Part shown: piece by piece, positions 1-64,000 of the stretch
Layout of the letters: each line of letters begins with the position of its first letter
Position numbering within the stretch: the first letter of the stretch is position 1
From: Alphaproteobacteria bacterium
GTDB taxonomy: Bacteria > Pseudomonadota > Alphaproteobacteria > ATCC43930 > CGMCC-115725
Reading direction: 5' to 3'
Length of the DNA stretch: 64,000 bases
Assembly (NCBI GenBank): GCA_028871055.1
Contig: JAGWON010000014.1
Location: 1-64,000 of the forward strand
Notes under the pieces: generated by a model
Databases searched by the model: none
What the model was told of the DNA's origin: nothing
What the model saw: the letters and a program-made list of their open reading frames with translations, nothing else
Program-made: the position numbers and the translations under genes

Positions 1-194
1 TCGCCGCGGTCCGCGAGAAACCGCGCGATGCGATAGAGGTCTTCGCCGGCAATACGCGTCTCGCCGCGCCACCAGCGCGCGACGGTATTCTCCGACCGCC
101 CGATCGCGCCCGCAATCTGCTTGAGGTGCAAGGGCGCGTTCGGAAACAGACGCCGCCGCAGCGCCTCCTGAAAATTCGACTGAAAATCCCCCAT
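1..194 (-). CDS. XRE-type helix-turn-helix regulator, N-terminal part (runs off left edge)
   Basis: The reading frame starts at an ATG on the minus strand at 194 and leaves the window after about 64 codons. The visible peptide contains a helix-turn-helix with the segment IAGAIGRSENTVARWWRG, in which the second helix (SENTVARWWRGE) resembles XRE/Cro recognition helices. This suggests a small DNA-binding regulator. A palindrome with 8-bp arms lies 25 bp upstream of the start (219-241) and could be its operator. The partner domain and length are unknown because the 3' part is missing. Confidence 0.6.
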   Translation of the reverse strand, partial: MGDFQSNFQEALRRRLFPNAPLHLKQIAGAIGRSENTVARWWRGETRIAGEDLYRIARFLADRG

Positions 195-218
195 CCGCGC
201 TCGGTCCAAGTTTGTCGG

Positions 219-241
219 CCGGGACACCAGACTTGTCCCGG
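219..241. promoter_or_regulatory. Palindrome, candidate operator of the XRE gene
   Basis: CCGGGACA-N7-TGTCCCGG is a perfect inverted repeat (219-226 and 234-241). It sits directly upstream of the minus-strand XRE gene that starts at 194, a usual position for an autoregulatory operator. The rest of 195-451 shows no gene. Confidence 0.35.
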
Positions 242-451
242 ATAGTACGCATTTTTGTCAAACATGCATACCCCGGCGCGAGAAGTGCAACAGACTCGCA
301 GAATTGTTCCCGAGCGCCGCTATGCGGCGGCAGGCCATTTGCCGCCAGCGAGAGCCTGCCGCCGCGGCAGCATGGCGTACGGACAGAGTCGTCCAAGTGA
401 CCGGCGCGAACGCGGTTCACCGGTTGCGTTTCCCGAACCCAAGAGGGGCCT

Positions 452-967
452 ATGCAGCCGTGTCGGACCGGAAATGTCGTGAACGCGTCGACCGCCGTTC
501 CGCCCCTCATCGTCGATCCCTTGCTGCGGCGTCTCTACCAGTATTGGGACGGGGAGCGCGGCGACCATCCGATGCCGACGCGCGGCAGCATCGATCCGAT
601 CAAGATGCGGTACATCCTCGGCCACCTGGCCTTGATCGACGTCCTCGCCGATCCGCGGCGCTTTCGCGTTCGTCTCCACGGCACCGAGCTTGTTTCGCGC
701 CTCGGCGCCGACCTCACCGGCAAGACGCTCGATGAATGGCCATCCGCCGACTTGCGAGGACTCGGACTGGCTTGGTTCAACGCGGTCGTTGAGCGGCGCA
801 CTCCTTATCACCAGCAAGTCAATCAAGTCATCGACGGTTTTGTGCGCAATTTCGAGGCTCTCATCTTGCCGTATTCGGCGCAGAGAGCCTCGGTCGACCT
901 GATACTGGTCGCACTCCGCTGCCGCGACTCTCGGTCGGCGAGTCAGACATCGGAAGCTTGCGAGTGA
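452..967 (+). CDS. PAS_5-family domain protein
   Basis: This 171-residue protein has the single-domain architecture of the alphaproteobacterial PAS_5 family (PF07310). It has an N-terminal helix (PLLRRLYQYWD), a segment in which IDP-IKMRYILGHLALIDV leads into FRVRLHGTELVSRLGADLTG, and a C-terminal beta region ending in VDLILVALRC. Family members are small sensor-like proteins without an output domain, and the ligand and role are generally unknown. The ATG at 452 follows a purine-rich AAGAGGGG about 5 nt upstream, which supports this start. No partner gene is adjacent on the same strand except the unrecognised gene at 1144. Confidence 0.75.
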   Translation: MQPCRTGNVVNASTAVPPLIVDPLLRRLYQYWDGERGDHPMPTRGSIDPIKMRYILGHLALIDVLADPRRFRVRLHGTELVSRLGADLTGKTLDEWPSADLRGLGLAWFNAVVERRTPYHQQVNQVIDGFVRNFEALILPYSAQRASVDLILVALRCRDSRSASQTSEACE

Positions 968-1143
968 CCCCGTGAGAGCCCCGCTCTACGGCACGGCGCA
1001 ACCGGCGCGAATTCGGACCATGGAAGCGGGCGGGCCTTGTGCTCCATGTTGGAGCCACACAGAGAGACCTTCTGTGTGGCGCTTCTCAACGCGGAGCCGG
1101 ACGGAAGCGCCATGAAACCCTGGCTCTTGAGGCGACGGTAATC

Positions 1144-2004
1144 ATGCACGACGGCCACGTTCTTGCGAGCGATACAAGACCCTTCGGCAACGAGTTCCGC
1201 GAATATCTCGACGAATTCGCGCCCGACGAAGCGCTTCCCTTCGATCGCGTTCACATGGTTGGACGGGTGCTCGTTCCGGCGCTTTTGCGATCGTTCGAAT
1301 CGCAGCGACTTCGCCTCGTCATCAGCCGCGATTTGACCAGTGTCGAAAAGCTCCACCGCGCCAGCGCCGGACGGATGAAGCGCCTCATCCAAACCAATGA
1401 CCCACACTACCATCCTAACGCGAGTCCCGCCGATACGGTGGTCATGGCGTTGATGCGCGACAACGTTCCACAAGGCTGCATCGCGTCCCGCCTGATCTGG
1501 TGTGAAGGATCGCTCGCCGAAGAGATGGAAAGCGGACGGTTCTGGGTTACGCATCCGCCGACGATGTGGCGGGATCCGGACAAATGCGTCGTTCGCGCCA
1601 CCATCGCCAAGACCATCAGAGCCTGTAACGTCGTCTGCACCGGCTCGGTCTACCTCGCGCATGACGTGACCGGCGGACATACGCTTGCGGCGATGCTTCG
1701 CCTGCATCACCTGTGGGTCCTCTGTCACTGGCGCTGGTCGTGGCTCGTCGCGATCATCGAAGGCTCTCTCGCCCGCCGTCACGCGTTCGACGTGTATGGA
1801 ATGACTGGCATAGACCTCGGCATCTGGCGGACGCGCCCCGGCGAGGGGGCCGAACTGAACCGATACGAGCTGCTCACGTGTTCACGGCAGGCCGCAATGG
1901 AATCATGGCTGCGCTGCGAGACGGCCGATCTCTCGCGGCCGATGGGACTGCCACCTCTATCGATTCTTCCACGCGCCGATCAGCGAACGGGAATGGACGC
2001 CTGA
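1144..2004 (+). CDS. Unrecognised protein
   Basis: I do not recognise this protein of about 286 residues. Residue composition is natural (mixed hydrophobic and charged, with W-rich segments near residues 195-215), unlike the Arg/Ala-rich shadow frames around it, so I take it as real. The mid region (LASDTRPFGNEFREYLDEF, then RLVISRDLTSVEKLHR) and the C-terminal half with many aromatic residues suggest a globular enzyme or acyltransferase-like fold, but no catalytic motif is clear. The start is uncertain: an in-frame ATG at 1039 would add 35 residues of low-complexity sequence, and I prefer 1144. Its last 48 bases overlap the convergent MFS gene. Confidence 0.55.
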   Translation: MHDGHVLASDTRPFGNEFREYLDEFAPDEALPFDRVHMVGRVLVPALLRSFESQRLRLVISRDLTSVEKLHRASAGRMKRLIQTNDPHYHPNASPADTVVMALMRDNVPQGCIASRLIWCEGSLAEEMESGRFWVTHPPTMWRDPDKCVVRATIAKTIRACNVVCTGSVYLAHDVTGGHTLAAMLRLHHLWVLCHWRWSWLVAIIEGSLARRHAFDVYGMTGIDLGIWRTRPGEGAELNRYELLTCSRQAAMESWLRCETADLSRPMGLPPLSILPRADQRTGMDA

Positions 2005-3279
2005 GGTTTGCCCCTCGAATGCTGCAAAGGATGACATGGTCGCAAGCGCGATCAGGCTGAGGGACAAGCCGGCCATGACATAATAGGCGGGAGCAATCGG
2101 ATCGCCAGTACGTGCAATCAACCATGTGACGATGATCGGCGCGCCGCCGCCGAATAATGCGACGCCGACATTATAGACGGCAGCCATCGCCATCGCGCGG
2201 CCGCGCACCGGATAGAGCGCGGCGATCATCGCGCCACCCGGACCGGCATAAGCCGCAAATAAAAAGCCGAAGCCGACCTCAAGAACCATGAGCGTCGTCG
2301 CGCTCGGCGCCGCTTGCAGCCAACGGAACGCCGGATACACGACGACAAAGAAAAGGACGGCGGCGGTGGCCATCACCGGCCGACGCCCGATCCGGTCGGA
2401 GACATAGCCCATCAGCGGGCAACAGATTGCCACGGTCGCGCCCGCGACCACCGGCGCCACGAAGGACGCAGCGAGGCCGAGTTTCAGCATCCGGATGGCA
2501 TAGGTCGGCATGAAGACGAAGAGGACGTAAAAGGCAGCCGTCCCGCCGAGGACGAGTCCCAATCCGATCAACACGCGGTATTTGCACGTCGCCAGTACGG
2601 TCATCACCGACGCGCCCCGGCCGTCGCGACGCGATTGGTCCTGAAGAAACTCCGGCGTTTCCGAGAGCTTGAACCGGATATAGAGCCCAACCGGTCCAAT
2701 CGCGGCGCCGAGACAGAATGGCAGTCGCCATCCCCAGGACTCGAGCTGGGCAGCGCTGAGATAGCGCGTAACGAGCAATCCGACCACGCCGGAGAGAAGC
2801 ACCGCCGCGCCTTGCCCCGAGAATTGCCAGGCGCCGTAGAATCCGCGCAAATCCGGTGGCGCGTGTTCGACGAGGAACGCCGTGGCGCTGCCGAAAACGC
2901 CGCCGGCCGAGAGACCCTGCAGCAGCCGGGCGACGAGAACGATCAGCGGCGCCGCCAGGCCGATCGTTCGATAAGTCGGCGCAACCGCGATCATCGCGCT
3001 TGCGACCGACATCAATCCGATGAGGAAAATGAGCAGCGCCTTACGGCCGAACCGATCGGCATAATAGCCGAGAACGACGCCGCCCAGTGGCCGGACGACG
3101 TAGGCGACTGCGAAGAGCCCAAACGTCGCAAGCAACGGAGTCCAACCGGATTCCGGGGGGAAGAACAGTTTCGAGATGGTCACCGCCACGTACCCGTAAA
3201 TGGCGAAATCGTACCATTCGAGCGCATTGCCGATGGCCACCGCGGCAATCTGGCGGTAGGCACGAGCGTTGATCGTCAT
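1957..3279 (-). CDS. MFS transporter, metabolite:H+ symporter type
   Basis: A 440-residue, roughly 12-helix inner-membrane transporter. The N-terminal segment (IGNALEWYDFAIYGYVA) and the loop 2-3 motif (GGVVLGYYADRFGRKALL) are signatures of the metabolite:H+ symporter branch of the major facilitator superfamily, which includes ProP, KgtP and citrate or shikimate carriers. A second copy of the loop motif (GYVSDRIGRRPVM) marks the C-terminal half. The substrate cannot be read from sequence; an organic acid or osmolyte is the usual case. It is convergent with the gene ending at 2004 and divergent from ppc, so it looks monocistronic. Confidence 0.85.
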   Translation of the reverse strand: MTINARAYRQIAAVAIGNALEWYDFAIYGYVAVTISKLFFPPESGWTPLLATFGLFAVAYVVRPLGGVVLGYYADRFGRKALLIFLIGLMSVASAMIAVAPTYRTIGLAAPLIVLVARLLQGLSAGGVFGSATAFLVEHAPPDLRGFYGAWQFSGQGAAVLLSGVVGLLVTRYLSAAQLESWGWRLPFCLGAAIGPVGLYIRFKLSETPEFLQDQSRRDGRGASVMTVLATCKYRVLIGLGLVLGGTAAFYVLFVFMPTYAIRMLKLGLAASFVAPVVAGATVAICCPLMGYVSDRIGRRPVMATAAVLFFVVVYPAFRWLQAAPSATTLMVLEVGFGFLFAAYAGPGGAMIAALYPVRGRAMAMAAVYNVGVALFGGGAPIIVTWLIARTGDPIAPAYYVMAGLSLSLIALATMSSFAAFEGQTSGVHSRSLIGAWKNR

Positions 3280-3596
3280 GCGGGTGGTTTCATCGGCTCG
3301 ATGCGGTCTCGGAGATCAGAATACGCCGCTTGGCGGCCGACCCGGTCGGCCTTTCGTGCGTGTAGACAGGCCGGCTTGCGAGACGCCCGGAAAGTTGGCC
3401 CGCGGTGCCCCTGGCGCAACCCGGCTTTTCCGGGCGGGAATTTGAGACAAGCGCACCGCCTTCGGCTACATATCTACCATCATCCTACCGCTCAAATGAT
3501 TAACTGAGCATGGCGACCCGATTGGAACGACACGGATCACGCGGACACGGCCGATCGGAGTCTCGACGATTTTGTCGAGCGACCGAGGGCTGACCG
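3280..3596. other. Spacer between MFS gene and ppc; nothing recognised
   Basis: A 317-bp divergent intergenic stretch. I see no convincing gene, terminator or palindrome. It must hold the promoters of both flanking genes, but no clear -35/-10 pair stands out. Confidence 0.4.
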
Positions 3597-6380
3597 ATGC
3601 CGGAACGGGCGGCGCCGGTGTCCGGTGATGCGGCGGACCCTGTCGGCATACCCGACAAGGATCTGCCGCTCCGCAACGACATCCGCGTCCTCGGGCGCAT
3701 CCTGGGCGAAACGCTGCACAGCCAGGAGGGCGAGGCGGTTTTCGATATCGTCGAGCGTATCCGGCGGTCCTCGATCCGCTTCCATCGCGACGCCGACGAG
3801 AGCGCGCGGCACGAGCTCGAGGACATTCTGAACCAGCTCTCCCGCGAGGAGACGACGCAAGTCATCCGCGCGTTCACCTATTTCTCCCACCTTGCCAACA
3901 TCGCCGAGGACCAGCACCACATCCGTCGCACCCGGGCACACGCCATGATCGCATCGGCGCCGCGCGAAGGCACCATGGCGCACGCGATCGCCGCGGTGCG
4001 CGCCGCCGGGGTGTCGCCCGCCGCATTGCGCGCATTCTTCGACCGCGCGCTGGTCAGTCCGGTGCTCACCGCCCATCCGACCGAAGTGCGCCGCCGCAGC
4101 ACGCTCGACCGCGAACGGGAGATCGCGACCCTGCTCGCTGAGCGCGACCGGACGCGGCTGATTCCGGAGGAAATCGCGGCCAACGAGGAGGCGTTGCGGC
4201 GCGCCGTCCTGACCCTGTGGCAGACGGCCCTCCTGCGCCGAACCCGCCTTGCCGCGATCGACGAGATTGCCAACGGTCTTGCCTACTACGACTACACCTT
4301 CCTGCGCGAACTGCCGCACCTCTACGCCGCGCTCGAGGATCAGCTCGCCGACGCGGCACCGGCCGCGCTGCCGTCGTTTCTGCGCATCGGCAGCTGGATC
4401 GGCGGCGACCGCGACGGCAATCCGTTCGTCACCGCCGAGGTCTTGCGCCAGGCGACGCTGATGCAGAGCGATCGGGCATTCACCTTCTATCTGGATGAAC
4501 TGCACGAGCTGGGTCGCGAATTGTCGCTCCATGCGCTGCTGGTCGATGCGACGCCGGAACTCGACGCGCTCGCCGAACGCTCGCCCGACCGCTCGCCGCA
4601 CCGCGCGCGCGAACCCTACCGCCGTACCATCTCCGGAATCTACGCGCGGGTCGCCGCGACGGCGCGGGCGCTCAACGGCGCGCATGTGCTGCGCACGCCC
4701 GTCGGCGAGGCATCGGCCTATGGCGACGCCGGCGAGCTGGCCGCCGACCTCGACGTGCTCCACAACTCGCTGGTCGCCAACGGTTCGGCGATGCTGGCGC
4801 GCGGCCGGCTGCGCGACCTGCGCCGCGCCGTCGACATCTTCGGTTTCCACCTCGCCGCGCTCGACCTGCGCCAGAATGCCGACGTGCACGAGCGCACGGT
4901 CGCCGAGCTTTTGGAGGCGGCGGCGCCGGGCACCGGCTACCGCAGCCTCGGCGAGGATGCCCGCGTCGCGGTTCTAATCGCTGAGCTGGCGACCGTGCGG
5001 CCGCTGGTCTCGCCCTTCGTCGCCTATTCCAAGGAAACCGCCGCCGAGCTCGATATCCTGCGCGCCGCCGCCGGGGCGCGCCGGCGTTACGGCAAGACGG
5101 CCATATCCCACTACATCATCTCCAAGGCCGACGGCGTTTCCGACGTCCTCGAGGTCGCCTTGCTGCTCAAGGAGGTCGGGCTTCACCGTCCGCAGCAGGA
5201 GGCCCTCGACCTCGACATCGTGCCGCTGTTCGAAACCATCGATGATCTGCGCCGCTGCGGTGCGGTCATCGAGCGCCTTTTGGCGCTGCCCGCATACCGG
5301 CGGCTCCTCGACGGCCGCGGCGCGGTGCAGGAGGTCATGCTGGGTTATTCCGACAGCAACAAGGACGGCGGCTATCTCACGTCCGGCTGGGAGCTGTGGA
5401 AGGCCGAGGTCGCGCTGGTCGAAGCGTGCCGCCGCCACGGCGCGCGGCTGCGCCTCTTTCACGGCCGCGGCGGCTCGGTGGGACGCGGCGGCGGTCCCAG
5501 CTATCAGGCGATCCTGGCGCAGCCCGCCGGCGCGGTCGACGGCACCATCCGCATCACCGAACAGGGCGAGGTGATTGCCGCCAAATATTCCAACGCGGAG
5601 GTCGGCCGCCGCAATCTCGAGGCGCTCGCCGCGGCGACCGTCGAGGCGACACTGCTGCCAGATGCCGCCGCCGTACCGCCAGCGGCCTTCGTTGCGGCGA
5701 TGGAGGCGCTGTCGGCGCACGCTTATCGGGCCTATCGCGGCTTGGTTTACGAGACGCCGGGCTTCGAGCGCTACTTCTGGGAAGCGACGGTCATCGGCGA
5801 GATCGTCAATCTCAATCTCGGCAGCCGGCCGGCGTCGCGCCGCCCCACGCGCCGCATCGCCGACCTGCGCGCCATTCCGTGGGTGTTCAGCTGGTCGCAA
5901 TGCCGTTTGATGCTGCCCGGCTGGTACGGCTTCGGCTCGGCCGTCCGCGACTGGCTCGCCGACCGCCCTGCGGACGGGATGGCGACGCTCCGGGCGATGT
6001 ACCGCGAATGGCCGTTCTTCGCCGCGCTGCTCTCCAACATGGACATGGTGCTGGCGAAAAGCGACATCGCCATCGCCGCGCGCTATGCCGGGCTCGTTAC
6101 CGATCCGGCGTTGCGCAAAGCGATCTTCGACCGGCTGCGCGCCGAGTGGCAAGCCACGGTCACGGCGCTCCTCGACATCATGGAGCAGAACGCGCTGCTG
6201 GAGAGCAATCCGCTGCTCGGCCGCTCGATCCGCAACCGCTTCCCCTATCTCGACCCGCTGAACCACGTGCAGATCGAGCTGCTGAAGCATTACCGTGCGG
6301 GCGACACCGACGAGCACACCGTGCGCGACATCCATCGCACCATCAACGGCATTGCGGCGGGCCTGCGCAACAGCGGCTGA
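3597..6380 (+). CDS. ppc: Phosphoenolpyruvate carboxylase
   Basis: Carboxylates phosphoenolpyruvate with bicarbonate to oxaloacetate, the anaplerotic feed of the TCA cycle, in the cytoplasm. The 927-residue protein matches the bacterial family length (about 880-930). Key motifs are present: VLTAHPTE with catalytic His160, [10 protein letters not shown] with Lys589, [22 protein letters not shown], and the typical C-terminus IAAGLRNSG. The N-terminal block [15 protein letters not shown] aligns with the start of the E. coli enzyme, so about 30 extra residues precede it. The ATG at 3597 follows a weak GAGGG. It stands alone and is divergent from the MFS gene. Confidence 0.97.
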
Positions 6381-6398
6381 GGCGCCGCCGCCACAAAC

Positions 6399-6653
6399 CT
6401 AGACCCGCCTGACCAGCCGGATGATGGCGACGAGGATCACCGCGCCGATCGTGGCGCTGATGATCGCGCCGATCAGGCCCATGCCGATGAAAATGCCGAG
6501 CGCGCCGAAGAGCCACGACCCGATGAATGCGCCGACGACGCCGACGATCAGGTCGCCGACCAACCCGAAGCCCCGGCCGCGCACGATCTGACCGGCGAGC
6601 CAACCGGCGACCAGGCCAACGAGCAACAGGACGAGGATGCCGCTGCCATGCAT
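6399..6653 (-). CDS. GlsB/YeaQ/YmgE-family stress-associated membrane protein
   Basis: An 84-residue protein of three hydrophobic, glycine-rich helices (ILVLLLVGLVAGWLAGQIV, then LIVGVVGAFIGSWLFGALG, then a C-terminal helix ending in IIRLVRRV). This is the typical layout of the transglycosylase-associated family, small inner-membrane proteins often induced in stress and of unknown mechanism. I chose the ATG at 6653 because it matches the family N-terminus (MHGSGI) and a G-rich Shine-Dalgarno-like tract lies just upstream; a longer in-frame start at 6839 adds non-family sequence through a tRNA remnant. It is convergent with ppc. Confidence 0.85.
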   Translation of the reverse strand: MHGSGILVLLLVGLVAGWLAGQIVRGRGFGLVGDLIVGVVGAFIGSWLFGALGIFIGMGLIGAIISATIGAVILVAIIRLVRRV

Positions 6654-6685
6654 CACGCTATGGTTCCCCCCCCTCAAAAAGGCGC

Positions 6686-6751
6686 GGTGCCCTGGCCGGA
6701 CCCGAACCAGCGCACCTTGCGGGCACCCGCTCAGGCACTGTACATCGAAGA
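6686..6751 (-). repeat. Degenerate tRNA-Leu 3'-end remnant with an attached flank
   Basis: Bases 6686-6725 resemble the 3' part of the tRNA-Leu gene at 19594 (acceptor, T-arm and variable-arm region), with small deletions and substitutions. The 20 bases at 6732-6751 match 15 of 20 positions of the 20 bases following the other tRNA-Leu fragment (18741-18760). The shared flank suggests both descend from one element end and not from independent tRNA decay. No functional tRNA can fold here. Confidence 0.55.
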
Positions 6752-7029
6752 TTGCGCGCGGCGCGACGCGAATTAACCGTACCGAATTCCAGGCGTCCGC
6801 GCTTGAGCGTCGGCCGTTAACCATCTCCGCACCGTCCACTTTTGATCGTGCGACGGTTCGGCGAATTTTTTGGCGTCGCGCCGAAGATTGGCCGCCCGGC
6901 TCTTAACCACGATGGGCTCGTTGGAGCGGCCCATTTTAAGGTGAAGCCGGACCAATAACGCCAAATTTACGCTCGCCCGCTTAAGGTTCCGCAGCGCGCC
7001 CCGCGGCGCGCACGGAATAGTTTCGTGCG

Positions 7030-8589
7030 ATGGTCGACACCCTGGAAAACGATCGCGAAGGCGGGAACGCCGCCGGCACCGCCGCGGCCGGCGGCTCGCT
7101 CGCCGACAAGACGGTCCGCGGCGCCGGCTGGATGGTGACCTGGCGTTTCACCACGCGCACCCTGGGCGCGCTCAGCACCTTCGTGCTCGCGCGTCTGCTG
7201 TCGCCGATGGATTTCGGCCTTGTCGCGCTCGCCGGCGCGTTTGCGCGCGCGGTGGACGCCATGGCGACGCTCGGCATCCAGGACGTGATGCTGCGCGAGA
7301 AGAACCCCGATGAATCCTACTACAGCACCGGCTTTACCCTGGGCCTCGTCCGCACCGGCGCCGCCGCCGTCGTCATCGTCGCCGCGGCCTATCCGGTGGG
7401 CCGCTTTTTCGGCGACCAGCGGCTGAGCGTCATTCTTCTGATCCTCGGCCCCCTGCTGGTGATCGAAAGCTGCGAGAACGTCGGCACGCTCGATTTTCGC
7501 CGTTACTTCCGCTTCGACCGCGATTTCATCCTCTTCATGGTGCCACGCGTTGCCGCGGTCGTCGCCACCGTCGGCACCGCGCTCGTCACCCGCAGCTATT
7601 GGGCCCTGGTCGTCGGCATGGTCGTCCAGAAAACGTCGCGGGTCGCGCTCAGCTATGCGATGCACCCGTTCCGTCCGCAGCTGACGCTCGTCGCCTGGCG
7701 GCGGCTGCTGGGTCTGTCGTCCTGGATCTGGGGCGCCAGCGTTGCCGGCTTCTGCCGCGAGCGCGCCGACTCCTTCATCATCGGCCGCCTGATGAACACG
7801 AGCGCGGTCGGCCTGTTCTCGGCCTCGCTCGAGGTCGCGTTGCTGCCGATCAGCGAGTTCGTCGAGCCGGTGGGTCGCGCGCTCTACGCCGGGCTGTCGG
7901 CAATTCACCACAGCGGCCGCGCGTCGTCCGACACCCTGGCGAAGGCCATGGGCGCGACCTTGTGCATCGTGCTGCCGGCGGGCGTCGGCATCTCGCTGGT
8001 CGCCGCGCCGCTCATCCGCGTCACGCTCGGTCCGGCGTGGCTCGGCGGCGTGCCGCTGGTGGCGATCATCGGGCCGTTCGCCGCGTTCTCGGTCGTCACC
8101 AACATCGGCATGCTCGGCGTCCTGGCGATCGGCAATCCGAAGATCACCACCTTCACGACCGCCGCGATGGCGTTGCTGCGGGTTCCGCTGTTGATTGCCG
8201 GCGTCGCCTTCGGCGGTCTCCAAGGCATCGCCTGGGCCACCGGCGGCGCGCTGGCGCTCGAAAGCGTCATCTATCTCGCGGTCCTCGGCCGGGTGACCGG
8301 TTTCCGCGTCGGCGCCCTCGTCAGCGAGAGCTGGCGCTCCGCCGTCGCCACCGGCGGCATGACGCTGCTGCTGGTCCATCTCGGCCTCGCCTGGAACCCC
8401 GCTCCGGCCGCCCTGCCGGAGGCGTTCGCGCAGCTCGGCATCGCGGCCGCAACCGGCGTCGGCGCCTATGCGGCGCTGCTCCTGGCGCTGTGGGCGATCG
8501 CCGGTTGTCCCGACGGTCCGGAATCCCTGCTCCTGCGCAACGTCGGCCGACGCCTGCCGGTTCTCGCCTTCGGACGGCGGGCCACATGA
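7030..8589 (+). CDS. Oligosaccharide flippase family protein (Wzx/WzxC-like)
   Basis: A 519-residue polytopic membrane protein. After a 30-residue polar N-terminus the frame enters the typical flippase start (SLADKTVRGAGWMVTWRFTTR, then LGALSTFVLARLLSPMDFGLVALA), and about 12-14 hydrophobic segments follow. This matches the polysaccharide-synthesis/flippase superfamily (MOP; PF13440/PF01943), which moves lipid-linked glycans across the inner membrane. It is the first gene of a co-directional set, and its stop codon overlaps the next start (ATGA at 8586). The cargo is unknown; no glycosyltransferase or polymerase lies nearby. Confidence 0.85.
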   Translation: MVDTLENDREGGNAAGTAAAGGSLADKTVRGAGWMVTWRFTTRTLGALSTFVLARLLSPMDFGLVALAGAFARAVDAMATLGIQDVMLREKNPDESYYSTGFTLGLVRTGAAAVVIVAAAYPVGRFFGDQRLSVILLILGPLLVIESCENVGTLDFRRYFRFDRDFILFMVPRVAAVVATVGTALVTRSYWALVVGMVVQKTSRVALSYAMHPFRPQLTLVAWRRLLGLSSWIWGASVAGFCRERADSFIIGRLMNTSAVGLFSASLEVALLPISEFVEPVGRALYAGLSAIHHSGRASSDTLAKAMGATLCIVLPAGVGISLVAAPLIRVTLGPAWLGGVPLVAIIGPFAAFSVVTNIGMLGVLAIGNPKITTFTTAAMALLRVPLLIAGVAFGGLQGIAWATGGALALESVIYLAVLGRVTGFRVGALVSESWRSAVATGGMTLLLVHLGLAWNPAPAALPEAFAQLGIAAATGVGAYAALLLALWAIAGCPDGPESLLLRNVGRRLPVLAFGRRAT

Positions 8590-9656
8590 CGCGCGACCCA
8601 TCGGCGCAAGCGCAACGGCGCGCCCGGCTTCCGGCGGCAAGTCCGCCGCAACTTCTCGTCTTCATCGACACCGAGGAGGAGTTCGACTGGCAGCGGAGCT
8701 TCTCGAGCGACGCCCGGGCGGTCACGGCGATGAAGCACCAATGGCGGGCGCAGACGATCTTCGATCGCTATGGCGTCAAGCCCGCTTATCTCGTCGATTA
8801 TCCCGTCGCGGCGCAAGCGGACGGTTATCAACCGCTGCGTGAATTCCTTGCCGACGGCCGCTGCGAGATCGGCGCGCATCTCCATCCCTGGGTGACGCCG
8901 CCGGTCGAGGAAGAGGTCGGCGAGCGGCATTCCTTTGCGTGCAACCTGCCGCACGACCTGGAACGTCGAAAGCTGGTCATCCTCAAGGAGACGATCGAGC
9001 GCAATCTGGGCGTCGCGCCGACCATCTATCGCGCCGGACGTTACGGCGCCGACGCGGAAACGCGCGCACTGCTCGACGAGCTTGGTTTTGTGATCGACTC
9101 CAGCGTGCTGCCGTGGACCGACCTGCGGCGCATGGCGGGACCGGATTTTCGTCGCTGCTCGCCCGATCCGTTCTGGTTCGGCACCGACGACCGCTTGCTC
9201 GAGATCCCGCTGACGACGGGGTTCCTCGGCCTGCTGCACCGCGTCGGCGCCGACGTCTTTCCGTGGATCGGCGGCACGCGCGGCGTGCGGCTGAAGGCGA
9301 CCGCGATCTGCGCGCACGCGCGGCTGCTCGATCGCATCCGCCTCAGCCCCGAGGGCGTGACCATCGCCGAGGCGAAACGCCTGACGCGCGCCTTGGTCGG
9401 CCGTGGCGAACAAAAGGTCTTCGTCGTCAGCTATCACAGCCCGTCGCTCGGCGTCGGCCACACGCCCTATGTGCGGACGCGACGCGAGTTGGAGCAGTTC
9501 CTTGCCTGGCTCGACGAATATCTCGAGTTTTTCATAGGCGAGATCGGCGGACAGCCGGCGTCGGCGCACGACGTCTACTGCGCCATGGGCGCGGCTCAGG
9601 GCCGCATGCCGCCCCCGCTCGCGCGGCCGAACGAATCGCGCCGGGCGGCCGGTTGA
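8586..9656 (+). CDS. Polysaccharide deacetylase-like protein (WalW/NodB-type)
   Basis: A 356-residue protein of the carbohydrate esterase 4-like (beta/alpha) superfamily. The N-terminal strand LLVFIDTEEEFDW carries the Asp-Thr-Glu metal and catalytic region of the WalW-type branch. GAHLHPWVTPP gives the two histidines, and YRAGRYGADAET and VVSYHSPSLGVG correspond to later barrel motifs. It lacks a signal peptide, so it probably acts in the cytoplasm, or is not a classical secreted chitin or peptidoglycan deacetylase. Its ATG overlaps the flippase stop by 4 nt, so the two genes are translationally coupled. The real substrate cannot be read from sequence. Confidence 0.75.
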   Translation: MTRDPSAQAQRRARLPAASPPQLLVFIDTEEEFDWQRSFSSDARAVTAMKHQWRAQTIFDRYGVKPAYLVDYPVAAQADGYQPLREFLADGRCEIGAHLHPWVTPPVEEEVGERHSFACNLPHDLERRKLVILKETIERNLGVAPTIYRAGRYGADAETRALLDELGFVIDSSVLPWTDLRRMAGPDFRRCSPDPFWFGTDDRLLEIPLTTGFLGLLHRVGADVFPWIGGTRGVRLKATAICAHARLLDRIRLSPEGVTIAEAKRLTRALVGRGEQKVFVVSYHSPSLGVGHTPYVRTRRELEQFLAWLDEYLEFFIGEIGGQPASAHDVYCAMGAAQGRMPPPLARPNESRRAAG

Positions 9657-9670
9657 TGGCCGCGTTGCAG

Positions 9671-9817
9671 CTACGACCGCGTGAACGGCTCCTTGAAGCG
9701 CAGATCGGAACGCCGGCCGAAGCCGAGTCCGCGCAGGATCAGGCTCGCCGCGTGCAACAGCACGGCGATGACGACCAGCGCAACCAGGTTCAACGCGAAC
9801 CAGAGAATATTAACCAT
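9671..9817 (-). CDS. Possible 48-residue single-pass membrane protein
   Basis: A short minus-strand frame inside the 435-bp gap between two plus-strand genes. It has one hydrophobic helix (NILWFALNLVALVVIAVLLH) followed by a basic, polar tail. The ATG at 9817 has GGAAAGG about 9 nt upstream. The codon pattern is natural, but the frame is short and I know no family. The remainder of 9657-10091 shows nothing else. Confidence 0.35.
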   Translation of the reverse strand: MVNILWFALNLVALVVIAVLLHAASLILRGLGFGRRSDLRFKEPFTRS

Positions 9818-10091
9818 GGGATGGGCCTTTCCATATCGGTGCTCTTGACGGCTCCTGCCTTCCATTCAGCAACGCCCGTGCCAGAGGAAAATCGCCAATG
9901 ATGGAAAGGACTTGCCATGACCGGCAGCCGGCCGGCCGGGCTTTCTGTCAGAAAAGCCGACGCTGCGGCGTGCTGCAGCCGGCGCCGGCCGACGGGAAAC
10001 CGGCGCTTTACCATTCGGATGCTATAGAGGCCGGCCGGATGGCGGCGCCGGATCGGCGCGCCGCGCCGGCGACGCGGCTGACGAACGAATC

Positions 10092-11309
10092 ATGAAAAAG
10101 GCTTTGGTCCTATCGAGCGTGTCGCGGACCGTATTGGCGGTGATCCGGTCGCTCGGCCGCGGCGGCGTCGAGGTGCATTCCGCGTGGACGCGGCCGGGCT
10201 GCGTGTCGCTGCGTTCGCGCTATGTCCGCGCCGCGCACGATCTCCCGCCGTACAGCGATACCGATTTGAGCTGGAAGACGGCACTGTGCGACCTGATGCG
10301 GCGCGAGCGCTTCGACCTGGTCATTCCCTGCACCGACATCGATACCCTCGCGCTCCATCGCCATCGCGCCGAGCTCGAGCGCTGCGGTCGCATCTACACG
10401 CCGAACGACGAAGCGGTCGCCGTGCTCTTCGACAAGCACCGCACCAACGAATTGGCGCGCTCGGCCGGCGTGCGCCTGCCGCGCGAGATCGTCGTCACCG
10501 ACGCGACCGGCGCGCGCGCCGCGTGGTGGCAGTTCGGCGCGCCGCTCGTCCTCAAGCCCCGGCGCACCTTCGATCACCCGACCCAGGGCCTCGCAGTGCG
10601 CAAAGCCTACAGCGAGGCGGAACTCTTGCGCCTGCTGCCGAGATTCCTCGCCGACGGGCCGGTCGCCGTGCAGCAGAATTTCATCGGCCACGGCGCCGGC
10701 GTCGAGCTGCTGCTCGATGGCGGCGAACCGCTGCTCGCCTTCCAGCACGTTCGCGTGCACGAGCCGCTCGAAGGCGGCCAGAGCGCCTATCGCAAGAGCG
10801 TGCCGGTGTCGCCGGACTTGCTCGATGCGGCGCTCCGCATCCTGCGACCGTTGCGTTACACCGGCGTGGCGATGGTCGAGTTCAAGATCGACCCGGCGAG
10901 CGGCGACTGGATTTTCGTCGAGGTGAATTCGCGTTTCTGGGGCTCGCTGCCCCTGAGCGTTGCCGCCGGCGCGGATTTCCCGCTCGCGCTGTTCGAGTTC
11001 CTCACGACCGGGCGGCGCGATTTCCCGCAGCACTACCGTACCGGCATCTTCGCGCGCAACTTGCCGCTCGACCTCGAGTGGCAGATCGCCAATCTGCATG
11101 CCGATCGCCGCGATCCCACGCTCGCGACCAAGAAGCTGCCCGCGGTCGTCGGCGAGACGATCGCCAATATTCTGACCCTGCGCGAGCGCTGGGACAGCCT
11201 GACGCTCGACGATCCGGCGCCAGGCATCGCCGAGATCGGCGGCCTCGTGCAGCGCGGCTTTGCCAAGCTGACGAAGCCGCGCCGCGCCCTCGATACGGAG
11301 ACCGCGTGA
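10092..11309 (+). CDS. ATP-grasp family ligase
   Basis: A 405-residue cytoplasmic enzyme with the ATP-grasp order of domains: an N-terminal Rossmann-like pre-ATP domain (KKALVLSSVSRTVLAVIRSL), a central ATP-binding half with a lysine strand (APLVLKPRRTF), and a C-terminal half with the acidic metal-binding strand (GVAMVEFKIDP, then WIFVEVNSRFWGSLPL). This resembles the carbamoyl-phosphate-synthase-like or PylC/carboxylate-amine ligase branch, which joins a carboxylate to an amine or thiol via acyl phosphate. The substrate is unknown. Its stop overlaps the GTG of the acyltransferase gene, so the two are probably coupled. Confidence 0.85.
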   Translation: MKKALVLSSVSRTVLAVIRSLGRGGVEVHSAWTRPGCVSLRSRYVRAAHDLPPYSDTDLSWKTALCDLMRRERFDLVIPCTDIDTLALHRHRAELERCGRIYTPNDEAVAVLFDKHRTNELARSAGVRLPREIVVTDATGARAAWWQFGAPLVLKPRRTFDHPTQGLAVRKAYSEAELLRLLPRFLADGPVAVQQNFIGHGAGVELLLDGGEPLLAFQHVRVHEPLEGGQSAYRKSVPVSPDLLDAALRILRPLRYTGVAMVEFKIDPASGDWIFVEVNSRFWGSLPLSVAAGADFPLALFEFLTTGRRDFPQHYRTGIFARNLPLDLEWQIANLHADRRDPTLATKKLPAVVGETIANILTLRERWDSLTLDDPAPGIAEIGGLVQRGFAKLTKPRRALDTETA

Positions 11310-12556
11310 GCGCGATGGCCGAGACGGCGATCCTTCTCCCGCGCCCGCCCGCGGAACCCGCGGCGCAGGCTCCCGACGATGCCAGGAGCCGCCGCCTCGG
11401 CAAGGAGGCGCGGCTGAGCGTCGTCGTCGAGCAGGATGCGGCGGGTCTCGAGCGGCATCTGCAGGCTTGGGAAGACCTTTCGACCACCGCGCTCGAGCCC
11501 AACGTGTTCTACGAGCCGTGGCTGCTGCGGCCGGCGCTGCGCCACCTGCGCGGCGGCGCCGATCTGGTGTTCGTCCTGGTCTATGCGCAGATGCCGGGTG
11601 CGGCCGACCAGCCGTCCGTGCTCTGCGGATTCTTTCCGCTCGAGCGGCTGAGCCATTACAAGAATCTGCCGGTCAGCGCACTCCGGCTGTGGAAGCACGT
11701 CCATTGCTTTCTCTCCAGCCCGCTGGTCCGCGCCGAGACCGCCCAGGCCTGCTTCCAGGCGGTGTTCGATTGGGCGGCGACCGATCCGCGCGGCTCGATC
11801 CTGATCGAATTCGGCGACGTGTCGGGCGACGGCCCGTTGTGGAAGGCCTTCGTCGAGTTCCTCGAAGACCGCCGCGATCCGACGCTGATGCTCGAATGCA
11901 GCACGCGGGCGCTGTTGCGGCCGCGCGCCGACGCCACGTCCTATCTCGATGCGGCGCTGTCGCCCAAGAAGCGGCGCACGCTCCGCCAGCAGGAAAGCGC
12001 GCTCCGGCGGCAGGGCGCGCTCGAATACGCCATGCTCGCCGGCGACGGCGACATCGACGGCTGGATCGAGAATTTCCTGCGGCTCGAAGCGAGCGGCTGG
12101 AAGGGCCGCGAGGGTACCGCGCTGTCGTGCAACCCGGCGCAGAAGCAGTTCTTCGCCGAGACCCTGCGCGAGGCGTTCCGCCGCGGCCGGCTGATGATGC
12201 TGGCCCAGACGCTCGACGGTCGGCCGATCGCGCAGCTCTGCAATTTCCTCTGCCGGAACGGTTCCTTCGCCTTCAAGGTCGCCTTCGACGAGGCATACGC
12301 GCGCTTTTCGCCCGGCGTGCTCCTGGAGCTCGAGAACATCGCCGAGGTCCACCGCCATGCCTGGATCCGCTGGATGGATTCGTGCTCGTCGCCGGGACCG
12401 TCGCTGACCAAGCAGCTATGGCTCGACCGCCGCATCGTCCAGACCATCCTCGCCACCTCGGGCCGCTCGCCGGGGCCGTTCCTGATCTCGGTGCTGCCGT
12501 TCATGCAGTGGACCTTCCACAAGGTCGAATCCGTCTTCCGCCGGCGCCGGCGGTGA
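11306..12556 (+). CDS. CelD/BcsL-type GNAT N-acyltransferase
   Basis: About 416 residues. The middle to C-terminal region (KKRRTLRQQESALRRQG, then FFAETLREAFRRGRLMMLAQ, then AQLCNFLCRNGSFAFKVAFD) follows the pattern of the Acetyltransf_6 domain (PF13480) found in CelD/BcsL proteins of polysaccharide clusters. These transfer acyl groups, or are FemAB-like and use aminoacyl donors. I chose the GTG at 11306 because it overlaps the upstream stop in a GTGA; the ATG at 11315 is the alternative. Together with the ATP-grasp gene it suggests acyl or aminoacyl decoration of a glycan. Confidence 0.8.
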   Translation: MSAMAETAILLPRPPAEPAAQAPDDARSRRLGKEARLSVVVEQDAAGLERHLQAWEDLSTTALEPNVFYEPWLLRPALRHLRGGADLVFVLVYAQMPGAADQPSVLCGFFPLERLSHYKNLPVSALRLWKHVHCFLSSPLVRAETAQACFQAVFDWAATDPRGSILIEFGDVSGDGPLWKAFVEFLEDRRDPTLMLECSTRALLRPRADATSYLDAALSPKKRRTLRQQESALRRQGALEYAMLAGDGDIDGWIENFLRLEASGWKGREGTALSCNPAQKQFFAETLREAFRRGRLMMLAQTLDGRPIAQLCNFLCRNGSFAFKVAFDEAYARFSPGVLLELENIAEVHRHAWIRWMDSCSSPGPSLTKQLWLDRRIVQTILATSGRSPGPFLISVLPFMQWTFHKVESVFRRRRR

Positions 12557-12572
12557 TGCGGTCCGGTAGACC

Positions 12573-15446
12573 GTGACGCCGCGCAGCAATCTTCAACCCG
12601 TGACCGTGGCGGCGGCGCCGGCCGGCCCGCATCCGAGTGACTCGCCGCTCGCATCCGAGCGCGAATTCTATGCCGGCTATCCATGGTCGTTGAATCCGCT
12701 CTGCACGGTCGGCGACGCCGCCTGCCATCTCGGCGGCGCGCTGTCGCGGCTGACCGCCTTGACCGCCTCATGGCAGCGCGACGAGGCGATGATCAATGTC
12801 TTCCTCCTGGCCGGCGCGCTGCTGACCGCGGTCGAAGACGCGTTGCGCGGTCCGGTCCTGCGTGTTCCGCATCGTCTGGCGCGGCTGCCGGGCGCGCGCC
12901 GAGGTTTCGGCGCGCTGGCCGCCGTCCTGGCCGCCGGACGCACGACCGAGGTGCGACGCCTGCGGCGCTGGCGCGACGAATGGCAGGCCGCCCTCGGCGG
13001 ATTTCTGGGAATTTTTGCCGCCGGCCAGCCCGCCGAGGCCGACGATCTGGCTTCGGCGGTCGCCGGTCTCGCCGCGGTCCTGGCCCGGCCTTTGCCGCGC
13101 CGGTTCCAGACGGAGTTGATCCGGATCCCGTCGGCGTTCCGCAAGCAGGATCTAACGCATTTCGACGTTCTGGAGCTGGCCGATCGCTTCGCGGCGCGGC
13201 ACGCGGACCGGCGGCAACCGGTCGTGGTCGTCGGCCTGCGCACCGCCGGCGTCTATTTCGCGTCGCTGATGGGCGCCCGCCTCGCAGCGCGCGGCTTTCA
13301 CCGCGTCGCGACGCTGACCGTCCGGCCGACCAAGGGGCTTTCCGCCGAGGAGACGCAACGGCTGCGCAAGTTCGCCGCGGCGGGTTACCACGCGGCGCTG
13401 ATCGACGATCCGCCGTTCAGCGGCGATACCATCGGCATCGCGGTGCAGGCGCTGCGCCGCGCCGGTTTCGGCGCCGACGCGCGCACCGTCCTTTTTCCGG
13501 TGCATCCGCTGCGGCGCGACTGGCGCGACCACAAGGAGGCGGCGGCCTTTGCCGGCGAGACCATCGTCACGCTCATGCCCGAGGACTGGCACAAGGCCCG
13601 CATGCTCGACGCCGAAAGCGGCATCGCCGCGCGGCTGGTCGAGTATTTCGGCGCGCGCGGCTATCGCAGCGCGACGGTGATCGCGCATCATGCCGCCGCG
13701 GCCTTCAACGCCGAGCTCGACTATCGCTCGGGCGACTGCCGGCGGCATCGGCTCAAGCGGGTCTACGCCGTTCGCCTCGAGACTGCCGCCGGCCGCAGCG
13801 AGACGCGCTATGTCTTCGCCAAGAGCGTCGGCTGGGGCTGGCTCGGCTACGCGGCCTTCCTGGCCGCCGACCGGCTCGCCGGCCGCGTGCCGCCGCTGCT
13901 CGGCCTGCGCGAAGGCATTCTCTATACCGAATGGATGCCGCAAGCCGCGGGAACCGACCGCGCAACCGCGCCGCGCGACACGTGGGTGGCTACCGCCGCC
14001 GGCTATGTCGCCGAACGCGCCGAGCGGCTGGCGATCGCGGCGCCGGGCGCGCCGGACGCGCAGCACGAAGGCCTGGCGCTGCTCGCCGACACGCTGTCCG
14101 CCGCCTACGGCCCCGGCGTCGCCGGCCTGATGACGGAACCGCTGCGGCGCCGCATCGCGGCGCGCCTGACGCCGCGTCCGGCCCTGATCGACGGGCGGAT
14201 GGCGGCGGACGAATGGATCGCCGGCCCCAGCGGCCTGCTGAAAACCGATTTCGAGCATCACGGCATCGGCAAGAACGAGATCAATCTGTGCGATCCGGCC
14301 TACGATCTGGCCGATGCCGCGCTGCAGCTCGGTCTGTCCGCCGACGAAGAGCGCGAGCTGATTGCGCGCTACGGTGCCGCGACCGGCGACGCGCCGCGCG
14401 GCGAGCGCCTCCTGCTGTGCAAGCTGGCGGCCGGGCTGTGGACGCGCCAGGCGGCGCTCGACGGCCTCGTGAAGCAGCCGCACCTCGCGCATCGCGCCGG
14501 CGCGTTCAACGCGCAGTACCTGAAGGCGTGGAATTTTCTCATCCGCGAGAGCGCGCGGTACTGCGGCGCACTCTGCTTGCCGTCGGCGCCGCCGGCCTGG
14601 CGCGCGCCGCTGACGGTGCTCGATCTCGACGGTGTGGTCGATCGCCGGATCTTCGGCTTCCCGACGACCACCGCGGCGGGCATCGCCGCGCTGGCCCTGC
14701 TGCGCGCGCGCGGCTTCGCCATCGCGGTCGACACGGCGCGGCCGGCGCCCCAGGTTCGCGATTACTGCGCGGCCTATGGCTTCGTCGGCGGCGTTGCCGA
14801 GTGCGGCGCCTATGTCTGGGATGCGACGGCGCGGCAAGGCCGCGTCTTGCTCGACGAGGCCGCGCTGGAGCAGCTTGCGACGTTGCGCGCGCTGCTCCGG
14901 GACCTGCCCGGCGTGTTCGTCGACGACGACTATGAATTCTCGATCCGCGCCTACACCTACACGCGCAAGGGCACGGCGCCGCTGCCCGAATTGCTGGTGC
15001 GCAACCTCATCGCCGCGCGGAATTTCGACCGCCTCGCCGCCCACCAGACGACGATCGACACGCTGATCCTGGCCAAGGGCGCCGACAAAGGCAGCGGCCT
15101 GGCAGCGCTGCTCGCGTGGACCGGGCTGGATCGCGGCGATACCGTCGCGGTCGGCGATTCCGAAACCGATCTGCCGATGTTCGCGGTCGCCCAACGCAGC
15201 TTTGCGCCGGCGCACATCGATTGCGGCCGGCTGGCGCGCGCGGCCGGCTGCGAGGTGGCGCGGGCGCCCTTCCAGCGCGGCCTGCTCGAGATCGCGCAGC
15301 GCATCGCCGGCTCCGGCGAAATCCCCATCGCGGCCGCACCGGACGACCTCTTCTGGACGCTCTTGCGCGCCGCGGACCGGCCGCGCGCGGCGAATTTCTG
15401 GCGCGCCCTGCGCGAGCCCTCGGCCTATCGCGTCTTTCTGGCCTGA
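12573..15446 (+). CDS. Fusion protein: phosphoribosyltransferase-like, kinase-like and HAD phosphatase domains
   Basis: A 957-residue cytoplasmic protein with at least three enzyme-like parts. Residues 1-150 are helical and unassigned. Residues about 190-330 look like a type I phosphoribosyltransferase: VVVVGLRTAGVYFASLM near 217 and a PRPP-loop-like LIDDPPFSGDT with Asp278. Residues about 370-600 look like an aminoglycoside-phosphotransferase-type kinase (KTDFEHHGIGKNEINLCDP from 557, then AYDLADAAL). Residues about 680-900 are a HAD phosphatase of the Cof/C2-cap type with DLDGVVD (Asp684), a Lys in GADKGSG and GDSETD (Asp862). It uses a GTG start 16 nt after the acyltransferase gene and ends the five-gene set. 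I know no characterised protein with this domain order. Confidence 0.7.
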   Translation: MTPRSNLQPVTVAAAPAGPHPSDSPLASEREFYAGYPWSLNPLCTVGDAACHLGGALSRLTALTASWQRDEAMINVFLLAGALLTAVEDALRGPVLRVPHRLARLPGARRGFGALAAVLAAGRTTEVRRLRRWRDEWQAALGGFLGIFAAGQPAEADDLASAVAGLAAVLARPLPRRFQTELIRIPSAFRKQDLTHFDVLELADRFAARHADRRQPVVVVGLRTAGVYFASLMGARLAARGFHRVATLTVRPTKGLSAEETQRLRKFAAAGYHAALIDDPPFSGDTIGIAVQALRRAGFGADARTVLFPVHPLRRDWRDHKEAAAFAGETIVTLMPEDWHKARMLDAESGIAARLVEYFGARGYRSATVIAHHAAAAFNAELDYRSGDCRRHRLKRVYAVRLETAAGRSETRYVFAKSVGWGWLGYAAFLAADRLAGRVPPLLGLREGILYTEWMPQAAGTDRATAPRDTWVATAAGYVAERAERLAIAAPGAPDAQHEGLALLADTLSAAYGPGVAGLMTEPLRRRIAARLTPRPALIDGRMAADEWIAGPSGLLKTDFEHHGIGKNEINLCDPAYDLADAALQLGLSADEERELIARYGAATGDAPRGERLLLCKLAAGLWTRQAALDGLVKQPHLAHRAGAFNAQYLKAWNFLIRESARYCGALCLPSAPPAWRAPLTVLDLDGVVDRRIFGFPTTTAAGIAALALLRARGFAIAVDTARPAPQVRDYCAAYGFVGGVAECGAYVWDATARQGRVLLDEAALEQLATLRALLRDLPGVFVDDDYEFSIRAYTYTRKGTAPLPELLVRNLIAARNFDRLAAHQTTIDTLILAKGADKGSGLAALLAWTGLDRGDTVAVGDSETDLPMFAVAQRSFAPAHIDCGRLARAAGCEVARAPFQRGLLEIAQRIAGSGEIPIAAAPDDLFWTLLRAADRPRAANFWRALREPSAYRVFLA

Positions 15447-15455
15447 GCGAACGAT

Positions 15456-15471
15456 CGGCGTTCGGACGCCG
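15456..15471 (+). terminator. Hairpin after the five-gene set
   Basis: CGGCGT-TCGG-ACGCCG forms a 6-bp stem with a 4-nt loop 10 nt after the stop codon at 15446. There is no U-tract, so it is a weak terminator candidate. Confidence 0.3.
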
Positions 15472-15583
15472 AGATTCGAGTCACCAACTACACAGAGAGC
15501 GTGCGGGCATACATCTCCGGATCGGCCTGTCTGATCCAAGGCCGTGATGCCGCACAACGCGGGCCGACCACTTCGTTGACCGC

Positions 15584-15602
15584 TATACGACATTGTCGTA
15601 TA
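15584..15602. promoter_or_regulatory. Palindromic operator of the HigA/HigB-type operon
   Basis: TATACGAC-ATT-GTCGTATA is a perfect inverted repeat with 8-bp arms. It ends 7 nt before the antitoxin ATG at 15610, and no Shine-Dalgarno sequence fits in between. XRE-type antitoxins commonly bind such palindromes to repress their own operon. The TATA-rich arms probably overlap the -10 region, implying a leaderless or nearly leaderless transcript. Confidence 0.7.
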
Positions 15603-15609
15603 AAGCGGC

Positions 15610-15942
15610 ATGCGAGCACGGAAGAAAGCGGTGCGGACGACGCTGGGCCGGCGGATCGAGAGGGCGGCGCTTGACGTCGCGGCCCACTTGCGTGGCAAGC
15701 GGCCCGGGCTTTCGTCCTACGAAGCGGTTGTTCCGGAAACCATCGACGTGTCGGGATTGCGAACGCGACTGGGTCTGTCGCAGGCTGCGTTTGCCCGGAC
15801 GTTCGGGCTCGATCTCACGGCGGTCCAGGCCTGGGAACAAGGCCGCCGCCGACCCGATCGGGCGGCGCGAATCCTGCTTGCGGTGATCGCCCATGAGCCG
15901 AAGGCCGTGCTGCGCACGCTGACGGTGGAAGCCGCCAAGTAA
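15610..15942 (+). CDS. HigA/NadS-type antitoxin with XRE helix-turn-helix
   Basis: A 110-residue protein with a C-terminal XRE domain: LRTRLGLSQAAFARTFGL followed by AVQAWEQGRRRPD is a canonical helix-turn-helix of the HigA/NadS type. The basic N-terminus (MRARKKAVRTTLGRRIERA) would wrap the toxin or DNA. It is expected to neutralise the RelE/HigB-like product encoded 28 nt downstream and to repress transcription through the palindrome at 15584-15602. Antitoxin-first order is the reverse of classical higBA. A later start cannot be excluded because no ribosome binding site precedes this ATG. Confidence 0.8.
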   Translation: MRARKKAVRTTLGRRIERAALDVAAHLRGKRPGLSSYEAVVPETIDVSGLRTRLGLSQAAFARTFGLDLTAVQAWEQGRRRPDRAARILLAVIAHEPKAVLRTLTVEAAK

Positions 15943-15970
15943 CAGCCAGACCCGCGCCAGCAACGAAATC

Positions 15971-16306
15971 ATGAAAGTCGTTGCCGGCCAAAATTATGCG
16001 CGGCGGGCGGCCAAGCTCCTGTCGCGAGAAGAACGCGCGATCGCCGAGGCCGAAATCATCGCGCGGCCGGATGCATGGCCGATGATTCAAGGCACCGGCG
16101 GCGCGCGCAAAGCGCGCATCGCGATGTCGGGCCGCGGCAAGCGCGGCGGCGCCCGTCTGATCTATTTCTACGCGCCGACGGACTCCTTCCTGGCGCTGCT
16201 CGACATCTACGCCAAGGGCGCAAAAGAGGATTTGACCAGCGCCGACAAGAGCGCGATCCGTGCGGCGATCCAAGCGATTCGCGCGGCGTTGCGGTCTGCG
16301 CCCTGA
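15971..16306 (+). CDS. RelE/HigB-like toxin
   Basis: A 111-residue protein with the HigB2/RelE pattern in the sequence GTGGARKARIAMSGRGKRGG and the following strand ARLIYFYAPTDSFLALLDIY. Family members are ribosome-dependent mRNA endonucleases, with the basic GRGKRGG patch contacting RNA. It lies 28 nt behind the XRE antitoxin and probably shares its transcript. The C-terminal helix (SADKSAIRAAIQAIRAAL) is typical. No truncation is apparent. Confidence 0.8.
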   Translation: MKVVAGQNYARRAAKLLSREERAIAEAEIIARPDAWPMIQGTGGARKARIAMSGRGKRGGARLIYFYAPTDSFLALLDIYAKGAKEDLTSADKSAIRAAIQAIRAALRSAP

Positions 16307-16592
16307 AAGCGTTGTCGTCAGCGGGTCGCCGCGCCCAGTGTCACATTCAGCGGTTGGTCGGGTGGGAAATGGCGGTGGAGGCGGGCCACTCGAGTTCTCG
16401 CGGATCGCAGAAGGCAAGGTGGAAATGCCAAAGGCCGTTCGCGAGAAAATCTACTCCGACCCTAATTCTCGCACCCAGGCCATTGAGAGTACGGCTCGAA
16501 TTCATATCTCCGGGGCGTATATTTCTCCCGTAGGTATGCCTGCTTTTCCAATGGTATAGTTTTCACAAAGCATGCCTTAAACGGAGGAAGCC
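16307..16592. other. AT-richer spacer without recognised gene
   Basis: A 286-bp stretch between the toxin gene and the secreted-protein gene. The last 110 bases are visibly less GC-rich than the surroundings. I see no RNA gene or palindrome; only the Shine-Dalgarno of the next gene (GGAGG at 16583-16587) is clear. Confidence 0.4.
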
Positions 16593-17195
16593 TTGCTTTC
16601 CGCTACGGTGCGCTTGGCGACAGCGAGTGCTCTATTGGTTTCGGTGATCGCAGCCGCCGATGCGCAAACCGCAAAACCGCAACCTGACTCCGGTCTCGAG
16701 CGCAATATTAACGACCGTAACGCCGCGTTTTGGGCCGATTGGAAACTAACGGAGAAGAGCCCCAGCTTCGGCGCCTTGATAAGGACCGTTGGCAGCGCCG
16801 ACAAAACAAGCGCGATGGTTCAGGCCGCAGCCCGAACGCCAACGCAAGCGGTCGTACCAATCGGGATCAATCGCCCGCAAGACGCGGCAAAGGTCCTGGA
16901 CGCCGCATCAGCACCCGAAAACAATCCGGAAATCAAAGCGGCGCTGGCAACCGTGGTCACCATGCGCGTCTCGCCCGAGACGCGCAAAGCAGCGATGCCC
17001 TATGTCGCGCCGGAAGCGCAGCAGCGCGTCGAAGCCTGGAATGCGAATTTGACGACCGGCATCCGCGGTCTGCCGGGCATCTATTTGAACTGGAATGGCA
17101 ACGCCGGCAGCGGGGGCGGCGAATCGAGCGTGCCATCGGCGCCCGCTGGATTCGAACCGATTGCCGGCGGATCGATCGGCTGTCCATTGCAATAA
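16593..17195 (+). CDS. Secreted protein of unknown function
   Basis: A 200-residue protein starting with TTG, supported by GGAGG 5 nt upstream. The N-terminus is a signal peptide (VRLATASALLVSVIAAADAQ, cleavage probably after ADA), so the product is periplasmic or exported. The mature part is polar and has no recognisable domain. It ends with a Gly/Ser-rich tail and a single Cys near the C-terminus (GGSIGCPLQ). It is followed after 32 nt by a DsbA-like gene, so the lone cysteine may be a thiol partner; that is inference. Confidence 0.6.
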   Translation: MLSATVRLATASALLVSVIAAADAQTAKPQPDSGLERNINDRNAAFWADWKLTEKSPSFGALIRTVGSADKTSAMVQAAARTPTQAVVPIGINRPQDAAKVLDAASAPENNPEIKAALATVVTMRVSPETRKAAMPYVAPEAQQRVEAWNANLTTGIRGLPGIYLNWNGNAGSGGGESSVPSAPAGFEPIAGGSIGCPLQ

Positions 17196-17227
17196 GAAGA
17201 CGATGTAACTTTGGGAGAGCGCGTTCA

Positions 17228-17866
17228 ATGGCATCTCGGCGAAATCTCCTGATTGGCGGCATTGGTGCTGCGGTGGTGGCAGCGGGCGGATGGATCGCGA
17301 TCGAGCGGTTCGGTCTTCTGGCGCCGGCGACGCATAAGACACCCGCGAAACCACCGCTCCTCGGCAACGTGACGGCTCCGAAACGCCTCGTCGTCTGGGG
17401 CAGTTACACATGCCCGTTCACGGCGCAGCTTTTTGTCATGTTGCGAAGCATCGTCGCGGATATGCCCCAAACGGCGAGCGTCGAATGGCGGCATTTCCCG
17501 ATTCACAAGCCCGACCCGGCTCTCCAGGTTGCAGGGCTTGGATTCGAAGGCGATCATTTTTGGGGCTTCACCTTCAGAGTCTTGAATCTGGTGTTGAAGG
17601 CGGGTGGGATGTACTCCGGCCTGACGCGGCAAAAACTCGACGAGTTCGCCGCCGCCGAAGGAGGGTCCGACGAAACGTTCAAGGCCGCCTATGCTGATCC
17701 GGCAAAATGGGCCGCCGTAAAGGAGGATCTTTTGGCCGGTCGTCTGCTCGGCGTCACAAGAACGCCCGGTTTGTTCTACAACGGTTATTTCCTGACGCCG
17801 ACCGGACTACCTGCGAACATCAAAGGACTGGAGATGTCGCTGCGCAAGATGTTGCAGACGGCATGA
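17228..17866 (+). CDS. DsbA-like thioredoxin-fold protein with CPFT active site
   Basis: A 212-residue exported protein. The N-terminus (MASRRNLLIGGIGAAVVAAG) has a twin-arginine motif and a hydrophobic segment, so it may use Tat and stay membrane-anchored. The thioredoxin-fold start reads RLVVWGSYTCPFTAQLF: Cys62 is kept, but the second active-site cysteine is Thr65. A cis-Pro region is visible near the end (VTRTPGLFYNGYFL). Typical DsbA/Com1 proteins have CPYC or CPHC, so this one could form mixed disulfides but not oxidise by the usual dithiol mechanism. It forms a pair with the secreted-protein gene upstream. Confidence 0.7.
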   Translation: MASRRNLLIGGIGAAVVAAGGWIAIERFGLLAPATHKTPAKPPLLGNVTAPKRLVVWGSYTCPFTAQLFVMLRSIVADMPQTASVEWRHFPIHKPDPALQVAGLGFEGDHFWGFTFRVLNLVLKAGGMYSGLTRQKLDEFAAAEGGSDETFKAAYADPAKWAAVKEDLLAGRLLGVTRTPGLFYNGYFLTPTGLPANIKGLEMSLRKMLQTA

Positions 17867-17881
17867 CGCGTCGCTCCGGCG

Positions 17882-18115
17882 GGGGGCGCCCGCAAAGAGA
17901 TAGTCGTTCCACGGCCAGCTGCCGCCCGAGCCGGTGAACTTCTCGGCGAGGATGCCGCCGCCGTTGAAGTAGAGGGTGGTGCCCTCGGGCGCGACCTGCT
18001 GATAGCGCTGATGCTCGGGATCGTAGGTGAAGGTGAGGGTGGTCGAGCCTTTGGCGATCGTCGCCGGCTTATTGAAGGCGGTGTAGGTGAGCGTCCGCCC
18101 GGCGCACGCGGTCAC
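17882..18115 (-). pseudogene. RHS/YD-repeat protein remnant
   Basis: The minus strand encodes about 78 residues of RHS-type sequence, including LTYTAFNKPATIAKGSTTLT, FTYDPEHQRYQQVA and TTLYFNGGGILAEK, ending in NDYLFAGA. These are features of RHS repeats just before the core region of large secreted polymorphic toxins. Homology stops on both sides without a start codon context, repeat array or core motif, so this is a relic of a much larger gene. It lies between the DsbA-like gene and a toxin-antitoxin pair. Confidence 0.65.
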
Positions 18116-18144
18116 CCGAGGGGCTGTCGGAAATGTGGCTTTGT

Positions 18145-18155
18145 GATACGGTATC
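18145..18155. promoter_or_regulatory. Small palindrome abutting the antitoxin start
   Basis: GATAC-G-GTATC is a perfect 11-bp palindrome ending 4 nt before the ATG at 18160. It is positioned like the operator of the HigA-type pair at 15584 and probably serves autoregulation. No Shine-Dalgarno sequence is present. Confidence 0.4.
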
Positions 18156-18159
18156 GACG

Positions 18160-18387
18160 ATGACAAAGCTGCTCGAAGAAGCGATTGCAACGATCCGCGG
18201 TCTGCCCGAAGACGATCAAGACTTGGCGGCGAAATTCCTCTTGGGATTCGCCAATCCGGATGCGCATCGCTATCGACTGAACGACGATCAGGCCGCGGCA
18301 GTCGAGCAAGCCCGCAGGGAAACGCGCGAAGGCAAGATCGCGACTGACGCGGAAATGGCCGACGTGTGGCGTCGCTTCCGCCGCTGA
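18160..18387 (+). CDS. Antitoxin of a ParE/RelE-type pair
   Basis: A 75-residue, helical, charged protein (LLEEAIATIRGLPEDDQDLA, then DDQAAAVEQARRETREG, then a C-terminal DAEMADVWRRF). Proteins of this shape sit directly before ParE-type toxins in many proteobacteria. The C-terminal DAEMADVWRRF part is the expected toxin-binding tail. The downstream toxin start lies within its last codons. The DNA-binding part is not obvious, so the class is uncertain. Confidence 0.7.
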   Translation: MTKLLEEAIATIRGLPEDDQDLAAKFLLGFANPDAHRYRLNDDQAAAVEQARRETREGKIATDAEMADVWRRFRR

Positions 18388-18671
18388 TCCTGCGTTATAG
18401 CGCGCGGGCCAGGGCGCACCTCCTTTCCATCCACGATCACCTCGAGAAGGAAGGCAACGCCGCCGCCATTGCGCGGGTCGGTGCCGGCATTCGTGAAGCC
18501 GTGGAGATACTGCGTTACTTCCCGCAGGCAGGCCGTCCCGGAAGAATTCCCGGCACGCGCGAGTGGGTAACGCGACGATTGCCCTATATCGTCGTGTATG
18601 AGATTTACCCTGGCGGCCCGGGAGAGGTCGTAATTCTCGGCGTTTTTCACGCGCGACAGGCGCGGCCGTAA
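18366..18671 (+). CDS. ParE/RelE-family toxin
   Basis: A 101-residue protein with the ParE layout: LILRYSARARAHLLSIHDHL helix, EAVEILRYFPQAGRPG turn, and C-terminal strands (WVTRRLPYIVVYEI, then EVVILGVFHARQ). ParE toxins poison DNA gyrase, while RelE relatives cut mRNA; the sequence does not decide between them. It begins at a GTG inside the antitoxin gene (22-nt overlap), indicating translational coupling. The gene ends 6 bp before a displaced tRNA-Leu 3' end. Confidence 0.8.
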   Translation: MASLPPLILRYSARARAHLLSIHDHLEKEGNAAAIARVGAGIREAVEILRYFPQAGRPGRIPGTREWVTRRLPYIVVYEIYPGGPGEVVILGVFHARQARP

Positions 18672-18676
18672 AGACG

Positions 18677-18731
18677 TGGTGCCCCTGGCCGGACTCGAAC
18701 CAGCACACCCTTGCGGGCAACGGATTTTGAG
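18677..18731 (-). repeat. Displaced 55-bp copy of the tRNA-Leu 3' end
   Basis: These 55 bases match positions 19594-19648 of the intact tRNA-Leu(CAA) gene with only two differences, in the same orientation. They run from the encoded CCA end to the anticodon. Homology stops abruptly there. This is the direct-repeat structure left by site-specific integration into a tRNA 3' end. The 862 bp between the copies hold one complete toxin-antitoxin pair and no integrase. Confidence 0.75.
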
Positions 18732-18842
18732 ACACCTACATAGGCATTATACTTCAAAGACTTAGACCAACTCGGTGCAGATTAGGTGCACCACGATGCG
18801 CGGCGTCCCGCTTACCGGACCCGCATGACAAGGATACTTCGG

Positions 18843-19154
18843 CTAGGTCGAACGTCGCCGGGCCAATCGGTGCGCGCGCAATTTGCGCTCGCCCCGCATT
18901 ACATGGAGCACGAAGACCCGCCGGCCGTCATAGCGATAGAAAATCCGGCATGGCGGCTCGACGACCTGCCGGTAGCGCCAGCCGCGCAGCTCCTGCGGCT
19001 TGGAGCCGCTTTCCGGATGTTCCGCAAGCAAGGCGACATGGCGAAAGACAGCCTGAACCAGCCGGCGCGCCGCCTCCGGGTCGTCGAGCGCGATATGGTC
19101 GGCAATGGCATCGAGGTCGTTGAGCGCGGGCTCCGTCCAGATTACTTCAGCCAT
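18843..19154 (-). CDS. ParE/RelE-family toxin
   Basis: A 103-residue toxin: VIWTEPALNDLDAIADHIAL helix start, RLVQAVFRHVALLAEHPESG middle, and GWRYRQVVEPPCRIFYRYDG with RRVFVLHVMRGERKLR at the end. The order is that of ParE-type toxins. The ATG at 19154 lies inside the end of the Phd-like antitoxin gene (13-nt overlap), so the two are coupled. It differs from the ParE-like protein at 18366, so this is not a duplication. The pair sits between the two copies of the tRNA-Leu 3' end. Confidence 0.8.
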   Translation of the reverse strand: MAEVIWTEPALNDLDAIADHIALDDPEAARRLVQAVFRHVALLAEHPESGSKPQELRGWRYRQVVEPPCRIFYRYDGRRVFVLHVMRGERKLRAHRLARRRST

Positions 19155-19399
19155 CGCGCCAAGCGCTTGGCTGCCTGGGCGTGGGTCAACACGCGCCCCT
19201 CGTCGACCGCCTTCTCGCCGCGCGCGATGCCCTCGAGCAGCGCCATGCGCCGCTGCTGCCGCTCGTAGGACTGGACATCGATCAGATAGGCGGCCGGCAA
19301 TCCATGTTGCGTGATCAGCACCGGCTCTTGCTCGCGCTTCAACGCCGCGAGGAGCTTCGTCGCCTTCCGCTTCAGCGTGGTCACGAGCTCGGTGCGCAT
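19142..19399 (-). CDS. Phd/YefM-family antitoxin
   Basis: An 85-residue protein with the Phd/YefM pattern: LKRKATKLLAALKREQEPVL, then ITQHGLPAAYLIDVQSYERQ. The N-terminal half dimerises and binds DNA, and the C-terminal tail (AVDEGRVLTHAQAAKRLARW) should bind the overlapping ParE-like toxin. Two AGTGATACT repeats spaced by one helical turn lie directly upstream (19402-19421) and are the likely operator. There is no Shine-Dalgarno sequence before the ATG. Confidence 0.85.
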   Translation of the reverse strand: MRTELVTTLKRKATKLLAALKREQEPVLITQHGLPAAYLIDVQSYERQQRRMALLEGIARGEKAVDEGRVLTHAQAAKRLARWLK

Positions 19400-19401
19400 A
19401 G

Positions 19402-19421
19402 AGTGATACTAAAGTGATACT
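19402..19421. promoter_or_regulatory. Direct-repeat operator of the Phd-type operon
   Basis: AGTGATACT occurs twice (19402-19410 and 19413-19421) with an 11-bp period, so both faces align on the helix. It starts 3 nt upstream of the Phd-like start codon and probably also covers the -10 region (TAGTAT on the minus strand). Confidence 0.55.
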
Positions 19422-19593
19422 CGGGGAGATGCAAGCGACCCTTCTTACATGCGTCGCCAGACCTTTCCTGGGCGGCGTTCGACACGTCCAGCCCGCCAAA
19501 CCGCGCCTTCCAGGTCGCGCCGCCGATCGGACGACGAACGGATTCGCGTTCCGCGATTGCCGCGTTTGGAAGACCTGCGCGAATTTCTGGCGC

Positions 19594-19680
19594 TGGTGCC
19601 CCTGGCCGGACTCGAACCAGCACGCCCTTGCGGGCAACAGATTTTGAGTCTGCCGCGTCTACCAATTCCGCCACAGGGGC
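19594..19680 (-). tRNA. tRNA-Leu (anticodon CAA)
   Basis: The minus strand folds into a class II tRNA of 87 nt including an encoded CCA. The acceptor stem pairs GCCCCTG with CAGGGGC. The D-loop contains GGTAGAC. The anticodon stem GCAGA/TCTGT holds the loop CTCAAAA with anticodon CAA. A long variable arm (TGCCCGCAAGGGCG region) and the T-loop GTTCGAGTC follow. It decodes UUG. A promoter lies 10 nt upstream. Confidence 0.95.
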
Positions 19681-19690
19681 AGCGGCGGCC

Positions 19691-19718
19691 ACTATAGCCG
19701 GGGGTCCCGGCGGGTCAA
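19691..19718 (-). promoter_or_regulatory. Promoter of tRNA-Leu
   Basis: On the minus strand TTGACC is followed after 16 nt by TATAGT, close to the sigma-70 consensus. The -10 box lies 10 nt before the tRNA 5' end, consistent with a short leader. Confidence 0.65.
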
Positions 19719-19770
19719 TGCGCAGGGCAATCGCATTTGGATTTTCCGCACTTCGATTCCAACCGTCCCC

Positions 19771-19823
19771 ATACCGGCGAAAGCCGGTATCCATGAGAAA
19801 AGTCGACCCCGGCGAAGGCCGGG
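19771..19823. repeat. Two tandem short palindromes (REP-like)
   Basis: ATACCGGC-GAAA-GCCGGTAT (19771-19790) and CCCGGC-GAAG-GCCGGG (19808-19823) are GNRA-loop hairpins of the kind scattered in alphaproteobacterial intergenic regions. Confidence 0.6.
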
Positions 19824-19883
19824 ATGGCAGAACTTTATGCGATGAATTTTCATATGCGATTCCCCCGGGTCGATGGGGAGTGG

Positions 19884-19993
19884 TGTCTCAGTTTGGCCTC
19901 ATCCTGAGGAGCCCCACGCCCTCGATGCTTCGAGACGCTGCGCTCCTCAGCATGAGGGCGTGGGGCGTCTCGAAGGAAGGCCAAACTGAGACA
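19884..19993. repeat. 110-bp composite inverted repeat
   Basis: Outer arms TGTCTCAGTTTGGCC (19884-19898) and GGCCAAACTGAGACA (19979-19993) pair perfectly. The interior holds the near-palindromic CCTCATCCTGAGGAGC and GCTCCTCAGCATGAGG plus CCCCACGCCCTC and GAGGGCGTGGGG. It looks like an interspersed palindromic element and may be a mobile or regulatory RNA structure. The surrounding spacer 19681-20127 has no gene. Confidence 0.6.
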
Positions 19994-20079
19994 TTACCCG
20001 ATGGGGGTTCGCGCTTGCGGCGGCGGCGCGGATGCGGCTAGATCGCGACCCGATCATGTCGAAGCGTCCCCTCACCCTG

Positions 20080-20106
20080 CCCTCTCCCCCGACGCGGGGG
20101 AGAGGG
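20080..20106. repeat. 11-bp stem palindrome upstream of dedA-like gene
   Basis: CCCTCTCCCCC-GACGC-GGGGGAGAGGG forms a perfect 11-bp stem with a 5-nt loop, 21 nt upstream of the DedA start. It resembles dispersed G/C-rich repeats. An effect on the downstream transcript is possible but not shown. Confidence 0.5.
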
Positions 20107-20127
20107 TTGCTTTGAACCGGCGAGATC

Positions 20128-20763
20128 GTGCTCGTCAAGATCGTTCCGTCGCTCGCCGTGCTGATCGTCGCGACGATCTCGAGCCTCGGCTATGGCGGCA
20201 TCGTCGTCCTGATGGCGATCGAGTCGGCCTGCATTCCGCTGCCGTCCGAGATCATCATGCCGTTCTCCGGCTATCTGGCGTCGACCGGTCGCTTCGATCT
20301 CGTCCTGGTTGCGACGGCGGGCGCGATCGGCTGCAACGTCGGCTCGACCGTCGCCTATGCCGTCGGCCACTACGGCGGCCGTCCGTTCATCGACCGGTGG
20401 GGCGGCACCATCATGATGGGAAGGCGGGAGCTCGATTGGGCGCACCGCTTCTTCGCCCGCTATGGCGGCATCACCGTGTTCGTCGGCCGGCTGCTGCCGG
20501 TCATCCGCACGTTCATCGCGTTGCCGGCCGGCATCGCCGGTATGCCGCAGGCGAAATTCCAGATCTACACCTTCGTCGGCTCGTGGCTCTGGTCCTACGG
20601 GCTGGCCTATGTCGGATACAAGCTGGGCGAGCAGTGGAACAGCAACCCCGTCTTCCAGGCGGCGATGCGCCGCTCCGACGTGGCGATCGGCGCCGCGATC
20701 GTCCTTGGCATCGGCTGGTATATCTGGTGGCATGTGAAGCATCGCCTGCGGCCGGGGGATTAG
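20128..20763 (+). CDS. DedA-family membrane protein
   Basis: A 211-residue inner-membrane protein of the DedA/SNARE-associated superfamily. It shows ESACIPLPSEIIMPFSGYLA in the first re-entrant region and GRLLPVIRTFIALPAGIAGM with the conserved arginine in the second, plus flanking transmembrane helices. DedA proteins flip phospholipid head groups or undecaprenyl phosphate and support membrane homeostasis. The GTG start at 20128 gives the typical N-terminus. It stands alone between repeat-rich spacers. Confidence 0.9.
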   Translation: MLVKIVPSLAVLIVATISSLGYGGIVVLMAIESACIPLPSEIIMPFSGYLASTGRFDLVLVATAGAIGCNVGSTVAYAVGHYGGRPFIDRWGGTIMMGRRELDWAHRFFARYGGITVFVGRLLPVIRTFIALPAGIAGMPQAKFQIYTFVGSWLWSYGLAYVGYKLGEQWNSNPVFQAAMRRSDVAIGAAIVLGIGWYIWWHVKHRLRPGD

Positions 20764-20826
20764 GCATGATGCGATCCGGTCTAATCATGCCTCGGAGTCC
20801 CGCAGTTCCCGCTTCCACGCCCCCCT

Positions 20827-20860
20827 CCCTTCCCTCCCCCTCGAGGGGGGGAGGGAAGGG
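20827..20860. repeat. 14-bp stem palindrome after dedA-like gene
   Basis: CCCTTCCCTCCCCC pairs perfectly with GGGGGAGGGAAGGG across a 6-nt loop (TCGAGG). It is 63 bp after the DedA stop, so it may act as a terminator-like structure, but it lacks a U-tract. It is more likely another interspersed repeat. Confidence 0.5.
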
Positions 20861-21046
20861 TGGGGGTGAGCGGCCGGGGGAGTAGACATGATGACCGCGA
20901 TCGCCACGGAGACGCGGAGAACACGAAGACGAAACTCACGTGCGCTGCGCGCGCCTTTTCGTCATTGTCGGCGGCCTTCACCGAAGCGAAGCCTCGGCTA
21001 CGCGCCGGCACGCGAGCGTCGGAATCCGGAGGCGGCGTTGCGGCGG

Positions 21047-21077
21047 TCGCCCCCCGGATCAAGTCCGGGGCAGGCTC
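21047..21077. repeat. Dispersed 31-bp repeat, copy 1
   Basis: A 31-bp sequence identical to 23221-23251. It contains the palindrome CCCCGGA-TCAAG-TCCGGGG. The whole spacer 20764-21147 is made of such repeat-like pieces and shows no gene. Confidence 0.7.
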
Positions 21078-21147
21078 TGGGCCCCCGCTTTCGCAGGGGC
21101 GACGGAAACTCCGTGCTCTCCGTGTCTCCGTGGTGCATTCGAACGCC

Positions 21148-21618
21148 ATGAACGCCGCGCGCCGGCCGCTGGTCGTCATCCTCGTCGCCGCCGTCGCGGT
21201 GATCGGCGCGGCGCTGGTCTCGCAATACTGGGGCGGCCTCGCGCCCTGCGAGCTGTGCCTCTTGGAGCGCTGGCCTTATTACATCGCGATCGGCGTCGCG
21301 CTGTTGGCCTTGCTCCTGCCGGCGCCGGGCTGGTCGCGGACCGCGCTGCTCGCGCTGATGCTCCTGTTCCTGGCCAGCGCCGCCCTCGCCTTCTACCACG
21401 TCGGCGTCGAGCAGCATTGGTTCCAAGGCCCGACCGCCTGCACCAGCAGCGGCGCGCCGCAGACCCTGGCGGAGCTCAAAGCGATGCTGACGCGAACCCA
21501 GGTGGTGCTGTGCGACCAGGTGCAATGGTCGCTCTGGGGCATCTCGCTCGCCGGCTGGAACTTCGCCGCCTCGATGCTGATCGCGGCCTTCGCCCTCTAT
21601 GCGTGGAAGCGCACATGA
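21148..21618 (+). CDS. dsbB: Disulfide bond formation protein B
   Basis: A 156-residue inner-membrane protein with four transmembrane helices that reoxidises DsbA and passes electrons to quinone. The first periplasmic loop has PCELCLLERWPYY, with the CxxC pair. The second loop has its own cysteines (CTSSGAP and VVLCDQVQW). The length is slightly short for the family. The stop codon overlaps the coq7-like start by 4 nt, coupling a quinone-dependent enzyme to a quinone-biosynthesis gene. The only thioredoxin-fold candidate partner in this window is the atypical protein at 17228. Confidence 0.9.
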   Translation: MNAARRPLVVILVAAVAVIGAALVSQYWGGLAPCELCLLERWPYYIAIGVALLALLLPAPGWSRTALLALMLLFLASAALAFYHVGVEQHWFQGPTACTSSGAPQTLAELKAMLTRTQVVLCDQVQWSLWGISLAGWNFAASMLIAAFALYAWKRT

Positions 21619-22193
21619 GCCGCCGGCGCAAAGCCAAGGCGCCGGCACGGAAGGCACCGGCGCGGCTGCCCGGCGATCCCGCGGACGCGGCGGCGATCGC
21701 GCGCATGATCCGCGTCGACCATGCCGGCGAGTACGGTGCCGCGCGCATCTATGACGGACAGCTCGCGGTGCTCAAGGGCAAGGCCGCCGTCGTCGCGGTG
21801 CGGCGCATGGCGGCGCAGGAGAAGCGCCACCTGGAGAAATTCGACGCGCTCGTCGCCGACCGGCGCGTGCGGCCGACGGCACTGTCGCCGCTGTGGCACG
21901 CGGCGGGCTACGCGCTCGGCGCGGCGACCGCGCTCCTGGGCGAGCGCGCGGCGATGGCCTGCACCGTCGCGGTCGAGGAAACGATCGACGACCATTATCG
22001 CCACCAGCTCGAGGCGCTCGGCGACCGCGAACCCGACCTCGCGGCGACCATCGCCGATTTCCGCGCCGACGAGATCGAGCATCGCGACATCGCGCTCGAG
22101 CACGGCGCGCGGGAGGCGCCGGGCTATCCGCTCTTGGCCGCCGCGATCAAGGCGGGATCGCGGCTCGCCATCTGGCTGTCGACGAGGGTTTGA
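21615..22193 (+). CDS. coq7: COQ7-type demethoxyubiquinone hydroxylase
   Basis: A 192-residue di-iron protein. Glu and ExxH ligands appear in the typical order: DHAGEYGAARIYDGQLAVL, QEKRHLEKF, VEETIDDHYRHQLEALGD and RADEIEHRDIALEHGA. The enzyme hydroxylates demethoxyubiquinone in the penultimate step of ubiquinone synthesis and is peripheral at the inner membrane. It overlaps dsbB by an ATGA. The short form is typical of Alphaproteobacteria. Confidence 0.93.
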   Translation: MSRRRKAKAPARKAPARLPGDPADAAAIARMIRVDHAGEYGAARIYDGQLAVLKGKAAVVAVRRMAAQEKRHLEKFDALVADRRVRPTALSPLWHAAGYALGAATALLGERAAMACTVAVEETIDDHYRHQLEALGDREPDLAATIADFRADEIEHRDIALEHGAREAPGYPLLAAAIKAGSRLAIWLSTRV

Positions 22194-22232
22194 GTTTTCG
22201 TCGCGGCGGGCGCGCGGCGCGGACGTGTCGCC

Positions 22233-22264
22233 AAAAAAAAATTTGTAACCAACGCCCCCCCCCC
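22233..22264. repeat. Paired homopolymer tracts A9 and C10
   Basis: A run of nine A (22233-22241) is followed 13 nt later by a run of ten C (22255-22264), about 100 bp upstream of the XRE gene. On the plus strand A9 followed by TTTG could act as a weak slippery site. Long C runs are unusual even in this GC-rich DNA. Confidence 0.5.
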
Positions 22265-22365
22265 GCGTGAATTTTCCTCCTGTTCGGGCGATTGGTGTCG
22301 TTCGTACGTATTGCGGTTGAGCCGCGTTCTCTCATCGGCTAAGCTTGTTTCGACATAACGACGCT

Positions 22366-22716
22366 ATGCCTTTTGGTGCAACTCAGAAGCGGCCGAAGGG
22401 GCCGCCGAACCGGCTGCGCGAGCTGCGCGAACGCGCCGGCATGTCGATGGAGGCGCTGGCCGCGGCCGTCACCAAGCGCGGCCATCCGACGACAGCGAGC
22501 ACCATCAACAAGCTCGAGAAGCGCCACATCAAGATGACGGTCGATTGGCTTTACCGCCTGTCCGATGCGCTCGGCGTCCAGCGCTGGGAGATCATGGAGC
22601 AGATGGCGAAGCTCGAGCCGGGCGACCTCGAGCTGATCGATACCGTGCACGGCCTCCCTGAAGCGGATCGGGCCGCGCTCTTTCGCTTCGCCGAGGCGAT
22701 GAAGCGCCGGGACTAA
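22366..22716 (+). CDS. XRE-family transcriptional regulator
   Basis: A 116-residue protein with an N-terminal helix-turn-helix: LRELRERAGMSMEALAAAV, then TASTINKLEKRHIKMTVDWL, as in Cro/C1-type domains. The C-terminal half (LELIDTVHGLPEADRAALFR) is helical and may mediate oligomerisation. The ATG at 22366 is the best start; a TTG at 22345 would add seven residues. It stands alone after coq7, and its target is unknown. Confidence 0.75.
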   Translation: MPFGATQKRPKGPPNRLRELRERAGMSMEALAAAVTKRGHPTTASTINKLEKRHIKMTVDWLYRLSDALGVQRWEIMEQMAKLEPGDLELIDTVHGLPEADRAALFRFAEAMKRRD

Positions 22717-23595
22717 ACGCCGGTCAGCGGTTGCAGAGCAGCGCGGCGAGCGGCGCGTGCTAGCTCGACGACGGCCAGACCACAGCCAAACGTTCAGGCG
22801 CCACCAGCCATAGGTTAGCCAGCCGACAGCCGGTCCGTCGCTTCCCTCAAGAGGACGGTGATGGCCCCGCCGCCGACCGGGGCCTTGCGAAAAAATCCGC
22901 CGATCCACTCGGTCAAACCGAGATTGTCGAGCCGCATGTGCAATCACTGCACAGGCGCACGTGCGCCCTTCGACACGGCGCGCTGTGCGCGCCGGCTCAG
23001 GGTAAGGCAGGTTAGCGCGGCATCAAGAAAAGCGCCGGCTACCGCACACGCAGCGCGAGCCTCATCGTGCCTTGACTCGCGCCGCTGTCGCTGGTACTGT
23101 ACGCAAAATGCGGTCACGAGCCGAAGCGCGAGGGACGATGGCGGTGCCGGGACGGCTCGCGGCCGAGGCGCGGGCGGCGCGGCTCTTGAACGCAGGGGCT
23201 CCGGGGCGACCGCACCTCGCTCGCCCCCCGGATCAAGTCCGGGGCAGGCTCCGGGTTTCCGTTTGCGCGGGAACTACGGTGGGTTCCGATCCCAGCCGGC
23301 GCGAAACCGCTCTAAAAATTACCGAACAAAGCCAATTTGGCCCGCCGGCCGCACGCCACCCGAAAATTAAAATCTGCAAAACGAACCCAATTTCGCCGGC
23401 GCGTCCCGCCCGATGTCGCGCGCCTCAACCGCCGCGTCTTCGGCCCGAACCGCCGCCAGGACGACACGACGTGCGTGTAGAATTGATCTTCATGAAGGTC
23501 CTTTGCCGTGCGGCGAGGACGCCGGCGCGGCGATTGACGCGGCGGGCCAACAGCGGTGCGCTCGCCCGTCGACCGCAAGAACCAGGGAGGTGTCC
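22717..23595. other. 879-bp gene-free, repeat-containing spacer
   Basis: No convincing coding frame is present; predicted frames here are Arg/Ala-rich shadows. The stretch holds copy 2 of the 31-bp repeat and, around 23313-23400, two loosely similar copies of a CAATTT-containing segment. The last bases carry the GGGAGG ribosome binding site of the hydrolase gene. Confidence 0.5.
23221..23251. repeat. Dispersed 31-bp repeat, copy 2
   Basis: Identical over 31 bp to 21047-21077, including the internal 7-bp-arm palindrome. Similarity fades after the copy, so the unit may be a fragment of a longer interspersed element. Confidence 0.7.
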
Positions 23596-24840
23596 ATGAT
23601 GCGGGCCAAGACCGAGCAACGGGTCAAGCGCTGGAGCGATCAGCGCTGGGTGATCGATTCCGTGATCCAGGCCATCGGCATGGAATGGGACCAGCCGCGG
23701 CTCGCCTATACGCTCTATCCCTGCGGACCCGACGGCACCGGCGATTTCCGCACCGTCGGCATGCGGGTCCGCAAGTTCAGCGACATGCATCGCGAATTCG
23801 CCGCCGCCGCCGCGCGCCGCGAGGCCAAGGCCGCGGCGTTCGAGACGGACGGCCGGACGGTATCGGCGCGCGAGAGCTATTTCATCGCCGCGCTGCTGTG
23901 GTCGGCGGCGCGCTGGCCGATCTTCGAGAACAACGAGAAATCGATCGCCTACAACGCGCGCATGGTGGCCTGCTACGACAAGTTCGCGCGCTACGCGCCG
24001 CGTCCGGTCGAGCGCATCGCGGTGCCGTTCGGCAAGGGCAAGGTGCTGCCGGGCTATCTTCACCTGCCGCGCGATCCCAAGCCGGGCGAGAAATTTCCCT
24101 GCGCCATCGGCATCGACGGCATGGACGGCTCGAAGGAGATCATGTGCTCGATGTACGGCGACAAGTTCATCGAGCGCGGCATGGCCCATTTCGTCTATGA
24201 CGGGCCCGGCCAGGGCGAATGCACCTATTCGGGAGTCCGCGTCACGGCCACCAATCACATGGACGCGGCCAAAGCGGTCCATGAGCGCCTGATCCGCCAT
24301 CCGCACATCGACGCGGATCGCCTGGTGGTGTGGGGCGTGAGCTTCGGCAGCTATTTCGGCTTGCAGGCGGCGGCCGCGCTGGGATCGCGGATCAAGGGCG
24401 CCGCGGTGAGCTTCGTCTGCCACGAGCCCGGCATGAACGCGATCATGGATATGGCCTCGCCGTCGTTCAAGATGCGCTTCATGTACATGGCCGGCTTCGA
24501 GGACGAAGCGAAGTTCGACAAATTCAAGCGCGGCTTCACGCTGATGCCGATCGCGCCGAAGATCGCCTGTCCGGTACTGATCCAGGCGGGCGAAGACGAC
24601 GAGCTTTCGCCGATCGAGTTCTCCGACGATCTCGTCGCCAGGATCAAGACGCCGAAGAAACTCGTCGTCTACGAGGGCGAGCGGCACGCGATCGGCGGCG
24701 GCAGCGCCGCCCAGCTCGGCGAGAACTGGTTCACCATGCTGGCGGATTGGTGCCGCGACCGCATCGACGGCAAGCCGGCGCCGCACGAGCGCGTGCACAT
24801 CAATTCGCTCGGCCAGCAGAGCGTGACTCGCTTCAAGTGA
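23596..24840 (+). CDS. Alpha/beta hydrolase, pseudooxynicotine/dienelactone-hydrolase-like
   Basis: A 414-residue cytoplasmic hydrolase. An N-terminal helical region of about 130 residues precedes the alpha/beta core. The nucleophile elbow is WGVSFGSYFG with Ser249, the acid lies in AGEDDELSP and the His in EGERHAIGGG. The long helical N-terminal lid is typical of the 2,6-dihydroxypseudooxynicotine hydrolase and FrsA-like branch, which cleaves carbon-carbon or ester bonds in degraded ring compounds. GGGAGG lies 5 nt before the ATG. The FAH-family gene follows after 38 nt, probably in one operon. Confidence 0.8.
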   Translation: MMRAKTEQRVKRWSDQRWVIDSVIQAIGMEWDQPRLAYTLYPCGPDGTGDFRTVGMRVRKFSDMHREFAAAAARREAKAAAFETDGRTVSARESYFIAALLWSAARWPIFENNEKSIAYNARMVACYDKFARYAPRPVERIAVPFGKGKVLPGYLHLPRDPKPGEKFPCAIGIDGMDGSKEIMCSMYGDKFIERGMAHFVYDGPGQGECTYSGVRVTATNHMDAAKAVHERLIRHPHIDADRLVVWGVSFGSYFGLQAAAALGSRIKGAAVSFVCHEPGMNAIMDMASPSFKMRFMYMAGFEDEAKFDKFKRGFTLMPIAPKIACPVLIQAGEDDELSPIEFSDDLVARIKTPKKLVVYEGERHAIGGGSAAQLGENWFTMLADWCRDRIDGKPAPHERVHINSLGQQSVTRFK

Positions 24841-24878
24841 CGCGCCTGCCTCGCGCTCGGCGCGCAACAAGGGAGAGA

Positions 24879-25799
24879 ATGGTGGCGGACTATCGGCTTC
24901 TGACCTATCGCGACGGCGGCAAGGATGTGGCGGGCGTCCTGGTCGGCGACCGGGTCTATCCGGCGGCGACGCTGCTCAAGGGCGCCGGCGTCGATGCGTC
25001 CTCGGTTCTGACGCTGCTCGGCACCTGGACCAAGACGCACCGGGCGCTCGCCAAGGCGGCCGGCAAGGTCAAGCCGGCGAACGGCAAGCCGCTCAAGCGG
25101 GTCAAGCTGCTCGCGCCGGTGCTCTATCCCCGCGGCCTGTTCTGCGCCGGCGCCAACTACTGGGACCACAAGGAGGAGATGGCGAGCGCCGAAGGCCGCA
25201 CCGTCGACCGCTCGCAGCGACCGGCCGAGCCGTGGTTCTTCCTCAAGACCGCGGCGCATTCGATCATCGGTCCGGATGCGCCGGTCCATCTGCCCGCGGT
25301 CGCGCACGAGGTCGACTGGGAGGCCGAGCTCGGCGTCGTCATCGGCAAAGGCAGCCGCGACATTCCCGTCGCGCGCGCGATGGACGCCGTCGCAGGCTAC
25401 ACCATCGTCAACGACCTGTCGGCGCGCGACCTGATGGTGCGCAAGGACTTCTTCGGCCCGATGACCTACGACTGGGTCGGCCAGAAATGCTTCACCGATG
25501 CGGCGCCCATGGGTCCGTGGATCACGCCCGCATCGTCCATCGCGGATGTCGGCAATCTCAGCGTCAAGCTCTGGGTCAACGGCGCGCTGAAGCAGAACTC
25601 CAACACCAAGCTGCTGATCCATAACGTTCCCGAACAGGTCGCCTATCTGAGCCGACACGTGACACTGATGCCCGGCGACGTGATTGCGACGGGCACGCCG
25701 GCGGGCGTCGGCATGCCGCGCGGCGAATTCCTCAAGCCGGGCGACGTGGTGGCGATCGAAATCGAGGGCTGCGGCACGCTCACCAATCCGATCGCGTGA
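24879..25799 (+). CDS. Fumarylacetoacetate hydrolase-family protein
   Basis: A 306-residue enzyme of the FAH superfamily, with members that hydrolyse, decarboxylate or isomerise 2-oxo or acylpyruvate intermediates of aromatic breakdown. The metal site is visible: the Glu pair in HEVDWEAELGVVIGKGSRDI and the Asp in GYTIVNDLSARDL. The loop GTPAGVGMPRGEFLKPGD and the C-terminus GCGTLTNPI are diagnostic. It follows the alpha/beta hydrolase gene closely and is convergent with the MTHFR-like gene, suggesting a two-gene catabolic unit. Confidence 0.88.
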   Translation: MVADYRLLTYRDGGKDVAGVLVGDRVYPAATLLKGAGVDASSVLTLLGTWTKTHRALAKAAGKVKPANGKPLKRVKLLAPVLYPRGLFCAGANYWDHKEEMASAEGRTVDRSQRPAEPWFFLKTAAHSIIGPDAPVHLPAVAHEVDWEAELGVVIGKGSRDIPVARAMDAVAGYTIVNDLSARDLMVRKDFFGPMTYDWVGQKCFTDAAPMGPWITPASSIADVGNLSVKLWVNGALKQNSNTKLLIHNVPEQVAYLSRHVTLMPGDVIATGTPAGVGMPRGEFLKPGDVVAIEIEGCGTLTNPIA

Positions 25800-25824
25800 G
25801 CCGCCGATGCGCGGAACGAAACGC

Positions 25825-26778
25825 TTAGAGCGCGCGCTTCTTCGCGGTGACGCCCGAGGCCGCGATCACCTCGGGAATGTCCGAGGGATTGAGCGGCGCC
25901 ATCACGTGCGCGCCGGAAATTCCCGGCACCTCGGCGAGCTGCCGCAGCAGCTCGATGCAGATGCGCTTGCCTTCGGCGCGCGCGTCCGCGGCCTTGGCGA
26001 TGCGTTCGACGACGGCGTCGGGAATGATCGTGCCGAAGAGCTTCTCCTTCATCCAGCGCGCCGAGCGCACCGACGGAATCGGCGCGAGGCCGATCAGGAT
26101 CCTGAGCCGCGGCGAAAGGCCGAGCTCGACCAGCCGCGCCGCATAGCGCCGGACCACGCCGATATCCATGCAGAACTGCGTCTGGATGAAATCGGCGCCG
26201 GCATCGGCCTTGCTCTTGAGACCCTTGGCGTCCCAGCGCGGCGGCGGATCGGTCGGCACATCGGCGGCGCCGATGAACAGGTCGAAGCCGCCCTTGATCT
26301 CGGTGCCGGGCAGCAGCTTGTGCTCGCGGCGCATCTTCTGCGCGGTCGCCAGCAGGCCGCGGCTGTCGAGGTCGAAGACCGCCTTGGCCTCCGGCTGGTC
26401 GCCAACCTTCGGATCGTCGCCGCTGAGGATGAGCACGTTCCTGACGCCGAGCGCCACCGCGCCAAGCAGGTCGCTTTGCAGGGCGATGCGGTTGCGGTCG
26501 CGGCAGGTCATTTGCAGGATCGGCTCGATCCCGTTCTGCACCAGGAAATGCGCTGCGGCGATGCTGGCAAGGTGCGACTTGGCGCCGGCGCCGTCGGTTA
26601 CGTTGACGGCGGCCGCGATCCCCTTGAGCGGCAGCGCGCGCGCAATGAAATCGTCCGGGTCGGCGGTGACCGGCGGCGTGACCTCGGCGGTGACGACGAA
26701 GCGATCTTCGTCGAAACGACGCCGCAGCGTGCTGGCCGCCTCGACCGGCGAGTTGTGGGATTCGTTGAGGGGAGCCAT
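25825..26778 (-). CDS. Methylenetetrahydrofolate reductase-like protein
   Basis: A 317-residue (beta/alpha)8 protein with the MTHFR signature: the strand VVTAEVTPP, AAVNVTDGAGAKSHLASIAA, LQMTCRDRNRIALQSDLLGA, and NVLILSGDDPKVGDQPEAK. The family reduces methylenetetrahydrofolate to methyltetrahydrofolate. It may serve C1 transfer from demethylation of aromatics in this catabolic neighbourhood, though a housekeeping role is equally possible. I start it at 26778; an in-frame ATG at 26832 would add 18 weakly conserved residues. It lies 66 bp behind the GMC oxidoreductase gene on the same strand. Confidence 0.8.
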   Translation of the reverse strand: MAPLNESHNSPVEAASTLRRRFDEDRFVVTAEVTPPVTADPDDFIARALPLKGIAAAVNVTDGAGAKSHLASIAAAHFLVQNGIEPILQMTCRDRNRIALQSDLLGAVALGVRNVLILSGDDPKVGDQPEAKAVFDLDSRGLLATAQKMRREHKLLPGTEIKGGFDLFIGAADVPTDPPPRWDAKGLKSKADAGADFIQTQFCMDIGVVRRYAARLVELGLSPRLRILIGLAPIPSVRSARWMKEKLFGTIIPDAVVERIAKAADARAEGKRICIELLRQLAEVPGISGAHVMAPLNPSDIPEVIAASGVTAKKRAL

Positions 26779-26844
26779 GCGGGATGTCCCGAGTATAGTC
26801 AGGACGCCGCCCGCCTCCACGGGAATTTTCACCGGTCGACGCCG

Positions 26845-28500
26845 CTATTGCGCGGTGACCGAAGCGCGGCGGTCCTCGCGGATCATGTCGGCCGCCTTCT
26901 CGGCGATCATGATGGTCGGCGAATTGGTGTTGCCCGACGTGATGACCGGCATGATCGACGCGTCGGCGACGCGCAATCCGCCGATGCCGCGCACGGCAAG
27001 CCGGGCGTCGACCACGGCGGCCGCGTCCGATCCCATCTTGCAGGTGCCGACCGGATGAAAGATCGTCGTGCCGATGTCGCCGGCGGCGCGCGCCAGCTCG
27101 TCGTCGCTCTGCACGCTCGCACCGGGGCGATACTCTTCGGGCGCGAACCGCGCCATCGCCTTGGCGGCGGCGATGCGGCGCGTCAGGCGGATGGCGTCGG
27201 CGGCCACGCGGCGGTCGGATTCGGCCGTCAGGTAGTTCGGCCGGATCGCCGGATGGGCCGCCGGATCGGCGCTTTTGATCCGCACCGAGCCGCGGCTTTC
27301 GGGCCGCAGATTGCACACCGACGCGGTGAACGCCGGAAACGGGTGGCACGGGTCGCCGAACTTGTCGAGGCTCAGCGGCTGCACGTGATATTCGAGATTC
27401 GGCGTCTCGCGCGCCGGATCGCTCTTGACGAAGCAGCCGAGCTGCGACGGCGCCATGGTGAGCGGGCCGCGCTTGAACAGGAAATATTCGAGCCCCATGC
27501 CGATGCGGCCGACGAGGCTGTTGGCGCGCTCGTTGAGCGTGCGCGTGTTCCGCACCTTGAAGACGGTGCGGATCTGAAGATGATCCTGGAGGTTCTCGCC
27601 GACGCCCGAAAGCTCGTGCGCGACGGCGATGCCGCGCTCCTGCAGCAGCGCGCCGGACCCGATGCCGGACAGCTGCAACAGCTGCGGCGAGCCGATCGCG
27701 CCCGAGGCCAGGATCACCTCGCCCCGCGCCTCGACATAGCGCGGCGCCCCATCCTTGACGAACTCGACGCCGACGGCGCGGCGGCCGGCAACGCGGATGC
27801 GGCTCGCCTGCGCGCCGGTGACGACCGCGAGGTTGGGCCGATTCATCGCCGGGCGGAGGAACGCCCGCGCCGTGTTCCAACGGACGCCGCGCCGCTGGTT
27901 GACGTGGAAATAGCCGCAGCCCTCGTTGTTGCCGCGGTTGAAGTCGTCGATCTTGGGAATGCCGATCTCGGCCGCCGCCGCGCGGAAGGCGTCGAGGATA
28001 TCCCAGGTCAGCCGCATCGGCTCGACACGCCACTCGCCGCCCTGGCCGTGAAACTCGTCGGCGCCGAGGACGTTGTCCTCCGAGCGCTTGAAATAGGGCA
28101 GCACGTCGTCCCACGACCAGCCCGGATTGCCGAGCTGACGCCAGCCATCGTAGTCGCGGGCCTGGCCGCGCATGTAGATCATGCCGTTGATCGACGAGCA
28201 GCCGCCGAGGACCCGGCCGCGCGGATAGTTGAGGGCGCGTCCGTTGAGGCCGGCCTCCGCTTCGGTCTTGAAGCACCAGTCGGTACGCGGATTGTTCTGG
28301 GTGTAGAGATAGCCGATCGGAATCCGGATCCAGATGTAGTTGTCCTTGCCGCCTGCCTCGAGCAGCAGCACCGAGATGTCCGGATCGGCCGACAGCCGAT
28401 TGGCCAGCACGCAGCCGGCACTGCCCGCGCCGACGACGACGTAATCGAAGCTGCCGAATTTTTCGGTCACGGCTGCGCCCAAGCCGGCATAGTGCCACAT
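26845..28500 (-). CDS. GMC-family FAD oxidoreductase (choline-dehydrogenase-like)
   Basis: A 551-residue flavoprotein. The FAD-binding motif is YVVVGAGSAGCVLANRLS near residues 20-37, GMC signature 1 is GGCSSINGMIYMRG, and the C-terminus carries FHPVGTCKMG with catalytic His and SGNTNSPTIMIAEKAADMI. The family oxidises alcohols such as choline, glucose or polyethylene glycol. The substrate cannot be told. A GTG at 28470 is an alternative start, because the family N-terminus usually begins just before the FAD motif. It is divergent from cspA and possibly co-transcribed with the MTHFR-like gene. Confidence 0.9.
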   Translation of the reverse strand: MWHYAGLGAAVTEKFGSFDYVVVGAGSAGCVLANRLSADPDISVLLLEAGGKDNYIWIRIPIGYLYTQNNPRTDWCFKTEAEAGLNGRALNYPRGRVLGGCSSINGMIYMRGQARDYDGWRQLGNPGWSWDDVLPYFKRSEDNVLGADEFHGQGGEWRVEPMRLTWDILDAFRAAAAEIGIPKIDDFNRGNNEGCGYFHVNQRRGVRWNTARAFLRPAMNRPNLAVVTGAQASRIRVAGRRAVGVEFVKDGAPRYVEARGEVILASGAIGSPQLLQLSGIGSGALLQERGIAVAHELSGVGENLQDHLQIRTVFKVRNTRTLNERANSLVGRIGMGLEYFLFKRGPLTMAPSQLGCFVKSDPARETPNLEYHVQPLSLDKFGDPCHPFPAFTASVCNLRPESRGSVRIKSADPAAHPAIRPNYLTAESDRRVAADAIRLTRRIAAAKAMARFAPEEYRPGASVQSDDELARAAGDIGTTIFHPVGTCKMGSDAAAVVDARLAVRGIGGLRVADASIMPVITSGNTNSPTIMIAEKAADMIREDRRASVTAQ

Positions 28501-28736
28501 CGCCGGGCCGAGCCCAACGGCGCGACCGGCGGTGACGCGCTCCGGGCGACGCGGCGGCCGGAACCCCGCTTATCGCCGCCGTTTTTCGCGATTGCAGCAA
28601 ATCCGCACAATCCCGGCTTGAAAATCGCCCCCCGATCCCCTAGCTTTCCGCCCATCGCTTCGCTGGGTTCCGGCCTGCGCTCGATCGCTCCACTGTGAGC
28701 CCGACCCTGCAATCCGTGCCTTTCGACAGCCGATCG

Positions 28737-28756
28737 GGTGCGCAATCGTGCGCACC
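28737..28756 (+). promoter_or_regulatory. Leader hairpin upstream of cspA
   Basis: GGTGCGCA-ATCG-TGCGCACC is a perfect 8-bp stem with a 4-nt loop, ending 22 nt before the cspA start and just upstream of its GGAG ribosome binding site (near 28770). It may be part of a temperature-responsive leader or a protein-binding palindrome. Confidence 0.45.
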
Positions 28757-28778
28757 GGCAACCGCCATGGAGACATGA

Positions 28779-28985
28779 ATGGCAATTGGCACGGTCAAGT
28801 GGTTCAACGCCCAGAAGGGTTACGGTTTCATCGCGCCGGAGAGCGGCGGCAAGGACGTCTTCGTCCATATCTCCGCCCTCGAGCGCGCCGGCATCGGTTC
28901 CCTGAACGAGGGCCAGAAGGTCAGCTTCGACCTCGAGCAGAGCCAGCAGGGCCGCACCTCGGCTACGAACCTGAAGCTCGTCTAA
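28779..28985 (+). CDS. cspA: Cold-shock protein, CspA family
   Basis: A 68-residue OB-fold nucleic-acid chaperone. The RNP1-like motif KGYGFIAPE and RNP2-like DVFVHISAL are intact, and VKWFNAQ at the N-terminus is typical. It binds single-stranded RNA and DNA and melts mRNA structure. A hairpin lies just upstream and a strong intrinsic terminator follows, so it is a single-gene transcript with a leader. A long spacer (28501-28778) separates it from the divergent GMC gene. Confidence 0.95.
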
Positions 28986-29009
28986 CGACGAACCGGGATT
29001 TTGATCGAG

Positions 29010-29043
29010 CGCCGCGGCGGCAACGCCGCGGCGTTTTCTTTTT
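29010..29043 (+). terminator. Rho-independent terminator of cspA
   Basis: CGCCGCGGCG-GCAA-CGCCGCGGCG forms a 10-bp GC stem with a GNRA-type loop followed by TTTTCTTTTT. It lies 25 bp after the cspA stop and also faces the end of the convergent amidohydrolase gene. Confidence 0.9.
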
Positions 29044-29055
29044 GTCTCGATCGAC

Positions 29056-29898
29056 CTAGAGCCCGAGAATGCGCTCGGCGTTCCGGTGAAAGATCTTCTC
29101 CATCACCGCGTCGGCATAACCGAGCTCGCGCCATTCCTGGAACAGCCGCGCGTAGGGCATGCTCGGATAGTCGCTGCCGAACATAATCTTGTCCTGGAGT
29201 CGCGCGCGGATGTCGGTCTTGAGCTGGGCCGGAAAGTACTTCGGCGCCCAGCCCGACATCTCCCAGAACACGTTGCCCTTGTGCAGCGCCACCGCCGTCA
29301 TCTCGTCGACCCAGGGCCAACCCGGATGCGCAGCGATGACGGTGAGATCGGGAAAATCGGCGGCAAGCTCGTCGAGGCACGAGGGATGCGCGTGTCGGAT
29401 CTTGGCGCCCATGCCGCCCGGCATGCCGGCGCCCATGCCAGTGGTGCCGACATCGATCATCACCGGCACCTTAAGCGCGTTGATCGCCTCCCATAGCGGA
29501 TAAAAGGTCCGATCATTCACGGCAAAATGTCCCATGATCGGATGGAAGTGGAAGCCCAGCATCTTGAGGTCGCGGATCGCGTGCTGCGCCTCGACGATCG
29601 CAGCCTTGCCCTTGAGCGGATCGACCGCCGCCCAGGCGTGGATGATGCGATCCTTGTGGCGCTGCTGCATGCCGTGGACGTAATCGTTGGAGCACGGCGG
29701 CGTCTTGGCCGTGGTCTCGAGATCGAGCGCGACCAGCACCGCCTCAACGCCGGCAGCGCCGAAGTCCTGCACCACCTCGTCCTCCTGCTTCCACGTCCAC
29801 TGCCGCTTCCAGTATTTGGCCAGCGCGTCGACATAGGGGCCCTGGCATTTGATCCAGGGCTCGGTGTTCGGATAGCAGTGCAGGTCGATGATGCGCAT
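29056..29898 (-). CDS. Amidohydrolase-2 family protein
   Basis: A 280-residue metal-dependent (beta/alpha)8 hydrolase or decarboxylase. The DxH-type start is MRIIDLHCYPN, a metal-binding HFHPIMGHF region follows, VIAAHPGWPWVDEM gives the later His, and MFGSDYPSMPYARL the final catalytic Asp. Such proteins, relatives of ACMSD and gamma-resorcylate decarboxylase, act on aromatic acids or lactones. It is the third gene of the SDR-ligase-amidohydrolase operon (7-nt gap), so it may act on the product of the aryl-AMP ligase route. The substrate is unknown. Confidence 0.85.
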   Translation of the reverse strand: MRIIDLHCYPNTEPWIKCQGPYVDALAKYWKRQWTWKQEDEVVQDFGAAGVEAVLVALDLETTAKTPPCSNDYVHGMQQRHKDRIIHAWAAVDPLKGKAAIVEAQHAIRDLKMLGFHFHPIMGHFAVNDRTFYPLWEAINALKVPVMIDVGTTGMGAGMPGGMGAKIRHAHPSCLDELAADFPDLTVIAAHPGWPWVDEMTAVALHKGNVFWEMSGWAPKYFPAQLKTDIRARLQDKIMFGSDYPSMPYARLFQEWRELGYADAVMEKIFHRNAERILGL

Positions 29899-29905
29899 GG
29901 GTTCC

Positions 29906-31549
29906 TCAGCGCGCGGTGGCCAATTGCTTCGAGACGATCTCGAGCAGCGTCTTCTTCGATACCTTGCCGAAGGTCGAGAGCGGGAACTCGCTCAGGATCG
30001 CGAGCCGCTCCGGCAGCTTGAATCGGGCGATCTCCTTGGCAGCGAGAAAACTGACCAGCTCGTCGAGCGTCAGGCTCTTGCCCCGATGCGGAATGACGCA
30101 GGCGCACATGCGCTCGCCGAGAGCGGGGTCCGGAACGGCGATGCAGGCAACGTTCTGCACCGCCGGATGCTGCAGGATCAGGTTCTCGATCTCCTCGGCG
30201 CTGATCTTCTCGCCGCCGCGGTTGATCAGGTCCTTCTTGCGGCCCTCGACCATGTAGGCACCCGACGGATGCTGGCGCATCAGATCGCCGGAGCGGTAGA
30301 AGCCGTCCGAAGTGAACGCCTTCTTGTTGTGTTCCGCAGCGCCGTAATAGCCGCGCAACGTATAGGGACCGCGCGCGCACAACTCGCCCACCGCGCCGAA
30401 CGGCACTTCGTTGTCGTCATCGCCCAAGAGCCGCACCTCGTCATCGGGCGAGATCGGCCGTCCGACTGTCGCAAGCCGCACGTCCTCGGGATCGTCGCGG
30501 CGAACGAAGAACAGCATGCCTTCGGACATGCCGAAGTTCTCCTGCACGAAGGCGGTCGGTATGAGCTCGCGGGTTTTGAGCCGCACCTCGGGCTGGAGGC
30601 GCTGGCCGCCGCTCTGGACAAAGCGCACCGAGGACGTGTCGTGGCGGCTCACCTCGGGGCTGTTGATGAGCCGGACGAGCAGCGCCGGCACGACCTTGAG
30701 GTGTGTGACGCGATGCTTCGCCACCAGCGGAAAAACATCCTCGGGCTTGGTTGTCGGGCTCAGGACCACCATGCCGCCGTTGAAGAAGAAGCCCTGGATG
30801 CCGGGACAAGCCAGCGGCAGGTTGTGGGCGATCGGCAGCGCCAGCAGCAGCACGGACTCCGTGCCGATTTCGCACACCTGCGCCGCGGTCCGCGAGTTGT
30901 AGGCGTAGTCGTTGTGCGTGCGCGGAATCAGCTTGGGAATGCCGGTGGTGCCGCCCGACAGCTGGAAAATGCAAGGATCGGTCGGATCGAGCTTGATCCC
31001 ACCGAGGCGGCTCTTCGGCAGCGTCGCCGGCGTCTCGATCAGCTCGGTCAGCGAGACCTCGCCCGATCCCGGCCGGCCGAGCACGAGCCGCAGCTTGAGG
31101 CACGGGTTTTCGTCGGCGATGCGCTTGATCACCGGGCCGAAGGCAAAATCGCCGTGCCGCTCGGGATAGACGCACGTCGTCGCCTGGGCGATCTGGACAA
31201 ACTGGCTGATCTCGCTGTAGCGGTGCGTCACCAGCGCGGCGATCGGAATGCAGCCGAGCTTCTGCAGCGCGAAATAAAGCAGCACGAACTCGGCCACGTT
31301 GGGCAGCGTCGGCACGATGCGGTCGAGCGGTTTCAACCCGAGCGCGAGCAGGTTGAGCGCGAGATTGTCGGTGATGCGGTCGATGTCGGCGTAGGTGTAG
31401 CGCCGCGCATCGTCGATCAGCGCCACGCGATCCGCGAACCGCGTCCACACCTCGGCGAATTCATCGCGCAAGCTGCGATCGCGCCAATACCCTTTGGCGC
31501 GATAGCGCGCGGCGAACTCGGGCGGAAACGGAACGACGCCGGGCAGCAT
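29906..31549 (-). CDS. Aryl-acid AMP ligase (EntE/DhbE-like)
   Basis: A 547-residue adenylate-forming enzyme. The ATP loop is FQLSGGTTGIPKLIPRTHND, the hinge region shows YMVEGRKKDLINRGGEKISA, and the catalytic Lys is in STFGKVSKKTL near the C-terminus. The N-terminus (PGVVPFPPEFAARYRAKGYW) is that of 2,3-dihydroxybenzoate/salicylate-AMP ligases. No isochorismate synthase, EntB or NRPS is near, so a catabolic role (activation of an aromatic acid to AMP or CoA ester) is more likely than siderophore synthesis. Its ATG overlaps the SDR stop, so the two are coupled. Confidence 0.88.
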   Translation of the reverse strand: MLPGVVPFPPEFAARYRAKGYWRDRSLRDEFAEVWTRFADRVALIDDARRYTYADIDRITDNLALNLLALGLKPLDRIVPTLPNVAEFVLLYFALQKLGCIPIAALVTHRYSEISQFVQIAQATTCVYPERHGDFAFGPVIKRIADENPCLKLRLVLGRPGSGEVSLTELIETPATLPKSRLGGIKLDPTDPCIFQLSGGTTGIPKLIPRTHNDYAYNSRTAAQVCEIGTESVLLLALPIAHNLPLACPGIQGFFFNGGMVVLSPTTKPEDVFPLVAKHRVTHLKVVPALLVRLINSPEVSRHDTSSVRFVQSGGQRLQPEVRLKTRELIPTAFVQENFGMSEGMLFFVRRDDPEDVRLATVGRPISPDDEVRLLGDDDNEVPFGAVGELCARGPYTLRGYYGAAEHNKKAFTSDGFYRSGDLMRQHPSGAYMVEGRKKDLINRGGEKISAEEIENLILQHPAVQNVACIAVPDPALGERMCACVIPHRGKSLTLDELVSFLAAKEIARFKLPERLAILSEFPLSTFGKVSKKTLLEIVSKQLATAR

Positions 31550-32313
31550 CAGGTCGAGCTCGAAAATCCGCCGTCGATGACGACGATCTCGCCGGTGACG
31601 AAGCGATTGCCCTCGATCAGCGACAGCATGGTCTCGGCGACATCCTCGGCCGTCACCACGCGCTTCAGCGGCGTGAGCTTGGCGCGCCGGCCCATCAGGT
31701 CGTCGTATTTGTCCTTGAGCATCCGCTTCATCCAGTCACCTTCCATCCAGCCCGGCGCCACGGCGTTGACGCGGATCTCGGGGCCGAGATTGAAAGCGAG
31801 CGTTTTGGTCAGGTTGACCACCGCAGCCTTGCTCGCGGCATAGGGCAAGGGCTGCGGGCCGGGGCGCAGTCCGACGATGCTCGCGGTGTTGACGATGACG
31901 GGATGCGGCGCCTTGCGCAGCAGCGGCAGCGCCGCGCGTGTGACCGAGAAGATGCCGCGCACGTTGACGGCGAAGACCCGGTCCCATTCCTCGACCGTCA
32001 TCGCGTCGAAGTCCTTCGGCCTGACCTCGGTCGTGGTGCCGGCGTTGTTGATCAGCGCGTCGAGCCGGTCGAACTTCGTCGCGACTTCGTTCAGCATTGC
32101 GCGCACGCCGGCATCGTCGGCGACATCGCACTGGCAGAGCAGCGTCCGCGCGCCGAGCTTCTGTGCCTGCGCCGCGACCTCGCGCGCCGGGCCCGCGCTG
32201 CGGCTGTAATTGATCGCCACGTCATAGCCCGCCCGCGCCAGCGCGAGCGCCGCCGCGGCGCCGATGCCGCTCGCCGCGCCCGTCACCAATGCCATCTTGC
32301 GCTGGCCCGTCAT
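31549..32313 (-). CDS. Short-chain dehydrogenase/reductase
   Basis: A 254-residue classical SDR. The cofactor motif is VTGAASGIGAAAALALA, the structural motif NNAG is present, the catalytic Tyr-Lys appears as YAASKAAVVNLTKTLA, and the C-terminus VTGEIVVIDGGF is standard. Asn-Tyr after the second strand (AINYSRSAGPA) suggests NADP(H), but that is inference. It is the first gene of a three-gene operon and is divergent from the TetR gene, with a shared operator 40 nt upstream of its start. Confidence 0.9.
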   Translation of the reverse strand: MTGQRKMALVTGAASGIGAAAALALARAGYDVAINYSRSAGPAREVAAQAQKLGARTLLCQCDVADDAGVRAMLNEVATKFDRLDALINNAGTTTEVRPKDFDAMTVEEWDRVFAVNVRGIFSVTRAALPLLRKAPHPVIVNTASIVGLRPGPQPLPYAASKAAVVNLTKTLAFNLGPEIRVNAVAPGWMEGDWMKRMLKDKYDDLMGRRAKLTPLKRVVTAEDVAETMLSLIEGNRFVTGEIVVIDGGFSSST

Positions 32314-32352
32314 CCGGGTTCCCCTTGCGCCGGTCGCCCCGCCGGCTTATTT

Positions 32353-32394
32353 TGAACGTGTTCACTTTTGGACCGCTGACGCGCCGGTTGTCAA
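32353..32394. promoter_or_regulatory. TetR operator and promoter in the SDR-tetR divergent region
   Basis: The palindrome TGAACGTGTTCA (32353-32364) lies 39 nt upstream of the SDR start. On the minus strand TTGACA (plus 32389-32394) precedes it, with a plausible -10 (CAAAAG) adjacent to the operator. The same core GAACGYGTTC recurs at 33129 and 39443. Confidence 0.65.
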
Positions 32395-32464
32395 GTGCGG
32401 GGCGCTGATCGAGACGAGGGAGTGGCCTGGATTGCCCGAACCGACACCGCGCAGCGCCGGCCGC

Positions 32465-33088
32465 ATGGCGGAAGGCGGATTGCGCGAACGCAGCAAGGCA
32501 CGGAAGCTCGAGAATATCCGCCGCGCGGCGCGCGAGCTCTTCGTCGAAAAGGGCTACGATGCTACGACGACGCGGGCCATCGCCAAGCGCGCCGGCGTCG
32601 GACTCGGCACGTTGTTCACCTATGCCGCCGACAAGCGCGACCTCCTCTTCGTGATCTTCAACGACGAGCTGATTGAGGTCGCCTCCGGGGCATTCGCCAA
32701 GGAGCACGACGCTCCGTCCCTCGCCGACCGGCTGGTCGCGGTGTTCCACGACTTCTACGCCTATTTTGCGCGCCAGCCGAACCTCGCGCGCTTCCTGCTG
32801 CGCGAGCTGACGTTCTACACCCACGGACCCGAGGCGCGTCGCTTCCAGGCGCATCGCGACCAAATCGTCGCCGGCGTCGCCGTGCTGGTGAAGCGCGGCC
32901 GGACCGACGGCATCGTCGCCGCGGTCGATGACGATACGCTGGTCGCGCGCGCGATTTTCGACATCTACAGCGCCGAGGTTCGCCGCTGGCTCGCCGACGA
33001 GAGCCGCGCGCCGAACTTGGCGCAAGGTCTGGCGACGCTACAGCGCATGCTGCAGGTGCTCGTCGACGGTCTACAGCCGCGCCGCTGA
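32465..33088 (+). CDS. TetR-family regulator
   Basis: A 207-residue regulator. The N-terminal DNA-binding domain reads ENIRRAARELFVEKGYDATT, then TRAIAKRAGVGLGTLFTYA, then DKRDLLFVIF, the canonical TetR helix-turn-helix. The C-terminal ligand domain is helical. It is divergent from the SDR-ligase-amidohydrolase operon and sits beside the binding-protein gene. Identical-core palindromes precede three units here, so it is probably a local repressor released by an aromatic acid, CoA ester or similar. I start it at 32465; a longer frame upstream is not TetR-like. Confidence 0.9.
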   Translation: MAEGGLRERSKARKLENIRRAARELFVEKGYDATTTRAIAKRAGVGLGTLFTYAADKRDLLFVIFNDELIEVASGAFAKEHDAPSLADRLVAVFHDFYAYFARQPNLARFLLRELTFYTHGPEARRFQAHRDQIVAGVAVLVKRGRTDGIVAAVDDDTLVARAIFDIYSAEVRRWLADESRAPNLAQGLATLQRMLQVLVDGLQPRR

Positions 33089-33099
33089 TCGGCGCCAAC

Positions 33100-33139
33100 T
33101 TGACAAAGCCCGGACCGGGTCCAATAGTGAACGCGTTCT
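33100..33139 (+). promoter_or_regulatory. Promoter with overlapping TetR operator, binding-protein gene
   Basis: TTGACA (33100-33105), a 17-nt spacer and AATAGT (33123-33128) form a good promoter. The palindrome TGAACGCGTTCT (33128-33139) begins at its -10 box. This geometry fits repression by the neighbouring TetR protein. The start codon is 82 nt downstream. Confidence 0.65.
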
Positions 33140-33221
33140 AAAAATGCCTGCTGGCGCGCGGTCCATCGCCTGGGCCGCCCGAACAAAACGACGGCGGGCG
33201 CTCGATCTCCGGGGAGGACCA

Positions 33222-34238
33222 ATGCGCTCGATCCGTTTCGCACTTGCTGCGTGTGTCGCGGCCCTGTTCGCGGTTGCCGCGATTTCGGCCCAGGCCGAAC
33301 CGCTCAAAATCCGGCTCAGCTACGTCGTACCGGTGGCTAATTGGTCGTCGCTGCTGCCGGCGAAGCCCGAGCTGATGACGAACCTGAACAAGAGTTATAC
33401 GCTCGAGGTGACGCGCTTCCAAGGCACGCCGCCCATGATCACCGCCTTGGCCAGCGGCCAGCTCGATATTGGCGACCTGGCTTATTCGTCCTTCGCGCTC
33501 GCGATCCAGAACGCCGGACTCAATGACCTGCGCATCATCGGCGATGATTTCCAGGACGGTGTTCCGGGCTACTACACGGATCAGTACTTCGTCCGCAACG
33601 ACAGCGGCATCAAGACGATCGCCGACCTCAAGGACAAGGTGCTGGCGACCAACGCGGCGGGCAGCGCCGTCGACATCGCGATGCGCGTCATGCTCCGCAA
33701 GCATCATATCGATGACAAGAAGGACGTCAGCATCGTCGAGGCGGCCTTCCCCAACATGCGGAACATGCTGGAGGCCCACAAGGTCGACCTGATACCGGGG
33801 GTGCTACCGTTCTCGTACAATCCCGATCTGCTCAAAGAAGCGCATCCGCTGTTCGACCAGAAACAGGCGGTCGGCCGGACGCAGATGATCATCTGGGTCG
33901 CGCGCGCCGGCTGGCTTAAGCAGAACCGCGCCGCGATGGTCGATTTCATGGCGGACGCGCTCCGCGTCATGCGCTGGTTCCAGAATCCCAAGAATCACGA
34001 CGCGGCGGTCAAGATCGCCGTCGATATGACGAAGATTCCGCCGCCCGTGTGGAATTCGTGGCTCTTCGTCAAGGGCAAGGATTACTACCGCAACCCCGAC
34101 GGTCTGCCGGATCTCAAGGCACTGCAGGCCAACATCGAGGCGCAGCGGCAGGTCGGATTGCTCAAGGCCGATGTCAGGGTCGCCAAGTACGCCGACCTGA
34201 GCATCGCGCGCGAAGCGGCGGCGCGGCTGAAGAAATAG
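33222..34238 (+). CDS. ABC-transporter substrate-binding protein (NMT1/SsuA-like)
   Basis: A 338-residue periplasmic protein. It has a signal peptide (FALAACVAALFAVAAISAQA). The mature part follows the nitrate/sulfonate/taurine-type fold: LKIRLSYVVPVANWSS, then ITALASGQLDIGDLAYSSFA, then IADLKDKVLATNAAGSAVD. The ligand is probably an aromatic or sulfonated organic acid, given the neighbours; that is inference. GGGGAGG lies 5 nt before the ATG. No permease gene follows; the only ABC ATPase in the window is at 41042. An intrinsic terminator follows, so it is transcribed alone. Confidence 0.88.
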   Translation: MRSIRFALAACVAALFAVAAISAQAEPLKIRLSYVVPVANWSSLLPAKPELMTNLNKSYTLEVTRFQGTPPMITALASGQLDIGDLAYSSFALAIQNAGLNDLRIIGDDFQDGVPGYYTDQYFVRNDSGIKTIADLKDKVLATNAAGSAVDIAMRVMLRKHHIDDKKDVSIVEAAFPNMRNMLEAHKVDLIPGVLPFSYNPDLLKEAHPLFDQKQAVGRTQMIIWVARAGWLKQNRAAMVDFMADALRVMRWFQNPKNHDAAVKIAVDMTKIPPPVWNSWLFVKGKDYYRNPDGLPDLKALQANIEAQRQVGLLKADVRVAKYADLSIAREAAARLKK

Positions 34239-34264
34239 TCGCCGCTGGCCGATCGCCTGACGGG

Positions 34265-34295
34265 ATAGGCGGGCTCGCTTGCCCGCCTATTTTTT
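34265..34295 (+). terminator. Rho-independent terminator
   Basis: ATAGGCGGGC-TCGCTT-GCCCGCCTAT is a perfect 10-bp stem followed by TTTTT, 26 bp after the binding-protein stop. It ends that transcript and isolates it from the MscS gene. Confidence 0.9.
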
Positions 34296-34498
34296 GCCCG
34301 CCGCCTGCGTTGGCGGTCCGATCATGCTGCCGCGCGACCGCCCTGGCGCCGGCCGCGCAGCCGGCCAGAGCCAGGCAAAATGCGGGGAAATTGGCCGCCG
34401 ATCCGTCACCGCGTCGCGGGCGTTCCGGAATTGCACGCCACGGTCTTGTCACGAGGGCCACCGCATACGGGCGGCTGATATAGTACAACCGCAAGGCC

Positions 34499-35368
34499 AT
34501 GGACCCGACGCAGCAACTGACGCATTTCGCCGACACGGCATGGCAGTGGGCCGCGGCGTTCGTGCCGCATCTGGCCGCCGCCGTGGCGGTCCTGGTGGCG
34601 GGTGCTTTTGTCGCTGGCTGGTTCGACCGCGCGCTCCGGCGGGCGCTGGCTAATGTCACTCACATCGACTCGACGCTGAAGCCCGTTCTCGCTGCCGTGA
34701 CGCGTTACGCGGTGCTTGTCCTGGTGGCGATCGTCGCGCTGAGCCAGCTTGGCGTCCAGACGGCGTCGCTGCTCGCGGTGGTCGGCGCGGCCGGCCTGGC
34801 GATCGGCCTCGCGCTCCAGGGCACGCTGTCGAACATCGCCGCCGGCATCATGCTACTGTGGCTGCGGCCGTTCCGTATTGGCGACTATATCGAGGTCGGC
34901 GGTCAGGGCGGCGCGGTCGAGGAGATCGGCCTGTTCAGCTGCCGGCTGCGCACCTTCGATGGCCTGTACCTGTTCCTGCCCAACTCGGCGATCTGGAACG
35001 CGCCGCTCAAGAACCACACGCGCAACGGCGGCCGATTGCTGAGCATCGACGTGAGCCTGCCCGGCACGACCGATCTCGAGCGCGCGCGCCAGGCGCTGCT
35101 CGATGTGGCGGCGAAGACCGCCGGCGTGCTGCCAGCGCCCCCGCCGCAAGCGTTCTTCGCCAGCTTCGCCGGCGGCGCGCTGGTGCTGAGCCTGACGGTA
35201 TGGACGACGGCGCAAGGCGCTGGCGCGGTCGAGCGCGGCATCGTCGAAGGCGTCAAGCGAGCGCTTGACGCGCTCGGCGACAATTTCAAGCCGGCGCAGA
35301 TCGTCCGCACCGTGCCGCCCGATGCCGACCCGTCGCGCTTCTTCGGCGGCAATCCCATCGCGAAGTAA
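34499..35368 (+). CDS. MscS-family mechanosensitive channel
   Basis: A 289-residue inner-membrane channel. Three hydrophobic helices come first. The third is the pore-lining, Gly/Ala-packed segment SLLAVVGAAGLAIGLALQGT, followed by SNIAAGIMLLWLRPFRIGDY. The cytoplasmic beta domain contains GAVEEIGLFSCRLRTFDG and FLPNSAIWNAPLKNHTR. This is the MscS core size, and it releases solutes on hypo-osmotic shock. It probably forms its own transcript; the P-type ATPase gene follows 77 nt later on the same strand. Confidence 0.93.
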   Translation: MDPTQQLTHFADTAWQWAAAFVPHLAAAVAVLVAGAFVAGWFDRALRRALANVTHIDSTLKPVLAAVTRYAVLVLVAIVALSQLGVQTASLLAVVGAAGLAIGLALQGTLSNIAAGIMLLWLRPFRIGDYIEVGGQGGAVEEIGLFSCRLRTFDGLYLFLPNSAIWNAPLKNHTRNGGRLLSIDVSLPGTTDLERARQALLDVAAKTAGVLPAPPPQAFFASFAGGALVLSLTVWTTAQGAGAVERGIVEGVKRALDALGDNFKPAQIVRTVPPDADPSRFFGGNPIAK

Positions 35369-35445
35369 CCGCGAGAGCCGCAAGGCATCGGCGCCTAGTC
35401 TGTGGCAGTATGCCCGCACGTTAGCGTCGGCGAGCGATCCCGCAT

Positions 35446-37770
35446 ATGCCCAATCCTGCCGTTCCGGACGGCCTTACGACCGAGGAGGCGCGCCGCCGCC
35501 TGGCGCAATCCGGCCCCAACGCGGTGCCGGACGAGGCGCCTTCGGGATGGCGCCGCGCGGCGGCGAAGCTCTGGGCGCCGGTGCCATGGATGCTCGAGGC
35601 GGCGATCGCCTTGCAGCTCGTCGTCGGCGAATACGTCCAGGCCGGCGTCATCGGCGTGCTGCTGCTGTTCAACGGCGCGATCGGGTTCCTGCAGGAGAGC
35701 CGGGCGCAGGCGACGCTCGACGCGCTGAAATCGCGCCTAGCGCTGGTCGCCTCGGTGCGGCGCGACGGCGTCTGGCAAACCGTACCCGCCGCCGCGCTGG
35801 TGCCGGGCGACATCGTCAAGCTGTCGCTGGGCGGCGTCGTCGCCGCCGACATGCGCCTGATCGCCGGCAGCGTCCTGCTTGATCATTCGACCCTGACCGG
35901 CGAATCGCTGCCGGTTGAAGGCGGTCCGGGCCTCGAGACCTATGCTGGCGCGCTGGTGCGCCGCGGCGAGGCGGTGGCGGAGGTCACGGCCACCGGCGCA
36001 CGCACCAAGTTCGGCCGTACCGCCGAGCTGGTGCGCACTGCGCACGTCGTCAGCTCGCAGCAGAAGGCCGTGCTGCACGTCGTGCGCAACCTCGCCGTGT
36101 TCAACGCGACGATGGTGGTCATCCAGGTCGCCTATGCCGCGATCCTCGGATTGCCGACGCTGGAGATCGTACCGCTCACGCTCACCGCCATCCTGGCGGC
36201 GATTCCGGTGGCGCTGCCGGCGACCTTCACGCTGGCGACCGCACTCGGCGCGCATGCGCTCGCCCGCCGCGGTGTACTGCCGACACGGCTCTCGGCGATC
36301 GACGAGGCGGCGACGATGGACGTGCTGTGCGCCGACAAGACCGGCACGCTGACGCGGAACGCGCTCGCCGTTACCGCCGTGCGCGCCCTGCCCGGCTTCG
36401 ACGAGCCGCACGTACTGAGGCTCGCGGCGCTCGCCAGCTCGGAGGGCGGTCAGGATCCGGTGGACGGCGCGATCCGCGCGGCTGCCGCGCGCGCCAAGGC
36501 CGCCGACCTGCCGCGGCTCGATAAATTCGTGCCCTTCGATCCGGCGAACAAGATGTCGGAAGCAGCCGCCACCGACGCCGCCGGCCATCCCCTACGCATC
36601 GTCAAGGGCGCGTATGCGACCATCGGCGCGCTGGCGCAGCCGGCGCCGGCAGCAGCGGCCGAGGTCGCCGCGCTCCAGGACGCGGGCTACCGGGTTCTCG
36701 CCGTCGCCGCCGGCCCGTCTGGCGCATTGCAGGTCGCCGGCCTGATCGCGCTCAGCGATCCGCCGCGCGCCGATTCCGCCGCGCTCATCGCCGAGTTGCT
36801 CCGCATGGGCGTCCATACTGTGATGGTGACCGGCGACGCGCCGTCGACCGCCGCGGTCGTCGCGCGTGCCGTCGGCCTCGACGGCGGCGCCGTCTGTCCG
36901 CCCGGCAAGCTGCCCGATACGATCCGACCGGGCGACTTCGCCGTCTTTGCCGGCGTCTTTCCCGAGGACAAGTTTCGCATCGTCAAGGCGTTTCAGGCCT
37001 GCGGCCATACCGTCGGCATGTGCGGCGACGGTGCCAACGACGCGCCGGCGCTGCGCCAGGCGCAGATGGGCATCGCCGTCTCGACCGCGACCGATGTTGC
37101 CAAATCGGCGGCTGGCATCGTGCTGACCGAGCCCGGTCTCGGCGGCATTGTGGCGGCGGTACGCGAGGGCCGTGTCACCTTCCAGCGCATCCTGACCTAC
37201 GCAATGCGTTCGTTCACGCTCAAGATTTCGCAGATGCTGTTCCTCACCGCCGGCCTGTTCGTCACCGGCCACGCCATCCTGACGCCGATGCTGATGGTGA
37301 TCCTGATGATCGCCGGCGATCTGCTCGCCATGTCGGCGACCACCGACAATGTGCGGCCGTCGCCGCAGCCCAACGTGTGGCGGATCGGCGATTTGACGCT
37401 CGCCTGCATCGTGCTCGGCGCCTGCAACCTGATCTTCTGCACTGGCATCCTGGCGGCGGGCGCGTTCCGGCTCGGGCTGCCCCTCGCGACACTGCAGACG
37501 CTGGCGGCGGTGACGCTGGTGTTCAGCGGCCAAGCCGCGTTCTACGTCGTCCGCGAGCGCCGGTGGCTGTGGAGCTCATGGCCGAGCCGTTGGGTCGTGC
37601 TGTCGTCGATCGCCGACGTGACGATCATTTCGGCGCTGGCGACGCGCGGCTGGCTGATGAGTCCGCTGCCGCTATCGCTCGTGGGCGCCGTGCTGGCGGC
37701 GTCGGTCGTGCTCGCCTTCGTGCTCGACACGGTGAAGAGGTTCGCGTTCGCGCGGCTAAAAATCGGGTAG
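35446..37770 (+). CDS. P-type proton-pumping ATPase (type IIIA, plasma-membrane H+-ATPase-like)
   Basis: A 774-residue membrane ATPase. Motifs in order: LLDHSTLTGESLPVEGG (actuator TGES), PVALPATFTLATALGA in helix 4, phosphorylation site DKTGTLT with Asp297, and GDGANDAPALRQAQMGIAV. PVALPATF in helix 4 and the short length place it with H+-ATPases of the fungal or plant PMA type rather than Ca2+ or heavy-metal pumps. It exports protons using ATP, which could acidify the periplasm or energise uptake. No regulatory C-terminal tail is present. Confidence 0.9.
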   Translation: MPNPAVPDGLTTEEARRRLAQSGPNAVPDEAPSGWRRAAAKLWAPVPWMLEAAIALQLVVGEYVQAGVIGVLLLFNGAIGFLQESRAQATLDALKSRLALVASVRRDGVWQTVPAAALVPGDIVKLSLGGVVAADMRLIAGSVLLDHSTLTGESLPVEGGPGLETYAGALVRRGEAVAEVTATGARTKFGRTAELVRTAHVVSSQQKAVLHVVRNLAVFNATMVVIQVAYAAILGLPTLEIVPLTLTAILAAIPVALPATFTLATALGAHALARRGVLPTRLSAIDEAATMDVLCADKTGTLTRNALAVTAVRALPGFDEPHVLRLAALASSEGGQDPVDGAIRAAAARAKAADLPRLDKFVPFDPANKMSEAAATDAAGHPLRIVKGAYATIGALAQPAPAAAAEVAALQDAGYRVLAVAAGPSGALQVAGLIALSDPPRADSAALIAELLRMGVHTVMVTGDAPSTAAVVARAVGLDGGAVCPPGKLPDTIRPGDFAVFAGVFPEDKFRIVKAFQACGHTVGMCGDGANDAPALRQAQMGIAVSTATDVAKSAAGIVLTEPGLGGIVAAVREGRVTFQRILTYAMRSFTLKISQMLFLTAGLFVTGHAILTPMLMVILMIAGDLLAMSATTDNVRPSPQPNVWRIGDLTLACIVLGACNLIFCTGILAAGAFRLGLPLATLQTLAAVTLVFSGQAAFYVVRERRWLWSSWPSRWVVLSSIADVTIISALATRGWLMSPLPLSLVGAVLAASVVLAFVLDTVKRFAFARLKIG

Positions 37771-37782
37771 CGGTGACTACCC
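37765..37782. terminator. Hairpin spanning both stop codons of a convergent pair
   Basis: GGGTAG-CGGTGA-CTACCC covers the stop codon of the ATPase gene and that of the convergent CocE-type gene. It is a weak bidirectional terminator candidate without U-tracts. Confidence 0.3.
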
Positions 37783-39402
37783 CCTTAACATCGGCAGCAC
37801 CAAGGCCGAGGGATGCGCGGCGTCGTGGCGAATGGTGTCGCTGCCGATCTTGTCCGGCCGGTAGATGTGCGAGAACAGGCCGTCGGTGATCATCGAATCG
37901 CCGGGTGCGATCTCGAGCCGGATGCGGCTGCCGGGCTTGAAGATATGCGCGATCGGCTCGAGCGGCACCTCGATCGCGTAGACCTTGCCCGATGCGAGCT
38001 TGGTCTCCTTTTCGTGCGTGTACCACGGGCACATCTCCGTGCCGCGCTTCGGATCACGCTCGATGTGCGAAGCGCGCAGCCAGCCCTTGGTGACGATCGC
38101 ATAGCGCGGCTGGACGCCCTTGGCGCGCTCCTCCGGGCTTTGCGCGAACTGCTCCGACACCTTGATGCAGAAATCCATGTCGTCGCGCGTGGTCGAGGCG
38201 TGCAGCACCACCTTGCCGTGGCCGGCGATCTCGAGCTCGGCAGCGAGCGGCGCGCCGGTGAAGGTCAGTACGCCGCGCGCCGGATCGGGGCCGGTCGGCG
38301 TGAACGTCACCGTGCCCACCACCCATTTGGGGTTGGGATAGGAATAGGTCGTGGCGCCACCATCCTTGGGCGCCGCGTCGACGAGCGTGCCATCGTTGAG
38401 CGAGGCGACGCTGCCCGAGGACCCTTGCGCGAGATAGAAGCTGCGCGGCTTGACGCCCGGCGGCGGCCAAGTCTCGAAGCTGCGCGTCTCAGTCGAATTC
38501 TTCAGCACGTATTCGACGTTGGCGCGCGTGGCGTGGCTCGTCTTCGCGCCCTTCAAGTACATGTCGTAGAACGGCAGCAGGTATTTCTTGTGGAACTCGA
38601 TGTCGGCGAAGTCGATCGCCGAGGAGAACGCGGTCGGCGTGCCGGTGATGACGAGTTTCTTCGGCCCCTTGGCGGCGTGATAGCCGCGGATGTTGCCGTC
38701 GAGATGGAGATCCTGCTTCGACCAGACGCCGATCGAGAATAACGGCACCTTGATCCGATCGAGCCGCTCGACCGCCGCGCGCTCTTTCCAGTAGTCGTCG
38801 TAGAGCGGATGCTGCTGCACGTCCAATAGCATGTCATAGGTCATCGGACGCGGGTGCTGCTTGTTCGCCGGATAGAGATTGGCGACGCGCACGCTGGCGT
38901 TGAACCAATAGGGCAGGAAGTTGCCCTCGATGCCGCCGGGATAGCCCATGTAGCGATAGGGATCATTGAGCCCGTCGTAGAGGCCGAGGCAGGCCAAGTG
39001 CGGCGGGTTCTCGATGCCCATGAACCACTGCGTCATCGCGTAGTACGACTGGCCGATGCCGCCGACCTTGCCGTTGCACCAGCGCTGCGTGCCGATCCAT
39101 TCGATCAGCTCGGTGAGGTCCTTCTGCTCCTCGCGGTCGAGGAAGCGATAGACGCCTCCGGAGAAGCCCGAGCCGCGCACGTCGGCATGGACATAGGCGT
39201 AGCCTTGGCTGACGTACCATTCGACCGGTCCGGTCTCGCGCCACAGGAACATCGGCTGCGCCGGCAGCTCATTGTTGTCGTAGCGATAGGGCGAGGCGGC
39301 GAACAGCGCCGGAAACGGGCCGCTGCCTTCGGGCCGATAGACGCGCAGCGCGATCTTGACGCCGTCGCGCATCGCGACGTGGATATCTTTCTGCTCGATC
39401 AT
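37777..39402 (-). CDS. CocE/NonD-family hydrolase
   Basis: A 541-residue alpha/beta hydrolase with a C-terminal jelly-roll domain, as in cocaine esterase and X-Pro dipeptidyl peptidases. The core shows VHADVRGSGFSGGVYRF (oxyanion region), the nucleophile loop GGIGQSYYAMTQW, and the acid/His part near KLVITGTPTAF and FHKKYLLPFY. The C-terminal domain includes PWYTHEKETKLASGKVYAIE and SRIRLEIAPGDS. It hydrolyses esters or acyl-amide bonds. GGAGG precedes the ATG at 39402; an upstream in-frame ATG at 39507 is unsupported. A TetR-type palindrome lies 40 nt upstream. Confidence 0.88.
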   Translation of the reverse strand: MIEQKDIHVAMRDGVKIALRVYRPEGSGPFPALFAASPYRYDNNELPAQPMFLWRETGPVEWYVSQGYAYVHADVRGSGFSGGVYRFLDREEQKDLTELIEWIGTQRWCNGKVGGIGQSYYAMTQWFMGIENPPHLACLGLYDGLNDPYRYMGYPGGIEGNFLPYWFNASVRVANLYPANKQHPRPMTYDMLLDVQQHPLYDDYWKERAAVERLDRIKVPLFSIGVWSKQDLHLDGNIRGYHAAKGPKKLVITGTPTAFSSAIDFADIEFHKKYLLPFYDMYLKGAKTSHATRANVEYVLKNSTETRSFETWPPPGVKPRSFYLAQGSSGSVASLNDGTLVDAAPKDGGATTYSYPNPKWVVGTVTFTPTGPDPARGVLTFTGAPLAAELEIAGHGKVVLHASTTRDDMDFCIKVSEQFAQSPEERAKGVQPRYAIVTKGWLRASHIERDPKRGTEMCPWYTHEKETKLASGKVYAIEVPLEPIAHIFKPGSRIRLEIAPGDSMITDGLFSHIYRPDKIGSDTIRHDAAHPSALVLPMLRG

Positions 39403-39441
39403 GGCGCCTCCCCCGGGCTTCCGGCTCTTAAGGCCGGATTT

Positions 39442-39453
39442 CGAACGTGTTCG
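39442..39453. promoter_or_regulatory. TetR-type operator upstream of the CocE gene
   Basis: CGAACGTGTTCG is a perfect 12-bp palindrome sharing the core GAACGTGTTC with 32354-32363. It lies 40 nt upstream of the CocE ATG, at the same distance as the copy before the SDR gene. Confidence 0.65.
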
Positions 39454-39772
39454 GCGAACGGTAAAGGCGCCGGCCGGGCGGCGCAACCGCGACAAAATGA
39501 CCGTCAATTTTGTTGCCAGTCATCGCCGTGCTCGGCCCAGCCATCGGCGTCCTACCGACAAGCGTGAATGCCCAGACCAAGTTCCGGCGTGATGATTTTA
39601 ATGTGCAATCTTGCGATCTCCTATTGACGGTGGCGACCAGAGGTCTAGCCTTCAAGGTGGCGCAACAACGCTGGAGGGTGCCCAAACAGCATGGCTCCAC
39701 CTGATCAGTTTGATCAGCGCCTGAAAGAAAGCCCGACCTTGTGGCCGGGCGGTGTGCTTCGAGCCACCATCT

Positions 39773-39818
39773 GAACCCCGCCAACGTTCCTGCGGCCGCG
39801 GGCTCCCTGGCGGGGTTC
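39773..39818. repeat. 11-bp inverted repeat with 24-nt loop
   Basis: GAACCCCGCCA (39773-39783) and TGGCGGGGTTC (39808-39818) pair perfectly. The loop itself is GC-rich (GCGGCCGCGG). The hairpin lies 120 nt upstream of the small secreted-protein gene and could be a small RNA or terminator. Confidence 0.4.
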
Positions 39819-39938
39819 GCGCGTCCTGGGTTTGCGGGGCGTGACCTCGCCGTGACGAAGCGATAAAATTAATCCCAAAAGCCGCCGCAATCGGCTGCCT
39901 TAATCGCCGTTACTTCCTCACATATTTCGGAAGGCCAT

Positions 39939-40238
39939 ATGATGACTCTGAAGCACCGTCTCATCGTTCTCGCCGCAGGTGCCGCGTTCCTCGCCGCAAC
40001 GCCAGCCATCCATCCCGCCTCGGCCCAGCAGATGCGAAACAATTGCGATCCGGGCGACAAGATCGACAGCTCGACCGCGCCGCAGGCCATGAAAAAGATG
40101 GAGGCCGCCGGCTACAGCCAGGTCCACGACCTCATGAAGGGTTGCGACAATTACTGGCACGGTCAGGCCATGAAGGGCGGTCAGCCGACGCGCGTGGTGC
40201 TGTCGCCCGCCGGCCAGGTGATGCAGGAAGGCGACTGA
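39939..40238 (+). CDS. Small secreted protein with two cysteines
   Basis: A 99-residue protein with a clear signal peptide (HRLIVLAAGAAFLAATPAIH, cleavage after ASA) and a 65- to 70-residue mature part. The mature part has two cysteines (NNCDPGDK and KGCDNYWHGQ) and ends in TRVVLSPAGQVMQEGD. The residue pattern (MKKMEAAGYSQVHDLMKGCDNYWH) resembles small periplasmic PepSY-like modules, but this is a weak likeness. I do not assign a function. It stands alone; the next gene is convergent. Confidence 0.7.
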   Translation: MMTLKHRLIVLAAGAAFLAATPAIHPASAQQMRNNCDPGDKIDSSTAPQAMKKMEAAGYSQVHDLMKGCDNYWHGQAMKGGQPTRVVLSPAGQVMQEGD

Positions 40239-40286
40239 TCGGTTACCGGCGGGCGCGCGCCTGAGGCACGCCCGGCCCGGTTTCGC

Positions 40287-41045
40287 TCAGGCCCGGGCGC
40301 CTTTCCGCTTCGCCCGCGCCGCGCGCGCCCACAGGTTCCAGGCGCGCTCGAGCGAGCGGTCGTTGGCGGCCGCGGCCTTTGCCGCCTCTTCGGGCGCGAG
40401 ATAGATCGGCGTGCCAAGCTTAAGCGCGTCCATCTGCAGCGCCGCGTTCAGCTTGGCGTAGATCGCGCGATAGACCACCTGCGGGATGCCGGCGCCCACC
40501 ATGGTCGCACCGTGGCCGCGCATCAGCACCAACGGCTTGTCGGCCAGCGTCTCGGCCAGCGCCGCGCCCAGCGCCGGCGTGCGGATCAGCATGTCGGTCA
40601 TGCCGGCCGCCTCGCGGATGTCGAAGACCGGCGTGCCGGCGCCGATATAGGCGCTCATGTGATAGATCGGCTGCAACGGCGTGCGCGTCGCGCCGAATGG
40701 GATGAGCGGCGGCGCGTGGCAATGCACGACCGCGACCACGTCGGGCCGGCGCTTGTAGATCTCGCTGTGGATGAAGCGCTCGCTGTAGTAGCGCTGCGCC
40801 GGATCGGCCACCGCATTAGCGTCGCGGTCGAAGGTGACGATGTCCTTGGCCGTCACCAGGCCAGGCGCGAGATGTCGCGACATCAGGAACTTGGCCGGAT
40901 CCTTGTCGTGGCGCACGCTGATGTGGCCGAAGGCGTCGACCACGTCGTGATCGAACAGGATGCGGTTGGCGATCACCAGCGTATTGACGAGATCGCGCGC
41001 CGCGGGCAGCAGTCTAGCGGATTTCGTCATGGCCGCGTCCCTCAT
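40287..41045 (-). CDS. Class II aldolase/adducin-family protein
   Basis: About 252 residues. The Zn-binding pattern is VVHCHAPPLIPFG with HCH, plus MRGHGATMVGAG with the later His; the N-terminus ANRILFDHDVVDAFGHISVR is typical. Family members cleave or epimerise sugar phosphates, or act as decarboxylases on hydroxy-keto acids. I prefer the ATG at 41045, since it overlaps the ABC ATPase stop in an ATGA; 41030 is the alternative. It ends the amidohydrolase-ABC-aldolase operon. A clear paralogue is encoded at 42970 on the other strand. Confidence 0.85.
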   Translation of the reverse strand: MRDAAMTKSARLLPAARDLVNTLVIANRILFDHDVVDAFGHISVRHDKDPAKFLMSRHLAPGLVTAKDIVTFDRDANAVADPAQRYYSERFIHSEIYKRRPDVVAVVHCHAPPLIPFGATRTPLQPIYHMSAYIGAGTPVFDIREAAGMTDMLIRTPALGAALAETLADKPLVLMRGHGATMVGAGIPQVVYRAIYAKLNAALQMDALKLGTPIYLAPEEAAKAAAANDRSLERAWNLWARAARAKRKGARA

Positions 41046-41824
41046 TGCGCCGTCGCCGGCATGGCGTGGATGCCGCGCCAGATGCGGTAGCGCGTCTCGG
41101 CGAAGGCGGGCGTGCCGCGCATCGCCGCCAGATCGCCGCGCGGGCGCGGCAGCGGCACGGCGACGATCTCCTGCACCCGGCCGGCGCGCATCACCACCAC
41201 CCGGTCGGCCAGCACCACCGCCTCGTCGAGATCGTGCGTCACGAACAGGATGGTCTTGCGTGTGCGAGCGTGCAGGCCAAGCAGCTCGTCCTGCAATCCC
41301 TCGCGCGTCTGCGCGTCGAGCGCGCCGAACGGCTCGTCCATCAGCAGCACCCCGGGATCGATGGCGAGCGCGCGGGCGATGCCGACGCGCTGCTGCATCC
41401 CGCCGGAGAGCTGATAGGGCCGCCGCGCGACGGACTCCTCGAGTCCGACCAGCGCGAGCGCCGCCGTCGCCCGCCGGCGTAGCTCGGCGCCGCGCAGTCC
41501 CTTCATCTCGAGGCCGAACTCGACGTTCTCGAGTGCGGTGAGCCAAGGCAGCAACTCGGCGTGCTGGAACACCATGCCGCGGTCATGGCCGCAGCCACGG
41601 ACCGCGCGCCCGTCGACCACGACGCGGCCGCCCGTTGCCTGATCCAACCCCATCGTGATCCGGAGCGCCGTGGTCTTACCGCAGCCCGACGGTCCGATCA
41701 GGGCGACGATCTCGCCCTCATCGACGGTAAAGCTGATGCGGTCCAGCGCCTGGACGATCTGCTCGCGGCCGTCGATCCGCAGCGTGAAGCGCTTCGATAC
41801 GTCGATGAGGCTGACCGCGCCCAT
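41042..41824 (-). CDS. ABC-transporter ATPase (NrtD/SsuB/TauB-like)
   Basis: A 260-residue ATPase. Walker A is GPSGCGKTT, the Q-loop region is VFQHAELLPWLTALENVEFG, the signature is LSGGMQQRVGIARAL, Walker B is VLLMDEPFGALD and the switch His is in FVTHDLDEA. HAELLPWLT and the length fit the nitrate/sulfonate/taurine importer family, matching the fold of the binding protein at 33222. No permease is present in this operon or window. It overlaps the aldolase gene by 4 nt and follows the amidohydrolase gene by 6 nt. Confidence 0.93.
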   Translation of the reverse strand: MGAVSLIDVSKRFTLRIDGREQIVQALDRISFTVDEGEIVALIGPSGCGKTTALRITMGLDQATGGRVVVDGRAVRGCGHDRGMVFQHAELLPWLTALENVEFGLEMKGLRGAELRRRATAALALVGLEESVARRPYQLSGGMQQRVGIARALAIDPGVLLMDEPFGALDAQTREGLQDELLGLHARTRKTILFVTHDLDEAVVLADRVVVMRAGRVQEIVAVPLPRPRGDLAAMRGTPAFAETRYRIWRGIHAMPATAQ

Positions 41825-41830
41825 CGTTCC

Positions 41831-42850
41831 CTAGTTGAGGCGCAGCAGGCGCCGCGCGTTGCCATCGTAGAGCCGCCCGCGGTCGCCGGCGGACAGGTTC
41901 ATGGCATCGATCGCCTTGATGATCTCGCGGATGAAGAGCGGCCCACCTTCGGGATCGAATGGGCAGTCGGTGCCGAACAGGCAGTGATCGATGCCGAAGA
42001 AGCTCAAGCCGCATTCGATGCCGGCGCGCGAGCCGTTGATCGCGGTGTCGGCATAGAACTGGCGGAAATAGTCGACCGGCCGCTTGCCCTTGGCCTTCAT
42101 GTCGGCGACGATCTTGCGATAGCCCTCCTCCGCCCCTTCGCGCGTGCCGAGCTGATCGAGCCCCAATCCGACGCGCGCTTCGAGATAAGGCACCATCGCG
42201 CCCATGTGGTGGGTGATGATCTTCAGCTTGGGCCACCGGTCGAAGAAGTCCGAGAACACCATGCGCGCCATCGCAGCCGAGGTCTCATAGGGCCAGCCGA
42301 ACACCCACCAGATGTCGAAGCGCGAGCCCTGTTCGGTCGGATAGTCGGCGATTTTCTGGCCGCGCGTCGGATGCATCCAGATCGGCATGTCGTAGGAATG
42401 CATCTTCTCGAAGACCGGCGAGAATTCCGGATCGTCCAGCGGCCTTCCGTTGACGTTGGTAAAGATCTGGATGCCCTTGGCGCCGAGCGTCTCGACCGCG
42501 CGGCTGATCTCGTCGAGCGTCGCCTTGACGTTGTTCATCGGCACCGACGCGACCCAGGCGGGAAAGCGGTCGGGATGTTTCGCGCAGATGTTGTGCATGC
42601 CGTCGTTGGCGAGCCGCGCCAGCGCCGGCGACTGGTCGGGCGGCGCGACGTATTCGATCGCCGGCATCGAGAGCGTCAGCACCTGCTGGTACTGCTCGAA
42701 CTCGTCCATCATCCGCAGGCGCTTTTCCAGGTCGTACAGCACCGGAATGTTGGTCCAGCGCCGGATCGCCGCCTTGTTGGCCACGATCTCGACCATCTTG
42801 TCGAAATAGTTCTTGGGAAAGATGTGCGGAAAGATGTCGAGCTTCTTCAT
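41831..42850 (-). CDS. Amidohydrolase-2 family protein (ACMSD/resorcylate-decarboxylase-like)
   Basis: A 339-residue (beta/alpha)8 enzyme. The start KLDIFPHIFPKNYFDK carries a His, IWMHPTRGQKIADY and KIITHHMGAMVPYLEAR give metal-site residues, and CLFGTDCPFDPEGG the catalytic Asp. This pattern is typical of the decarboxylating branch (ACMSD, gamma-resorcylate and 5-carboxyvanillate decarboxylases). It is longer than the paralogous protein at 29056. First gene of a three-gene operon. A catabolic role on a carboxylated aromatic is likely but unproven. Confidence 0.87.
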   Translation of the reverse strand: MKKLDIFPHIFPKNYFDKMVEIVANKAAIRRWTNIPVLYDLEKRLRMMDEFEQYQQVLTLSMPAIEYVAPPDQSPALARLANDGMHNICAKHPDRFPAWVASVPMNNVKATLDEISRAVETLGAKGIQIFTNVNGRPLDDPEFSPVFEKMHSYDMPIWMHPTRGQKIADYPTEQGSRFDIWWVFGWPYETSAAMARMVFSDFFDRWPKLKIITHHMGAMVPYLEARVGLGLDQLGTREGAEEGYRKIVADMKAKGKRPVDYFRQFYADTAINGSRAGIECGLSFFGIDHCLFGTDCPFDPEGGPLFIREIIKAIDAMNLSAGDRGRLYDGNARRLLRLN

Positions 42851-42969
42851 TGTGATTTATGGCCTCCCGTTGGTGCGCTACTATTCCGGGCGCGCCCCGA
42901 TCTTGTCCATAGCGATCTGGTCCCCGGCGATCTGCCTCGGGCCGAATTGACATCGCTCGGCCTTTGCCC

Positions 42970-43737
42970 ATGATGGGCCGCCCCCTGGCGAGAGAAACTG
43001 TGGCCGCTCTGGACGAAGTGATCGAGGACCTGGTCGCTGCCAACCGCATCCTGGCAGCGCAGGGTGTGGTCGACGGCTTCGGCCACGTCAGCGCGCGCCA
43101 TCCCGAAAACCCGCAGCATTATCTGCTATCGCGCGCGCGGCCGCCCGAATGCATCGAAGCCGCCGATATCATGGAATTCACCCTCGCCGGTGAGGCGATC
43201 GACGCCCGCGGCCGGCGGCCCTACAACGAGCGTTTCATCCACGGCGCGCTCTACGAGGCGCGGCCCGATCTTCATGCCGTGGTGCACAGCCACAGCCCGT
43301 CGGTCATTCCCTTCGGCATCGTCGGCGAGACGTTGCGGCCGGTGCTGCACATGGCGGCGACGATCGGCGCGCGCGTGCCGATCTGGGAGCCGCGCGACCG
43401 GTTCGGCGACACCGACATGCTGGTCTCGGACATGGCGCAGGGTCGCGACCTGGCGCGCGCGGTGGGCACGGGCAAGAGCGCGCTGATGCGCGGCCACGGC
43501 TCGGTCGTCGCCGGTCGCTCGGTGCGCGAAGCGGTCTACGTCGCCGTCTATCTCGAGGTGAACGCGCACTTGCAGCTCGACGCGCTGCGCTTCGGCAAGC
43601 CGGTCAACTTCCTCTCGCCCGGCGAGATCGACAAGATCCTGGCGCGCCAGGCCAAGGGCAGGCCGGCCGAGGGCTTCGACCGCGCGTGGGAAGGCTGGTG
43701 CAACCGCGCCAGCGTTCCGTTCAAGCGCCGCGGCTAG
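42970..43737 (+). CDS. Class II aldolase/adducin-family protein
   Basis: A 255-residue protein clearly paralogous to the one at 40287. Shared features are ANRILAAQGVVDGFGHVSAR, YNERFIHGALYEARPDLHAV, VVHSHSPSVIPFG (one His of the HxH pattern kept as HSH) and LMRGHGSVVAG. ATG at 42970 or 42973 starts the protein. The gene is divergent from the amidohydrolase operon. Two such proteins so close suggest paired steps, or alternative subunits, in the local pathway. Confidence 0.85.
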   Translation: MMGRPLARETVAALDEVIEDLVAANRILAAQGVVDGFGHVSARHPENPQHYLLSRARPPECIEAADIMEFTLAGEAIDARGRRPYNERFIHGALYEARPDLHAVVHSHSPSVIPFGIVGETLRPVLHMAATIGARVPIWEPRDRFGDTDMLVSDMAQGRDLARAVGTGKSALMRGHGSVVAGRSVREAVYVAVYLEVNAHLQLDALRFGKPVNFLSPGEIDKILARQAKGRPAEGFDRAWEGWCNRASVPFKRRG

Positions 43738-43762
43738 CGCGCGTCGCGTACGGCGGCGACCG

Positions 43763-44287
43763 CTACGCGGACGGCGTCTTGACGCCGGGACGGGCGAAGC
43801 TCTTGTCCTGGTGGCCCTTGCCTTCGAGATCGCCGAGCCCGAACAGCCAGGAATAACCGCCCTTCGGATTGGTCAGGATTTCCCAGCAATTGTCGTCGCA
43901 GTCCCAGAAATAGAAGCTGTAGGTGCCGTGCTGAAGAAGCGGCTTGGAGATTTTCTTGAGCCGCCATTTCTCCGCCTGCTCGACCACCGTCTTGTAGGCG
44001 GCGTCGACCTCTTCCTGGGTCTCGACGTCGAGCCCGTTGTGCGCGAGCAGGCTCATCGGCTGCTTGGTCTTGCATTTGACGACGGCGATGGTGTTGTCGC
44101 CGCCGAGCCGGATCATCAGCGAGATCGAGCTGGTCCGGACCACGTCGAGGCCGAGGAACTCCTCGTAGAACTTGCGCGAGACGTCGAGATCGGTCGACTC
44201 GAGCGTGCCGTGCGACAGGAACCTGAGCTTGAGCGCGGGCTCGACCTTGGCGCGGGACGCGGCCGTCGTGGGAGCGTCGTCTGGCAT
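43763..44287 (-). CDS. VOC (glyoxalase/dioxygenase) superfamily protein
   Basis: A 174-residue protein with two beta-alpha-beta-beta-beta modules. LRFLSHGTLESTDLDVSRKF starts the first module and HGTYSFYFWDCDDNCWEILT ends the second, giving His and Glu metal positions. The superfamily contains ring-cleaving dioxygenases and glyoxalases. GGAGG lies 8 nt before the ATG at 44287, which favours this start over 44362. It is followed on the same strand, upstream in transcription, by the ferritin-like gene; the pair may be co-transcribed. Confidence 0.82.
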   Translation of the reverse strand: MPDDAPTTAASRAKVEPALKLRFLSHGTLESTDLDVSRKFYEEFLGLDVVRTSSISLMIRLGGDNTIAVVKCKTKQPMSLLAHNGLDVETQEEVDAAYKTVVEQAEKWRLKKISKPLLQHGTYSFYFWDCDDNCWEILTNPKGGYSWLFGLGDLEGKGHQDKSFARPGVKTPSA

Positions 44288-44365
44288 GAAGTTCCTCCGA
44301 TTGTTTCCGGCGCTTATGACGTGCTTTTGACGAATTCTATAATTGCGAAGCCGGACGGACAACCC

Positions 44366-45202
44366 TCAGCGCAACAGCAGCAGCCGCGTCGCGGCCGCCG
44401 CGGGCGGCAGCACCACTCGGCCAATCGCCGGCGCCAGGCCGAGCGGCTTGAGGAACATCTTCAGCGCCATGTCGTAGGGGAAATATTCCCGGCCCATGCG
44501 GCGCACGCCGCTGCGGAAGGCCTCGTAGTCGGCGGCGCGGAAATCCGCCTCCGGCTTGCTGGCGAGGAAGACGTGTTTGAACGCGATATAGGCGTCTTCC
44601 GCATCGACCTCCTGCACGCGATCCCACAACGTCTTCAGCACGGCGGTGCGGCCGGGATTCTCGCTATTGCGATAGCGCCGAAAGAAATAGTAGAAGTTCT
44701 TGTAGTGCCGCACCTCGTCGGCGGCGATGTTGGTCGCGATCTCGCGCAGCACCGGCTCGGGCGCCGCCTCCGCCAGCATGCGATAGAAGCTCGCCGTGCC
44801 GGTCTCGACGACGCAGCGCGCCACCATCTCGAGCGCGCGCGTCGGCGCCAGGTTGTCGAGCGAGCAACAGTGCGAATACTCGTCGAAGAAGCCGGCATAG
44901 GCGCGGCGCCAGTCGAAATCGGGCCACGCTGTCTCGACATAGCGCTTGAGCGCGGCACCGTGCTGCAGCTCCTCGGGCTCCCAATGGTGCGCGAGCCAGT
45001 CGACCAGTTCGAGATCGTCGCGGAAATATTCGACGAGGTTCTCGGTATAGAGATCGGACGTGATCTCGATGAACGACGCGGAAGCGACGAGCTGGAACAG
45101 CAATGCGTTGTCTTCGACCGCATCGCGCGCGATATCGCCGTACCGGATCGCCTCCATCGACCAGGGAAGCTCGTCTCGGCTCTCGGCGTAGCGGCTCGTC
45201 AT
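44366..45202 (-). CDS. Ferritin-like di-iron protein
   Basis: A 278-residue, all-helical protein. Di-iron ligand motifs are visible in EPEELQHGAALKRYVET (ExxH), ETGTASFYRMLAEAAPE, and AADEVRHYKNFYYFFRRYR (DExxH). This matches acyl-ACP-desaturase-like and related ferritin-like oxygenases. Both ligand clusters are intact, so it is probably catalytic. It lies next to the VOC gene in the catabolic island. A GTTGCGCAAC palindrome lies 68 nt upstream. Confidence 0.75.
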   Translation of the reverse strand: MTSRYAESRDELPWSMEAIRYGDIARDAVEDNALLFQLVASASFIEITSDLYTENLVEYFRDDLELVDWLAHHWEPEELQHGAALKRYVETAWPDFDWRRAYAGFFDEYSHCCSLDNLAPTRALEMVARCVVETGTASFYRMLAEAAPEPVLREIATNIAADEVRHYKNFYYFFRRYRNSENPGRTAVLKTLWDRVQEVDAEDAYIAFKHVFLASKPEADFRAADYEAFRSGVRRMGREYFPYDMALKMFLKPLGLAPAIGRVVLPPAAAATRLLLLR

Positions 45203-45269
45203 GCGCGCATCTCCCTTCCTCGTCTTAAGGGCGCTTGAAGGATTCCCTCCCCCGGGATTCTCGACAGGT

Positions 45270-45279
45270 GTTGCGCAAC
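45270..45279. promoter_or_regulatory. GTTGCGCAAC palindrome upstream of the ferritin-like gene
   Basis: A perfect 10-bp palindrome in the 286-bp divergent spacer between the ferritin-like gene and sodB. It differs from the TetR operator core, so a different regulator would be involved, if any. Confidence 0.3.
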
Positions 45280-45384
45280 TATATGCGTGTTATGGTGAAG
45301 ATGAAAAGTGGCGGCGCGCACCACAGCCATGCGCGTCTCGGCGGCGGTCACAGTCTCTGTGCGCCGCACCGGCGGGCTCGGCGT

Positions 45385-45410
45385 GGAACCTTGGTAACCG
45401 CAACGTCGTT
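45385..45410 (+). promoter_or_regulatory. EcfG-type promoter of sodB
   Basis: GGAAC (45385-45389), 17 nt, then CGTT (45407-45410) matches the GGAAC-N16/17-CGTT consensus of the alphaproteobacterial general stress sigma factor. It lies 78 nt upstream of the sodB start. Confidence 0.7.
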
Positions 45411-45488
45411 TTCTTTCCAATGCGCCCGCTCTTCCGTGGCGTGCGTAACGACTCCCAATGATCGAACTCTGACAAGCACGAGGCTGAA

Positions 45489-46112
45489 ATGGCTTTTGAA
45501 CTCCTACCCTTGCCGTATCCGATGAACGCGCTCGAGCCGCAAATGTCGGCGCGCACGCTCGAATTCCATCACGGCAAGCATCACAAGGCCTATGTCGACA
45601 ATGCCAACAAGCTGGTGCAGGACACGCCGCTGGCGAACAAGCCGCTCGAAGAAGTAATCCAGGCGACGGCGAAGGATGAATCCAAGCAGGGGCTGTTCAA
45701 CAACGTCGCCCAGATCTGGAATCACAGCTTCTTCTGGAAGTCGCTGCGACCCAAGGGCGGCGGCCGGCCGACCGGCGACCTGGCGCGCGCGGTCGAGGAA
45801 TCCTTCGGCTCGTACGAGAAATTCCGTGAGGCATTCAAGACCGCCGGCGCTACGCAATTCGGCAGCGGCTGGGCGTGGCTGGTGTTCGACGGCGGCAAGC
45901 TCAAGGTCGCCAAGACGCCGAACGCGATGAATCCGCTTGTGCACGGCACCACGGCGCTGCTCACCTACGACGTGTGGGAGCACGCCTATTATCTCGACTA
46001 TCAGAACCGGCGGCCGGATTTCATCGATGCCTTCATCGATCATCTGGTGAACTGGAACTTCGCCGCCGAGAATCTGGCACGGGCACGGGCCCAGCGGACC
46101 GCCGCCGAATAG
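45489..46112 (+). CDS. sodB: Fe/Mn superoxide dismutase
   Basis: A 207-residue enzyme that converts superoxide to peroxide and oxygen. Metal ligands are in LEFHHGKHHKAYV, QIWNHSFFWKSL and YDVWEHAYYLDYQ (Asp-x-x-His). The QFGSGWAWLVFDGG segment is typical; Gly and Gln placement slightly favours iron, but metal choice cannot be certain. There is no signal peptide, so it is cytoplasmic. An EcfG-type promoter precedes it, suggesting induction in the general stress response. Confidence 0.95.
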   Translation: MAFELLPLPYPMNALEPQMSARTLEFHHGKHHKAYVDNANKLVQDTPLANKPLEEVIQATAKDESKQGLFNNVAQIWNHSFFWKSLRPKGGGRPTGDLARAVEESFGSYEKFREAFKTAGATQFGSGWAWLVFDGGKLKVAKTPNAMNPLVHGTTALLTYDVWEHAYYLDYQNRRPDFIDAFIDHLVNWNFAAENLARARAQRTAAE

Positions 46113-46355
46113 GGACGCGACCGACAGTCCTGGCCTTGTCGTACGTCGTGTCGGCGACGCTTGCCGTCCACGGGTCGGCGGCGGCCGCGTCGCGGCGGCG
46201 CGCGCCAACGCCGGCGACAGCGGATTTTGCGTTGCCAAGCAACCCGCTATGCTACGACTGGCGTCGTAGCGTGGGGGTTCCCGGTCGGGGTGTTCCCGGC
46301 CCGCCGCGTTCGAGTGCAACCCGTTAAAGACGCGTTTCGCTGTGGGGTGGCGAGG

Positions 46356-46919
46356 ATGCCGATGCCGATAAGCAAACGCCTGGTCACACGCTGGGCGGTA
46401 GCCTGCTCGCTGGTCGCCGCCCTCGGTTTGTCGGCGATGCCCGACCGCGCTGAATCGGCGCCGGTCAAGCCAGCGGAAGCTACGCCCCAGCACCCAATGC
46501 ATGCGGTTCCGGTCAAGCGCACGGTGGCGCGGCAGATTCATCGGGCCGCGGCGGCCCGCTCGCTGTCGTGCCGGGACCGTCGCAGGCTGCGCATGGGCGT
46601 GGCGTCGTGGTATGCTGGATCGTCTTTCCATCGCACCGCCAGCGGTGAGGTATTCCGCGCTGATGAGTTGGCGGCGGCCTCGCGCAGCCTGCCGTTCAAC
46701 ACGCACGTCCGCATCATCAACCTGCACAACGGCCGCTCGGTCATCGTGCGCATCAACGACCGCGGCCCGTTCGTGCGCGGGCGCTTGATCGACGTCACGC
46801 CCAAAGCCGCCGCGCAGCTCGGCATGAAGAGGCACGGCACGGCGCCAGTCTATATCGAGATCGTGCGCAACGATATCCAGTCGGCCGCCGCGAACCCAGT
46901 CGGCATCGACCGCCGCTGA
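46356..46919 (+). CDS. rlpA: RlpA-like double-psi beta-barrel protein
   Basis: A 187-residue protein. The signal peptide (TRWAVACSLVAALGLSAMPD) exports it. The core is the RlpA domain: MGVASWYAGSSFHRTASGEV, then AAASRSLPFNTHVRIINLHN, then VRINDRGPFVRGRLIDVTPK with the catalytic-type Asp. RlpA is a septal lytic transglycosylase on denuded peptidoglycan. There is no C-terminal SPOR domain, and no lipobox is clear. I start it at 46356; the sequence before is not signal-like. Confidence 0.85.
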   Translation: MPMPISKRLVTRWAVACSLVAALGLSAMPDRAESAPVKPAEATPQHPMHAVPVKRTVARQIHRAAAARSLSCRDRRRLRMGVASWYAGSSFHRTASGEVFRADELAAASRSLPFNTHVRIINLHNGRSVIVRINDRGPFVRGRLIDVTPKAAAQLGMKRHGTAPVYIEIVRNDIQSAAANPVGIDRR

Positions 46920-46978
46920 GCAGCCCTCGACCGCGATCGAGCGTGGCCATTGCGGCGCGCTCGGCCGGTGATGGAGCA

Positions 46979-47191
46979 CTAAGCCGTTCCGCCGCGGCGC
47001 ATGCGATCGAGGCGCGCCAACAGGGTCGGCGGAATCGGCTCGGTCAGATGGGCGCGGTAGAGGCGGCGCAATTGCCGCGCGACGAGTGACCGTGCGCCGG
47101 CCGCGTCGGCATCGTCGGGAGCGAATTCGGTATCCGCATCGCGCGGCGACGGAGCGCCAGCGTCGTCCTGCATCAGGATGGACGAAACCAT
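46979..47191 (-). CDS. nepR: NepR-family anti-sigma factor
   Basis: A 70-residue acidic protein. The C-terminal NepR helix pair is visible: VARQLRRLYRAHLTEPIPPT followed by LLARLDRM. NepR binds the EcfG sigma factor and keeps it inactive until phosphorylated PhyR titrates it away. CAAGGA lies 6 nt before the ATG at 47191. It is divergent from otsA, which carries an EcfG-type promoter. Neither phyR nor a full sigma gene is adjacent, which is unusual because nepR normally sits beside them; the EcfG-like gene in this window is 17 kb away. Confidence 0.75.
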   Translation of the reverse strand: MVSSILMQDDAGAPSPRDADTEFAPDDADAAGARSLVARQLRRLYRAHLTEPIPPTLLARLDRMRRGGTA

Positions 47192-47400
47192 CGCAATCCT
47201 TGAAACAAAAACACCTCTCCCCGGCGCTCCGGTCCACGGCCAACGTTGCTGCAAGCGGCGGTCAAACAAATTTCCGGCGCGGGAAAAGGTTCCGGTCTCA
47301 TTTTCGCCACAATTAATTCCCAAGTCTTCGGAATGGTTTCGTGCGACGCCTCCACGGCGAGTTCGGCTGCGGAGGTTGTGGTGATTCAGTGACCGGGAGC

Positions 47401-47426
47401 GGAACAACAACCGCAGGCAAGGCGTT
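47401..47426 (+). promoter_or_regulatory. EcfG-type promoter of the otsA operon
   Basis: GGAAC (47401-47405), 17 nt, then CGTT (47423-47426) fits the general-stress consensus exactly, 56 nt upstream of the otsA start. It implies stress-induced transcription of the trehalose/glucan operon. Confidence 0.75.
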
Positions 47427-47482
47427 TTAGAGTACCCGCATTCTGCCCCGGCAAAAATCTCAAACCGGAAGGGGGTCTTGCG

Positions 47483-48895
47483 ATGGACACGATCCTGGTT
47501 TCAAACCGCGTCGCCGAGCCCTCCCGGACGGGCGCCGTTCCGGGCGGACTGGCGGCCGTACTGCTGTCGGCGGTCAAGACTTCCGGCGCGACCTGGGTGG
47601 GCGCCAGCGGCAAGTTCGCGCCCGCGGAGGAGGCGCGCATGCCGACCCATTCGAAGAAGCTCGGCGCCGGCACCCTTACGACCGTGGATTTTCCGGTCAC
47701 CGATTATCGCCGCTTCTACAACGGCATGGCGAATTCGGCGCTATGGCCGATCCTGCATTATCGCGCCGATCTCCTGCGCTACGAGCCGGAGTTCGTCGCC
47801 TCCTATCGCGTTATCAACGAGATCATGGCCAACGTGGTCGCCGACCGCGCCGGGCCGGACACGCTCGTCTGGGTTCACGACTACCACTATTTCATGCTCG
47901 GCGAGTTTCTGCGCCAGCGCGGCTTCACCGGCCCGATCGGCTTCTTTCTCCACACGCCATTCCCGACCAAGTCGGTGCTGATCTGCCTGCCCGAGCATCG
48001 CACGGTGCTCAAGGCGCTGTCGGCCTACGACCTGATCGGCTTCCAGACCGACGAAGACCTGCTGCGCTTCCGCGATTATGCGATCACCAAGCTGTCGGCG
48101 ACGATGGTCGGCCAGACCGAGCTGCAATTCGGCGACCGTCGGGTCAAGCTCGGCATTTTCCCGGTGGGCATCAACGTCGAGTTCTTCGCCGAGGCCGCAC
48201 GCGAGAACATCGACAGCAACAAGAGCAATCGCATTAAGCGTGGCCTGCATCACGGCAAGCTGGTGATCGGCGTCGACCGTCTCGACTACAGCAAGGGCCT
48301 GCCCGAGCGATTCGCCGCCTACGAGCGATTCCTCACCATCTATCCCGACGAGCGCAAGCGCGTCTCGTTCCTCCAGATCACGCCGCCGACGCGCTCGGCG
48401 GTCGAGAGCTATCGCCGCATCCGCGCCGAGCTGGCAAGCCACGCCGGCGACATCAACGCGCGCTTCGGCGACGTCGATTGGATGGTGCTGCGCTATATCA
48501 ACGAGAGCTTCCCGCCGGATCAGCTCGCGGCGCTTTACCGAATTAGCAAGGTCGGCTGCGTGACGCCGCTGCGCGACGGTATGAACCTGGTCGCCAAGGA
48601 ATACATCGCGTCGCAGGACCCGGAGGATCCGGGCGTTTTGGTGCTGTCGAAATTCGCCGGCGCGGCCAAAGAGCTCAACGCCGCGCTGGTCGTCAATCCC
48701 TACGACATCGGCGAGCTGGCGCAGGCGCTTTATCGCGCGCTCTACATGGAGCGCGCCGAGCGCATCGAGCGCTGGAGCGCAATGATGAAAACGTTGCGCG
48801 GCGGCAACATCGTGCGTTGGTACGAGGGCTTCATCGACACGCTGCGCGAGTCCGCCGTGTCTCCAGCGCCTGTCGCCTCGCGCAGCGTCGCCTGA
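47483..48895 (+). CDS. otsA: Trehalose-6-phosphate synthase
   Basis: A 470-residue GT20 glycosyltransferase that joins UDP-glucose (or another NDP-glucose) to glucose 6-phosphate. The N-terminal GGLA ([13 protein letters not shown]), [35 protein letters not shown] and [16 protein letters not shown] are all present. GlgE follows 12 nt later, so it opens the operon. No trehalose-6-phosphate phosphatase (OtsB) is encoded in this window, so the phosphatase must lie elsewhere or another phosphatase acts. Confidence 0.95.
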
Positions 48896-48907
48896 GGATT
48901 CCTGCCC

Positions 48908-50917
48908 GTGACCATTATTGCGCCCGCGCCGGCGATGGCCGAGGCGAAGGCGAAGGCGCCGCGTTACCGCCAGCCTTTAAATGGCCGCCGTATCGCGATC
49001 GAAAAGCTCGCGCCCGACGTCGATGGCGGTCGCTATCCGGCTAAGCGCGTGGTCGGCGACCGCCTGGTGGTTACCGCCGACATCTTTCGCGAGGGCCATG
49101 ACCGACTGGGGGCGGCACTGCTGCTACGCCGCGACGGCGCCGCGGCGTGGCGCGCGATCCCGATGCGATCGGTCGACAACGACCGCTGGTCGGCCGCCGT
49201 CGCGCTGACCGAGCCGGGCCGTCACCTCTACACCATCGAGGCCTGGACCGATGCGTTTGCCAGCTGGCGCGACCGGCTGGCCGCCAAGCACCGGGCCGGG
49301 CAACCGGTCGGCGACGAGCTCGCCGACGGTATCGCGCTGCTGGGCGAGGCCGTGCGTGGCGCCGATGGCGCCGGCCGTACGACCATCGAAGCCGCGCTCG
49401 CCTGCGCGCAGCGCGGCGCCTCAAGCGCGCTCGAATTGCTGCTCGCGCCGGAACTCGAAGCCGCCATGACGCAATGGGGTCCGCGACGCCATCTGACGCG
49501 GATCGAGCCCGCGCGGCCGTTGATCGTCGACCGCGAGGAGGCGCGTTTTGCCGCGTGGTACGAGATGTTCCCGCGCTCGCAGGGCACCGTGCCTGGAAGG
49601 AGCGCAACCTTCCGCGACTGCATCGCGCGGCTCGACGACGTTGCTGCGATGGGCTTCGATACCGTCTACCTGCCGCCGATCCATCCCATCGGTGTGACCA
49701 ACCGCAAGGGCCGCAACAACGCAGCCATCGGATCGCCGGATGATCCCGGCAGCCCCTATGCCATCGGCAACGCGACCGGCGGCCACGACGCGGTCGAGCC
49801 GGGCCTCGGAACCGTCGCGGACTTCCGCGCCTTCGTCGCCGCGTGCCGCGCGCGCGGCATGGAGGTCGCGCTCGACTTCGCGGTGCAGTGCTCGCTCGAC
49901 CATCCGTGGATCAAGGAGCATTCCGATTGGTTCGAGTTCCGGCCGGATGGCTCGATTCGCTATGCCGAGAATCCGCCGAAGAAATACCAGGACATCGTCA
50001 ACCTGAATTTCGACGCCGCCGACTGGCGCGGCATTTGGCGGGCGCTGCGCGACGTCGTGCGCTTCTGGATCGCGCAGGGCGTGCGCATCTTCCGGGTCGA
50101 CAATCCGCACACCAAGCCTTACCCGTTCTGGGAGTGGTTGATCCGCGAGATTCAGGCCATGCATCCGGACGTCATCTTCCTCGCCGAAGCCTTCACGCGG
50201 CCCAAGCCGATGCGGCTCCTTGCCAAGCTCGGCTTCACGCAGTCCTATACCTACTTCACCTGGCGCAACGACAAGGCCGAGCTCATCGACTATTTCACCG
50301 AGCTCACGCGCGGCGAGGTGCGCGAGTACTTCCGGCCGCACCTTTTCACCAACACGCCCGACATCCTGTCGCGGTTCCTGCAGAGCGGCGGGGTGCCGGC
50401 GTTCCGCATCCGCGCCGCGCTCGCCGCCACGCTGTGTGGCCTGTGGGGCATCTATAACGGCTTCGAGCTTGCCGAGAACCGCGCACTGCCCAACTCCGAG
50501 GAATACGCCGACTCTGAAAAATACGAATATAAGGTATGGGACTGGAACCGGCCCGGCAACATCAAGCCGTTCATCGCGCAGCTCAACCGCATCCGCCGTG
50601 AGAACGCCGCCTTCGCCGATTGGCTCAACCTGGAATTTCTTCCGGCCGACAACCCGCGCGTGCTGTTCTACGCGCGCGTGCCGGACGATGTGCGCGAAGC
50701 GGTCTTCGTCGCCGTCAGCCTCAATCCTGCAGCCGACGAAGCGGCGACGATCGAGCTGCCGCTCCATCGGCTGGGTTTCGCCGCGGACGAGCGTTTCGCG
50801 GTCCACAATCTGATCACCGACGAGATCCTGCGATGGACGGGGGCACAGCAATCGATCTGGATCGGGCCGGGCGTGCCGATCTTTGTCTTCAGGCTGGTGG
50901 AGCGCGGCGATGCCTGA
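48908..50917 (+). CDS. glgE: Alpha-1,4-glucan:maltose-1-phosphate maltosyltransferase
   Basis: A 669-residue GH13_3 enzyme that extends alpha-1,4-glucan using maltose 1-phosphate. An N-terminal beta domain precedes the catalytic barrel. The GlgE-specific block LDFAVQCSLDHPWIKEHSDW is present, with the nucleophile in FRVDNPHTKP (Asp398) and the acid in FLAEAFTRP (Glu427). It starts with GTG. Together with the downstream TreS-Mak fusion it forms the GlgE pathway. Its 3' end overlaps the next gene by 8 nt. Confidence 0.95.
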   Translation: MTIIAPAPAMAEAKAKAPRYRQPLNGRRIAIEKLAPDVDGGRYPAKRVVGDRLVVTADIFREGHDRLGAALLLRRDGAAAWRAIPMRSVDNDRWSAAVALTEPGRHLYTIEAWTDAFASWRDRLAAKHRAGQPVGDELADGIALLGEAVRGADGAGRTTIEAALACAQRGASSALELLLAPELEAAMTQWGPRRHLTRIEPARPLIVDREEARFAAWYEMFPRSQGTVPGRSATFRDCIARLDDVAAMGFDTVYLPPIHPIGVTNRKGRNNAAIGSPDDPGSPYAIGNATGGHDAVEPGLGTVADFRAFVAACRARGMEVALDFAVQCSLDHPWIKEHSDWFEFRPDGSIRYAENPPKKYQDIVNLNFDAADWRGIWRALRDVVRFWIAQGVRIFRVDNPHTKPYPFWEWLIREIQAMHPDVIFLAEAFTRPKPMRLLAKLGFTQSYTYFTWRNDKAELIDYFTELTRGEVREYFRPHLFTNTPDILSRFLQSGGVPAFRIRAALAATLCGLWGIYNGFELAENRALPNSEEYADSEKYEYKVWDWNRPGNIKPFIAQLNRIRRENAAFADWLNLEFLPADNPRVLFYARVPDDVREAVFVAVSLNPAADEAATIELPLHRLGFAADERFAVHNLITDEILRWTGAQQSIWIGPGVPIFVFRLVERGDA

Positions 50918-53900
50918 CGTCACCGGCCGGACCACGATGCCCGATGCCCGCGTACAGGCCGACGCGCCCGACTGGTACAAGGACGCGATCATCTACGAGC
51001 TGCACGTCAAGGCGTTCTTCGACGCCAACAACGACGGCATCGGCGACCTGCCCGGCCTGATCGCCAAGCTCGACTATCTGCAAGACCTCGGCGTCACGGC
51101 GATCTGGCTGCTACCGTTCTTCCCCTCGCCGTTCCGCGACGACGGCTACGACGTCTCGGATTATCGCAACATCCATCCGGCCTACGGCACGCTGCGCGAT
51201 TTCGGCCAACTGGTGCGCGAGGCGCACCGCCGCGGCCTCCGGATCATTGTCGAGCTGGTGGTCAACCATACCTCGGACCAGCATCCGTGGTTCCAGCGCG
51301 CGCGCCGAGCGCGGCCGGCCTCGGTCTATCGCGACTACTACGTGTGGAGCGAGACCGAGGACAAGTACAAGGGCACGCGGGTCATCTTCAGCGACACCGA
51401 GAAGTCGAACTGGACATGGGATCCGGTCGCCAGCGCCTTTTATTGGCACCGCTTCTTCGCGCACCAGCCCGACCTCAATTTCGACAATCCGCACGTCGTG
51501 CGCTCGGTGCTCAACAACATGCGTTTCTGGGCCGATCTCGGCGTCGACGGTTTCCGCCTCGACGCCGTGCCCTATCTCTGCGAGCGTGAAGACACCCGCA
51601 ACGAGAACCTGCCCGAGACCCACGCCGTCATCAAGCAGATGCGGGCAGAGCTCGACCGCGAATTCCCCAATCGCCTGTTCCTCGCCGAGGCCAACCAGTG
51701 GCCGGAGGACATGAAGGACTATTTCGGCAACGGCGACGAATGCCACATGGCGTTCCACTTCCCGCTGATGCCGCGCATGTACATGGCGATCGCGCGCGAA
51801 GACCGCCATCCGATCACCGACATCCTGCGCCAGACGCCGGAGATCCCCGACCCCTGCCAGTGGGCGATCTTCCTCAGGAACCACGACGAACTGACGCTCG
51901 AGATGGTGACCGACAGCGAGCGCGACTACCTGTGGTCAACCTATGCCGCCGACCGGCGCGCGCGTCTCAATCTCGGCATCCGCCGCCGGCTCGCGCCGCT
52001 GATGGACAACGACCGCCCCCGGATCGAACTGATGGTCAGCCTGCTGCTGTCGCTGCCGGGCACGCCGATCCTCTATTACGGCGACGAGATCGGCATGGGC
52101 GACAACATCTATCTCGGCGACCGCGACGGCGTGCGCACGCCGATGCAGTGGACGCCGGACCGCAACGCCGGCTTCTCGCGCGCCGATCCGGCGACGCTCT
52201 ACCTGCCGCCGATCATGGACGCGGTCTACGGCTTCCAGGCGCTCAATGTCGAGGCGCAGGCGCGGAGTCTGTCGTCGTTGCTCAACTGGATGAGGCGGCT
52301 GATCGGCGTGCGCAAATCGCTCAAGGTGTTCGGCCGCGGCACACTCACGTTCCTCTATCCGTCGAACCGCGCCGTCCTCGCTTATCTGCGCCAGCACGAG
52401 GACTGTACCGTGCTGTGCGTGTCGAACCTGTCGCGCTCGGCACAGGCGGTCGAGCTCGACTTGTCGGGCTTCGCCGGCCGCATCCCAATCGAGCTGCTCG
52501 GCCAGACTTCGTTTCCAGCGATCGGCGAGAGCTTCTACACCATCACCCTTCAGGGGCACGGCTTCTACTGGTTCCAACTCGCCGTGCCGGTCCAAGGTCC
52601 GCATGCGGTGGTACGGACGCGCGATGTCGATACGTTGGTGGCGGTGGGCGGCCTTGCCACTGCGCTCGAGGGCCGCAACCGCGGCATTGTCGAGCGCGAT
52701 ATTCTGCCGCTGTTCCTCGCGGAGCACCGCTGGTTCGCGCACAAGAGCGAGCGCGCATTCGCCGCCAGTTTGCGGTGGTCGACGACCTTCCGGCTCGGCG
52801 AGCGCGACTGGCTGTGGGTCATCGCCCAAGTGCAGGGCCGGCACTTCACGGCGCGCTATTCGCTGCCACTGATGGACGAATGGCAGCCGCCGGCGGTGCC
52901 GCCGGCTGCCACCACCCTCGCCAAGCTTCGGCATGGCCCACGCGAGGGCTACCTCGCCGATGCGCTGCACAGCGAGGTCTTTGTCGGCGCGGCGATCGAC
53001 GCGATTCGCGACGGGCGCACCATCGAGACGCCGCACGGCCGGCTGGCCTTCCGCTCGACCCAGGCGTTCGCCGCGCAACCCTGGCCGGAGAAGCCGGTCA
53101 TCCGCATCGGCGGCGCCGAGCAGTCGAACACCTCGGCAGTCGTCGAAGGCACGGCAATCGTCAAGTTCTATCGCCAAGTCGCGCCCGGCATCCATCCCGA
53201 GATCGAAATGGGCGCCTTCCTGACCGAGCGGACGCAATTCAAGAACGCGCCGCCGCTGCTCGGACACATCGCGCTCGTCGAGCCCGATGGCGGCGAGACC
53301 GCACTCGGCGTGATCCACGGCTGGGTGCAGAACCAGGGTGACGCCTGGTCCTTCACGCAAGGCTATCTCGCCCGCTTCCTCGAGGAATCGCGCGTCGCGC
53401 CGGTGGTCGAGGAGAGCGCATCGAGTGCGGCGCATGCGGTCTATCGCACGCAGATCGAGCAGCTGGCGCTGCGCACTGCCGAGTTGCACCGCGTGCTCGA
53501 CGTCGAATCGGATGACGCCGCCTTTGCCGTCGTGCGCGCGGCGCCAGCGGAGATAACCGGCTGGGGCGAGGCCATCGCGCGGACGGTCGGCGAGGCCTTC
53601 GACAGGCTCGCCCGCACGACCACGCGTCTTTCCGGCGAGGCATCCGCCGTCGCCAACGAGCTGCTCGCTGGCCGGGACGCGATCGCGGCGCAAGTTCGCG
53701 CGCTCGCCGTTGTGGACCGCGAGGTCGTGCTATCGCGCCTGCACGGCGATTATCACCTCGGCCAGATTCTCGTGGTGAAGAACGATGTCGACATCGTCGA
53801 TTTCGAGGGTCCGCCGCAACTCCCGCTCGACGAGCGCCGGCGGAAGCATTCGGTGATCCGCGACGTCGCCGGAATGCTGCGTTCCTTCGACTATGCCGCC

Positions 53901-54185
53901 TGGACGGCGCTCGAACACGCCACCGCCAATCAGCCCGACCTGCGCAATGAGTTGCTGCAGGCGATTCTGCTGTGGCGCGAGAACGTCACCCGCGGCTTCC
54001 TCGACATCTATGTCGGCGCAATGGCTGGCTGCCGGCTGTGGCCCGCGGACGAGGACCTCGCGCGCCGGCTGCTCAAGCTCTTCCTGATCGAGAAGGCGGC
54101 GCTCGAAACCGCGTACGAACTGGGGAACCGTCCGGATTGGATCGCCGTTCCATTGCGAGGGTTAAAGGCACTGGTCTCATCATGA
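50910..54185 (+). CDS. treS: Trehalose synthase-maltokinase fusion
   Basis: A 1091-residue bifunctional protein. Residues about 1-545 are a GH13_16 trehalose synthase that interconverts trehalose and maltose: nucleophile Asp218 in [11 protein letters not shown], acid Glu260 in [10 protein letters not shown], and Asp326 in [11 protein letters not shown]. Residues about 560-1091 are the maltokinase (Mak/Pep2), with [20 protein letters not shown] (His945) followed by DFEGPPQLP, which phosphorylates maltose to maltose 1-phosphate. The fusion channels trehalose towards GlgE. The ATG is within the glgE end, and its stop overlaps glgB by ATGA. Confidence 0.95.
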
Positions 54186-56389
54186 GTTCTGCGCCGCCCT
54201 CCCTCGACCACGAGGCCGATGCGATCCTTGGGGGCGATCACACGGATCCGTTCGGCTATCTGGGGCCGCATCGCTCGGCGTCCGGCTTAGTGGTGCGCGC
54301 CTTCCTGCCGGATGCGATCGGCGTCGAACTTCTCAACCACGCGACCGGCGCGCCGGTGACGACCGCGCGTCCCGTGCCGGGCAGTGGCGGCCTGTTCATC
54401 GTGCCGCTGGACGCGCCACCGCCGCGGCCTTATCGGCTGCGTGTCGCTTGGCGCGACAGCAGCACCGAGTTCGTCGACCCCTATCAATTCGGCTCCTGGC
54501 TCGGTGAGACGGACCTTTACCTGCTGCGCGAGGGCACGCATCTCGAAGCCTACCGGCGGCTCGGGGCGCATCCGATCGTGCCCGACGGCGTCGCGGGCGT
54601 GGTGTTCTGCGTCTGGGCGCCCAACGCCAAGCGCGTCAGCGTCGTTGGCGATTTCAATTTCTGGGACGGGCGGCGCCACGTCATGCGCTTCCACCCCGGC
54701 GTCGGCGTGTGGGAGCTGTTCATTCCCGGCCTCCACGAGGGCGAGCGCTACAAATACGAGATCAAGACCCGGACCGGCGCGATTCTGCCGCTCAAGGCCG
54801 ATCCGGTGGCGCAAGCCGCCGAGCGGCCGCCCGAAACCGCGTCGCTGGTCGCGCGTATCGATCACCACCGCTGGAACGACGACGCCTGGCTCGCTGAGCG
54901 CGGCCGGCACAATCTCTATTCAAGCCCGATGGCGATCTACGAGACGCATCTCGGTTCATGGCGCCGCCGCCCCGAGGAGGGCAACCGGTATCTGACCTAT
55001 CGCGAGCTTGCGGAGACCCTCGTGCCCTACGTCAAGGAGATGGGGTTCACCCATCTCGAGCTGCTGCCGATCACCGAGTATCCGTTCGATGGCTCGTGGG
55101 GCTATCAGCCGACGGGCCTCTATGCGCCGACTAGCCGCTATGGCAGTCCGACCGATTTTCAGGCTTTCGTCGATGCCTGTCATGGCGCGGGCATTGGCCT
55201 CCTGCTCGATTGGGTTCCGGGCCATTTCCCCGACGACCCGCACGGCCTCGCCTCCTTCGATGGCACGCGTCTCTACGAGCACGCCGATCCGCGCCAGGGC
55301 GTGCACCGCGACTGGAACACGCTCATCTACAACTACGGCCGCACGGAAGTCGTCGAGTTCCTGCTCAACAGCGCCCTGCACTGGTTCGACCAATACCATG
55401 TCGACGGACTGCGCGTGGATGCGGTCGCCTCGATGCTCTATCTCGACTACAGCCGGCAGCCGGGCGACTGGATCCCCAACCGCTTCGGTGGCAACGAGAA
55501 CCTCGAGGCGATCGCATTCCTCAAGCGCCTCAACGAGATCAGCTTCGCGCGCTTTCCCGGTATCACCACCGTCGCCGAGGAATCGACTGCGTGGCCGCTT
55601 GTCTCGCGGCCGACTTACGACGGCGGGCTCGGCTTCGGTTTCAAGTGGAACATGGGCTGGATGCACGACACGCTCAATTACATGGCGCTCGACCCGATAC
55701 ACCGTGCGCACCATCACGAGCAGCTCACCTTCGGACTGCTCTACGCCTTCAACGAGAACTTCGTGCTGCCGCTGTCGCACGACGAGGTGGTGCATGGCAA
55801 GCGGTCCATCCTCGGCCGCATGCCGGGGGACCGCTGGCAGCGGTTTGCCAATCTGCGCGCCTATTACGCCTTCATGTACGGCCATCCCGGCAAGAAGCTG
55901 CTGTTCATGGGCAACGAGTTCGCCCAGGAAAACGAGTGGAACCACGACCAGAGCCTCGACTGGCATCTGCTCGGCGACCCCATGCACCAGGGCATCACCG
56001 CGCTCGTGCGCGAGCTGAACGCGCTGCACCGGCGCCTGCCGGCGCTGCACGAACTCGATCACGAGCGCACTGGCTTCGAATGGATCGACGCCTCCGACCG
56101 CGCCGCGAGCGTGCTGTCGTTTCAGCGCAATGGCCGCGCCGCCGGCGACCACGTCGTCGTGATCGTCAATTTCACGCCCGTCGTGCGCCATGGTTACCGC
56201 ATCGGGATGCCGTCGGGCGCTCCCTATCGCGAGATATTCAATTCCGACGATCCGCGCTACGGCGGCAGCGGCGCCGGCAATGCCGGCACGCTCGCGCCGG
56301 AAGCATTGCCGTGGCATGGGCGCGACCATTCGCTGGCGCTCACCCTGCCGCCGCTGGCGGCGATCTATCTCGCGCCGGCAACCGACTGA
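54182..56389 (+). CDS. glgB: 1,4-alpha-glucan branching enzyme
   Basis: A 735-residue GH13_9 enzyme that introduces alpha-1,6 branches. The N-terminal CBM48-type domain includes [10 protein letters not shown] and [20 protein letters not shown]. The barrel carries nucleophile Asp413 ([16 protein letters not shown]), acid Glu466 ([10 protein letters not shown]) and [12 protein letters not shown]. The C-terminal beta domain ends in LPPLAAIYL. The length is standard for the two-N-domain type. It acts on the linear glucan made by GlgE. Confidence 0.96.
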
Positions 56390-56393
56390 CGTC

Positions 56394-58466
56394 ATGACGG
56401 TGCGCCTCGACACCGGTCGGCCTTATCCGCTCGGCACACATGTCGACTCGCGCGGCACCAATTTCGCGCTGTTTTCCGCCCATGCCGAGAAGGTCGAGCT
56501 GTGCCTGTTCGATGCTCAAGGCCGGCGCGAGACCGATCGCCTGCCACTGCCGGAGAGTACCAACGGCGTGTGGCACGGACATCTCCCCGAATCGCACGCC
56601 GGGCTGCTCTACGGCTATCGCGTGCATGGCCCCTACGCGCCGGAGAAGGGCCACCGCTTCAACCCGCACAAGCTGCTGCTCGACCCCTATGCGCGCGACA
56701 TCGTCGGCGAGATCCACATCGGCGACGGGCATTTCGGCTATCGCATCGGCGCCCCGCGCGCCGATCTGTCATTCGACCGGCGTGACAGCGCGCGCGTCAT
56801 GCCGAAATGCCGCGTGATCGACGACAATTTCCATTGGGGCGACGACCGGCCGCCGCGCCATAAACTGTCCGACAGCGTCATCTACGAGCTGCACGTCAGG
56901 GGCTTCACCAAGCAGCACACCGGCATTCCCGAAGCGCTGCGCGGCACCGTCGCGGCTCTGCGCACGCCCGAGGTCATCAAACATCTGCGTCACCTGGGCG
57001 TCACAGCGGTCGAGCTGATGCCGGTGCACTATGCGGTGGACGACCGGAACCTCATCGAGCGCGGCCTGCGCAATTTCTGGGGCTACAACACCATCGGCTA
57101 TTTCGCGCCCGGCCGTCGCGCCCTGGGCGGCGACGAAAACGAGTTCAAGCGCACGGTCGCCGCTCTGCACGCGGCGCAGATCGAGGTCATCCTCGACGTC
57201 GTCTACAACCACACTGCCGAGGGCAACGAGCTGGGTCCGACGCTGTGCTTTCGCGGCATCGACAACCTCTCGTATTACTGGCTCGCGCCCGAGGACCCGC
57301 GCCGTTACGCAGATTTCACCGGTGTTGGCAACACGCTGCGGCTGACCAATCCGCGCGTTCTCCAACTGGTGACCGATTCGTTGCGCTATTGGGTCGAGGT
57401 CATGCACGTCGACGGTTTCCGCTTCGACCTCGCGACCGCGCTCGCTCGCGGGCCCGACGGTTTCGATTCGCGCAGCAGCTTCCTCGACGTGCTCGCGCAG
57501 GATCCGGTGCTGTCGCAGATCAAGCTCATCGCCGAACCATGGGACGTCGGCAAAGGCGGTTATCGGCTCGGCGCCTTTCCGCCCGGCTGGAGCGAATGGA
57601 ACGACCGCTTTCGCGACGATTTGCGCCGTTTCTGGCGCGGCGATGGCGGCGTGATCGGGGCGGTCGCAGCGCGCATCGCCGGCTCGGCCGACATCTTTCG
57701 GCACGACAATCGCCGGCCCTCGGCCAGCATAAATTTCATTACCGCCCATGACGGCTTCACCCTCGCCGACCTGGTCGGCTACAACGCCAAGCACAACGAG
57801 GCCAATCTCGAGAATAATGGCGACGGCGCGCCCGACAACCTGAGCTGGAACTGTGGCGTCGAGGGCCCGACCGACGACGTCGGGGTGCTCGCGCTTCGCC
57901 ATCGTCAGCGGCGCAATTTCCTCGCCTCGCTACTGCTGTCGCTCGGCGTGCCGATGCTGCTCGCCGGCGACGAGATGGGCAACAGCCAGAACGGCAACAA
58001 CAACGCATACTGCCAGGACAACGAGATCGGCTGGGTCGACTGGTCCGGATTATGGAAGGAAGGCACCGATCTGACGACTTTCATCCGCCGGCTGGTCGAT
58101 CTGCGGCGTGACCGGCACCTGACGCGGGACCGTTTTCTCGACGGCAAACCCAATCCCGACGACCGCAAGGACATGACTTGGCTGCGCGCCGACGGCAAAG
58201 AAATGAGCGGCGACGACTGGCGTGTCGCCGACGCTCGCTTTCTCGCCGCGGTGTTCGACGCGCCGCACCAGCCGCTGATGCTGCTGATGAACGGCGACGC
58301 CGAGCCCGTGACATTCACCGTGCCCGAGACGCCGGGCATCAAGGCATGGCGGATGCGCATCAATACCGCGACCGAGAAGGGCTTCGACGATGTCATGGTG
58401 GCGCCGTCCAACCAGTTCGTCGTGTCGCCGCGTTCGCTCGCCGCTTTGACCGGCGAAGAGGGGTGA
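56394..58466 (+). CDS. glgX: Glycogen debranching enzyme
   Basis: A 690-residue GH13_11 isoamylase-type enzyme that removes alpha-1,6 side chains. The N-terminal CBM48 begins at TNFALFSAHAEKVELCLFD. The barrel shows nucleophile Asp345 (GFRFDLATAL), acid Glu381 (LIAEPWDVG) and the GlgX marker NNAYCQDNEIGWVDW. It follows glgB by 4 nt. It supplies linear maltodextrin to TreZ and MalQ. Confidence 0.95.
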   Translation: MTVRLDTGRPYPLGTHVDSRGTNFALFSAHAEKVELCLFDAQGRRETDRLPLPESTNGVWHGHLPESHAGLLYGYRVHGPYAPEKGHRFNPHKLLLDPYARDIVGEIHIGDGHFGYRIGAPRADLSFDRRDSARVMPKCRVIDDNFHWGDDRPPRHKLSDSVIYELHVRGFTKQHTGIPEALRGTVAALRTPEVIKHLRHLGVTAVELMPVHYAVDDRNLIERGLRNFWGYNTIGYFAPGRRALGGDENEFKRTVAALHAAQIEVILDVVYNHTAEGNELGPTLCFRGIDNLSYYWLAPEDPRRYADFTGVGNTLRLTNPRVLQLVTDSLRYWVEVMHVDGFRFDLATALARGPDGFDSRSSFLDVLAQDPVLSQIKLIAEPWDVGKGGYRLGAFPPGWSEWNDRFRDDLRRFWRGDGGVIGAVAARIAGSADIFRHDNRRPSASINFITAHDGFTLADLVGYNAKHNEANLENNGDGAPDNLSWNCGVEGPTDDVGVLALRHRQRRNFLASLLLSLGVPMLLAGDEMGNSQNGNNNAYCQDNEIGWVDWSGLWKEGTDLTTFIRRLVDLRRDRHLTRDRFLDGKPNPDDRKDMTWLRADGKEMSGDDWRVADARFLAAVFDAPHQPLMLLMNGDAEPVTFTVPETPGIKAWRMRINTATEKGFDDVMVAPSNQFVVSPRSLAALTGEEG

Positions 58467-58472
58467 GCACGC

Positions 58473-60260
58473 GTGCGGCGTCGACACTGCATGCCGTTCG
58501 GCGGGAGGCTCGATGCGCACGGCGCATCGTTTCGGTTGTGGGCGCCGGCTGCTCGGACGGTGACGCTGCATCTCCCAGAGACGCGACGGAATGTAGTGAT
58601 GGCGCGGCGCGAGGGCGGCTGGCACGAGGCGCGGGTGCCGAACCTGATGGCCGGCGTCGTCTATCAATACGTCATCGACGGCGCCCGCGCCGTACCAGAT
58701 CCGGCGTCGCGCTTTCAGCCGAGTGACGTTGACGGGCCGAGCGAGCTAATCGATCCCGCGGCATTCGACTGGCCCGACGACGCGTGGCGCGGCCGGCCCT
58801 GGCACGAGGCGGTGATCTACGAGCTGCATGTCGGCACCTTCACGTGCGAGGGCACCTTCGCGGCAGCCGAGACCGATCTCGAGCGGCTGGCGAGCCTGGG
58901 CATCACGGCGATCGAGCTGATGCCGCTCGCCGACTTCGCCGGCAAGCGCAACTGGGGCTATGATGGCGTGCTGCCCTTCGCGCCGGACTCGCGCTACGGC
59001 AATCCCGCCGCGCTCAAGCGGTTCGTCGCCGCCGCGCACGCGCTCGGCGTGATGGTCTTCCTCGACGTCGTCTACAATCACTTGGGACCTGAAGGCAATT
59101 ACCTCGGCTCCTATGCTCCCGCGTTCTTCGCCGCCGCCGAGACCGGCTGGGGCCCGGCGATCAATTTCGCGGTGCGGCCGGTGCGCGACTTCTTCATCGA
59201 GAACGCGCTCTACTGGGTGCTCGAATACAACGTCGACGGCCTGCGGCTCGATGCGGTGCACGCGATCCGCGACGACAGCCGTCCCGATATCCTCGAAGAA
59301 CTGGCGGCGCGCGTGCGCCTGGCGGTGGCACCGGACCGCCACGTCCACCTCGTCCTCGAGAACGACCGCAACCAGGCGCGCTACCTACGCCGCGCCGCCG
59401 ACGGCCGTGCCGCATGCTACGACGCGCAGTGGAACGATGACTTCCATCACGCCGCACACGTCGTCCTGACCGGCGAAACCGCGGGTTACTACGCCGATTT
59501 CGCCGTCGACCCGATCGCCAAGCTCGGCCGCGCGCTGGCCGAGGGCTTCGCCTTCCAAGGCGAGCGCTCGGCCTATCGCGCTGCGCCGCGCGGTGAGCCG
59601 AGTGCCGGCCTACCGCCCGTCGCCTTCGTCAATTTCCTCCAGAATCACGATCAGATCGGCAATCGCGCCTGCGGCGAGCGGCTGACCGCGCTCGCCGAGC
59701 CCGCCGCGCTGGCAGCGGCGCAAGCGATTCTGTTTTTGGCTCCGGCGGCGCCGCTGCTGTTCATGGGCGAGGAATGGAATGCGACGACGCCGTTCCTGTT
59801 CTTCTGTGATTTCGCCGGGGCGCTCGGTGCGGCGGTGCGCGACGGCCGGCGGCGCGAGTTCGCCAAATTCCGCGCCTTCGCCGCGCCGGGAGCGGTCGCG
59901 CGCATTCCCGATCCGCTCGCGCCGGCGACCTTCGAGCGCAGCCAGCTCGCCCGCGCCGCGTCGGGCGAGCGTCCGCCGGCCACCCCGACGATCCGTCGCC
60001 TGCTCGAGGTCCGCCATCGCGAGATTGTGCCGCGCCTGCCAGGCGCCGGCGGCGGCCGCTACGCGGTCGCCGGGACATGCCTCGAAGTGGTCTGGCGGCT
60101 CGGCGACGGCAGCCGACTGGTGCTCGCTGCCAATCTCGCAAACGCGCCCGGACCATCGCCGTCGTCACCGCCCGCCGGCCGCGTGCTGTGGGGCGCCGAG
60201 GCGCGCGGTGACGTGCTGCCACCGTGGGCAGTGATCTGGGCGCTGGAGCCCGCGGCATGA
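58473..60260 (+). CDS. treZ: Malto-oligosyltrehalose trehalohydrolase
   Basis: A 595-residue GH13_10 enzyme that releases trehalose from malto-oligosyltrehalose. An N-terminal domain (FRLWAPAARTVTLHL) precedes the barrel, with nucleophile Asp260 (GLRLDAVHAI), Glu296 in LVLENDRNQ and FLQNHDQIGNRA. It starts with GTG at 58473; ATG at 58491 is the alternative. Its usual partner TreY, which makes the substrate, is absent from the window. It overlaps malQ by ATGA. Confidence 0.93.
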   Translation: MRRRHCMPFGGRLDAHGASFRLWAPAARTVTLHLPETRRNVVMARREGGWHEARVPNLMAGVVYQYVIDGARAVPDPASRFQPSDVDGPSELIDPAAFDWPDDAWRGRPWHEAVIYELHVGTFTCEGTFAAAETDLERLASLGITAIELMPLADFAGKRNWGYDGVLPFAPDSRYGNPAALKRFVAAAHALGVMVFLDVVYNHLGPEGNYLGSYAPAFFAAAETGWGPAINFAVRPVRDFFIENALYWVLEYNVDGLRLDAVHAIRDDSRPDILEELAARVRLAVAPDRHVHLVLENDRNQARYLRRAADGRAACYDAQWNDDFHHAAHVVLTGETAGYYADFAVDPIAKLGRALAEGFAFQGERSAYRAAPRGEPSAGLPPVAFVNFLQNHDQIGNRACGERLTALAEPAALAAAQAILFLAPAAPLLFMGEEWNATTPFLFFCDFAGALGAAVRDGRRREFAKFRAFAAPGAVARIPDPLAPATFERSQLARAASGERPPATPTIRRLLEVRHREIVPRLPGAGGGRYAVAGTCLEVVWRLGDGSRLVLAANLANAPGPSPSSPPAGRVLWGAEARGDVLPPWAVIWALEPAA

Positions 60261-62077
60261 ACGATCCGCACGCCGACATTGCGACCCTGGTCGAACGCGA
60301 CTATCACGACGCGCTCGGCCGGCACCACCACATGTCCGACGCGGTCATGATACGCCTGATCGCGGCGCTCGCGGGCGCGCGCGGCGCCGATCGGGCGCCT
60401 GCCCCCCTTCCGCGCGGCGGCCGCTGCTTCCTGCCTGATTGGCAACGCGGCTGGGGCATTGCCGCGCAGCTCTACGGTCTGCGCTCGCCGCGAAATTGGG
60501 GCATCGGCGACTTTACCGACTTGCAGCGGCTGATCGAGCTCGCTGCCGTCGCCGGCGCCGATTTCGTCGGCGTCAACCCCCTGCACGCGTGCTACGCCGC
60601 GGACCCGGCGCGCATCAGCCCCTATTCGCCGTCGAGCCGCGAGTTCATCAATGTGCTCTACCTCGATCCGCTGGCGATGACCGGCTATGCCGAGTCAGGC
60701 GCGGCGCGCGCTGTCGTCGCGAGCCGCAGCTTCCAGGCGCTGCTGGCACAACAGCGCGCCAACGCAACCGTCGCCTATGCCGAGATTGCCGCCGCCAAGC
60801 AAAGCATCTTCCGCGTGATCTTCGACACCTTTGAGCACCGCATCCGCGCCGCGCCGCGTGACGAAGCGGTTCGCGACTTCGCGGCCTTCGTCAAGAACCG
60901 CGGTAAGCCGCTGCGGTGCTTCGCCGCCTATCAGGCGTTATCGTCACTCGCCGGATTCGGCCCCGACTGGATGAGCTGGCCGGCGGAATTCCGCTATCCC
61001 GCGGGCCCGGCGGCGACGGAATTCGCCGAGCACCATGCGCGCGAGTTGCGCTACCACACCTTCCTGCAATGGCAGGCCGATCGACAACTCGGCGCCTGTG
61101 CCGCGGCGGCACTCCGCGGCGGCATGCGCATCGGCCTCTATCTAGACCTCGCGCTCGGCTGCGCGCCCGACAGCGCCGAAGGTTGGGCCGGGCAAGACGA
61201 GATTGTGCCCGATTTCCATGTCGGCGCACCGCCTGACGACTGGAACGCCAACGGCCAGGACTGGGGTCTGTTCGCTTACAACCCGGAGGTAATGCTGCGC
61301 GCCGGCTGCGAGACCTACCGACGCATCGTCGCCGCCAATATGATCCATGCCGGTGCGGTGCGCATCGACCACGTGCTCGGGCTCAATCGGCTGTTTCTCG
61401 TGCCAGCCGGTGGGCGGCCGGTCGATGGCGCCTATCTACGCATGCCGTTCGACGCGCTCGGTGCCGCGATCGCCGCCGAAAGCACGGCGCGAAACTGCGT
61501 CGTGGTCGGCGAGGATCTCGGCACCGTGCCGCCCGACCTGCCGCCGCGCCTCGCTGCAACCGGCATCCTGTCGTGCCGCCTGCTGATTTTCATGCGGCAG
61601 AGCGGGCGATATCTCGCCCCGACGGATTACCCGCCCGAGGCGCTGGTCGCGCTGACGACGCACGACCTGCCGACCTGGCGCGGCTTCTGGGAAGGCCGCG
61701 ACCTCGAGCTCAAATACGCACTCGGCATTCGCCCCGCCGACATCGCGCGCGACCAGGCGCTTACCGTGCGCGCGTCCGAGCGCGAGGCGATCCGCGCGGC
61801 CTTCGCGCATGCCGGTCTCGACACCGCCGCCGACGCTGCGCTCGCGGTTGCCGCGCATCGCTTCCTGGCACAAACGCCCAGCCGCCTCGCGCTGGTGCAG
61901 CTTGAAGACCTGGCACAGGAGGTGGATCAAGTCAATCTGCCGGGCGCGTCGGCCGGCGCCTATCCCAGTTTCGCGCGCAAGCTCGGCCGCGATCTCGACA
62001 CCGTCTTCGCCGACCCGACGGCGAACGCCATCCTGGCGGCGATGCGTGCCGAGCGGTCGCGGCCTTCGCCGCGCTAG
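60257..62077 (+). CDS. malQ: 4-alpha-glucanotransferase
   Basis: A 606-residue GH77 amylomaltase that shuffles alpha-1,4-glucan chains. Motifs are WGIGDFTDLQRLIELA, SPYSPSSREFINVLYLD, nucleophile Asp371 (VRIDHVLGL), acid Glu419 (VVGEDLGTVPPDL) and TTHDLPTWRGFW. An N-terminal helical extension of about 60 residues is in the normal range. Its last bases overlap the convergent alpha-glucosidase gene (CTAG shared by both stops). Confidence 0.95.
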   Translation: MNDPHADIATLVERDYHDALGRHHHMSDAVMIRLIAALAGARGADRAPAPLPRGGRCFLPDWQRGWGIAAQLYGLRSPRNWGIGDFTDLQRLIELAAVAGADFVGVNPLHACYAADPARISPYSPSSREFINVLYLDPLAMTGYAESGAARAVVASRSFQALLAQQRANATVAYAEIAAAKQSIFRVIFDTFEHRIRAAPRDEAVRDFAAFVKNRGKPLRCFAAYQALSSLAGFGPDWMSWPAEFRYPAGPAATEFAEHHARELRYHTFLQWQADRQLGACAAAALRGGMRIGLYLDLALGCAPDSAEGWAGQDEIVPDFHVGAPPDDWNANGQDWGLFAYNPEVMLRAGCETYRRIVAANMIHAGAVRIDHVLGLNRLFLVPAGGRPVDGAYLRMPFDALGAAIAAESTARNCVVVGEDLGTVPPDLPPRLAATGILSCRLLIFMRQSGRYLAPTDYPPEALVALTTHDLPTWRGFWEGRDLELKYALGIRPADIARDQALTVRASEREAIRAAFAHAGLDTAADAALAVAAHRFLAQTPSRLALVQLEDLAQEVDQVNLPGASAGAYPSFARKLGRDLDTVFADPTANAILAAMRAERSRPSPR

Positions 62078-63702
62078 CGGTTGTCGCGCTCGGTACCGAG
62101 CGTTAGGCCGAAGGGCGGCAAGACGATTCCGTCGCCCGATGGCGCGGTCACGAACGGCAGATCGGCCGGCGCGAAGCGCGGCACTGCGTGCGGCGGCACC
62201 ACCGCTGGCTCTGGCGACAGATTGAATAGCGCGATCGCCGCCTCGCCGTCGAGCCGGCGCCGCCAGCCGACGAACGGATTCGGCAGATCGAACAGCTCCG
62301 TCTCGCCGACGATCAGGGCCGGATGTGCGTGGCGATAGCGGATCATGCAGCGATAGGCGGCAAGCGTCGAAGTCGCATCGGCCTCCTGGCGGTCGACGGC
62401 AAACTCGGCATGCGCCGGATCGGCCGGCAGCCAAGTCCTGTTGCAGCTCGAAAATCCGGCGTTGGGCGCCGCCGCTTGCCACGGCATCGGCGTGCGCGCG
62501 CCGTCCCGGCCGGAGATCGCCGGATAGAAGGTGAGTCCGTAGGGATCGCGCATTTCGTCTGCAGCAACGCGGCCATTCGGCAGGCCGAGCTCCTCGCCCT
62601 GATAGAGGCAGACGCTGCCGGGCAGCGTGAGCAGCATCGCCATCTGCAGCGTGGCGAAGGCCGCCGGCACGCGTCCGGCCGGGTTCCAGCGCGTCGTCAC
62701 GCGCTCGACGTCGTGGTTGCTGAACGCCCAGCACAACCAGCCGGCGCTATTGAGCGTCGTGGAATCGGCCACCGCCCGGCGGAACGTCGCCGGCGTGAAT
62801 GCCGCCTTCATCACGCCCAGCGTGTACGCCATGTGCAGCCGCGTCGCGCCAGTGAGCATTGCGACGCGATCGAGCGCGCCCGGCTCGCTCGAGACCTCGC
62901 CGATGGTCACGCGTCCGGGAAAGCGGTTCATGAAATCGCGGATGCGGCTCATCAGTGCCGCCGTGCCCGGCTGCACCATGTCGTGGACGTGGCGCTGCAT
63001 GCGGAAGGGATCCCAGGGCCGCTCGCCGCCCGACGATGGACGCGCCGGATTGGAACCGAGCGCCTCGTCGTGCAGCATGAAGTCGACGGCGTCGAAGCGG
63101 AAGCCGTCGACACCGCGCTTCAACCAGAACTCGGCGTTGGCGAAATGTGCATCGAGCACCGCCGGGTTGCGCAAGTTGAGCTTGGGCTGCGACGCGAGGA
63201 ACTGGTGCAGGTAGTATTGCCGCCGCCGGGCGTCCCAGTTCCAGGCGCTGCCACCGAATACCGAGAGCCAATTGTTCGGCGGCGCGCCGTCCCGCGCGGG
63301 ATCGGCCCAGATGTACCAGTCGGACTTCAGATTGGCACGCGCCGCCCGGCTCTCCCCGAACCATGGATGGTCGCTTGAGGTGTGGCTCCACACCTGGTCG
63401 ATGATGACCTTGAGTCCGAGATCGTGGGCACGCGCCACCACGGCGTCGAAATCAGCGAGCGTGCCAAACAGCGGATCGACCGAACGGTAATCGGTCACGT
63501 CGTAGCCGAAATCGTGCATCGGCGAGCGGTAGAACGGCGAAATCCAGACCGCGTCGACGCCGAGCGACGCGATATGCGGCAAGCGCCCGAGCAGACCGCG
63601 CAGGTCGCCGACGCCGTCACCATCGCTATCGAAGAAGCTCGGCAGATAGACCTGATAAGTCACCGCGCCGCGCCACCACTCGCGATGAACTGCAGAGACC
63701 AT
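62074..63702 (-). CDS. GH13 alpha-glucosidase (oligo-1,6-glucosidase/sucrase type)
   Basis: A 542-residue GH13_23/GH13_17-like enzyme. VTYQVYLPSFFDSDGDGVGD carries the Ca-site loop, GVDGFRFDAVDFMLHDEALG the nucleophile, TIGEVSSEPGALD the acid and AFSNHDVERVTTRWN the third carboxylate. GFSSCNRTWLP and the closing domain are typical alpha-glucosidase. It probably hydrolyses maltose, maltotriose or alpha-1,6-glucosides. It is on the opposite strand to the glg operon and follows the sigma-factor gene by 91 bp on the minus strand, so it could be read from the sigma transcript. Confidence 0.9.
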   Translation of the reverse strand: MVSAVHREWWRGAVTYQVYLPSFFDSDGDGVGDLRGLLGRLPHIASLGVDAVWISPFYRSPMHDFGYDVTDYRSVDPLFGTLADFDAVVARAHDLGLKVIIDQVWSHTSSDHPWFGESRAARANLKSDWYIWADPARDGAPPNNWLSVFGGSAWNWDARRRQYYLHQFLASQPKLNLRNPAVLDAHFANAEFWLKRGVDGFRFDAVDFMLHDEALGSNPARPSSGGERPWDPFRMQRHVHDMVQPGTAALMSRIRDFMNRFPGRVTIGEVSSEPGALDRVAMLTGATRLHMAYTLGVMKAAFTPATFRRAVADSTTLNSAGWLCWAFSNHDVERVTTRWNPAGRVPAAFATLQMAMLLTLPGSVCLYQGEELGLPNGRVAADEMRDPYGLTFYPAISGRDGARTPMPWQAAAPNAGFSSCNRTWLPADPAHAEFAVDRQEADATSTLAAYRCMIRYRHAHPALIVGETELFDLPNPFVGWRRRLDGEAAIALFNLSPEPAVVPPHAVPRFAPADLPFVTAPSGDGIVLPPFGLTLGTERDNR

Positions 63703-63793
63703 GAGCGAAGAACCCGCTGCTGCGGCCGTGCGTCGGCCGCTTCGGCTGCTTATTTAGGGGTGGACGACCGGACGACGCAACCGTTGCGCCGAA

Positions 63794-64000
63794 TCAGGGC
63801 ACCGGCGGACGCACGACCGGCGCCGCGAGACCGCTCGTCAGATGCTCCCAGTCGCGGATGTGGATCGCGCGATGCCGGTCGAGGCCGCGCGCGGCCGCCG
63901 CGCCGCCGCCATCGAGCAGGCTTTGGAGCTGCATACGCGCGCGCGAGACGCGACTCTTCATCGTGCCGACTGCACAGCGCGCCATCTCCGCCGCCTGCTC
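63794..64000 (-). CDS. EcfG-like sigma factor, C-terminal part (runs off right edge)
   Basis: The frame enters from the right edge and ends at 63794. The visible 68 residues begin EQAAEMARCAVGTMKSRVSR, the sigma region 4.2 helix-turn-helix typical of EcfG/RpoE-type ECF sigma factors, continuing into ARMQLQSLLDGG and an unusual Pro/Val-rich C-terminal tail. If it is EcfG it would read the GGAAC promoters at 45385 and 47401. Regions 2 and 3 are not visible, so another ECF group is possible. Confidence 0.7.
   Translation of the reverse strand, partial: EQAAEMARCAVGTMKSRVSRARMQLQSLLDGGGAAAARGLDRHRAIHIRDWEHLTSGLAAPVVRPPVP

Follow-up and report, generated by a model that had tools for sequence, protein, structure and literature searches.

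A candidate PRPP-dependent ribosyltransferase joining phosphoribosyltransferase, kinase-like, and HAD phosphatase domains in an alphaproteobacterial envelope operon

Introduction

The addition of ribose from PRPP is a route into bacterial glycans that has only lately been recognised. The window analysed here, a 64,000-nucleotide stretch of an alphaproteobacterial contig, raises the question of what can be done by a single 957-residue protein that joins a phosphoribosyltransferase (PRTase) module, a kinase-like module and a HAD phosphatase module, encoded directly behind genes with a glycan flavour. A preliminary description of this DNA, made by reading the letters, had pointed out the three modules and suggested that the protein might make and dephosphorylate a sugar donor for the genes upstream. 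We asked whether the gene is genuine, how far each module assignment holds, how the arrangement is distributed among bacteria, and which function explains it best.

Results

A genuine gene in which every module is under selection

The features of the gene, all on the plus strand, are as follows.

12573..15446, plus: 957-aa fused protein, N-terminal helical bundle + PRTase + kinase-like + HAD-IIB phosphatase (open frame, full-length orthologs, purifying selection per module)
12699..13112, plus: N-terminal helical bundle, residues 43-180 (low-confidence AF2 model resembling four-helix bundles)
13131..13532, plus: predicted PRTase domain, residues 187-320 (PyrR fold matches, weak Pfam PF00156 match, OPRT profile match)
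13233..13250, plus: probable pyrophosphate-binding loop G221-L-R223-T-A-G226 (G221, R223 and G226 invariant in 15 homologs)
13398..13430, plus: putative PRPP loop L276-I-D278-D279-P-P-F-S-G284-D-T286 (D278, P280 and G284 invariant)
13623..14567, plus: kinase-like domain, residues 351-665 (Foldseek, FN3K/APH N-lobe matches, choline-kinase profile matches; low model confidence)
13821..13823, plus: candidate N-lobe ATP-binding lysine K417 (K in 11/15 members, R in two, G in two actinobacterial ones)
14190..14219, plus: altered catalytic loop D540-G-R542-M-A-A-D-E547-W-I (D540 and R542 in 15/15; E547 in 13/15, K in two)
14241..14261, plus: DFG-equivalent segment K557-T-D559-F-E-H-H563 (K557 and H563 in 15/15, D559 in 13/15)
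14607..15308, plus: predicted HAD-IIB (Cof-type) phosphatase, residues 679-912 (D684, D686, T721, K839, D862, D866; Pfam Hydrolase_3)

The frame starts with GTG and stays open for 957 codons, and full-length orthologs that share this start codon are found in two sister genomes, with 76% (L002) and 73% (L001) identity. Comparison of the window gene with each ortholog, module by module (Nei-Gojobori with JC correction), gave dN/dS values of about 0.15-0.19 for the PRTase module, 0.20-0.21 for the kinase-like module, 0.21-0.28 for the HAD module and 0.33-0.36 for the N-terminal part. Because the orthologs are full-length, the GTG start is common to all three and dN/dS is low throughout, the gene is real and each of its modules is maintained by selection. 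For the same reasons, purifying selection across modules and matching start codons, we rejected a random fusion or frameshift. The preliminary description was largely right in reading three modules in one frame, and the motifs it had picked out (LIDDPPFSGDT with D278, KTDFEHHGIGKNEINLCDP from K557, AYDLADA at 576-582, and the HAD set D684/Lys/D862) all lie where it had placed them.

Several other candidates were discarded. A long reverse-strand frame (13152-15698) overlaps the fusion gene; nothing speaks for it as a gene, and long opposite-strand open frames are usual in GC-rich coding DNA. The fused protein has no PADLOC match that would make it part of a defence system, and phages and viral contigs gave no hit that would indicate a phage origin. 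Membership of a Ter stress module was likewise rejected: TerD-family genes were not found in the host genome, and the 957-aa protein has no Pfam match to the PRTase_2 or TRSP domains of Ter-type PRTases.

A PyrR-like PRTase behind a probable helical bundle

A full-length AF2 model built from three close sequences reached a pLDDT of 41 and was taken as weak support only. The N-terminal region (43-180) matches four-helix bundles with VIA Z up to 12 in a low-confidence AF2 model, a value that helical bundles often reach, and the corresponding segment of rhizobial homologs is weakly similar to it.

Residues 187-320 are best assigned, from the model, to a PRTase of PyrR-like fold. This module aligns with PyrR structures at Z 7.3-8.6 across 116-123 residues, again in a low-confidence model, and Foldseek leads to PyrR with a probability of up to 0.96. 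At the level of sequence, a profile of the core family described below matches the orotate phosphoribosyltransferase (OPRT) 2yzk among PDB sequences (E 0.0054), and Pfam PF00156 is matched both by the window protein (E 0.015, 15.0 bits) and by a Streptomyces homolog (E 3.8e-5, 23.5 bits), although both scores fall below the gathering cut-off of 26.3. Nine residues of the module are invariant in all 15 aligned members (G221, R223, G226, R251, P252, D278, P280, G284 and W317), and each of these proteins has D or E at position 279. By analogy with PRTase biochemistry, the G221-G226 loop is the probable pyrophosphate-binding loop. The PRTase-like module with an Asp278 PRPP loop that had been proposed at the outset is borne out by the PyrR fold match and by the invariance of D278.

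A kinase-like domain that has probably exchanged its catalytic aspartate

A kinase-like fold with an FN3K/APH-type N-lobe is suggested for residues 351-665 by low-confidence models and weak sequence matches. The Foldseek list is headed by RIO, APH and protein kinases (best E 0.028); by VIA-align the N-lobe matches FN3K at Z 7.1 and APHs at Z about 6, in a range that the tool calls common; and two of the three matches in a PDB profile search (E<=10) are choline-kinase chains. The AF2 model of this part alone has a pLDDT of 50.5. Alignment of kinase-like and APH profiles by hhalign gave P 2.9e-5 with eight sequences and 0.098 with 35, so that the support depends on the APH set; its column-shuffle null produced scores of up to 136 and was unusable, and we did not rely on hhalign.

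Residues D540, R542, K557, H563 and D578 are invariant in all 15 aligned members, and in each of them the position of H-x-D-x4-N is occupied by D-[GN]-R-x4-[E/K]. This register depends on an alignment with canonical APHs from the host and its relatives; R542 and D559 are spaced by 17, just as the catalytic Asp and the next Asp are in L037 and L041, two canonical APHs that the host genome encodes. Actinobacterial members have neither K417 nor D559. Because H-x-D-x4-N is replaced in 15/15 members, ordinary phosphotransfer by this domain appears unlikely. What had been described as an APH-type kinase is tentatively supported as far as a kinase-like middle part is concerned, but not as regards the catalytic HxD, which is absent throughout.

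A Cof-type HAD phosphatase

From its sequence, the C-terminal part (679-912) can be assigned to the Cof-type HAD-IIB phosphatases. The domain alone matches Pfam Hydrolase_3 (PF08282) with E 4e-11 and 43.6 bits, above the cut-off of 20.9, and the match recurs in the HAD domains of both orthologs. Motifs I-IV are complete (D684/D686, T721, K839, D862/D866), as the preliminary description had anticipated, its lysine now being identified as K839. The cap is in the C2 position, with 37 residues from D684 to T721 and an insertion of 118 residues between motif II and K839. The domain reaches the cut-off of no named NCBIfam subfamily, and the families that it matches include SPP- and MPG-phosphatase types, which dephosphorylate freshly made glycosides.

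The PRTase and kinase-like parts form one conserved core

The PRTase and kinase-like parts recur together, and their sequences argue that they form a single conserved, unnamed core family to which only the HAD was added. In tblastn searches of plasmids, one continuous stretch spans both parts in Streptomyces, Sinorhizobium, Ciceribacter and others, and Roseomonas is matched over the kinase-like part; with the Roseomonas protein as query, the whole core is covered in Sinorhizobium, Azospirillum, Rhizobium and Ensifer. In Sinorhizobium meliloti 1021 the homolog is encoded on pSymB (NC_003078.1, 253440-255086, minus strand). When 13 homologs, with the window sequences left out, were made into a profile, it matched a single one of 554 window frames, the fused protein (E 2.6e-22, residues 208-649), and 10 of 398 genomes in a phylum-wide sample match the core at E<=0.001, two of these scoring close to that limit. 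The core stands without the HAD fusion in rhizobia, Azospirillum and Roseomonas, and within the host's family no genus but the window's showed the HAD-IIB fusion. The view of three separate modules joined in this protein needs amending: the modules are there, but two of them are conserved as one unit in other bacteria, and only the HAD is an added module.

Streptomyces and Kitasatospora carry a separate HAD-IA gene directly 3' of the core at 3/3 loci, within a six-gene block on linear plasmids (L004, L009, L069) that encodes a GNAT, an oxidoreductase, a 155-aa protein, a methyltransferase, the PRTase-kinase-like core and the HAD. The core is thus associated with HAD phosphatases of two subfamilies, fused HAD-IIB and adjacent HAD-IA, in two phyla. 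Of 13 rhizobial-type loci compared, 10 have a histidine phosphatase and an inositol-phosphate synthase next to the core or close by. The histidine phosphatase may serve the inositol branch, given the adjacent synthase, and not the core, and we do not claim it as a partner of the PRTase. These genes are of the CobC/MSMEG_4193-like and mycothiol-type inositol-3-phosphate synthase kinds at L005-L008, L010, L071, L072, L074-L076 and L078, where glycosyltransferase and epimerase genes also surround the core. A literature search on the rhizobial core cluster found nothing.

Two further loci deserve mention. In the congener G415 the gene is gone but for a degraded kinase-like piece (contigs C166 and C191; loci L018 and L019), which suggests loss of the cassette; NrtR-like and RlmN/Usp genes flank the remnant. 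At one contig end (G071:C589; L012, L015) an inverted stretch nearly repeats the core's catalytic-loop segment, possibly as an assembly artefact.

An envelope operon upstream

Four same-strand genes, whose order is kept in L002, precede the fusion gene.

7030..8589, plus: Wzx/MOP-type flippase gene within the operon (PF13440 E 3.7e-59; NCBIfam MOP flippase family E 9.8e-27)
8586..9656, plus: polysaccharide-deacetylase-like gene (weak TIGR03006 match, E 0.05; 83% identical in L002)
10092..11309, plus: ATP-grasp ligase gene (PF02786 over cut-off; PRK12767 E 4e-14)
11306..12556, plus: GNAT acyltransferase gene (PF13480 E 7.5e-22)

The first two genes are joined by an ATGA overlap, and the GNAT gene, which we take to be CelD/BcsL-like, overlaps the ATP-grasp gene and ends 16 nt upstream of the fusion gene. 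The NCBIfam model for the effector BspF also picks up the GNAT gene (E 6.6e-36), but far under its cut-off, and the name PF13480 acyltransferase of the envelope operon suits the gene better; a Ter-type match of the ATP-grasp gene (PF15632, E 2.8e-5) is weak and under cut-off. No classical glycosyltransferase gene was seen among the five operon genes.

Elsewhere in the window, three small toxin-antitoxin-like pairs were recognised by eye, namely HTH + RelE-like (15610-16306), antitoxin + ParE-like (18133-18671) and Phd-like + ParE-like (18843-19637, minus strand), together with a short minus-strand frame (17807-18190) resembling a piece of an RHS-repeat protein.

Discussion

The explanation that we favour, and to which we give roughly even chances, is that the fused protein is a cytoplasmic PRPP-dependent ribosyltransferase of new build, working in two steps with 5'-dephosphorylation. 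The D278-D279 loop of the PRTase domain would hold PRPP, the presumed donor, and the domain would then move 5-phosphoribose onto an acceptor, most likely a glycan, a lipid-linked intermediate or an amino-sugar/cyclitol intermediate of the same operon. The C-terminal HAD-IIB would subsequently strip the 5'-phosphate, pulling the reaction forward and leaving a ribosyl group. The kinase-like domain, part of the ancestral core, has Arg in place of the catalytic Asp in all members, and for that reason is more likely to bind acceptor or nucleotide, or to hold the product in position, than to phosphorylate. Since no classical glycosyltransferase is present among the five operon genes, the PRTase could itself be the sugar-transferring step. 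In favour of this reading are the PRTase fold with its conserved acidic PRPP pair, the complete HAD-IIB motifs, the two separate arrangements in which the core keeps company with a HAD phosphatase, the proven chemistry of known PRTase+HAD enzymes, and the flippase/deacetylase/ATP-grasp/GNAT operon conserved in L002. Against it, PyrR/OPRT-like enzymes usually make N-glycosides of bases, the HAD differs from CrpP in cap class, the rhizobial histidine phosphatase may go with the inositol genes, and no sequence match to solved ribofuranosyltransferases was obtained among PDB sequences with either the single sequence or the profile (E<=1).

The same evidence can be arranged differently. The PyrR/OPRT-like character of the PRTase would also suit an enzyme making an N- or O-riboside of a small acceptor that the HAD dephosphorylates and the ATP-grasp and GNAT partners decorate with amino-acid or acyl groups, the product being a small soluble molecule, either nucleoside-like or ribosylated; the weak Ter-type match of the ATP-grasp partner and the Streptomyces GNAT/oxidoreductase/methyltransferase/HAD block, which resembles a small-molecule cluster, point the same way. 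We nevertheless consider this unlikely, as the flippase and polysaccharide-deacetylase-like genes indicate a lipid-linked or extracellular glycan, and the genome lacks TerD. The flippase could instead export an activated ribose donor such as polyprenyl-phosphate ribose, and polyprenyl-phosphoribose pathways with HAD dephosphorylation do exist (PMC11127046). This is closest to the preliminary description, whose PRPP-then-dephosphorylate chemistry remains plausible beside a flippase and a deacetylase. A free donor is, however, the less likely variant compared with transfer to an acceptor followed by dephosphorylation: known PRTase+HAD enzymes modify an acceptor, the polyprenyl phosphoribosyltransferases known so far belong to the UbiA-type membrane proteins (PMC11127046) whereas the PRTase fold of the fused protein is a soluble one, and no partner GT-C was seen among the operon genes, all of which makes a donor product quite improbable.

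Two readings turn on the altered kinase-like domain, and we hold both to be very improbable. Loss of its catalytic Asp, and PyrR (which itself binds without catalysis) as the closest fold match, would fit a sensor or regulator in which the PRTase binds PRPP or nucleotides non-catalytically and the other two domains, kinase-like and phosphatase, react to this; yet the HAD catalytic motifs are complete and conserved, the PRPP-loop acidic pair is present, and the gene ends a biosynthetic operon. Conversely, the domain might still work as a kinase through a non-standard catalytic loop and, ahead of the transfer step, phosphorylate either the acceptor or the ribose. Most members retain K417 and D559, and the module is under purifying selection; but R542 replaces the catalytic Asp in 15/15, in a register that could be two residues off given the low confidence of the structure models, and the actinobacterial members are missing K417 and D559 as well.

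Should the ribosyltransferase reading be true, ribose addition would have another enzyme family of different build, and there would be more places to look for ribosylated products; among them are Sinorhizobium meliloti and Streptomyces, whose copies of the core carry no annotation beyond "hypothetical protein" or "phosphoribosyltransferase". A kinase-like domain with a fixed Arg for its catalytic Asp would be a further case of a fold repurposed. The broadest form of the claim is tentative and, on balance, doubtful: that the protein represents a novel class of ribosyltransferases using PRPP. In this class a domain of kinase fold, marked by an invariant D-x-R loop, would have been converted to acceptor binding or to some new chemistry, and the core would be common to rhizobia, other Alphaproteobacteria and actinobacteria and be paired, from lineage to lineage, with phosphatases unrelated to each other.

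Comparison with known systems places the fused protein among several enzyme groups. In butirosin (BtrL/BtrP) and cobalamin (CobT/CobC) biosynthesis, a PRTase step is followed by a phosphatase that takes off the 5'-phosphate, in both cases through separate, unrelated proteins without a kinase-like domain. Like the type I PRTases, PyrR and orotate phosphoribosyltransferases, the fused protein has the predicted fold and the acidic pair of the PRPP loop, but the loop of its family, D-[DE]-(G)-P-[PG]-[FL]-[ST]-G, is off the usual pattern, its extra domains are large and it stays below the Pfam cut-off. With the APH/FN3K/choline-kinase superfamily it has in common the predicted N-lobe topology, a DFG-equivalent Asp and the C-lobe motif D-x-x-[YW]-D-[LIV]-A, the core family differing in its replaced H-x-D-x4-N. 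Cof-type HAD-IIB enzymes (the SPP, MPG phosphatase and phosphoglycolate phosphatase groups) share the four motifs and the C2 cap, and several use phosphorylated glycosides; the window HAD differs in lying outside the named NCBIfam cut-offs and in its fusion to a PRTase-kinase core.

Closest in logic are the gPRT-PRP enzymes, in which a PRTase fold and a HAD also share one polypeptide tied to glycan genes, and PRPP is accordingly the donor we would expect here. Transfer of ribose-5-P from PRPP followed by dephosphorylation has been proven for Haemophilus Bcs3 (CriT-CrpP in Hib; PMC10299916), Campylobacter Cj1432 (PMC12096443) and the Klebsiella O4/O7 enzymes (PMC11231755), so that the impression of an enzyme without characterised counterpart holds for the exact order of domains but not for PRTase+HAD ribofuranosyltransferases. 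Characterised gPRT/CriT chains were not among the sequence or fold matches of the fused protein, with which a fold relation remains compatible. CrpP has a C1 cap, helical and placed just after motif I (PMC10299916), whereas the HAD of the fused protein is of the C2 (Cof-type) class, a point against the ribosyltransferase reading, and the fused protein adds an intervening kinase-like domain in the order PRTase-kinase-HAD. Our best reading is therefore of a protein that would follow the known PRTase+HAD logic, assembled from different parts.

Follow-up and report, generated by a model that had tools for sequence, protein, structure and literature searches.

The tRNA-Leu(CAA) gene of the window, by which we mean the whole 64,000-nucleotide stretch of DNA that was analysed, has very probably been the target of a tandem accretion of tyrosine-integrase islands, whose remaining modules either lost their integrase or never had one. 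Judged by sequence comparison, the insertion extends from about 6686 to 19593, 12.9 kb in two modules, because its flanks and a single tRNA gene are contiguous in a relative of the same genus. The target gene and the displaced tRNA fragments are:

19594..19680, minus strand: intact tRNA-Leu(CAA) gene, the integration target (ARAGORN; Rfam, 57.5 bits; comparison with the empty site)
19642..19648, minus strand: anticodon loop, TTTTGAG on the plus strand, where the identity between the tRNA gene and the fragment at 18677 ends
18677..18731, minus strand: fragment f2, a displaced tRNA-Leu 3' half that agrees with the gene at 53/55 positions (repeat comparison, BLAST)
6686..6725, minus strand: older and decayed displaced tRNA-Leu 3' fragment, f1, 88% identical (search of the window's own genome with the region)

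The direct repeat consisting of 18677-18731 and 19594-19648 is identical at 53 of 55 positions on the same strand with a spacing of 917, just as the sequence-only reading had described it, with 55 bp of the tRNA-Leu(CAA) 3' end copied, bar two differences, in the orientation of the gene and at a distance of 917 bp from it. BLAST within the 64-kb window recovers the 55-bp repeat with an E value of 1e-21, and a 25-bp pattern taken from it (up to 3 mismatches) occurs at the 18677 and 19594 copies only and in none of 100 shuffles. Fragment f2 breaks off exactly at the anticodon loop and is followed by an attP-like flank; it differs at one position from the tRNA half of another relative (G003) and at two from its own tRNA gene. 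Fragment f1 lacks about 15-16 bp, the loop included. The target tRNA is restored and a displaced 3' fragment lies in the same orientation, as is typical of islands in tRNA genes. We infer that the anticodon loop (19642..19648) is the 7-bp crossover segment and that the 3' half now completing the gene (19594-19648) came in with the last module. To the right of the tRNA gene the window also contains a 40-nt inverted repeat (19884-19993) that is 80% complementary.

The genes that flank the insertion all show DNA similarity in the three relatives G001, G002 and G003:

3597-6380, plus strand: phosphoenolpyruvate carboxylase, left flank of the empty site (PF00311, 1079.9 bits)
6399-6653, minus strand: Transgly_assoc protein, left flank of the empty site (PF04226)
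20128..20763, plus strand: VTT-domain (DedA-type) gene, right flank of the empty site (PF09335)

In G002, which belongs to the same genus, the left genes, one intact tRNA-Leu gene and the right gene lie contiguously on one contig that is letter for letter JAGWIH010000122.1 of Alphaproteobacteria bacterium isolate REEB11 (locus L043); window 3641-6722 corresponds to 6122-3040, and 19593-19722 of the window to 3080-2951, followed by the VTT gene, in a draft assembly, as are those of G001 and G003, that is 85% complete with 7% contamination and has a second, partial PEP carboxylase contig. This empty site, together with the break of f2 at the anticodon loop and the attP-like flank, bears out the earlier proposal of an integrase-type insertion at the tRNA 3' half. 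That proposal had also regarded the segment between f2 and the gene as possibly the last, toxin-stabilised scar of an island and had predicted relatives with one tRNA end and no such segment. G002 indeed has one tRNA gene and no segment, and the segment does appear to be the tRNA-proximal insertion module, but it is not the whole scar: what G002 lacks is the entire 12.9 kb with its two modules, the farther one marked by f1, and we found no relative that has the farther module without the nearer one. Whether G002 never had the insert or lost it again by precise excision, the unit would be the same. A search for further relatives yielded 80 loci; ARAGORN recognised a tRNA gene in four of these, among which L072, the G002 contig, was alone in having tRNA-Leu(CAA) next to PEP carboxylase, and no additional relative was gained.

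Both f1 and f2 run from the tRNA 3' end toward the anticodon loop and then pass into a conserved non-tRNA element of about 60 bp, here called e, which begins exactly where the tRNA identity ends, at the 7-nt loop, and which is decayed in the f1 unit. It was searched for with a model of the tRNA half plus e (R1, 116 positions) and with a model of e only (R2). The corresponding features are:

18732..18791, plus strand: attP-like flank e of module A, the tRNA-proximal module (R2, 69.7 bits)
18761-18769, 18771-18779 and 18782-18790, plus strand: presumed arm-type repeats in e, CTTAGACCA, CTCGGTGCA and TTAGGTGCA, respectively (from the alignment)
6726..6782, plus strand: decayed attP-like flank copy adjoining f1 (R2, 46.8 bits, E 6.8e-12; R1, 68 bits)

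Since R1 and R2 were built from the six copies themselves, these scores are high by construction and it is the absence of matches elsewhere that is informative. Among 43 genomes of the order six fragment-plus-e units, four in G001 and two in the window's own genome (G000), reach position 104-115 of the 116 in R1, whereas under stricter filters every other match listed ends by position 93. R2 matches six places in 2 of 39 genomes of the family, all at the tRNA-Leu locus. Five of the six e copies were compared and are identical to one another at 40-57 of 60 positions; 20,000 random 60-mers from the window reach at most 27/60 against one e copy. The repeats of the TTAGGTGCA type in e are spaced at 10-11 bp. 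G001 has four copies of a paired TAGGTGCA-N2-3-TAGGTGCA motif, two of them in e elements and two at an integrase gene beside the tRNA; G000, G002 and G003 have none, the window copy of the pair being imperfect. Because e starts at the loop and bears repeats that recur at the G001 integrase, we read the e elements as half attachment sites that presumably serve as arm sites. Two e-element patterns had no match in viral contigs.

These observations are very probably explained by repeated integration into tRNA-Leu(CAA) as a hot spot for islands that belong to one tyrosine-integrase family and whose attP consists of a tRNA-Leu 3' half starting at the anticodon loop plus the presumed arm-site element e. 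Upon insertion, the island's own 3' half would complete the tRNA gene, and the 3' half already present would be moved to the island's far end and come to abut e. The next island would enter at the same loop and push the earlier one away, such that older modules come to lie further from the tRNA. In the window there have very probably been at least two insertions, presumably that of module B first, with its displaced end at 6686, and then that of a second island between module B and the tRNA, with its displaced end at 18677, which is now the 862-bp remnant, module A. Under this accretion model module A is probably the youngest, because it is tRNA-proximal. Lacking an integrase, modules A and B would be remnants of the cis-mobilizable type.

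A longer array is found in G001, where on one contig the left neighbour is followed by four fragment-plus-e units at C2:4555, 5682, 27332 and 42802. They delimit three complete modules of about 1, 22 and 15 kb and a fourth, incomplete one of about 6.7 kb from the last unit to the contig end, with a cargo that includes a SnoaL-like gene, glycogen and PPDK-type genes, a CHASE2 cyclase, a CHAT protein and kdp-type genes. At the same place G003 carries an unrelated 12.5-kb segment with Pfam domains of a methyltransferase, acyl-CoA dehydrogenase, thiolase, 3-hydroxyacyl-CoA dehydrogenase and acetyl-CoA hydrolase; at the position expected for e its best R2 score is 6.1 bits (E 0.15), which gives no clear element. 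No homology between the window modules and the G001 and G003 inserts was detected by tblastx (E up to 1e-5), nor by tblastn with 13 window proteins (E up to 1e-4). The displaced halves of G001 are themselves informative. In f3 the variable arm is altered on both sides at three of its four pairs, and in f4 both-side changes affect two pairs of the variable arm and two of the T arm; all nine pairs examined are kept in each. Moreover, f4 is 89% identical to a tRNA-Leu from a genome in another family as against 76% to the window's gene and 43/55 to G001's own. Because pairing is kept by changes on both sides and f4 is closer to the tRNA-Leu of another family, an arrival of these halves with islands from functional foreign tRNA genes fits the sequences better than decay in place. 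We read the displaced halves with their compensatory pairs as a record of foreign halves that may once have completed the gene. With its empty site, one array of two modules and another with four fragments, this one genus offers an unusually clear case of tandem accretion, in which the conserved half-site ties integrase-less modules to one integrase family.

What the two window modules carry is as follows:

18732..19593, no strand: module A, the shortest, tRNA-proximal insertion remnant, 862 bp, bounded by f2 and the tRNA gene, no integrase
18843..19157, minus strand: ParE toxin-family gene, 104 aa (PF05016, 71.6 bits)
19142..19399, minus strand: Phd/YefM antitoxin gene, 85 aa, which shares 16 bp with the start of the toxin gene (PF02604, 48.7 bits; TIGR01552)
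6726..18676, no strand: module B, an older 12-kb insertion between f1 and f2, absent in G002, that holds genes of polysaccharide type, one DsbA-like gene and two pairs of toxin-antitoxin type
7030-8589, plus strand: flippase-type Polysacc_synt protein (Pfam)
8586-9656, plus strand: deacetylase-like protein (by eye; no Pfam match)
10092-11309, plus strand: ATP-grasp-like protein (Pfam)
11315-12556, plus strand: GNAT protein (Pfam)
12573-15446, plus strand: 957-aa protein with a C-terminal HAD domain (Pfam)
15610..16306, plus strand: HTH antitoxin-like plus RelE-like toxin genes (weak MqsA/NadS-type matches; RelE 26.4 bits against a Pfam cut-off of 27)
17228..17866, plus strand: DsbA/thioredoxin-like protein (Pfam)
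18133-18387, plus strand: putative antitoxin, a small ORF upstream of ParE with no family match
18366-18671, plus strand: second ParE toxin (PF05016, 54.7 bits)

By eye, the minus strand at 17807-18190 encodes a peptide like an RHS/YD repeat, with no Pfam or NCBIfam match. No transfer genes were found among the 14 island ORFs scanned with Pfam. At the far end of module B the loop is deleted, and module B is probably immobile because this crossover site is gone. Module A has an intact loop at both ends and presumed arm repeats at its far end; none were found at its near end, where the approximately 20-bp proximal end of the three G001 modules is likewise absent and no TAGGTGCA site lies near the tRNA. 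The proximal side of module A was presumably lost by deletion.

Is the toxin-antitoxin pair the reason why this remnant persists? The enclosed segment holds, as the sequence-only reading had stated, nothing but a Phd/ParE-type pair, and with both family matches above the Pfam cut-off in adjacent, overlapping genes this is a predicted type II pair. The 18133..18671 pair of module B ends 6 bp to the left of f2, so that two of the five ParE matches of the window's genome fall into a 760-bp stretch around f2. None was found in G001-G003, and the nearest relative of the toxin among 39 genomes of the family is 37% identical, with no relative in G001-G003. Because of this clustering, the absence from G001-G003 and the distance of the nearest relative, the pairs most likely came with the insertions. 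The module A pair may have raised the cost of losing the last module, and toxin-antitoxin systems do stabilise islands elsewhere, according to PMC8978831 and PMC5704250. The case described in the former was, however, one in which the pair left the excision rate unchanged and affected the loss after excision, and in modules that lack an integrase excision should be rare. Moreover, the three complete modules of the G001 array have no integrase, ParE or Phd/YefM match, these being the families searched, and persist all the same; stabilisation by ParE/Phd is therefore not needed in general. On balance a toxin-stabilised scar seems a possible but rather doubtful explanation for the persistence of module A. 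The locus would be a fair test of whether scar persistence needs a toxin-antitoxin pair.

An integrase gene was found at the locus in G001, where the tRNA-Leu gene adjoins the N-terminal part of a tyrosine integrase (Arm-DNA-bind_3, PF13356, 43.9 bits; Phage_int_SAM_3) that is cut by the contig end and has no catalytic domain in the part present. Its presumed start codon overlaps the first of three TAGGTGCA-type repeats (L037 538-567). In the window modules no integrase was found with PF00589 or by tblastn with the G001 N-part (E up to 1), which under the same setting has no match in the other array loci compared either; PF00589 matches no array member in G000 or G001. The N-part is equally without a match in G000, in the phage and plasmid collections and in the viral contigs. 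G000 is 99% complete and encodes three PF00589 proteins, none of them at the tRNA-Leu locus. Two are presumably XerC and XerD, as their counterparts in G001-G003 score alike. The third, of 457 aa, lies near a tRNA-Phe. Relatives of the G001 integrase exist in 117 genomes of the class, the best with 42% identity; at 30 loci of such distant relatives (flanks up to about 1.5 kb) ARAGORN found a tRNA in 0/30 and a single TAGGTGCA site occurred in one. None of these searches turned up an intact island that combined the integrase, both arms and the tRNA. The window modules are probably immobile unless a matching element arrives, because no cognate integrase was found in G000 and the window modules have neither the proximal motif nor proximal TAGGTGCA sites.

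The absence of the integrase N-part and of PF00589 matches from the arrays would also be expected of cassettes mobilised in trans, that is of modules that never had an integrase and whose conserved ends are recognised by a resident or visiting one. The three G001 modules are alike over about 20 bp at their tRNA-proximal ends, a similarity reached by 0 of 200,000 random triples for a stretch that was chosen after alignment, which means that both ends are conserved there. But these three proximal ends have no TAGGTGCA site within 2 kb, the e elements themselves apart, the window modules do not share the proximal motif, and no cognate integrase was found in G000, all of which makes mobilisation in trans an unlikely origin of the modules. 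We give equally little credence to the extended version of a tRNA-Leu-anchored cassette system, in which modules of 1 to 22 kb that lack an integrase and are conserved at both ends would be inserted serially in trans and small toxin-antitoxin fillers would resist loss; if such a system existed, each insertion would swap in a foreign 3' half and leave an ordered series of former tRNA-Leu halves. An old tandem duplication in which one tRNA copy later lost its 5' half, which the sequence-only reading had named as a possible refutation and which would explain why 55 bp of the tRNA recur in the same orientation, can practically be dismissed, as the sequence past the break is not a tRNA 5' half (11/32 identical in the window copy, 11-16/32 over five copies), is conserved in all six fragments, and G002 has one tRNA and no segment. 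A duplication that included a toxin was considered separately and rejected: the two toxins flanking f2, both of PF05016, give no BLASTP alignment.

Tandem accretion of tyrosine-integrase islands is a familiar process, and it is the locus that is new: in the open-licence PMC literature we found analogues but no earlier description of this exact locus. The closest analogues, as outlined in PMC5704250, are cis-mobilizable elements (CIMEs) formed by tandem accretion, which like the window consist of tandem att-bounded units at the end of a single target gene, comprise units without integration genes, and receive later elements at the target-gene side. The window differs from them in that no ICE or IME partner with conjugation genes was present among the proteins scanned, that the far site of module B is decayed and that proximal arm sites were not found. 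The ssrA islands of Dehalococcoides, too, occur as multiple tandem islands marked by repeats of an RNA-gene 3' end, 15 of them without an integration module in the account of PMC3146451; their target is tmRNA and their recombinase a serine recombinase, in contrast to tRNA-Leu(CAA), an arm-binding tyrosine integrase and a different break point here. Additive flexible islands and tycheposons, in the part of PMC10872708 devoted to them, share with the window the recurring tRNA-end repeats and the tRNA-anchored tyrosine recombinase elements, but are described with 20-bp tRNA-Lys repeats and a tRNA-Met element with xerD, whereas the repeats here have 55 bp, extend to the anticodon loop and are joined to a repeat-bearing element. 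Finally, the islands catalogued by Islander resemble the window in their displaced 3' tDNA fragment, restored gene and anticodon-loop crossover, the last recorded for 2083/3919 islands; since Islander, as characterised in PMC4383910, requires an integrase, and one for each member of a tandem array, the window modules would be filtered out.

Outside the genus, the paired TAGGTGCA repeat is present in two of 385 sampled genomes of the class, G306 and G351, once in each, and its reversed-pattern control in none among the matches listed. In G306 (L236 1384-1667) the pair lies about 30 bp from tRNA-Leu(CAA), the 5' half of which recurs 197 bp further along, starting precisely at the loop (39 bp, 97%) and enclosing a 158-bp segment with two TAGGTGCA sites; beyond it follows a DsbB gene, as downstream of the window's tRNA, and the repeats run in the other direction. 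This has the appearance of a further minimal scar at the same loop, of the opposite tRNA half. In G351 (L235 917-1157) TAGGTGCA-like repeats cluster upstream of an ORF, and a stretch nearby resembles, by eye, a tRNA 3' end; the ORF was tentatively taken by eye for an integrase start, which Pfam did not confirm, and it is not counted as evidence. A 55-bp tRNA-Leu 3' half with the same break point occurs in G040, a member of another family (L044 5258-5315), next to a different flank with TTTGTCTC short repeats recognised by eye, which suggests a different integrase acting at the same loop. At L198 (about 1500-1790, G011:C89), which has no Rfam match at the gathering threshold, tRNA-Leu 3' and 5' halves stand some 210 bp apart at the anticodon loop, an arrangement that could reflect either an intron or an insertion.
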